A program made the translations under genes and the position numbers. A stretch of 24,307 nucleotides of DNA from a virus: positions 1 to 24,307 of IMG/VR virus record IMGVR_UViG_3300035070_003874, one strand, 5' to 3'. Positions 1 to 24,307 of the stretch are shown in pieces (position 1 is the stretch's first letter; each line of letters begins with the position of its first letter). The notes beneath the pieces are model-generated. The model was given only the letters and a program-made list of their open reading frames with translations, had not been told where the DNA came from and did no database searches.

Positions 1-281
1 AACTTTCGCCCCAATTCGTCCGCGACGGTCAGGTGCAGATAGTGCGAGACCTGACGCTCGAAACGCACGATCTGCCCGTTCACGCGCTTGCGTGACGTGA
101 TGGTTTCAATTTTGTGGATCGCGGCAGGTTGCCCCGCCACGAGACAGGCTTGCCCTTCGACCGCCAACTTCGGATCTTCGGCCACTTCGGGGTTCGAGGT
201 GCCAAACAGATCAAGCCAAAGGTTGGCGGATTCGACCTGCGTAAAGTTCGGTGGTTGTGGAAGAAACTGTTCAAAAGCCAT
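1..281 (-). CDS. Unknown protein of the tail-fibre end, 3' end cut by window edge
   Basis: An open frame of at least 93 codons starts at the ATG at 281 and runs off the left edge without a stop. A strong Shine-Dalgarno sequence, AAGGAGA, precedes the ATG. The visible protein begins MAFEQFLPQPPNF and contains a charged stretch, TSRKRVNGQIVRFERQVSH, that looks like alternating beta strands. I recognise no family. It follows the lectin-like fibre gene with a 23-bp gap and has the same strand and spacing style, so it is probably the next gene of the tail/adsorption operon. It could be a fibre accessory, a chaperone or the first gene of another module. The reading frame is well supported; the function is not. 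Confidence 0.6.
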   Translation of the reverse strand, partial: MAFEQFLPQPPNFTQVESANLWLDLFGTSNPEVAEDPKLAVEGQACLVAGQPAAIHKIETITSRKRVNGQIVRFERQVSHYLHLTVADELGRK

Positions 282-304
282 CGTATTTTCTCCTTGTGTG
301 TTTT

Positions 305-997
305 TCAGATATCTAACCAAGGTTTGATCTTTTTCGTCAGACGGATCACTTCCGCCTCGCTCAGATCTGAGTCCCAGAGTCCGACGTGATCGCAAACGGC
401 TTGCCCGTAGAACGTGAGTACTTCTGTTCCTAAAACTGACGGAGCAGCGACAGCCCCCGTCGTCCGAACAAGTGCGCCGTCAAGGTATAGTTTTGTCACG
501 CCGTCTGAGGCGCGCGTGGCGAAGAAAACGATAGGGGTTGCGCCCGCTCCCATCCCGATATCGGGGGATGGGAGCAACGACCCACCATGCCGCTTATCAA
601 AGAACACCGGCGAAATGTTCCCGGAGTCCTGCCCAATCCCCCACAGGGCTGTATCCTTGGATGAAACATGGCAACTGATTCCTCCCGCAGCAACCGTTCC
701 CGCCGTCACGAGCAGCGCCGCTACGGTAATTTCCGACACGATCCGCGCATCAGCGTAGGCGGCATAAGTGATGCTGCTCAAACGACGGTGGACTTTCCCG
801 CTGAAAATCCCGTGCGCGTAACCCACCCCATGCTGGGGCACGTCCCATAGGTTGTCCCCCGCGTCCTCGAAGGCGCCCGAAGATTCTTGGAGATCCCACG
901 CAGCAATCGCTCCTTCCGCGATCCAGTCTGGGACTTCGGGAAGCGCCGAACCACCCCCCTGAATCTCCCCACCTATCCGAACTGTTGGTCTGGTCAT
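305..997 (-). CDS. Tail fibre or receptor-binding protein with concanavalin A/LamG-like lectin fold
   Basis: The protein has 230 residues. The N-terminal 20 or so are short and glycine-rich and end in LPEVPDWI. The rest reads like a LamG/concanavalin A-like jelly roll: AAWDLQESSGAFEDAGDN near the start, a middle region of short strands, then ATRASDGVTKLYLDGALV and VGLWDSDLSEAEVIRL near the C terminus. The pattern 'x-LYLDG-x-x-V ... GLWDxxLSxAEV' is typical of this fold (established knowledge). A carbohydrate-binding role at the tail tip is inferred. The start ATG at 997 overlaps the TGA of the upstream gene as ATGA, so translation is probably coupled. The gene carries a perfect 11-bp inverted repeat at 546-575. 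Confidence 0.7.
   Translation of the reverse strand: MTRPTVRIGGEIQGGGSALPEVPDWIAEGAIAAWDLQESSGAFEDAGDNLWDVPQHGVGYAHGIFSGKVHRRLSSITYAAYADARIVSEITVAALLVTAGTVAAGGISCHVSSKDTALWGIGQDSGNISPVFFDKRHGGSLLPSPDIGMGAGATPIVFFATRASDGVTKLYLDGALVRTTGAVAAPSVLGTEVLTFYGQAVCDHVGLWDSDLSEAEVIRLTKKIKPWLDI
546..575. repeat. 11-bp inverted repeat inside lectin-like fibre gene
   Basis: The arms GCTCCCATCCC (546-556) and GGGATGGGAGC (565-575) are exact reverse complements around GATATCGG; the inner CCCGATATCGGG is itself a palindrome. It encodes the region around LPSPDIGMGAG. There is no T-run on the coding strand, so it is not a standard terminator. Confidence 0.8.
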
Positions 998-1335
998 GTC
1001 AGCCTCCGCGCCTGCGCCGAAACGATCTTGTCGCCGCTCGTGGTGTCGATGTCCACTTCGATCTGATCACCATCTCGAAGTTCCACCCCTTCGATACTGA
1101 CGTTGGTTGCGCTCGTCGCATCGGCGCTTACGATCAGATCGACCGTCGCGCCACCCGACCCGAATTTCTTTTTGACCGTCAGCACCGCGCCAGTCGGTTT
1201 GACGATCCCGATGTTCAAAAGACAAGCAGCATCGGGCTTGATCTCGATGTCGATTGCGTTGGTGGACGATGCTGTTTGATCCTCCATCGCGACCATCTCG
1301 CCGCGCGCAATCGAGGGAATGCGAACCTCTGCCAT
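994..1335 (-). CDS. Small beta-rich tail-tip protein, unknown
   Basis: The protein has 113 residues, begins MAEVRIPSIARGE and is almost entirely predicted beta: VLTVKKKFGSGG, VDLIVSADATSA, VELRDGDQIEVDID. There is no signal peptide or membrane segment. I do not recognise the family. Its length, beta content and place between the GHDH tip proteins and the lectin fibre suggest a small structural or adaptor protein of the tail tip (inference). The start at 1335 is supported by TAGGAGA just upstream, displayed in a hairpin at 1338-1353. The stop overlaps the next ATG as ATGA at 994-997. Confidence 0.6.
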   Translation of the reverse strand: MAEVRIPSIARGEMVAMEDQTASSTNAIDIEIKPDAACLLNIGIVKPTGAVLTVKKKFGSGGATVDLIVSADATSATNVSIEGVELRDGDQIEVDIDTTSGDKIVSAQARRLT

Positions 1336-1337
1336 GA

Positions 1338-1353
1338 AGATCTCCTATGATCT
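1338..1353 (-). promoter_or_regulatory. Ribosome binding site in the loop of a hairpin
   Basis: On the coding strand the leader reads AGATC, then ATAGGA, then GATCT. The outer five bases pair perfectly and the AGGA core lies in the six-base loop. The hairpin ends just before the ATG at 1335. The same architecture, stem-loop(AGGA)-stem, is seen at 10883-10897, 14149-14163 and 20584-20600. Function as a translational control element is inferred. Confidence 0.4.
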
Positions 1354-2019
1354 GCCGACGCTGCTGTAGGTCGTTGCAGTCTGTTGTGGTTGGGTGCGGG
1401 TGCGGGTCTCCGCGATAGCCACGGAATACACGATGATTTCGCACGCTGCGTTGCTCTTGATCTCGACGCTGAACTCGTTCATTGCGCCATGCTGGAACGG
1501 TATCGAAGTCCACGTCCCCCGCGCAAAACCCGTTCCCGTCAGGCTAATCAGATCAGATCGCGAGTTTGTCGTGTGGTTATAGAGCGTGATGTCGATGGTG
1601 CCGCTCACCGACACCACATCGACGAGAGCTTTCCCCTCCAATCTTGCCGCACTGCCTCCGACCGCCGTTCCCGTCAAGCCCGGTGTGGCGGAGGTTCGGA
1701 GCAGGACGCGACGATTTTCCTGGAGCGGATAATAGGTGTCGTAGGCGTACGATGTGCCCTCGATGGTCATGGTGAGGTCGGTGTTTTCGCCGTGATCGAA
1801 GCCGCACCGAACCCCACGAGGAAGCGCAAGTCCGCCGAGAAAAGAGTGATCGTGTCCAGAATATTGGAGCCGCCCACCGTTTGGCGGAGCGATCCCCGCG
1901 ATGCGTTCGTGCTGTACGTTTGCGCGCCCAAAAATCAGCGCGGGCAACATGGCACGACCTTTGGCTGCGATGGCAAGGGCAGCTTGGCTCAGTGCAGAAA
2001 GTCCACGAAGGCTTGGCAT
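1345..2019 (-). CDS. Tail-tip adhesion protein with one GHDH module
   Basis: The protein has 224 residues starting MPSLRGLSALSQAALA. The ATG at 2019 overlaps the upstream TGA as TGATG and follows GGGGGA. Residues 1-45 are alanine-rich and probably helical. The motif GRLQYSGHDHSFLGG follows near residue 55, then TPGLTG near 115, then a beta-rich C-terminal domain. The same order (helix, GHDH or AHDH followed by GG, S/TPGL, beta domain) occurs twice in the upstream protein, so this is a third copy of one module. HxH motifs bind metal at the tips of some phage fibres and spikes (established for T4 and P2-like tips); that this one does is inferred. It is probably part of the receptor-recognition tip. 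Confidence 0.6.
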   Translation of the reverse strand: MPSLRGLSALSQAALAIAAKGRAMLPALIFGRANVQHERIAGIAPPNGGRLQYSGHDHSFLGGLALPRGVRCGFDHGENTDLTMTIEGTSYAYDTYYPLQENRRVLLRTSATPGLTGTAVGGSAARLEGKALVDVVSVSGTIDITLYNHTTNSRSDLISLTGTGFARGTWTSIPFQHGAMNEFSVEIKSNAACEIIVYSVAIAETRTRTQPQQTATTYSSVGRS

Positions 2020-3404
2020 CAGCTTGTTCCCCCCAAAACTTCCGACCCGCTCGATACCCCAACCGCACCAAGTCCCGCACACTCCGCAATGATCAGCGCG
2101 TGTGTTCGGATGGTGTGGTCGCCCGTCACGCCTACTTTGTCCGAGCGCACTTCAAGGTCGAAGTCGTTCCACGCATCGCCCTCGCAGGGCACGAAGTCGA
2201 TAGGGAACCAACCCTTTTTTGGCGTGCCCGCACCGACCGTTGTGACCGCACTCAGCGTGCCCGTGTTGCTGTTGTAGATGCGAAGATCAACGGTCGAGAG
2301 GTCGGACTGATCCTCGTAAATGTACACCCATGCCGTGAGGCATGGGGCGGTCGATGGCGGGTTTCCAGTCGAGTCGAGACCGGGCGAAACGTAGCCCGAA
2401 AACATAGCGATCCCCGCGTCAGATCGAGAACCCGAACCGTTTCCATCGGCTGCGAGCCATGTCGCGGAGGTCGTGATCGGGCAGGTGAAAAGACCGTTGT
2501 TTCCGTTCCCCGCACCGACCACAACGTTTCTCGCGACCGCTCTGCCGCCGTAGCTTCCGTGGTCGTGCGCCTTGACGGTCTGACTCGACGCGCCGATGGC
2601 GGCCATCGCTTCGGTTCCTTCGTAGAGCGCGTTCAAGATCGAGACTGCGCGAAGGATCACATCCGCATCCAACCACTCTTCATCGGCGACGAGGCCTTGT
2701 TCGAGCGCCATGTGTCCGACTGGTACGACTCCATCTGCCGCTGCGACGGACAAGCGGATCGGAATGCCCGGCAAACCCGACCGCGCAGCGGCCTCCTCTT
2801 CCAGTTGGACGACATAAATTTTGACGGTCGCGCCCTTCTCTGCGTCGTAGTCGCCACACGAGATTGTCGGATCAAACCGTTGCCACGTCTCGGGTTCGAG
2901 CGGGCAGGAAACCTCGATCCATCGGGGCTTTTCGGCAGTGGTCTCAGCGAGTTCGATCTCTTCTCCGTTGGCGGTCAGCTTCAATACAAAGTTGCTATTT
3001 TGGGCCTCGTAACAGATCCAGCCCGTTAGTTTGCCGAGGCGCGAAAGTCCAGGCGAAACAAACGATCTCCACACACCGCCACGAGAGCGGGCTTTGTTGG
3101 TGGTCGCTCCTGTGGTCAGGCTTCGCGTTTGGTTGGCCGCGTCGAAAGCGACGATGTAAAGCGCAGTATCCGCCGAAACCTCCGACCAGATCAGACCGCG
3201 TGTGATCGGAGCGCCCCCAAACTTTGGTGTGTGGTCATGCCCTTGATACACTTGGCTCGAAGCGCCCACAGGTGCGGCATCCCAAAGCGTTTCGTACAAG
3301 GCGCAGCAGGACTTGTACAGGTCTTGCCAAGCCGTTTGCACGACCTCCGAGCGGGCAGCGACCGCCGCCAAGGTCAACTCTTTCCAGCGCGAAACGATAC
3401 CCAT
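2019..3404 (-). CDS. Tail-tip protein with two GHDH modules
   Basis: The protein has 461 residues. I place the start at the ATG at 3404, which overlaps the previous TGA as TGATG and has GGGGAG upstream; a TTG 12 bases earlier is less likely. Two repeats of roughly 200 residues are visible. Repeat 1: a helix (ELTLAAVAARSEVV), GASSQVYQGHDHTPKFGG near residue 50, SPGLSRLG near 115, then beta strands. Repeat 2: helix (DADVILRAVSILNALYEG), GASSQTVKAHDHGSYGG near 285, SPGLDSTG near 345, beta strands. A tail-tip or adhesin role follows from position after the hub-like gene and from the modular design; no enzyme motif is seen. A tandem duplication, with a third copy in the next gene, is the simplest explanation. 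Confidence 0.65.
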   Translation of the reverse strand: MGIVSRWKELTLAAVAARSEVVQTAWQDLYKSCCALYETLWDAAPVGASSQVYQGHDHTPKFGGAPITRGLIWSEVSADTALYIVAFDAANQTRSLTTGATTNKARSRGGVWRSFVSPGLSRLGKLTGWICYEAQNSNFVLKLTANGEEIELAETTAEKPRWIEVSCPLEPETWQRFDPTISCGDYDAEKGATVKIYVVQLEEEAAARSGLPGIPIRLSVAAADGVVPVGHMALEQGLVADEEWLDADVILRAVSILNALYEGTEAMAAIGASSQTVKAHDHGSYGGRAVARNVVVGAGNGNNGLFTCPITTSATWLAADGNGSGSRSDAGIAMFSGYVSPGLDSTGNPPSTAPCLTAWVYIYEDQSDLSTVDLRIYNSNTGTLSAVTTVGAGTPKKGWFPIDFVPCEGDAWNDFDLEVRSDKVGVTGDHTIRTHALIIAECAGLGAVGVSSGSEVLGGTS

Positions 3405-5809
3405 CAATCTCCCCAAACGTACGGATCATCCGACCCGAGAAGTACAGGCGAAACGGATCCATCTGCGAGCGCCAAAAATACACCTTGCCGATCCGACGCC
3501 GTGGAGGCCGAGGAAAAGGCCGACCACGGACGGAGGCGAACGAGATCGCCCGCTGCCACCCAAGCAGCGGGCGTGGTGGTCATCGTCAGAAAACGCGAGC
3601 CGTAGTTGATCGAACCGATCTCTAGCGTGTCTTTTTGCACCGTCCCACCGAGGCTTGACTCATCCCAAACGGTCACCAAGTCGCCGACTTGGAAGTAGTC
3701 GACATCCTCGTCGCCGTCCGTCCCCGAACCCAAGATCGGGATCGATTGCGTCCGTGCGACGGGGTTTGCGAAGAGGGATGTTGCGCCCGCATAGATCTTG
3801 ATCTTGTCGTCCACGACCTCTTCGACAAGGCCGCAAGGCGCGATCAATCCGAGGTCTGCGGGCGTGTCTCGATACAGTAGTTCGAGTTCGACAAAGCCGC
3901 TTGTGTCGCTTGGTGCGACCCGCGTGATTTGGTAGGTCGCTGCGATATCGCGGGTGCCTCGATGGTTGATCAGGTTCGGCAAGATCAGCGTGACGATCTG
4001 TCCCGGTCGATATGTTACCGAGGGAGAGATGCGCGCTTTGTATGTTACATAGGCCGCTTCAAAGGTGCGCTGCCGCAGGTAGCCGCGAAGGATTTGAAGG
4101 AGCGCAACCTCCGTCTGGGCCGAGCGCAAACCGCGATCAAGGATCTCGATCTCGCGAGCCTCGTGGATATCCACACTGTCAGCGACCTCGACGATCAACC
4201 GAGACCGAGGCTCCCCATCCAAACCGAGATCCATCGCGACCGTTGCGCGGTTTCGGATGCGGTCGAGGCTGGTATCTGCACTCCAACCTTCGCCGCGCTT
4301 TCGCCACGACTCCGACAGAGTGTGAGCGACCTCGTTGTCAGGGTAGATATCCTCGATGATCGTCGCGGTCAGCTTGCCCTCTTCGCTCCAAAAGGCCGCG
4401 AGGTTGAGGGTGATCGAAAGCCAGCGAATCAGATCCGAGATGCTAAGATCTTCCTCGCAAACGTAGTAGCGAGGCTGCGATCTTCCCGCAGCAACGACCG
4501 CCAAAAAGCTGTCCACATCAATAAAATCTTCGGGCAGACCCAAGCCCCAACCTTCGGGCAGCACATCAAACGCACCCGACAAAGGGCCGTCGTCGCCGTC
4601 CCCATCGACCGAGCAAAGGCAAGGCAGCAAGACCTCCGCGATGGCGTCACCTTCCAAGATCCGCATCTCCGTGATCTCTGCGTCTTTGTCGTGGGCGGTT
4701 GCAGCACCCCCGCCCAACACCCCTCGCTTGACTTGTTGATAAGGCGCGATGGCTGTGTAGTTCATCACGAGCAAGTCGCCCGAACTGTGGGAATAATCGC
4801 TTGATGCGATGGTCACTTCCCAGTTGTCGCGGTCGAGCTCCAGCACGGTCACGGTTGCCTTGGTGGTGGTCTTGGTCGAGTCCATCAGATCGACTTGATC
4901 GCCCACAGCGAGGTCGCCCGGAGGCGGAACCAAGAGCGCCAACACATCCGAACTCACCGAGTCGATGGTTGCTTGCAAGATCGGCACTGTCGAGTTCAAA
5001 GAGGTGAACCAGTTTCCGATTTCAAGGATCTCGTCGTCGATGCGGATATACCCGCGTCCATAGCGGTTCGAGTTCTCGCCCGGAGGAAGTACTTCTTTGT
5101 CGTCGAGCGAGATCTTTAGCGACTCCACGCTTGCGCCGATGGGTCGAGCAAGTCGGCCCTTGAACCATGCGGCACCCGCGAACACAGCTTGATCGCGGAG
5201 CTTGCTTTGGCCGCTTGCTACTTGGATTGCGAACCCATCACTCGACTCAGTAACGCGGTCGATAAACCCGACGTATCGGGTGATTGCGGTCGAGGTCGAA
5301 GGCGTCCATGCGTCTTGCCACGAGATCCAGATCTGCCGACCGAGGAGGGTTGGGTTGTAGCTGAACACCCTCGCTGTGTCGCGGTGAGCCTGTGCGCGTG
5401 TTCCAAGTTGGGCACGTACACAGCCTGTTAAAGTGTTGGTGGACTTGCCGCTGTAGGTGATGGCTTCGCGTCCGATCCAGACGCGACCGATCGAAGGCAG
5501 CGAGGAGGCGTTGACCACATCGATACTTGTCGCGGCCTTGCTGATCTCTCCGTCGAGTCGGGTAGTTACTCCGCTTGCCGCCTCTTTTTGGGCGGTGAAC
5601 AGATCGGAGAGATCCCCTTTGACTTTGATCGTTGAACCGCCCGCATCCATCTCGCCCGTATCGGGGTCTTGCGAGATCAGCATCCCGCTCGGAAACTCCC
5701 GTGGATCGAGCGCAACGCGCACTTCGGACGCATGCCGAGCATCAAGTCGAGCGTCGGTTGCAAGGGCCGTGTTGCACCCCTCGATGTCGATGATTACGCC
5801 GTAAGACAT
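3404..5809 (-). CDS. Baseplate hub / tail-associated protein-like large tail-tip protein
   Basis: The protein has 801 residues and starts with ATG directly after the TAA of the upstream gene. Only a distant TTGGAG precedes it, so coupling is likely. It contains several short beta repeats of the phage hub and fibre kind: ISKAATSIDVVNASSLP and VWIGREAITYSG near residues 90-120, TRYVGFIDRVTES near 175, GDLAVGDQVDLMDS near 300, and FQVGDLVTVWDESS near 720. The middle (SWRKRGEGWSADTSLDRIRN to SPSVTYRPGQIVTLILP) resembles the tail hub domain that assembles below the tube. By size and order after tape measure and distal-tail genes, the hub/Tal slot is the best fit. No lysozyme or peptidase motif was recognised. 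Confidence 0.65.
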   Translation of the reverse strand: MSYGVIIDIEGCNTALATDARLDARHASEVRVALDPREFPSGMLISQDPDTGEMDAGGSTIKVKGDLSDLFTAQKEAASGVTTRLDGEISKAATSIDVVNASSLPSIGRVWIGREAITYSGKSTNTLTGCVRAQLGTRAQAHRDTARVFSYNPTLLGRQIWISWQDAWTPSTSTAITRYVGFIDRVTESSDGFAIQVASGQSKLRDQAVFAGAAWFKGRLARPIGASVESLKISLDDKEVLPPGENSNRYGRGYIRIDDEILEIGNWFTSLNSTVPILQATIDSVSSDVLALLVPPPGDLAVGDQVDLMDSTKTTTKATVTVLELDRDNWEVTIASSDYSHSSGDLLVMNYTAIAPYQQVKRGVLGGGAATAHDKDAEITEMRILEGDAIAEVLLPCLCSVDGDGDDGPLSGAFDVLPEGWGLGLPEDFIDVDSFLAVVAAGRSQPRYYVCEEDLSISDLIRWLSITLNLAAFWSEEGKLTATIIEDIYPDNEVAHTLSESWRKRGEGWSADTSLDRIRNRATVAMDLGLDGEPRSRLIVEVADSVDIHEAREIEILDRGLRSAQTEVALLQILRGYLRQRTFEAAYVTYKARISPSVTYRPGQIVTLILPNLINHRGTRDIAATYQITRVAPSDTSGFVELELLYRDTPADLGLIAPCGLVEEVVDDKIKIYAGATSLFANPVARTQSIPILGSGTDGDEDVDYFQVGDLVTVWDESSLGGTVQKDTLEIGSINYGSRFLTMTTTPAAWVAAGDLVRLRPWSAFSSASTASDRQGVFLALADGSVSPVLLGSDDPYVWGD

Positions 5810-6640
5810 TTAGGAAGCTGCGCGCTCCAAGGTGAGGGAAAGATCATACCACGAGTAGCCGCGTCGCCTTGCGCCTTTGAGGGCGCTGGCTCGCGTCTCG
5901 GTCGTAAAACGCTTGAGGCTGTAGGTCGTTGGGGTGTTGTCGCGGTCGGGGTAGTATCGAAACGTCTTGCCTCGACAAGCCCATGTTCGCGCAAACCAGA
6001 GTAAGAAATGTTCTTGGCTGGTGCGGTCGAGCAGTTCAAACGAGATCGCCTGCCGCTGCTGTGGAGATCCGCGAAGAGGGTCGGTCGAGTCGTCGGTGAT
6101 GGGGGTGAAATCCAACACCGAACCCGACCCATCAACCGCCGTCGCATCGACCGTATAGAAGTCCAAAGCGCCCTCGTCGTCGGTCGCACACCGCCCATCG
6201 AGCGCGCCATTTGGCACCCAACAGTTTGCGATCACGCGGTCGGAAGTGTGACTTGACGCTTGGCTTGGGTAGGCGGAAACCACGTTGAACCCCAAGTGGT
6301 TGACGCTCACTTCGCCCACAGATAGGGTGTTCGACGCGAGGTCTTGGTGTCCGCCCGTGAGCGCGTTTGCGGTGTCGGTGCTCTTGCATTTTGGATAGAA
6401 ACCTGTGGTGCTGGTGATGGTGATCTTGCCCGTCGTTGGGCTGAATGTGACCGTCCAAGTCGCCGCGCTTGCTGCGTTGAGTTGGGTCTGGATCTCGGCA
6501 CACAGATCGGCAGGCCAGTACTCACCGCTCGTGAGTGTGGCGGAGAGATCACCCCCCAACGCTTCCCACCAGTACACTTTGTTGTTGCGGCTTGCGATGG
6601 TGATCTTGCCGACAAATGCGGGTTTTGGACGTGTTGCCAT
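5810..6640 (-). CDS. Distal tail-like minor tail protein
   Basis: The protein has 276 residues beginning MATRPKPAFVGKITIASRN. Region 12-55 (NNKVYWWEALGGDLSATL) and 60-80 (TVTFSPTTGKITITSTTG) look like strands that could pack against the tube. The C-terminal part (SFELLDRTSQEHFLLWF, FRYYPDRDN, SWYDLSLTLERAAS) has the strand-rich, aromatic ending typical of Dit-like or minor tail proteins. The gene lies between the tape measure block and the hub-like gene, the usual place for the distal tail protein. The assignment rests mainly on position and size; sequence support is moderate. Its stop touches the next ATG (TAAATG). Confidence 0.55.
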   Translation of the reverse strand: MATRPKPAFVGKITIASRNNKVYWWEALGGDLSATLTSGEYWPADLCAEIQTQLNAASAATWTVTFSPTTGKITITSTTGFYPKCKSTDTANALTGGHQDLASNTLSVGEVSVNHLGFNVVSAYPSQASSHTSDRVIANCWVPNGALDGRCATDDEGALDFYTVDATAVDGSGSVLDFTPITDDSTDPLRGSPQQRQAISFELLDRTSQEHFLLWFARTWACRGKTFRYYPDRDNTPTTYSLKRFTTETRASALKGARRRGYSWYDLSLTLERAAS

Positions 6641-6643
6641 CTT

Positions 6644-6856
6644 CTACTCTTTGCGATCTGCGCGTGCTTTGAGAAGGTTAATCAGCTTGATCGCTTTGTA
6701 GTTGTTTTCGCGCCACCGAGCGTTGAGGTCGCGAAGTTCCAAAACCTCGGCAGCAAGGGGCTTGGTGTATTCCGCACACTGCTCTCGTGTGGGCTTGGTG
6801 TTGCAAGCCGAAGACATCGCGACAAGGGCAAGGACAAGCATCAGAATCTTTCTCAT
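6644..6856 (-). CDS. Small secreted or lipoprotein-like peptide
   Basis: The protein has 70 residues. The ATG at 6856 has GGAGAG upstream. The N terminus MRKILMLVLALVAMSSAC is a textbook signal sequence: two basic residues, a hydrophobic core and a small-residue site ending in Cys18. The lipobox is weak (S-S-A-C, without the usual leucine at -3), so ordinary signal-peptidase cleavage is an alternative. The mature part is short, charged and helical (AAEVLELRDLNARWRENN, KAIKLINLLKARADRKE). Its place inside a tail operon is odd, because tail parts are not exported. Possibilities are a spanin-like outer-membrane lipoprotein or a superinfection-exclusion lipoprotein; neither can be proved here. 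Confidence 0.6.
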   Translation of the reverse strand: MRKILMLVLALVAMSSACNTKPTREQCAEYTKPLAAEVLELRDLNARWRENNYKAIKLINLLKARADRKE

Positions 6857-6857
6857 G

Positions 6858-6890
6858 GTTCTCTCCGTTGGTTGAGGTTGCGAAGAGAAC
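6858..6890 (-). promoter_or_regulatory. Intergenic hairpin sequestering the lipoprotein gene RBS
   Basis: On the coding strand GTTCTCT follows directly after the tape measure TAA, and its perfect complement AGAGAAC ends two bases before the lipoprotein ATG. The 7-bp stem spans almost the whole intergenic gap with a 19-base loop. Part of the GGAGAG ribosome binding site lies in the stem, which could lower translation of this gene relative to tail genes. The pairing is visible; the regulatory role is inferred. Confidence 0.4.
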
Positions 6891-9800
6891 TTAGCCAAGG
6901 CGACGCCGCGTGCCAAGGGTTCGACGTTCGGACTCGGACAAAAAGCGCGACAACGACCGGGCTTGACGGAGGGGATCGCCGAGCATATCGGAGGGAACGA
7001 TGACATAGGTTTCGCGAACCGTCTCTTTGCGGGTCTGCTCTTGACCGGGGAGGGAGGTTCGACTGGGCGCCGAACTTGCCGCGCTGCTTTGTTGGGGCTG
7101 TGGGCCGACCAGTGCACCCGCTCCCTTGAGGGTTCCCGCCAGCGCAAACAGCGCGATAGATGCGGCTGTCAACCCTGCGCCTCCCGCGATATCGCCGAGT
7201 GCAAACTTGCCCACAGCGACTGCCGCGAAGGTCGAGGCGAAGGCAGCGGCCATGTCTCCGAGCGCGTTGAGGATCGTCTTCCCAAAGTTTTTCGCGAGGT
7301 CTTTGTCTGCTGTCACCAAAGCCTCAAACACTCCCGACAACGCACCACCCAAAGAGTTGACAAGTCCCATCCCTGCGGATGCTGCGGCCTGTCCGATCTT
7401 TTGCGCGGCATCCACGGCTTGCGCTTGGAGTTGGGAAAGCATCGAGCCGCCAACCGTAAAGAGCCGCTGTTGCGTCACGAGAAGCTGGTCTTGGAGCGTG
7501 AGTTGCTTTTGCAGTTCGGAGTTTTGGGCTTTGAGCGACGCGGCTTCTTTGTCGAGCGCAGTCACCGCTTGCGGGTTGGCCGCCAAAATCCGACGCTTCT
7601 GTTCGATCTCAAGAAGGCGCTGCTGGTTGTCGAAGATCTTGCGGTCGATGGCGACCTTGGCTTGACCCACCGCAAGGCTCGCTGTTTCCGTTCCTTGCAG
7701 CTTGCTTTGGAGGCCGAGGATTTGTTGTTGGAGTTGGAGGCGAGAGACGATCAGATCCTGTTGCGCTCGTTCGCGGTCGGTTGCCTGTCGTCTTTTTGCC
7801 ACATCTACGTCCACTTTTGCCAAGCCTTCGGTCAGTGCTTTGACGCGGTTTTGGATGGCGGCTTGGTCGCTGAGTTGTTGTTTGACTTCGCGCAGCTTCT
7901 CGATCTGCGCGTTCAACAGCGCGATGTTTTCGGGTCGCTGCCCTGCGATGGCGACCTTCTTTTCTTTCTCCTCGATCTGTTCGAGGGTGTCGAACGCGCG
8001 GCGAAGAAGCTCTTGCCGAGCTTGCACGATCTGTTGAGACTGCTGCGCTTGCTGTGTTTGGGCCGCCAACACCGCGTCTTCCTTCGAGAGCAGCGCCTGT
8101 AGTTCGAGGCTGAGTTGCTTGGTCGAAACCTTCACGTCTTCGATCTCGCGCTTCATCGCACGAACAGCGCGAATCTGCTCGAACTGCTTATCGATCTTCG
8201 CGGTCGCAAGGGCGAGGTTGAGGATCTGTTGGCGCTCTGTGGAGATCTCTTTGTACTGCGCGAGCGTGCTGCGAAGGATGCCGAGCTTGCGTCTCGACAC
8301 CACATCGTCCTTCCCTTCGAGGAGCGAGATCGTCCGCGTGAGCGAAGTGATTGCAGCGGTCACTTCCTTCTTGAGGTTGAGTTGTTCGACCTCGTTTTGG
8401 GCGATGGCTGCGTTCGCTTGGAGCAAACTTTGCTGCGCGCCAAGTTGGACGTTCACAGCGCGTTGGTTGCCGAGGTATTCGCGCAGATCCAACTCCCCCG
8501 CCTTGAGGTAGGTTTGGAAAAGTCGGACGGCTTTGGCTTGGCTGTCGGTGATCTTGCCAGCTTCGCGAAGTCGTTTGATCTCTTCGTCCGAAGCATCCGC
8601 AAGTTTGGTCAGCGTCCCTCGATAGAGCGTCCCCAACACCTTGAACTTCTCGAACGAGTCCTTGAAAGCCGACAACGCGCCAGACACGGGGCCGCCCAAA
8701 GAGGCCGTCGCTTCGAGTGCAAGCTGTTGGAAGTTGCGGATCATGGCGCGAGCCTCGGCCATGCGCGAGATCGTTTGTTGGCGGGCTTCCAGTTTTTCTT
8801 GCGCGGCCCTTGCTTTGGCCGCCTTCTGCGACTCGGTAAGCTGAACCATCCCAACCTTCTTGGCGGTCTCCGCAGCGCCTCTGATTTTCTCAACGCTTGC
8901 GACTCCCTGCCGCGCCATCTCTAACTTAAGTTGCTCTTCTTGCCACTTGCGGATTCGCTCTACTTCCGCCCTTTGGCCGCTGTGTATTAGCGAAACACTT
9001 GCCTTTGCAATCGCGCCGATCTTGCCGTAGTACCAGCCCAAAGCGTCTGCGATCTTTGAGAAGACTTTCGCCACGACACCGCCGAGAACAGCAGCGGCCT
9101 CGGCTGCCCCCGAGAAGAACTTTATCAAGCCATCCTTGTTCTGCTGAATGATGCGAACAAGGTCGTCGAGGGATGGCTTGAGCTTTACGCTCACCGACTC
9201 CCATGTCGATTGAAGATCTTTTTGCAGGACAATAAACGGGTTAGATCGTCCGATATCTCCGAGGTTTGCGTGGATTCTTGAGAGGTCGGGGCCGAGCGCT
9301 TTTAGGATAGCTTGGGTGCGTTCGAGCGGTTGGAGATTGCGGCCCCCTGCTGCGACCTGCGCTTGCGCTACGATGGCGTCGATCTCAGCGCGGCTTTTGC
9401 CGAGCACGTTGATCATCTTGTCGGACAGTTCGCCCGCCTTGAGAGCTTGCTCGACGCTTGCTTTTGTCTCGCCCGAAAGCGCTGCGACCGCGTTGATCGC
9501 GTCTGCAAACAGCGCAATATCCGACGACTTGAGACCGCCAGCTTTCAACTCCGAAGCAAGGGCCATCGCCTCAAAGCCAGACTTCACATCGTCCAACTTG
9601 GTACGCAACATCTCCGCGTCTGCGGTCGTTGCACCAAACCATTTCGCCCGTCCCTCCGTGTCGAACTTCGCTTGAATCTGATCTGCTAAACCAACAAGGG
9701 CTTGGAAGGCTTGTTGGGCGCGAGCAGTAAAAGCGCGGATCCCTTGGTCTGCTTTGCCGATGGCATCGAGAACGGCGACCCACTTCGAGGCGATGCCTTT

Positions 9801-9962
9801 TGCCGCCTCTCCAAAAGCCTTCTCGCCCTTCTGGGCTGCGGTCTCTAGCTTCTTTCCAGACTGCTGTCCAGCCGCGTCCACAGCGGCAGTGATGGCCGTG
9901 GTCGCGGTCGCAGTGTCGCCCGCAACGAGCGAGATCGGCAGTTCCATGTTGAAGCGAGACAT
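6891..9962 (-). CDS. Tail tape measure protein
   Basis: The protein has 1023 residues and is the longest gene in the window. Start ATG at 9962 has AAGGA upstream and lies six bases after the chaperone stop. The N-terminal 350 residues are alanine-rich helices (TATATTAITAAVDAAGQQ). Residues about 350-850 are long heptad-like coiled coils rich in Q, E, K and R (for example QQTISRMAEARAMIRNFQQ and QVEQLNLKKEVTA-like stretches). Near 870-985 there are hydrophobic segments (AAAFASTFAAVAVGKFALG, LTAASIALFALAGTLKGAG). The protein sets tail length and is ejected with DNA (established). At about 0.15 nm per residue the tail would be near 150 nm (inference). Position directly after the G/GT chaperone pair is diagnostic. 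Confidence 0.93.
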   Translation of the reverse strand: MSRFNMELPISLVAGDTATATTAITAAVDAAGQQSGKKLETAAQKGEKAFGEAAKGIASKWVAVLDAIGKADQGIRAFTARAQQAFQALVGLADQIQAKFDTEGRAKWFGATTADAEMLRTKLDDVKSGFEAMALASELKAGGLKSSDIALFADAINAVAALSGETKASVEQALKAGELSDKMINVLGKSRAEIDAIVAQAQVAAGGRNLQPLERTQAILKALGPDLSRIHANLGDIGRSNPFIVLQKDLQSTWESVSVKLKPSLDDLVRIIQQNKDGLIKFFSGAAEAAAVLGGVVAKVFSKIADALGWYYGKIGAIAKASVSLIHSGQRAEVERIRKWQEEQLKLEMARQGVASVEKIRGAAETAKKVGMVQLTESQKAAKARAAQEKLEARQQTISRMAEARAMIRNFQQLALEATASLGGPVSGALSAFKDSFEKFKVLGTLYRGTLTKLADASDEEIKRLREAGKITDSQAKAVRLFQTYLKAGELDLREYLGNQRAVNVQLGAQQSLLQANAAIAQNEVEQLNLKKEVTAAITSLTRTISLLEGKDDVVSRRKLGILRSTLAQYKEISTERQQILNLALATAKIDKQFEQIRAVRAMKREIEDVKVSTKQLSLELQALLSKEDAVLAAQTQQAQQSQQIVQARQELLRRAFDTLEQIEEKEKKVAIAGQRPENIALLNAQIEKLREVKQQLSDQAAIQNRVKALTEGLAKVDVDVAKRRQATDRERAQQDLIVSRLQLQQQILGLQSKLQGTETASLAVGQAKVAIDRKIFDNQQRLLEIEQKRRILAANPQAVTALDKEAASLKAQNSELQKQLTLQDQLLVTQQRLFTVGGSMLSQLQAQAVDAAQKIGQAAASAGMGLVNSLGGALSGVFEALVTADKDLAKNFGKTILNALGDMAAAFASTFAAVAVGKFALGDIAGGAGLTAASIALFALAGTLKGAGALVGPQPQQSSAASSAPSRTSLPGQEQTRKETVRETYVIVPSDMLGDPLRQARSLSRFLSESERRTLGTRRRLG

Positions 9963-9968
9963 TGGTCG

Positions 9969-10360
9969 TCAGTCCTTGAGTTTTGCGCGCTCTTTGTTGT
10001 GAACGTGCGTTTGCACTTCAGCGCGAAGTGCGGAGATGTGAGCCATCGTTTGGCAGTAAAGCGCGGGCTGGTCGGTGAGCGCGCCTTGCTGCGGCAGCAC
10101 GCCCTTTTCGTAGGCATCGAATAGCTGAATAGCTACCTGCACCGCTTCGTCATTTGAGCGCGATAGCGGGCAGGTTTCAAAGGTCTCACCGCCAACCTGA
10201 TAGACCATCAAGTCGCCAGCAAGCTCGTCAACAAACGGACGGTCACATCCCCAAATTTCCCGAAGCAAGGGGTCTGCGCGGCACTGTCGGCAGTTGTTTG
10301 GATAGCCGTGTTCCTCCACGGCGACCCACCACCATGCCGCAACATGCAGACCCTCTAGGA
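9969..10360 (-). CDS. Tail assembly chaperone T extension, made by -1 frameshift
   Basis: This frame lies -1 relative to the G-like gene and encodes about 130 residues after the slippery site, so the GT fusion would be about 302 residues. The section starts LLEGLHVAAWWWVAV and has no convincing start codon or ribosome binding site of its own. It carries four spaced cysteines in a C-x2-C-x11-C-x24-C arrangement (NNCRQC, GCD, CPLSR), a possible zinc site. The segment KGVLPQQGALTDQPALYCQ resembles a motif I know from genes just upstream of tape measure genes in many siphoviruses. Its role is to bind the tape measure and recruit tube subunits (known for lambda GT). The stop is six bases before the tape measure ATG. 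Confidence 0.75.
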
Positions 10361-10876
10361 GTTTGGGGAGGCTTGCCCCTGCTTGATCTGAAGATAGCAC
10401 CCAAGCTCGGTCAGGATCTGTTCGAGTTCGGGATGTGCCTTCAAGCAAGCGTCGGTCACGCGAGAGATCCGACGCCACGTTTCCAACTCGATCAGCCCCT
10501 TCTCACTGGGGCAATCGTCCACACAGAAGCGGCCAAGGTGAAACCAAAACTCGTTGAGCGCCAACGCGCTTCCCGCGAAGCCTTCCATCCCCGCAAGGAT
10601 GGGCATCTTCTTGTCGTCGAAGTCGATCCCCGCTGCCGCCAAAGCAAGCGAAAACTCCCGCTCGGAGGGGGCGTGCGCGATGAAGGTTGCAGGTTCGCAT
10701 CCTTCCTTGAGTGATAACTTGGCTTGCCAGTTGTCGCGCTCGGAGTCGAACCGTTCGGGGGTGATCAGGTCGTTGAGTCCATCGCGAAAGTTGGGCCAGT
10801 CGATGGCCGCGTCATACTTCGAGACGAACGAGATCGGCGTACCTTTGAGGGCTTTGGCTGTAGTGAAGCGAGACAT
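10355..10876 (-). CDS. Tail assembly chaperone G-like protein
   Basis: The protein has 173 residues, starting MSRFTTAKALKG and ending QGQASPNS. It sits between the tail tube gene and the tape measure gene, the usual place of the lambda G-type chaperone. The body is acidic and helical at the C terminus (LETWRRISRVTDACLKAHPELEQ). The last sense codons are TCC CCA AAC TCC TAG, which contain a canonical slippery heptamer, so a fraction of ribosomes should shift -1 and make a G-T fusion. G coats the tape measure protein during tail assembly (established for lambda). The leader includes the 20-bp repeat at 10878-10897. Confidence 0.8.
   Translation of the reverse strand: MSRFTTAKALKGTPISFVSKYDAAIDWPNFRDGLNDLITPERFDSERDNWQAKLSLKEGCEPATFIAHAPSEREFSLALAAAGIDFDDKKMPILAGMEGFAGSALALNEFWFHLGRFCVDDCPSEKGLIELETWRRISRVTDACLKAHPELEQILTELGCYLQIKQGQASPNS
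10361..10367 (-). promoter_or_regulatory. Programmed -1 ribosomal frameshift site CCCAAAC
   Basis: On the coding strand the zero frame reads TCC CCA AAC TCC TAG, so C CCA AAC fits X XXY YYZ exactly. Slipping one base back joins the G-like frame to the T frame one codon before the G stop. Both tRNAs can re-pair (CCA to CCC, AAC to AAA). A GC-rich 6-bp hairpin (GCCGTG/CACGGC, plus-strand 10305-10322) lies about 38 bases downstream, which is farther than usual, so it may not be the stimulator. Confidence 0.85.
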
Positions 10877-10877
10877 C

Positions 10878-10897
10878 TTGCTCTCCTAACGAGCGGA
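10878..10897 (-). repeat. 20-bp leader repeat with hairpin-displayed RBS, copy 1
   Basis: TTGCTCTCCTAACGAGCGGA on the plus strand is identical to 14144-14163. On the coding strand it contains GCTC, GTTAGGA, GAGC: a four-base-pair stem with the AGGA ribosome binding core in the loop, just before the ATG of the G-like gene at 10876. The shared sequence continues weakly on the 5' side (AACCTCCGC here, AACCTTCCGC at the other copy). Confidence 0.75.
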
Positions 10898-10930
10898 GGT
10901 TTAGGGTTTTCGAGAAGGGGTGCGGAGCGC

Positions 10931-12295
10931 TTAAAAGCGCGCAAGCACCATCTTCTCGGAGGCGTTCGGGTCGGTGTGGTCGTCGCGTTGTTGGAACTCG
11001 CCTTCGAGGTAGTGGATGTTGAAGGCATCGCCGTGTGTGATCGATTTGAACTGAGCGCGTGCGTCCACGGCACAGGCTGCGCCTGCCGCGTTGCCCGCTT
11101 GGATCAGCATTTGCGCGATGGTTCCGGTCAGTTCCCACGTTTCCTTCGCGGTCTTGATCGTGTTGCGGAACTTGGCTTTGCCCGTCGATACGCGGTCAAC
11201 GACCTTGGCGACGTGCGCCTCGGTGTCTTTGACCACCTCGACCGTGTGGCCAAAGTCAAACTCGAACGACTGGACGCCAAGAGCCGTGCCGCCAAAGTCA
11301 CAAGCCCCCGCTTTGACGGGGATTTTGCGACCCGCCGGAAGCTTCTGCGACATCGCGAACGAGTCGACATATTCGTAGCTCGACCCTTGCCCTTCGAGGT
11401 TCAACATCACGGCGTTTCCGAACTCTGCGCTCCCTTTGACGTTGAAGCGAACCCCGTTCAAGATCGCCAACTGATCGTCCATCAGAACGAGGACTTGCCA
11501 CGCATCGTGACCATCTTCGACCGACTTGTAGCTGACCGCAGCGTACACTTCTGTATTGTCGGCGGGTGCGGCAGATAGGGCTTTGTGGAGCGTGATGTTG
11601 TCGGGCGTGCTAACCGTATCGACTGCGGTCACGCGGCGAACTTGGTTGTTGATCATCACCAAGTCACCGACCGCGAACGCGCTTGCATCGTCCACATCGA
11701 TGACTGTGGTCGTCGAAGATCCGCCGCTCACCTGTGTCCCCTCGCCCACGGTGCGGGTTCCGAGAACGCCCTTGAGAAGTTGGTCGAGCGCGTCCAAAGC
11801 GTCGGTCGATCCTTGCGCTTGGGTGCGGGTGGTTTCGAGTCCAGCGAGTTCAACCGCGAACGAGATCGAGCAACCTTCGAGTCCCTTCTGGGCGCTCGTT
11901 CGTTCGTAGGTCAGGGTTTCCACGTTGCTCTCGATGTCCTCGGGAGCGGTGGTCAGTGAGGGTTGTTCGGCGCGGACTTGAAGATATACGTCGAAGGTGT
12001 CACCCGAAACAGGCGTGCCTGCGAGGCTTGCGAACGTGAAAGTCCCCGTCGCACCCGCGTAGTCGGTGACTGTGTAGGACTTGCCGCGCAAGGCGGCAGT
12101 GGTCGTGTTGTCGCGGAATCGGACGGTGTATCCGTTATAGGCGTCGTTGTAGTCCGACGACGAAGACAGGGAAGAGTCGACAACGGTCGTGCTGGTTCCG
12201 CCCGTTGCGGTGCGTCTGAAATCGGTTGTGCCCTCAACGATCTGTTTGAACAGAGCGATGAGGCCGATCATCTTTCGTTTGAAACTGCCGCTCAT
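10931..12295 (-). CDS. Major tail tube protein
   Basis: The protein has 454 residues beginning MSGSFKRKMIGLIALFKQ. Tube proteins are often 150-350 residues, so this one is long. Two serine/threonine-rich inserts appear to account for the extra length: GGTSTTVVDSSLSSSSDYND to GDTFDVYLQ near residues 32-105, and GGSSTTTVIDVDDASAFAVG to NTEVYAAVSY near 190-255. Both resemble small beta add-on domains common in phage virion proteins. Strands such as AWQVLVLMDDQLAILNGV and ETWELTGTIAQM belong to the presumed tube core. Its place between the tail terminator and the G/GT pair is the normal one for the tube gene. It starts as ATGA overlap with the 51-residue gene upstream. Confidence 0.75.
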   Translation of the reverse strand: MSGSFKRKMIGLIALFKQIVEGTTDFRRTATGGTSTTVVDSSLSSSSDYNDAYNGYTVRFRDNTTTAALRGKSYTVTDYAGATGTFTFASLAGTPVSGDTFDVYLQVRAEQPSLTTAPEDIESNVETLTYERTSAQKGLEGCSISFAVELAGLETTRTQAQGSTDALDALDQLLKGVLGTRTVGEGTQVSGGSSTTTVIDVDDASAFAVGDLVMINNQVRRVTAVDTVSTPDNITLHKALSAAPADNTEVYAAVSYKSVEDGHDAWQVLVLMDDQLAILNGVRFNVKGSAEFGNAVMLNLEGQGSSYEYVDSFAMSQKLPAGRKIPVKAGACDFGGTALGVQSFEFDFGHTVEVVKDTEAHVAKVVDRVSTGKAKFRNTIKTAKETWELTGTIAQMLIQAGNAAGAACAVDARAQFKSITHGDAFNIHYLEGEFQQRDDHTDPNASEKMVLARF

Positions 12296-12447
12296 TCGGG
12301 CATCTCCTCTTGGTTGTCAGCCTCTTCGCGGCTGCGATCTTCGGGTTCGAGGTCAGGTTCGAGGATGGGTTCGGGTTCTTTGGGAGGTTGGGGCTTGCTG
12401 CTTGTTCGGTGGATGGTCTGCTGTTTTCGATCTGGTTGGCCCATCAT
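12292..12447 (-). CDS. Acidic 51-residue protein between tail terminator and tail tube
   Basis: The protein starts MMGQPDRKQQTIHRTSSKPQ and ends in a proline/glutamate-rich tail (EPEPILEPDLEPEDRSREEA). Evidence that it is real: its ATG overlaps the terminator gene's TGA as ATGA, its own stop overlaps the tube gene's ATG as ATGA, and GAGGA precedes it. The second ATG at 12444 is an alternative start. It is basic at the N terminus, strongly acidic at the C terminus and probably disordered. No family is recognised. It may only keep ribosomes moving between two structural genes, or be a small tail assembly factor. Confidence 0.55.
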   Translation of the reverse strand: MMGQPDRKQQTIHRTSSKPQPPKEPEPILEPDLEPEDRSREEADNQEEMPE

Positions 12448-12875
12448 TCCTCCCGATACTGCGCGACTAGGCGAAGGCTGGTGACCAACTGTTGTCCGTC
12501 GCGGGTGAAGCTGGTTGCACGACCTTGCTCGAAGATGTTGCAGATCTCCGAGAAGGTCGGCCAGATCAGATGCTTTGCGATGTTGTGAAGGTGGACGCCA
12601 AGCCGCTTGTCTGCGGCTGTTCGGTCGTCTTGGTTCTTGATCTCGGTCGCCACTTGAATCTCCACAACGATCACAAAGTCGATTGGATCGAGGCAAAGTT
12701 CTTGGTAGGGGCTTGGCCCCTCGATGATCTTGAGGTGGTAGCCGTCATCGAAAGTCCCGCGAGCAGGGGCCTCTTCAAGGTTATCTTGGTCAAGCTGGTA
12801 CCGATATCGTTGGAGTCCGATATCGGTACCAGTCAGCACCGTTTCGATTCGCTCCAGCGCAGTGGTTAGGCTCAT
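12444..12875 (-). CDS. Tail terminator-like protein
   Basis: The protein has 143 residues starting MSLTTALERIETVLTGTDIG. The ATG at 12875 overlaps the upstream TGA as ATGA; an upstream in-frame start would intrude on that gene. The layout (N-terminal helix, FVIVVEIQVATEIKNQ as a central strand, RLGVHLHNIAKHL as a helix, then LVTSLRLVAQYREE as a final strand) fits the alpha/beta fold of lambda U-like terminators, which cap the tube and join it to the head. Position directly before the tube block supports this. The gene contains a perfect 15-bp inverted repeat near its 5' end (12795-12832). Confidence 0.65.
   Translation of the reverse strand: MSLTTALERIETVLTGTDIGLQRYRYQLDQDNLEEAPARGTFDDGYHLKIIEGPSPYQELCLDPIDFVIVVEIQVATEIKNQDDRTAADKRLGVHLHNIAKHLIWPTFSEICNIFEQGRATSFTRDGQQLVTSLRLVAQYREE
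12795..12832. repeat. Perfect 15-bp inverted repeat with 8-nt loop inside tail terminator gene
   Basis: The left arm CTGGTACCGATATCG (12795-12809) and the right arm CGATATCGGTACCAG (12818-12832) are exact reverse complements, separated by TTGGAGTC. Each arm holds two small palindromes, GGTACC and GATATC. On the coding strand it encodes the region around TGTDIGLQRYRYQ of the terminator protein. No T-run follows on the coding strand, so it is not a standard intrinsic terminator. Confidence 0.9.
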
Positions 12876-13570
12876 TTCAAGAACCTCATGCGCGGCCAAG
12901 TTCGCGACTGCTGCTCAGAAGACACCACGTTGTCGTCGTAGTCGGTCGAGTTGAGGTTGTTCAACGCTCTCGACAAAGCCCGACGGTACTCTTTTTCGTA
13001 GTGGTCAGCCTTCCAAGCGGCCTCGCTTTCCGCGCCCAACGTGCCGAACCGTTCGCGACGATAAAACATCGCGAGAACAAGATAGATGTGACAAAGTCGG
13101 AACTGCGATCCGCTCGCTGTGATCGCAGGATTCGCTTTCAGGACAGCCGAAACCTCCTGTGCGATCTCGCCCCACGCTTCCCTTCGGAGGTCTTTGAGCG
13201 TTGAGACGCCAAGTTTGGAAGTCACCGAAGACTCGATCCGAGCGACATCCGCGTCGGTGACTTCGGACGCGAAGTCACGCAAAGTTACATCAAAGAAGTC
13301 GTCTCGGATGTACTCGATCCCACCCGCCGTCAGCGTCCAACGAACCCGAAAACTCCGATCCACTGGATAGGTAGAATCCTCCCAGCCTGCCGACGGAGTG
13401 AACGTCGCGAGACCGACCGAACGAGTCACATCGACCGCCGAATCTGCGCGAAGCTCCGACCCTGCGGGAGAGTAGATCGCACACGAAGCGGCAGTCAAAG
13501 TGACCTCGTCAAAGTCAACAACGAGGCGGTACGAAATCGGATCTTTGGAGCTTTGGCGAACAGTCTTCAT
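12872..13570 (-). CDS. Head-tail connector-like protein
   Basis: The protein has 232 residues, starting MKTVRQSSKDPISYRLVVDF, with an ATGA overlap to the upstream gene. The N-terminal 110 residues are beta-rich (SFRVRWTLTAGGIEYIRDDF) and look like an immunoglobulin-like or neck domain. The C-terminal half is helical (LRREAWGEIAQEVSAVLKA, LCHIYLVLAMFYRRERFG, AAWKADHYEKEYRRALSRAL) and resembles the helical adaptor class (gp6/gp15-like) of head-tail connectors. Such proteins bind the portal and prepare the head for tail docking. The two-domain composition is unusual for a connector and the assignment depends on context. Confidence 0.5.
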   Translation of the reverse strand: MKTVRQSSKDPISYRLVVDFDEVTLTAASCAIYSPAGSELRADSAVDVTRSVGLATFTPSAGWEDSTYPVDRSFRVRWTLTAGGIEYIRDDFFDVTLRDFASEVTDADVARIESSVTSKLGVSTLKDLRREAWGEIAQEVSAVLKANPAITASGSQFRLCHIYLVLAMFYRRERFGTLGAESEAAWKADHYEKEYRRALSRALNNLNSTDYDDNVVSSEQQSRTWPRMRFLK

Positions 13571-14139
13571 TTGCGTTCCACATACTCGATCAGCCCGCAC
13601 AACGAGGGCAATCGGCCGACCGGCTTGCCACCTGCGACCGAGTCGCCATAGCGCGCCCAAAGAAAGATCCCTTGGCGTGCGGTCACTTCGACCGTTTTGC
13701 CCACCACAAACCGCGTTCGCGTCGCACCGCGATCTGATCCGTTTTCCAACTCAAACCCGCACGGCTGGTCTTTGTCGTCCCATGCCACGTCTTCCGGCCA
13801 GTTCGTGACAGCTTTGGCCGCGATCCATCCTTGGATCATTTTCTCGGCGCGCTCGGACAAACGGAGAACAAAGCGCGCTCCATCGTCTTGCGCGAGCAAG
13901 TCGACGATGCGTTGTCGGATTCCCACAGGCACGGAGAAAATGTCGGGCAAATCGACTTGATCGGCGATCTTGTCGTAGGCATGGGGCCGTTGCTTTTCGG
14001 GCATGTTGGCCGCCTCGATGATCCATGCGGTAAGCTGGTTTGCTTCTTCGCTTGGTTTGTCGGCGTGAACCTTGGACTCTCCGCCCTTTCGGGTGGGTGG
14101 TCGCAAGACTTCGGTTTGCTTTGGGATGGGTCGGTTCAT
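13567..14139 (-). CDS. Structural-module protein, unknown, head-tail junction region
   Basis: The protein has 190 residues. The N-terminal 40 are charged and low in hydrophobics (RPPTRKGGESKVHADKPSEE). A helix-rich centre follows (ANQLTAWIIEAANMPEKQ, PVGIRQRIVDLLAQDDG, LSERAEKMIQGWIAAKAV), then a beta C terminus (TRFVVGKTVEVTARQGIFLW). No family is recognised. It lies between the decoration-like and connector-like genes. Its leader carries the 20-bp repeat shared with the G-like gene, so both may be expressed in the same way. A capsid or connector accessory protein is a guess. Confidence 0.5.
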   Translation of the reverse strand: MNRPIPKQTEVLRPPTRKGGESKVHADKPSEEANQLTAWIIEAANMPEKQRPHAYDKIADQVDLPDIFSVPVGIRQRIVDLLAQDDGARFVLRLSERAEKMIQGWIAAKAVTNWPEDVAWDDKDQPCGFELENGSDRGATRTRFVVGKTVEVTARQGIFLWARYGDSVAGGKPVGRLPSLCGLIEYVERK

Positions 14140-14143
14140 GTCA

Positions 14144-14163
14144 TTGCTCTCCTAACGAGCGGA
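14144..14163 (-). repeat. 20-bp leader repeat with hairpin-displayed RBS, copy 2
   Basis: TTGCTCTCCTAACGAGCGGA is identical to 10878-10897, 3.3 kb away, and again lies just before a start codon (ATG at 14139). The coding-strand hairpin GCTC / GAGC presents GTTAGGA in the loop. Direct repetition of a ribosome binding region before two unrelated genes argues for a functional leader or a recombination joint. Confidence 0.75.
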
Positions 14164-14191
14164 AGGTTGGGCGAAAAGATCAGCCTACGGA

Positions 14192-14566
14192 CTAGGCCGA
14201 CGCGGGTGTTCCGGGGTTGGCATTGGTTTTGCCGATGATGCGAAGACCCAAGGTCACTGCGCTGAGGTCGGTCGTGTTGGGCACTTGCGTACCCGCAGCG
14301 ACGTAGATCAAGAGCTTGTCGTTGGCCGCGTCGTACTTGACGGAGTAGCCCGCGCCACCGCCGTCATAGCAATCCACGGCGACGACATCGCCTTGGTAAT
14401 CAAGGCCCGCATCGGCGGCGGAAGACTCGGAGACAGCCGCATCGAGGTCGAACTTTTGGCCGCCAGTCGCATAGGTGCCCGGTACCCATTCATAAACCAT
14501 CGTGTCGAGAACACCGCTGTTTTCGTGGTCGCGGGAGTCGAACACTTTCGTGAAACGTGTTGCCAT
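14192..14566 (-). CDS. Probable capsid decoration or head structural protein
   Basis: The protein has 124 residues. The start ATG at 14566 is chosen because GGAGGG lies at good distance; a longer in-frame reading upstream has no ribosome binding site. The sequence is strand-rich and glycine/alanine-rich (GDVVAVDCYDGGGAGYSVKY, LLIYVAAGTQVPN, VTLGLRIIGKTNANPG). It directly follows the major capsid gene, as capsid decoration proteins commonly do, and its size fits. No defining motif is seen. A head fibre or a second minor capsid protein is possible. Confidence 0.5.
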   Translation of the reverse strand: MATRFTKVFDSRDHENSGVLDTMVYEWVPGTYATGGQKFDLDAAVSESSAADAGLDYQGDVVAVDCYDGGGAGYSVKYDAANDKLLIYVAAGTQVPNTTDLSAVTLGLRIIGKTNANPGTPASA

Positions 14567-14572
14567 ATCGGA

Positions 14573-14586
14573 ACCCTCCAAGGGGT
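14573..14586 (-). promoter_or_regulatory. Short hairpin around the RBS of the decoration-like gene
   Basis: The coding strand reads ACCC, CTTGGA, GGGT just before the ATG at 14566. Four base pairs close a six-base loop, and the GGAGGG Shine-Dalgarno lies partly in the loop and partly in the stem. The stem is short, so this could be chance; it is listed because similar leaders occur at three or four other genes. Confidence 0.3.
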
Positions 14587-14652
14587 GGGAAGTTTGGAAA
14601 AGGGGGGCGACACAAGGGCCGCTCAATGCTCAAAGATCAGCGAGGAGCAGGA

Positions 14653-15687
14653 TCAGGCAGGGTCGGCGTAGGTCGTGGAGAGGGTGTGGTAAGAGCCTTG
14701 GGCGAAGGGTTTGCGGCAGATGATTTGGTAGTAGATCACCATTTGTGCCGACGTCCAGTCGCCGCTTCGACCGAGTTCGGAGATCGCGAACGGGTAACCG
14801 TTGACGTTCATCGAGGCGAGTCGAGGGTTGCGATCGGCGGTCTCGTTGATCGCTTGGGTGAGAACTTTGATGCGCCAGTCGGGGAGATGGAGGAAGTAGA
14901 TCTTGTCCGTCGGGAATCCGGGGATCTCGATGTAAGGAATCCCCTCGAACTGGACAGACGAAAACTGAACATCAGCCACGGAGAAGGGCGCGGTTTGGAC
15001 GTAGCCGTCGAGGAGCTCCATCATCTTCGAGCGCTGGAGCGCAGACCCGACCAACACCAACATTGCGGGATCAACGCCTTGATCGTCATAGAGGGAGTCG
15101 CGGATCTCGCGAAGTCCCGAGCGCTTGACAGCGGCAGACGAACCCGATTTCAGAACGCTTTGGAGCCAAGAGTTTGTGGAGCGAGAGATCGAACCGACCG
15201 AGCCAGAGGTGTTGACCCAATACGGCAAGCCCTTTCCGTCTTTGTCGGTCGAACCCGCACCGCTTTGAAGAGTGGACTCCATCAGCGAGAAGAGTTCTTT
15301 GGATCCGTTTTCGAGGCGATGTTGCCACAAGGTTTGAGCGGTCGCTCCTTGGAGCTCGCCAGCACCGGAACGGGCGTTGTCGAAGTGTCGCACTTTGATA
15401 ACGGCACGCGCTTTTGCCCACGGAATATCGGCCTCTGCGACCGACTCTTGAGATGCTGCGGGAGCGATCTCGTCGGGGTCGAAGTGCGCTGCGGTGACGC
15501 CCGAACCATACTCGAAAACGAGCCGTTCGGCATACTCGCCGCCGCCCAAAAACTCGACACCACCGCCACGAGCGACGAGGGAGAGTAGGGATTTTTCTTG
15601 GCCAAGTTCGACACCGGGACGCTTCAAAGCGTTGATGAAGACTTGGCTTTGGTCTTTCAGAAGACCCGATGGGATCGTGATCGCCAT
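14653..15687 (-). CDS. Major capsid protein, HK97-like fold
   Basis: The protein has 344 residues starting MAITIPSGLLKDQSQVFIN. Features typical of a major capsid protein are a beta region (VEFLGGGEYAERLVFEYG, then PWAKARAVIKVRHFDN), a long helix near 110-130 (TLWQHRLENGSKELFSLMES), PYWVNTSG near 155, a domain with SGLREIRDSLYDDQG and LVLVGSALQRSKMMELLD, and a C-terminal segment IPYIEIPGFPTDKIYFLHLP. It follows the probable scaffold gene and precedes the decoration-like gene, the common order. Start and CGGAGAAA ribosome binding site are clear. No separate protease gene is seen nearby, consistent with a capsid built on a scaffold without maturation cleavage (inference). Confidence 0.8.
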   Translation of the reverse strand: MAITIPSGLLKDQSQVFINALKRPGVELGQEKSLLSLVARGGGVEFLGGGEYAERLVFEYGSGVTAAHFDPDEIAPAASQESVAEADIPWAKARAVIKVRHFDNARSGAGELQGATAQTLWQHRLENGSKELFSLMESTLQSGAGSTDKDGKGLPYWVNTSGSVGSISRSTNSWLQSVLKSGSSAAVKRSGLREIRDSLYDDQGVDPAMLVLVGSALQRSKMMELLDGYVQTAPFSVADVQFSSVQFEGIPYIEIPGFPTDKIYFLHLPDWRIKVLTQAINETADRNPRLASMNVNGYPFAISELGRSGDWTSAQMVIYYQIICRKPFAQGSYHTLSTTYADPA

Positions 15688-15750
15688 GATATTTTCTCCG
15701 ATTGGTGCGCGGCCTCACAGCGCGGGAAGGTTGGAAGGTTGAAAGTTTGC
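15688..15750 (-). promoter_or_regulatory. Leader of the major capsid gene
   Basis: This 63-bp gap precedes the capsid ATG. On the coding strand it has a tandem 8-base repeat, CAACCTTC CAACCTTC, then GCGCTGTGAGGCCGCGC, whose GCGC ends can pair, then CGGAGAAAATATC before the start. The AACCTTCC motif recurs in the leader at 14140-14191. No -10/-35 pair is convincing. It may be a processing or translation-control region for the most expressed gene. Confidence 0.3.
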
Positions 15751-16284
15751 TTATGCGTACGCGCCGTTTGCGGCCTTGGATCGGATGTCGTCGAGGGTCA
15801 GCGCGCCCGTTTGGGTGGTGCCCCCTGCTTGCGCGGTGTTGACGGCGGGAGGTTGAACTGTTGATCCGCTAGTTCCCATGCTGCGGGCAAGAACGACCAA
15901 GTCGCGCATCTTGATCGGATCACCTCCCGACTTCTCCGCGATCATTGTTCGCGCAGCTTCGGGCAGATCGTTCAGTTGAAGTTGGAGCAGCTCGATCGCG
16001 AGCGCTTTGTATTGCTCCTTGTCGGGGTCGGACATGGGGGGAGTGACCACCACAGGAGGCGGATTTGGCGCAGCGGGTGGCGGTGGTTCGCTCGGTGGCG
16101 CGGGCGTTTCGGATGCGGGAGGCGGATTTGGCGCAGCGGGTGGCGGTGGGGCTTCGCCCCCCTCCTTCGCCTTCGCCCCAAGGTCGGCCAGTTCCTTCTT
16201 GAGAGCTTCGAGATCGCCCTCGCCTTCGCCCTTTTCGATGGCCGCGATCTGCTTCTTGAGTTCTTCGATCTTGTACATGGTCAT
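15751..16284 (-). CDS. Probable capsid scaffolding protein
   Basis: The protein has 177 residues. Residues 1-40 form a charged helix or coiled coil (KIEELKKQIAAIEKGEGE). Residues 43-80 are a proline-rich linker with two copies of PPPPAAPNPPP. Residues 85-135 are helical (KEQYKALAIELLQLQLND, LPEAARTMIAEKSGG). The end is small-residue-rich. A short, helical, low-complexity protein directly before the major capsid gene is the usual scaffold profile. Start: ATG at 16284 overlaps the upstream stop, but the ATG at 16278 has the better spacing from AGAGG and gives MYKIEELKK; the protein would then be 175 residues. Confidence 0.6.
   Translation of the reverse strand: MTMYKIEELKKQIAAIEKGEGEGDLEALKKELADLGAKAKEGGEAPPPPAAPNPPPASETPAPPSEPPPPAAPNPPPVVVTPPMSDPDKEQYKALAIELLQLQLNDLPEAARTMIAEKSGGDPIKMRDLVVLARSMGTSGSTVQPPAVNTAQAGGTTQTGALTLDDIRSKAANGAYA
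16055..16149. repeat. Direct repeat of 32 bp, period 63 bp, in scaffold linker
   Basis: The 32-bp unit at 16055-16086 is repeated exactly at 16118-16149. It begins GGAGGCGGATTTGGCGCAGC and ends GGTGGCGGTGG. The period is 63 bp (21 codons), so the reading frame is preserved and the protein repeats its proline-rich linker. Exact nucleotide identity implies a recent duplication or gene-conversion event. Confidence 0.9.
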
Positions 16285-16706
16285 CCTCTTCTCAGTCGGT
16301 CTCGCAGCCAGCGCGAGAGCTTTAGAAAATCATCCTCGCTCACCCCAAACCACGGAGCGATCTCGTGGTTGGCGCGAGCTTTGATGCGTTGAAGTGGGTC
16401 GGTGAATTTGATCACGATCCGCATCTCGCCGTTCGGAACGGAGAACATCCCGCGCAGCATGTGGCCGCGAAATGTGAGGTTTCGGCGGGTCGCGTTGCGG
16501 CCCTTCTTTTGCCGATACTTCGCATAGGCGGGAGTGTATCTCGGCATCTGGCGGTCGTAGATGTCGCGACCTGCCTCAACGCGGAGCTTGATGTTGGCGA
16601 CCTGTAGTTGTCCGAGACCCTGTACGATGGTACGGGCTTCCTCTCGCAAAAACAGTTCTAGCGCTTGCTGTGTGTTCGCAGGTACGGAGAACTTTGCGCG
16701 AAACAT
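16281..16706 (-). CDS. Phage virion morphogenesis-like protein (gpG/gpS family)
   Basis: The protein has 141 residues. The start at the ATG at 16706 is preferred because AGGAAAC lies upstream and the previous gene stops one base earlier. A long N-terminal helix (ALELFLREEARTIVQGLGQL) is followed by DIYDRQMPRYTPAYAKYRQKKG and a basic region, TRRNLTFRGHMLRGMF, then strands and ANHEIAPWFGVSEDDFLKL. The motif 'P-x-Y-A-x-x-K ... LxxxG-x-M-L-x-S/G' and the 'PWFG-S' ending are typical of Mu gpG / phage tail completion S-like proteins (PF05069 type). It likely acts at the head-tail junction, although its place before the scaffold gene is early for that. Confidence 0.6.
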   Translation of the reverse strand: MFRAKFSVPANTQQALELFLREEARTIVQGLGQLQVANIKLRVEAGRDIYDRQMPRYTPAYAKYRQKKGRNATRRNLTFRGHMLRGMFSVPNGEMRIVIKFTDPLQRIKARANHEIAPWFGVSEDDFLKLSRWLRDRLRRG

Positions 16707-16707
16707 T

Positions 16708-17448
16708 TCAGTTTCCTGCCGCGCCGTTGGCGCGTGAAATGTCGGAGTCATCGGCAAATCGGTAGCCACCCGCACGAACCGCGCTCGAAGGCATGGGCGT
16801 CCAACTGTGTCGGCAGTTCCATCCGCCGCCGTTCGTCATCACGGGCAGACCTTGGCCGTTGTCGAGGCGCTTGATCTGCCGCTCGGTGAAGGCGAGTCCG
16901 ATCAGTTCGGCGCAAAATCCCCGCGTCACGCCGTCGTCTGGGCCTTGGTACACATAGACCGTTTCGTCATCCGCAGCGCCTTGACTTGCCGCTGCAAGGA
17001 CAACTTGACGCTGCGCTTGGGCGAGGATCGTGTTGCCGATGGTGACTGCTTGCCCGCGTGCGGTCTGCGTGATGCGCTGCACTTCGGATGCGATTTGTTC
17101 CGTAGAGTAGGGCGTTTCCGATACGCGACGAATCAGGTCAGAGAGCTGGTTTTGGGTGCCCTTCAACACGCCCGACATCTCGACCGTGTAGGTCGAGAGG
17201 GTTCGTTTGACGAGCGCTTTGGCTTGTTTGTCGTCTGCAAACGGGTCGGATGGAGCGGCCAGTTTGGAGACCATCTCAGAGATCACGGACTCGGAGGCAA
17301 GGTCACCTCCGCCGATCTCCACCCACACGCGACGCATCTCCGTGGCGGTCAGCTTCTTGTTGCGAAGATAGCTTCGGTTGCGCTCGAACCACCGTAATAG
17401 TTTGTCGTACAGGTTCGGCGTGCTCTTTGCGAGCAAATCCTCAAACAC
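16708..17448 (-). CDS. Head morphogenesis protein (Mu gpF / SPP1 gp7-like)
   Basis: The protein has 246 residues and starts with GTG at 17448; GGAG seven bases upstream and a three-base gap to the portal stop support it. The N-terminal two thirds are helical (LLRWFERNRSYLRNKKLT, VKRTLSTYTVEMSGVLKGTQ). The C-terminal domain is diagnostic: DETVYVYQGPDDGVTRGFCA, then AELIGLAFTERQI, then TNGGGWNCRHSWTPMP. The 'C-x-E/A ... GGWNCRHxWxP' pattern is the phage Mu F-like domain. These minor head proteins associate with the portal inside the procapsid and travel with the DNA in some phages (known for SPP1 gp7). Confidence 0.85.
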   Translation of the reverse strand: MFEDLLAKSTPNLYDKLLRWFERNRSYLRNKKLTATEMRRVWVEIGGGDLASESVISEMVSKLAAPSDPFADDKQAKALVKRTLSTYTVEMSGVLKGTQNQLSDLIRRVSETPYSTEQIASEVQRITQTARGQAVTIGNTILAQAQRQVVLAAASQGAADDETVYVYQGPDDGVTRGFCAELIGLAFTERQIKRLDNGQGLPVMTNGGGWNCRHSWTPMPSSAVRAGGYRFADDSDISRANGAAGN

Positions 17449-17451
17449 CGA

Positions 17452-18840
17452 TTACTCCGCAACTTCGGACGGTGGAACCCCACCGCTAAGGCGGTCGGCT
17501 TGCGCTCTTGCAAGCGCCGCCTCCGCCGCCTTTTCCTCGGCCTCTTCGCGACTAACGTCGTCGAGTGCCATGATCGCTTCGGTCGGTGTGGCGAGACCTG
17601 CGGAGATCTTCGAGCGCCAATAATCGAGCGCGTCCACCATGCCCATTCCAGGGCCGATCTCGGCATAGTCCAGCGTCACTTCGCCCGGTGGAAGGGGTGC
17701 GTGGTGCCTCAACCCGACACGATCTTTCTCGACTGCAACGACTTCGCGGGCCACATCATACAAAGCGTCTTCATTGATCCGCCACATGGTGCGGGCATCT
17801 TCGCGACGCTCTTCGAGGTCGGTCATTTGGAGGCGTCGGTCGATCCCCGAGGTCGCCGTGGTAAACCCTCGGATCAGTTCGGGTCGGATGCCTTCGAGGT
17901 TCAAGGGGGTGTCGAGAAGTTTCAAGACAGCCTCGACCTGCTTGTCGATCTCCACCTCGAAATTGTGGACCTCGATGGTTGCGTTTGGGCCGACCACCCA
18001 AGGATTTGCGGGGTCATGGATCATCGCGGGATCAAAATCCTTGCCCGGAATCCCCTTGAACGCGACTTGTCTGTGTGACGCCCAACGGAGGACATGGCGA
18101 AGATGTGTGAAGCCGATAGCGGCCTCGACGGTTGCGCGGTAAAGTCCGTGTGATGCCCGTGGCTCTAGGATTTTCTCGGCTTCCCAACACGTCGGCCACT
18201 CGGCATGGGCGAGGATAAACGGGACGATCTTGTAGGGGTTGACGTTGCTCTCGTTTCCTTGGATGCGGAGCGGAGTCGAGAGCATCTGATCCATGTAGAT
18301 CCCGTGATGTTCGGGCGTCCAGACCACATAGCGGATGAAGTTGGTTCGCTGAACGCGCTCAACGATCTGGTACATGATCGCGTCGAGGCGCATCGGATTG
18401 TCGCGACTTGGGATCACTACCGTCCACTCGGGACTGAGGATCTGGACGGATAGCCCGTCTTTTGCGAGGACAGGTCGGAGGATGGTTTGGCGCAAAGCCC
18501 ACGTCAACTTACAGGCTTGGGCGAGGCCGAGGTTGATGCGCCAAGAGTCGTACAAGGTCGGACAATCGGCACCGTTCAGCTTGCGACTTGGAGCGCGGTC
18601 ATAGATCGCACCGAGCTTCCCACATGCCCAACGGAACGCATTGACCGAGGTATCTGCAACCGCGAGCAGCATCTCGAAAGTGTGTGGATATCGCTTTTCG
18701 ATCTCGTTCGCGAGGATGTGCGTGCCGTAAAAATCGCGCCACTCGTTTCGATACACCCCGCCCATCCGGCTGGTCAGGTCGCGTCGCTCCGTTGAGCAAC
18801 TCCAAAGATCAGCGAGGGTGTCGAGTGTGTCGCGAAGCAT
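17452..18840 (-). CDS. Portal protein
   Basis: The protein has 462 residues, usual for the SPP1/HK97-like portal group. It overlaps the terminase gene by 32 bases. Portal-like features are the early helix TSRMGGVYRNEWRDFYG, VIPSRDNPMRLDAIMYQIVE near 145, the strand pair NFIRYVVWTPEHHGIYM near 170, KIVPFILAHAEWP near 205, then a long helical stem and wing region (HNFEVEIDKQVEAVLKLLD, ATSGIDRRLQMTDLEERRE near 320). The C-terminal 60 residues are charged helices (REEAEEKAAEAALARAQAD). Location directly after TerL and before the Mu-F-like gene is diagnostic. The portal is the 12-fold ring for DNA entry and the head-tail junction. Confidence 0.88.
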   Translation of the reverse strand: MLRDTLDTLADLWSCSTERRDLTSRMGGVYRNEWRDFYGTHILANEIEKRYPHTFEMLLAVADTSVNAFRWACGKLGAIYDRAPSRKLNGADCPTLYDSWRINLGLAQACKLTWALRQTILRPVLAKDGLSVQILSPEWTVVIPSRDNPMRLDAIMYQIVERVQRTNFIRYVVWTPEHHGIYMDQMLSTPLRIQGNESNVNPYKIVPFILAHAEWPTCWEAEKILEPRASHGLYRATVEAAIGFTHLRHVLRWASHRQVAFKGIPGKDFDPAMIHDPANPWVVGPNATIEVHNFEVEIDKQVEAVLKLLDTPLNLEGIRPELIRGFTTATSGIDRRLQMTDLEERREDARTMWRINEDALYDVAREVVAVEKDRVGLRHHAPLPPGEVTLDYAEIGPGMGMVDALDYWRSKISAGLATPTEAIMALDDVSREEAEEKAAEAALARAQADRLSGGVPPSEVAE

Positions 18841-20161
18841 TGATTGTTTGTCCGTATTTGAACAGCCCGCCGATGGGCTGTGTTGGTTTGCAGGTGCCGT
18901 TTACGAGGTAGCGAAGGGCGTCCATTTGGTGCCCATAGATCGAGTCTTTGGCGGGTTCGGGCGGGTTCCCTTTCCACGGGTATCTTTGGATCGACGCGAC
19001 AAAGCCGCGCTCCTCTTCGAGCGTGCGAACCCGTCGCTGTAGGTGATCCGCGATGTACAGCCGCCGTTGACCCGAAGCGTTGAGGATCTGGGAGCGCACC
19101 CGCTCCACACCTGCCGCTCGTTCACGATCATCGGTCGCATGAGAAAACGTCGGATCCAGTTTCGCATCTCGGAGGATATCGACTGAACGCTTTCCATCCT
19201 CTTGGCTCCGAGCGTTTCCTGCAGGATCACAGTGAAGCTCTCCCAAGACCCAGATCCGACGGTCTGCAAGTCCTCGAATGAGAACAGACAACTCAGTGGT
19301 AGGGGTGTGGTTGGGCACGAGTTCGTCGAGGATGTGTAAACAATTATCATGGGCATGTAGTCGGCACCTCTCGAAGTGTTGCGCGAACACCACAGCGGGG
19401 CGAACATAACCGAAGTCGATCCCGCCGATTACTGGCCGTCTTGGGTCGTAAAGTTCGGCGTAAGGTTGGAGCATGACCGCGAGGTCAAGCTCTTTTCCAT
19501 ACACCGTACCGCCGACGTTGATCCACTCGGCAAGAACGTACTGCCGAAACAGTTCTGGACTGAGCGAGGCTTGCAACCCCTCGATGTACCCGTCTTGGAG
19601 GTTTACTTGGTTCTCAAAGGTTGTGCCGTGGACGACGGGGATCTCGGTATCTCGGAACTCGTCGGCCATCCACGAGCCAGAGTCGAGCGTCGAAGTGAAC
19701 CCAATCAGCGGGCTTGGTGCACCTTTTGTTCGGACGCGAGCACAGAAAAAGTCGTAGGCTTCGCGTTTCCAAAACCTGATCTCATCTCCAAGTGCCCAAG
19801 CCACATCGCGCCCCTCCATCGAAGAGGGTTTGTCGGCAGAGCCGTAGTAGATGATCGATCCGTTGGTGACGAAGATCGCCTTGTCTGCGATGTTTTCGCC
19901 CGCGTAGATTCCCGCTTGTTTGAGGAACTTTTTGATGCGCGGTCGGATCTCATTTTTGACGTGAGCGTAAACGTGGCTCACCACCAACCCCGCCAGTCCA
20001 GCGTTCTGGATGGCGAGCATGACCGCTCGAAACGCAATCGCCTCGGTCTTTCCGACACCGACGCCAGCGCCGAGCAGCACTTTTCTGTGCTGCCGCGTGG
20101 CGCGGTGCCAGCGCATTTGAGCCGAGTTCGGCTTGTGTCTAATCTGTGTCGTCGGGTTCAT
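18809..20161 (-). CDS. terL: Terminase large subunit
   Basis: The protein has 450 residues from the ATG at 20161, which lies inside the end of terS (23-base overlap); a TTG 42 bases earlier is unlikely. ATPase: Walker A GAGVGVGKTE at residues 31-40 and Walker B AWALGDEI with D126/E127; the conserved region continues with GFTSTLDSGSWMADEF near 154-169. RNase H-like nuclease: D249 in GGIDFGYVRPAVVF, D312 in LHCDPAGNARSQ, and D414 in DSIYGHQMDALRYL, the three usual acidic positions. It packages DNA into the procapsid and cuts the concatemer. All key residues are present, so the enzyme appears functional. Confidence 0.95.
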   Translation of the reverse strand: MNPTTQIRHKPNSAQMRWHRATRQHRKVLLGAGVGVGKTEAIAFRAVMLAIQNAGLAGLVVSHVYAHVKNEIRPRIKKFLKQAGIYAGENIADKAIFVTNGSIIYYGSADKPSSMEGRDVAWALGDEIRFWKREAYDFFCARVRTKGAPSPLIGFTSTLDSGSWMADEFRDTEIPVVHGTTFENQVNLQDGYIEGLQASLSPELFRQYVLAEWINVGGTVYGKELDLAVMLQPYAELYDPRRPVIGGIDFGYVRPAVVFAQHFERCRLHAHDNCLHILDELVPNHTPTTELSVLIRGLADRRIWVLGELHCDPAGNARSQEDGKRSVDILRDAKLDPTFSHATDDRERAAGVERVRSQILNASGQRRLYIADHLQRRVRTLEEERGFVASIQRYPWKGNPPEPAKDSIYGHQMDALRYLVNGTCKPTQPIGGLFKYGQTINASRHTRHPR

Positions 20162-20579
20162 CGGCAGGATCGACGACGGTGACGCGAACAGGCTTGGGAT
20201 CAAAGACGGGTTGAGGTGTTGGTTTGACGTAGCCTTTGAAGCGCTCTAACCACCACGCGACCCGTTGCCAGCGCTCTCCTTCGCCATCCAAAAGCTGCTC
20301 AATCCGCGCTGCTTCGCCTTCGATCTCAGCCCTTTTTAGAGCGCGGAAAAACCCTGCAACTTCAGCGCTTACTCCATCTGGTGCCTCCATCGCTCTCCAG
20401 TTCTCAAGCGTTCCCCTGTCAATCCCCGCAAGAGCCGCGACCTTTTCGTACGCCATTCCAAGTCGCATTCCGCGAAGAACCGCAGCCCTGATCTCTGGGT
20501 CAAGGTAGAGCGGCGGCCTTCCTCCAAGGTTCTTGACTGGTTCGGTCGGCTTCTTTTTTCGGTTGCGCTTGCGTGACAT
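20139..20579 (-). CDS. terS: Terminase small subunit
   Basis: The protein has 146 residues. The N terminus is very basic (SRKRNRKKKP). A helix-turn-helix follows: LGGRPPLYLDPEIRAAV, then RLGMAYEKVAALAGIDRGTL, with NWRAME as the end of the recognition helix, about residues 18-65. Next come an acidic helix (FFRALKRAEIEGEAARIEQ) for oligomerisation, WQRVAWWLERFKGY, and a proline-rich acidic tail. This is the usual arrangement of TerS proteins that recognise the packaging site and feed DNA to TerL. Its stop lies inside terL. AGGAG in a hairpin loop precedes the ATG. Confidence 0.88.
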   Translation of the reverse strand: MSRKRNRKKKPTEPVKNLGGRPPLYLDPEIRAAVLRGMRLGMAYEKVAALAGIDRGTLENWRAMEAPDGVSAEVAGFFRALKRAEIEGEAARIEQLLDGEGERWQRVAWWLERFKGYVKPTPQPVFDPKPVRVTVVDPADEPDDTD

Positions 20580-20631
20580 GGGTGACTCTCCTCGCGAGTC
20601 GAAAATGTTTCTACCCTATAAGGGCGCATTT
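20580..20631 (-). promoter_or_regulatory. terS leader with hairpin-displayed RBS
   Basis: The 52-bp gap holds a 5-bp hairpin at 20584-20600: on the coding strand GACTC, GCGAGGA, GAGTC, with the AGGA core in a seven-base loop. This repeats the layout of the leaders at 10883-10897 and 14149-14163 (shared core CTCG, two variable bases, AGGAGAG). Farther upstream is a short dyad, CCCT TAT AGGG, in an AT-rich patch, a possible operator or promoter part. The packaging and structural genes begin here, so a late promoter would fit, but I cannot assign -10/-35 boxes. Confidence 0.4.
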
Positions 20632-21093
20632 TCAGGCGACGGAGGCGGTTTTCTTTTTGCTGGTGAGTGCTTGCTGTATAGCCTCGTAGTGGGGATGTAG
20701 TTTTTTGGAGATATCCCCCCACCGCTCACGAAGCAAAACAGCGCGATTCTGGACGCGAAGAGACGCCCCTCTGGTGTTGGCCTTCCACCCCTCGCAATAC
20801 ATCTCAGCAAGGCGTTTGCGTGCCGCCTGCTGGTAGTTGAAGGCGATGCGTCCGTATCGGTTCCATGTGATGTGATTGGCCAACAAACAGACGAGATCGA
20901 GGTCGTCGGGATCAAGGTGCGCGCAAAGATAGAGACCTGTCGCAAAGTCGATGCCGAAATGTGCGGACGCATCGAGCGCAGCGATCATCATCCGCTCGGG
21001 GTTTGAAGCATAGCCCGCTTGCTCGATGAACGCTCGAACGCGAGTGAACTGGTCGTCGGCCATGCACGCCACGAAGATCCGAACAAGACTCAT
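20632..21093 (-). CDS. Unknown conserved-looking helical protein upstream of terS
   Basis: The protein has 153 residues, starting MSLVRIFVACMADDQFTRVR. The ATG at 21093 overlaps the previous TGA as ATGA and has GGAGGAAG upstream. It is mostly helical: DQFTRVRAFIEQAGYA, ERMMIAALDASAHFGID, LDLVCLLANHITWNRYG, RIAFNYQQAARKRLAEMY, and a basic C-terminal end, QQALTSKKKTASVA. There is no membrane segment or known catalytic motif. It lies between the early small genes and terS, so it could be an early regulator or a packaging accessory. I do not recognise it. Confidence 0.6.
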   Translation of the reverse strand: MSLVRIFVACMADDQFTRVRAFIEQAGYASNPERMMIAALDASAHFGIDFATGLYLCAHLDPDDLDLVCLLANHITWNRYGRIAFNYQQAARKRLAEMYCEGWKANTRGASLRVQNRAVLLRERWGDISKKLHPHYEAIQQALTSKKKTASVA

Positions 21094-21179
21094 TCTTCCT
21101 CCAACACCAGCCAGATGGCGACCAAGATCACCACCCAAGCGAACACGGCGAACCACAAAAGGAAGTCGAACTCGGTCAT
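21090..21179 (-). CDS. 29-residue single-span membrane peptide
   Basis: The short frame MTEFDFLLWFAVFAWVVILV continues AIWLVLEEE. It is bounded by ATGA overlaps on both sides (21176-21179 and 21090-21093), which is strong evidence that it is translated. About 20 hydrophobic residues form one membrane helix; the N terminus is acidic and the end is EEE. It is smaller than usual holins. Possibilities are a small inner-membrane regulator, a superinfection-exclusion peptide or a pinholin-like protein. No ribosome binding site of its own is close, so coupling is likely. Confidence 0.55.
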   Translation of the reverse strand: MTEFDFLLWFAVFAWVVILVAIWLVLEEE

Positions 21180-21511
21180 GGCTTCAGTCCGTCCTTGTAC
21201 GCCCAAGCGATCTCGACTTCGGGGCCGCTGTATCGGGTGAAGTGGAAGTACCAACGCAGAGCATCGCCACACGCCTTGAGGTCGCTGTGGAGATGCGCGC
21301 AAGCCCCTGCAAAACAGGCGCGTCGGCCACGTTGCGAATCTCCGAGGGTGTCATACACGCCCGTCAATCGGATGGCATCGTCGAGGGCTTCTTCTTGTTG
21401 AGTCTTGGTGGGCGCATCTTCTTGCAGCATCGCCAAACAAGCATCGGTGAGGTGCAACCAAGCCCCGTGTTCGGCGTGGATCTTTCGGAGGATGGCAAGC
21501 AGTTCGGTCAT
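21176..21511 (-). CDS. Unknown 111-residue early protein
   Basis: The protein starts MTELLAILRKIHAEHGAWLH at the ATG at 21511, which overlaps the stop of the 46-residue gene as ATGA. It is helical, with LTDACLAMLQEDAPTKTQQE, DAIRLTGVYDTLGD, and a cysteine/histidine-rich stretch (RRACFAGACAHLHSDLKACG) near 70-90, ending in strands (ALRWYFHFTRYSG). The Cys/His spacing could bind a metal but is irregular. No family is recognised. It belongs to the chain of overlapping small genes and is presumably expressed with the replication genes. Confidence 0.55.
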   Translation of the reverse strand: MTELLAILRKIHAEHGAWLHLTDACLAMLQEDAPTKTQQEEALDDAIRLTGVYDTLGDSQRGRRACFAGACAHLHSDLKACGDALRWYFHFTRYSGPEVEIAWAYKDGLKP

Positions 21512-21648
21512 CGCTTTGGTTCTTCGGGGAGCGTGGCGTCGTAGATCTTCGCTCCAAGATCGAACAGCCCGAACCATCCGCAGATCTGCATCAGCGGATG
21601 CGCGATAATGTTGTGAACTGCCCAGTTTTTGTATAGCCTTTTCAGCAT
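21508..21648 (-). CDS. 46-residue small phage protein
   Basis: The sequence starts MLKRLYKNWAVHNIIAHPLM and ends DATLPEEPKR. GGAGG lies nine bases upstream of the ATG; the start overlaps the upstream stop by seven bases and the stop overlaps the next ATG as ATGA. The core 'HNIIAHPLM ... W-x-G-x-x-D' resembles small conserved hypothetical proteins I know from other phages, where histidines and a short hydrophobic stretch recur. Function is unknown. It is amphipathic rather than clearly transmembrane. Confidence 0.6.
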   Translation of the reverse strand: MLKRLYKNWAVHNIIAHPLMQICGWFGLFDLGAKIYDATLPEEPKR

Positions 21649-22151
21649 CCTCTAACCTCCAATGCTCGCTCGATCCATGCGAGCGCTTCGCCCGAACGGA
21701 TGTGTTTGTCTGTCACTTCCAAAACGATCCACCCCAGCAGAGCGGCCTCGTTCATCTTCTCTCGATCCGCCTGGAAGCCCGCGCCTCGGGTATGTCGGCC
21801 CTCTGTCCAGATCCCACCGTGAACCTCGACGCCCACATAGAGGTCGGGCCAAGCGAGATCCAGCAGCCACTTTCGGGACGGATGGAACCGATGCTCCGTT
21901 TGTGGTTTCGGGAGCAGAGCGGCCTGTATCTGCGCGCAAAGAGCTTCAACGAGAGCTGATCGTACAGGTTGGCGAAGCGGTTCAACCTTCGCAGGTTCGG
22001 GCTTTTTCAACAGGATGTCAAGCTCCTCTTCCGCTCCCCGTTTGTAGGCTTCCAACTTTAACCGCGCTGGACTGCCCGTGGGCATCGACTTTACAAGCTC
22101 ACCGAGACCCACGATCTGTGCGCGCAGATAGGCGATGCGGTTTTCTGACAT
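21642..22151 (-). CDS. DUF559/Vsr-like endonuclease (restriction-endonuclease fold)
   Basis: The protein has 169 residues. GGAGG precedes the ATG at 22151 and a nine-base gap separates it from the exonuclease gene. Residues 1-80 are a helical extension. The catalytic domain is at 85-165: HPSRKWLLDLAWPDLYVGVE, with D98 and E109 as the acidic pair, HGGIW, then RHTRGAGFQADREKMNEAA and LGWIVLEVTDKHI. The 'D-x-AWP-x-x-x-x-x-VE-x-x-G ... H-x-x-G-F/Y-x-x-D-x-x-K-x-N' pattern is characteristic of DUF559/Vsr-type nucleases in phages and bacteria. A role in recombination, repair or junction cleavage is inferred from the neighbouring replication genes. Confidence 0.75.
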   Translation of the reverse strand: MSENRIAYLRAQIVGLGELVKSMPTGSPARLKLEAYKRGAEEELDILLKKPEPAKVEPLRQPVRSALVEALCAQIQAALLPKPQTEHRFHPSRKWLLDLAWPDLYVGVEVHGGIWTEGRHTRGAGFQADREKMNEAALLGWIVLEVTDKHIRSGEALAWIERALEVRGC

Positions 22152-22160
22152 GATGCCTCC

Positions 22161-22694
22161 TCAAAAGGTCGCGACGGCCTTGGGGTCGGGGCAAGGGCAG
22201 GCGATCAACCTGCCGCGATCTTCAACAAGTAGATATCCAACGTCCCGAGCATGGCGAAAAAGAAGGTACTCAAGCAGTACGTCGTTGAGGTTGTACGCCC
22301 ACAATTCTTTGAGCGCCCCCTGTCGAAAGAGTTTGGGTGCATCCGCGCCGTTTCCAGTCTTGGCAAGGTCAAGGGTTGCGCCGAGGACTTCATCGAGCCG
22401 TACGCGCCTATTTAGCGCCTTTGCGACGAACTCGCAGAGATCATAGCGGGCAGGGGAGATCGCGCAGCCAGCCAACTTTTCGATCACGGGGAGATCGTAG
22501 TGGCTGATCGCGTAGCCGACGATCAAATCTGTCTCATTTAGATACGCCGCGAGATGATCAACCTCATCCGACGCCCACACTTTGAAGAGGTGAGAAGGAT
22601 GGTAGGTGACCGCCGAACCCATCCCGGCAAGCCACGGCTGCGACCAATCGTCAACCATATCAGCCGCTTCGATGTCCACAACCACAAAATCCAT
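22161..22694 (-). CDS. DEDDy-type 3'-5' exonuclease (DnaQ/RNase H-like)
   Basis: The protein has 177 residues starting MDFVVVDIEAADMVDDW. The exonuclease motifs are in order: Exo I with D7 and E9 in VVVDIEAAD; Exo II with an acidic residue in IVGYAISHYDLPVIEKL; Exo III in LWAYNLNDVLLEY, where Y-x3-D marks the DEDDy subclass. The catalytic set looks complete. Such stand-alone exonucleases proofread or process ends in phage replication (family knowledge). It is downstream of the VapE-type helicase, separated by the iteron cluster. An exact copy of the iteron 10-mer lies inside this gene at 22555-22564. Confidence 0.75.
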   Translation of the reverse strand: MDFVVVDIEAADMVDDWSQPWLAGMGSAVTYHPSHLFKVWASDEVDHLAAYLNETDLIVGYAISHYDLPVIEKLAGCAISPARYDLCEFVAKALNRRVRLDEVLGATLDLAKTGNGADAPKLFRQGALKELWAYNLNDVLLEYLLFRHARDVGYLLVEDRGRLIACPCPDPKAVATF

Positions 22695-22706
22695 GACAAC
22701 CCTCTC

Positions 22707-22788
22707 TGATCAACCTCTGTAGGTTGGACAAGGTTGATCACAGGTTGAACACCCTTGGGAGAGTAGGTCTGTCCAACCTGATCAACCT
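22707..22788. repeat. Iteron cluster I (six copies of AGGTTGNNCA)
   Basis: Exact copies lie at 22707-22716 (-), 22721-22730 (+), 22731-22740 (+), 22742-22751 (+), 22770-22779 (-) and 22779-22788 (-). The variable pair is AT, GA, AT, AA, and, read on the minus strand, GA and AT. Two copies are directly adjacent and two overlap by one base. The whole cluster is in the gap between vapE and the exonuclease gene. Candidate origin or initiator-binding array. Confidence 0.9.
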
Positions 22789-22820
22789 CTGTGGTGAAAT
22801 CTTAGAAATCAAAATCAGGG
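22789..22820. other. AT-rich spacer between iteron clusters
   Basis: The stretch includes GTGGTGAAATCTTAGAAATC and AAAATCAGG and covers the vapE stop codon. It is clearly AT-richer than its surroundings. A possible DNA-unwinding element for an origin, by analogy to origins of pathogenicity islands in which two iteron sets flank an AT-rich region. Confidence 0.5.
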
Positions 22821-24307
22821 TGGACGCTCGGCGCGTCACCCGCTACACGCGCGCACACACGCGCACGTGAGGAAGTAGGTTGATCAGGTTGATCAGGTTG
22901 ATCATCTCCGCTTGTGGTGCGGGCGTTCAACCTGTCCAACCTCTGATCAACCTCGGGAGGTTGTACAGCGGTCTGCTGTGTTTTGGGGGGAGGTGGGAGG
23001 TAGTATGTGACAACCTGCCCTCGATGTCCAGCACAATTGCGATCTCGCTTTCGCACCCACCCCAGTCGTTGAAAAATGATCCCGATGCGGGTTTGCGCGC
23101 GGCGATCCTGTTTGTCCGAGGTGATCTTGAGGCACTCGGACATGATCTCGCTCGGGGTCACCTGCCCCTTGCCGTCGATCCAATCCACGATCAGGGTCTC
23201 CCATGGGTCATCGATCTGGCGAGCCGCTTGCTCGGCCCGAAACACCTCAGCTTGTGCCGCCTCGGGCCACCAGCGATCTCCGCGCCGATAGCACGCCACG
23301 GCCTCCGCCCAAAGTTGATCGCGATCCCGGGTCAATGTTTCGAGGTCAAGCTGAACACACTCGACCGGCCAATAGCGGCGACCTCCCGAGGCATCGCGGA
23401 TATAGTCGTTGTGGTTGACCGACCCCGCAAAAACGCAACCTCGCGGAACCTCGACCATCGTGCGACCATACGGTGCGCGGTATCGATCTGTTGCGCTGGT
23501 AAAAAACGCCTTCGCGGTGGACGACTCGGCCCGCATCAGTGAATCCAACTCGGCCAGCTCGACGACCCACTTCCCTCGGATGTGGAGGTAGGCGTCCTTG
23601 TTTTGGATATCGATCTGCGTATCCGAAAAGGCCGCTCCGCCCAAAATCTTGAGGGCCGTGGATTTTCCGATCCCCTCGTTGCCCTCCAACACCAGAACAT
23701 GATCGGCCTTGCATCCGGCTTTGAAGGCGCGAGCCACCGCCGAGATCAGCCACATCTTGCCCACAGCATCGACATATTCTGGGCCTTGGTGGACAAGGGA
23801 ACGGCCCCCAAGGTAGGTGCGGAGCCACATCTCGATGCGCTCAACGCCATCCCACCGCAAGGAAGAGAGGTAGTCTCGGACAGGATGAACCCGCTGAAAC
23901 TGCGCGGCGACCAACACGGCCCCCGCGATCCCTTCTGTGGCAAGGTTGATCCCGTATTCTTCAAGCAGCCAATATCCGACGCGAATATAGTCCTCGTCGA
24001 TCAGCATCCGAGGAAAAGTCGTATCGTTTGGGTCTGCGTAGTCTTGGTGAAATGGCGGCTGGGTCTGAAAAGTGGGGGAGGTTGCGGACTCATCGAAAGC
24101 CAAAACCCCCGCCCAGCGGTCGTCGTTTGCGAGGATGCGACTGACGTTCAAGGCACAGCTTTTGTAGCCGATTGCCCGTCCCTCCTTGTCAAACTTCAGA
24201 AGGAGGCGCGCCTTCCATTCTTGCGAAGCCTCCGCGCTTTCTGCCGCTTTCGCGTCGCCTTTTTTCTCTGCCGAGGGTCGCGTTTTCGGAGCGGAGGATG
24301 GGTCTCG
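22802..24307 (-). CDS. VapE-family AAA+ replicative helicase (primase-helicase C-terminal part), N terminus outside window
   Basis: The frame is open to the right edge, so about 501 C-terminal residues are visible. Reading from the edge: a charged lysine/alanine-rich linker, WKARLLLKFDKEGRAIGYKS, NVSRILANDDRWAGVLAFDE, the helicase lead-in RWDGVERIEMWLRTYLGG, Walker A LEGNEGIGKSTALKI, Walker B KWVVELAELDSLMRAE, the sensor-like VPRGCVFAGSVNHNDYIRD, and GGRRYWPVECVQLDLETL. A winged-helix-like segment follows (EIMSECLKITSDKQDRRAQT, GWVRKRDRN). These are hallmarks of the virulence-associated E family, a phage and satellite helicase often fused to a primase. The last 70 residues are low complexity (QQTAVQPPEVDQRLDRLNAR and DQPDQPDQPTSS), encoded by iterons. 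Confidence 0.9.
   Translation of the reverse strand, partial: RDPSSAPKTRPSAEKKGDAKAAESAEASQEWKARLLLKFDKEGRAIGYKSCALNVSRILANDDRWAGVLAFDESATSPTFQTQPPFHQDYADPNDTTFPRMLIDEDYIRVGYWLLEEYGINLATEGIAGAVLVAAQFQRVHPVRDYLSSLRWDGVERIEMWLRTYLGGRSLVHQGPEYVDAVGKMWLISAVARAFKAGCKADHVLVLEGNEGIGKSTALKILGGAAFSDTQIDIQNKDAYLHIRGKWVVELAELDSLMRAESSTAKAFFTSATDRYRAPYGRTMVEVPRGCVFAGSVNHNDYIRDASGGRRYWPVECVQLDLETLTRDRDQLWAEAVACYRRGDRWWPEAAQAEVFRAEQAARQIDDPWETLIVDWIDGKGQVTPSEIMSECLKITSDKQDRRAQTRIGIIFQRLGWVRKRDRNCAGHRGQVVTYYLPPPPKTQQTAVQPPEVDQRLDRLNARTTSGDDQPDQPDQPTSSRARVCARVAGDAPSVHPDFDF
22844..22869. other. 26-nt alternating purine-pyrimidine tract
   Basis: Every base from 22844 to 22869 alternates pyrimidine and purine; the core is CACGCGCGCACACACGCGCA. 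Such CG/CA tracts can adopt Z-DNA under negative supercoiling. It lies inside the 3' end of vapE, between the spacer and iteron cluster II, and encodes an S/R/A/V-rich segment. Confidence 0.6.
22877..22967. repeat. Iteron cluster II (six copies, inside the 3' end of vapE)
   Basis: Exact AGGTTGNNCA copies lie at 22877-22886, 22886-22895 and 22895-22904 (+, period nine bases), 22933-22942 and 22944-22953 (-), and 22958-22967 (+). A near copy, CGTTCAACCT, is at 22924-22933. All are in the vapE reading frame and produce the peptide DQPDQPDQP and the repeated VDQ/VQPP motifs. Confidence 0.9.

Follow-up and report, generated by a model that had tools for sequence, protein, structure and literature searches.

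What does a long, perfect inverted repeat do inside a phage structural gene, and how did it get there? The question is raised by positions 12795-12832 of a virus record that we analysed as one stretch of 24,307 bases (the window). The sequence-only reading had placed two exact 15-base arms around an 8-base loop within a tail terminator gene at this site, and the coordinates and pairing all hold, with 15 of 15 pairs complementary. The features concerned are as follows.

12872 to 13660, minus strand: 262-aa gene before the terminator gene, a head-tail connector by position only
12444 to 12875, minus strand: tail terminator gene, 143 aa, assigned from predicted fold and gene order
12818 to 12832, minus strand: 5' arm in gene sense, CGATATCGGTACCAG, encoding the end of T15, G16-T17-D18-I19 and the first base of G20
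12810 to 12817, minus strand: loop of 8 nt, GACTCCAA on the sense strand, encoding the end of G20, L21 and Q22
12795 to 12809, minus strand: 3' arm in gene sense, CTGGTACCGATATCG, encoding R23-Y24-R25-Y26-Q27
10931 to 12295, minus strand: 454-aa gene after the terminator gene, the tail tube by position only, with no family match

The repeat and the gene that carries it

Counted from the start codon (12875), the hairpin occupies +44 to +81, i.e., codons 15-27. No other perfect short-loop inverted repeat in the window is as long: with loops of at most 30 nt, the runners-up reach 11 bp. Each arm consists of two 6-bp palindromes, GGTACC and GATATC, and two of the window's three GGTACC sites sit in the arms. 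As RNA, the coding strand is predicted to form a hairpin of -32.1 kcal/mol (58 nt; z -8.2), a value equalled by 0 of 200 shuffles; as DNA, the predicted value is -17 kcal/mol (z -7.1). The stem forms an independent domain within the larger predicted fold. A second, short hairpin lies at 546-575 in the gene at 305-997, with 11-bp arms around CCGATATCGG, and its pairing extends to the centre if a 2-nt bulge is allowed.

The terminator gene runs from an ATG at 12875-12873, which shares bases with the upstream gene's stop codon, to a stop at 12444, and a Shine-Dalgarno-like GAGG precedes the ATG by ~8 nt. Searches of PHROGs and Pfam with the 143-aa protein returned no match, and no relevant sequence match was found in the PDB; tail terminators are too diverged for a missing family match to count against the assignment. 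A single-sequence AlphaFold2 model of modest confidence (pLDDT only 60) begins with a helix followed by three strands, then a second helix and two more strands. Structure comparison assigned it to the alpha/beta terminator fold. Foldseek ranked lambda gpU first among PDB entries (3fz2/3fzb/8iyd; E 1.5e-4), followed by other neck terminators, and the best rows from VIA-align were terminators of phages Mu, R4C, T1, T5, and others, with Z up to 9.9 over the full length of the model; residues 1-143 align with terminators of 117-176 residues. The order of genes (TerL, portal, capsid, small genes, terminator, 454-aa gene, overlapping chaperone pair, tape measure; several named by position only) puts the gene directly upstream of the presumed tube gene. 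The protein resembles known tail terminators (lambda gpU, T5 p142, phage Mu) in predicted fold and in gene position before the presumed tube gene, but differs in having no detectable sequence similarity to them. The model and the presumed gene order together support a tail terminator as the product, as had been proposed from the sequence. In the predicted fold, the repeat encodes residues 15-27, which form the end of helix 1, a turn, and strand 1.

Elsewhere in the window, two ORFs overlap at 10355-10478 (minus strand) before the tape measure gene. By a frame count made by hand, the slippery heptamer C CCA AAC at 10361-10367 would allow a -1 shift there like that of the lambda G/GT tail chaperones. 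Two adjacent tail-end ORFs at 1345-3416 have a common repeated motif, VGASSQ...HDH...GG...RG, which is probably a duplicated domain.

Chance, codons, and word usage

The repeat had also been described as very unlikely to arise by chance in a coding sequence. To put a number on this under coding constraint, synonymous codons were redrawn for the 26 coding frames of the window with their proteins kept. Perfect arms of at least 15 bp with loops of 3-20 nt appeared in 11 of 15,360 resampled copies (7e-4 per 24-kb window), and the probability for the exact site was 9.7e-6, a single codon combination yielding the pairing. An empirical background was taken from 967 other phage genes, each encoding at least 130 aa, in all 957 kb with duplicates masked. 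Long stems also occurred in short ORFs (91-103 aa) of this survey; these are probably intergenic stems under spurious ORFs, and the survey was therefore recounted on genes of at least 130 aa. Arms of at least 15 bp were observed 0 times among the 967 genes against 0.047 expected (~0.05 per Mb), and none had a perfect stem of even 14 bp or more. Arms of at least 11 bp were found 14 times against 6.5 expected, about a twofold excess. Inverted repeats in prokaryotic coding regions generally occur at normal frequency and are over-represented between genes (PMC4060949). For one window, then, the repeat is unusual at roughly one in a thousand, and the claim of improbability stands to that extent (7e-4; 0 in 957 kb); it weakens across a large scan, since such a repeat is likely to come up once many windows are screened, and any look-elsewhere correction is a guess.

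The composition of the arms follows from the peptide. GGTACCGATATCG is G-T-D-I-(G) written in the codons of this genome, in which 87% of Ile codons are ATC. Near-copies of the arm were found in eight of 32 other phage records (VapE-bearing), above the reversed control, and all of these arm-like 15-mers encode GTDI, GTDL or DIGTG; because they do, the KpnI- and EcoRV-like words can be regarded as by-products of the peptide. Six of the nine arm-like matches sit in one homologous protein of 171-194 aa in the VapE-bearing phages, near residue 50-75. The arm was accordingly rejected as a site shared with these phages: the matches are peptide codons, in a protein location not equivalent to that of the hairpin. 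Likewise, CGATATCG was rejected as an octamer over-represented genome-wide (5 copies against 3.5 expected under a high-order Markov model). GATATC is not rare, with 14 sites in the genome against 10.1 expected under codon resampling, and neither it nor GGTACC is among the words clearly avoided or enriched under the codon null. As a class, 6-bp palindromes fall far short of expectation (169 against 400 +/- 19; all coding frames, synonymous resampling). CTCGAG, CCGCGG, and GCCGGC have zero copies in coding frames, while TCGCGA is enriched (26 against 15.7). The depletion suggests heavy restriction pressure in the host.

The repeat is probably an incidental coding palindrome in an ordinary tail terminator gene, with no dedicated role. 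The peptide TGTDIG-LQ-RYRYQ at the junction of helix 1 and strand 1 would by chance allow a coding in which two 15-mers are each other's complement. For the G-T-D-I-G arm, GGT ACC GAT ATC G would be the natural spelling in an ATC-preferring genome, and the other arm may have become the exact reverse complement of this one either by ordinary substitutions or by a template switch. We prefer as the last step a short template switch during replication, in which one arm would have been copied onto a similar sequence opposite; the symmetry would then persist as passenger sequence, its stem unwound by the elongating ribosome. We infer both this mutational route, with template switching as the likeliest last step in perfecting the arms, and the functionlessness of the repeat. 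Neither the reading frame nor the terminator fold as predicted is interrupted by it.

The perfecting of quasipalindromes by template switching, first observed in yeast CYC1 and phage T4 rIIB, has been established in E. coli thyA (PMC7202029); coding genes of yeast have been altered by it (PMC8604942), and a single event can create stems (PMC8794818). The mark of such events, a perfect or near-perfect inverted repeat with a short spacer, is present here (15 of 15 pairs, 8-nt spacer). The likeness to the thyA, rIIB, and CYC1 cases lies in a perfect short-spacer inverted repeat within a gene, and the reporter quasipalindromes, at 18 bp, are similar in size to the 15-bp phage repeat; the phage repeat differs in being known from one sequence, with no before-and-after pair (PMC7202029). 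Coding repeats in the mitochondria of Nematomorpha are comparable in that both perfect arms encode parts of a working protein, but those are many and up to 284 bp long, whereas the phage case is one repeat of 15 bp, near the reach of codon chance (PMC6649704). The twofold excess of repeats of at least 11 bp in phage genes fits a mild arm-homogenising process; selection could also cause it. As found, the repeat is a rare yet explicable palindrome of little significance. It offers a usable test case for the origin of long perfect stems in phage genes, since both their chance under codon constraint and their actual frequency in phage genes are now measured.

Possible roles of the hairpin and other origins

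Among the alternatives, the one that survives best is an mRNA hairpin acting in cis, by slowing ribosomes or by stabilising or cleaving the transcript, to set a low dose of terminator relative to tube protein. A tail has one terminator ring and many tube rings, so the copy numbers of the neighbouring products are expected to differ strongly, and the predicted stem is very stable (-32 kcal/mol, z -8.2) and early in the gene. However, it begins at +44, past the initiation footprint and out of the initiating ribosome's reach, and both the Shine-Dalgarno region and the ATG lie outside it. There is no adjacent terminator tract; Rfam gave no match at the gathering threshold, only matches at chance level (E above 3), and hence no family; and phage genes seldom have such stems (0 of 967 screened with at least 14 bp). 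We therefore regard a regulatory RNA as unlikely. The narrower proposal, that a hairpin at the start of the terminator coding region acts in this phage lineage as a translational or mRNA-processing brake on the terminator-to-tube ratio, seems to us distinctly doubtful. Nothing that we found supports the suggestion of the sequence-only reading that the hairpin lowers terminator expression or pauses polymerase. These tests of function lower the standing of specific roles, leaving some chance to a slowing or mRNA-stability effect.

Several defined kinds of RNA or repeat element were tried and rejected. An intrinsic transcription terminator would require a T run, and none follows the stem on either strand (CTTGACC, minus; TCAGCAC, plus); nor is the hairpin in the list returned by a terminator scan. 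A frameshift signal at the stem was dismissed upon reading the sequence by eye, with no slippery heptamer directly upstream. An REP or other mobile palindromic repeat was set aside on finding one copy in the record and no instance of the two-arm pattern in viral contigs. Intrinsic terminators and REP elements are stem-loops of comparable size, from which the phage hairpin differs in lacking a T tract, in not being intergenic, and in being single-copy.

Alternatively, the symmetric GGTACCGATATCG arms could be read at the DNA level, as an operator, a methylation site, or a nucleoprotein site. In favour of this are the two 6-bp palindromes that make up each arm, words of a kind that the genome strongly avoids (169 against 400), and the presence here of two of the window's three GGTACC sites. 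Under the codon null, however, neither GATATC nor GGTACC is clearly avoided or enriched. The gene around the site is a late structural one, and a scan of 9900-15800 gave no promoter-like match. Moreover, the arm has no second copy within the 24,307-base window, and 2.9 million viral contigs (IMG/VR) contain no instance of the two-arm hairpin pattern. A DNA-level site is thus improbable, and the operator or recombinase target that had been suggested finds no support.

Remnants of small inserted elements, an origin that had likewise been put forward, usually look like perfect short-spacer inverted repeats, as do recombinase or telomere-type targets. The model has no extra segment: it aligned to terminators over residues 1-143, and the arm codons are those of helix 1 and strand 1. 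A repeat that codes for the last part of helix 1, the turn, and strand 1 has not been added to the protein. The single copy in the record, the absence of the pattern from IMG/VR viral contigs, and the lack of a flanking repeat or of a recombinase beside the hairpin speak against this origin, which we consider very improbable. An artefact of assembly or amplification is conceivable for a metagenomic contig of an uncultivated virus with no second copy for comparison, but has an equally slight chance: artefactual inversions are usually longer and frame-breaking, and here the repeat leaves the frame open, with no part of the predicted fold missing.

Relatives and the end of the record

Whether selection maintains the stem would be visible in relatives. 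A stem preserved there through compensating changes would point towards an undescribed mechanism behind the ratios of tail proteins. Under neutrality, divergence at the level of the one close homologous fragment recovered (L003; 76.8% identity) would in all likelihood destroy a 30-base stem. Relatives were sought in IMG/VR viral contigs with the terminator, capsid, portal, aligned TerL, tube, and a hand-made TerL motif, in bacterial genome contigs with TerL, and in phages and plasmids by tblastn. No relative bearing the terminator gene was found in IMG/VR, bacterial genomes, phages, or plasmids. The fragment L003, of 4470 bp, matches positions 16169-20620 and ends at the equivalent of 16169, short of the terminator gene. 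As the sole known homologous fragment stops before this gene, the preferred reading leaves some room for a stem maintained by selection.

At the other end of the window, the record breaks off within a VapE-like primase gene (22802-24151), whose phage relatives are about 730-740 aa; the record is therefore a fragment. Around and inside the 3' end of this gene, at 22704-22960, AGGTTGATCA and AGGTTGGACA words in either orientation form an array, which includes three head-to-tail 9-mers, AGGTTGATC, at 22877-22904. The array is iteron-like and is possibly a replication or regulatory site.
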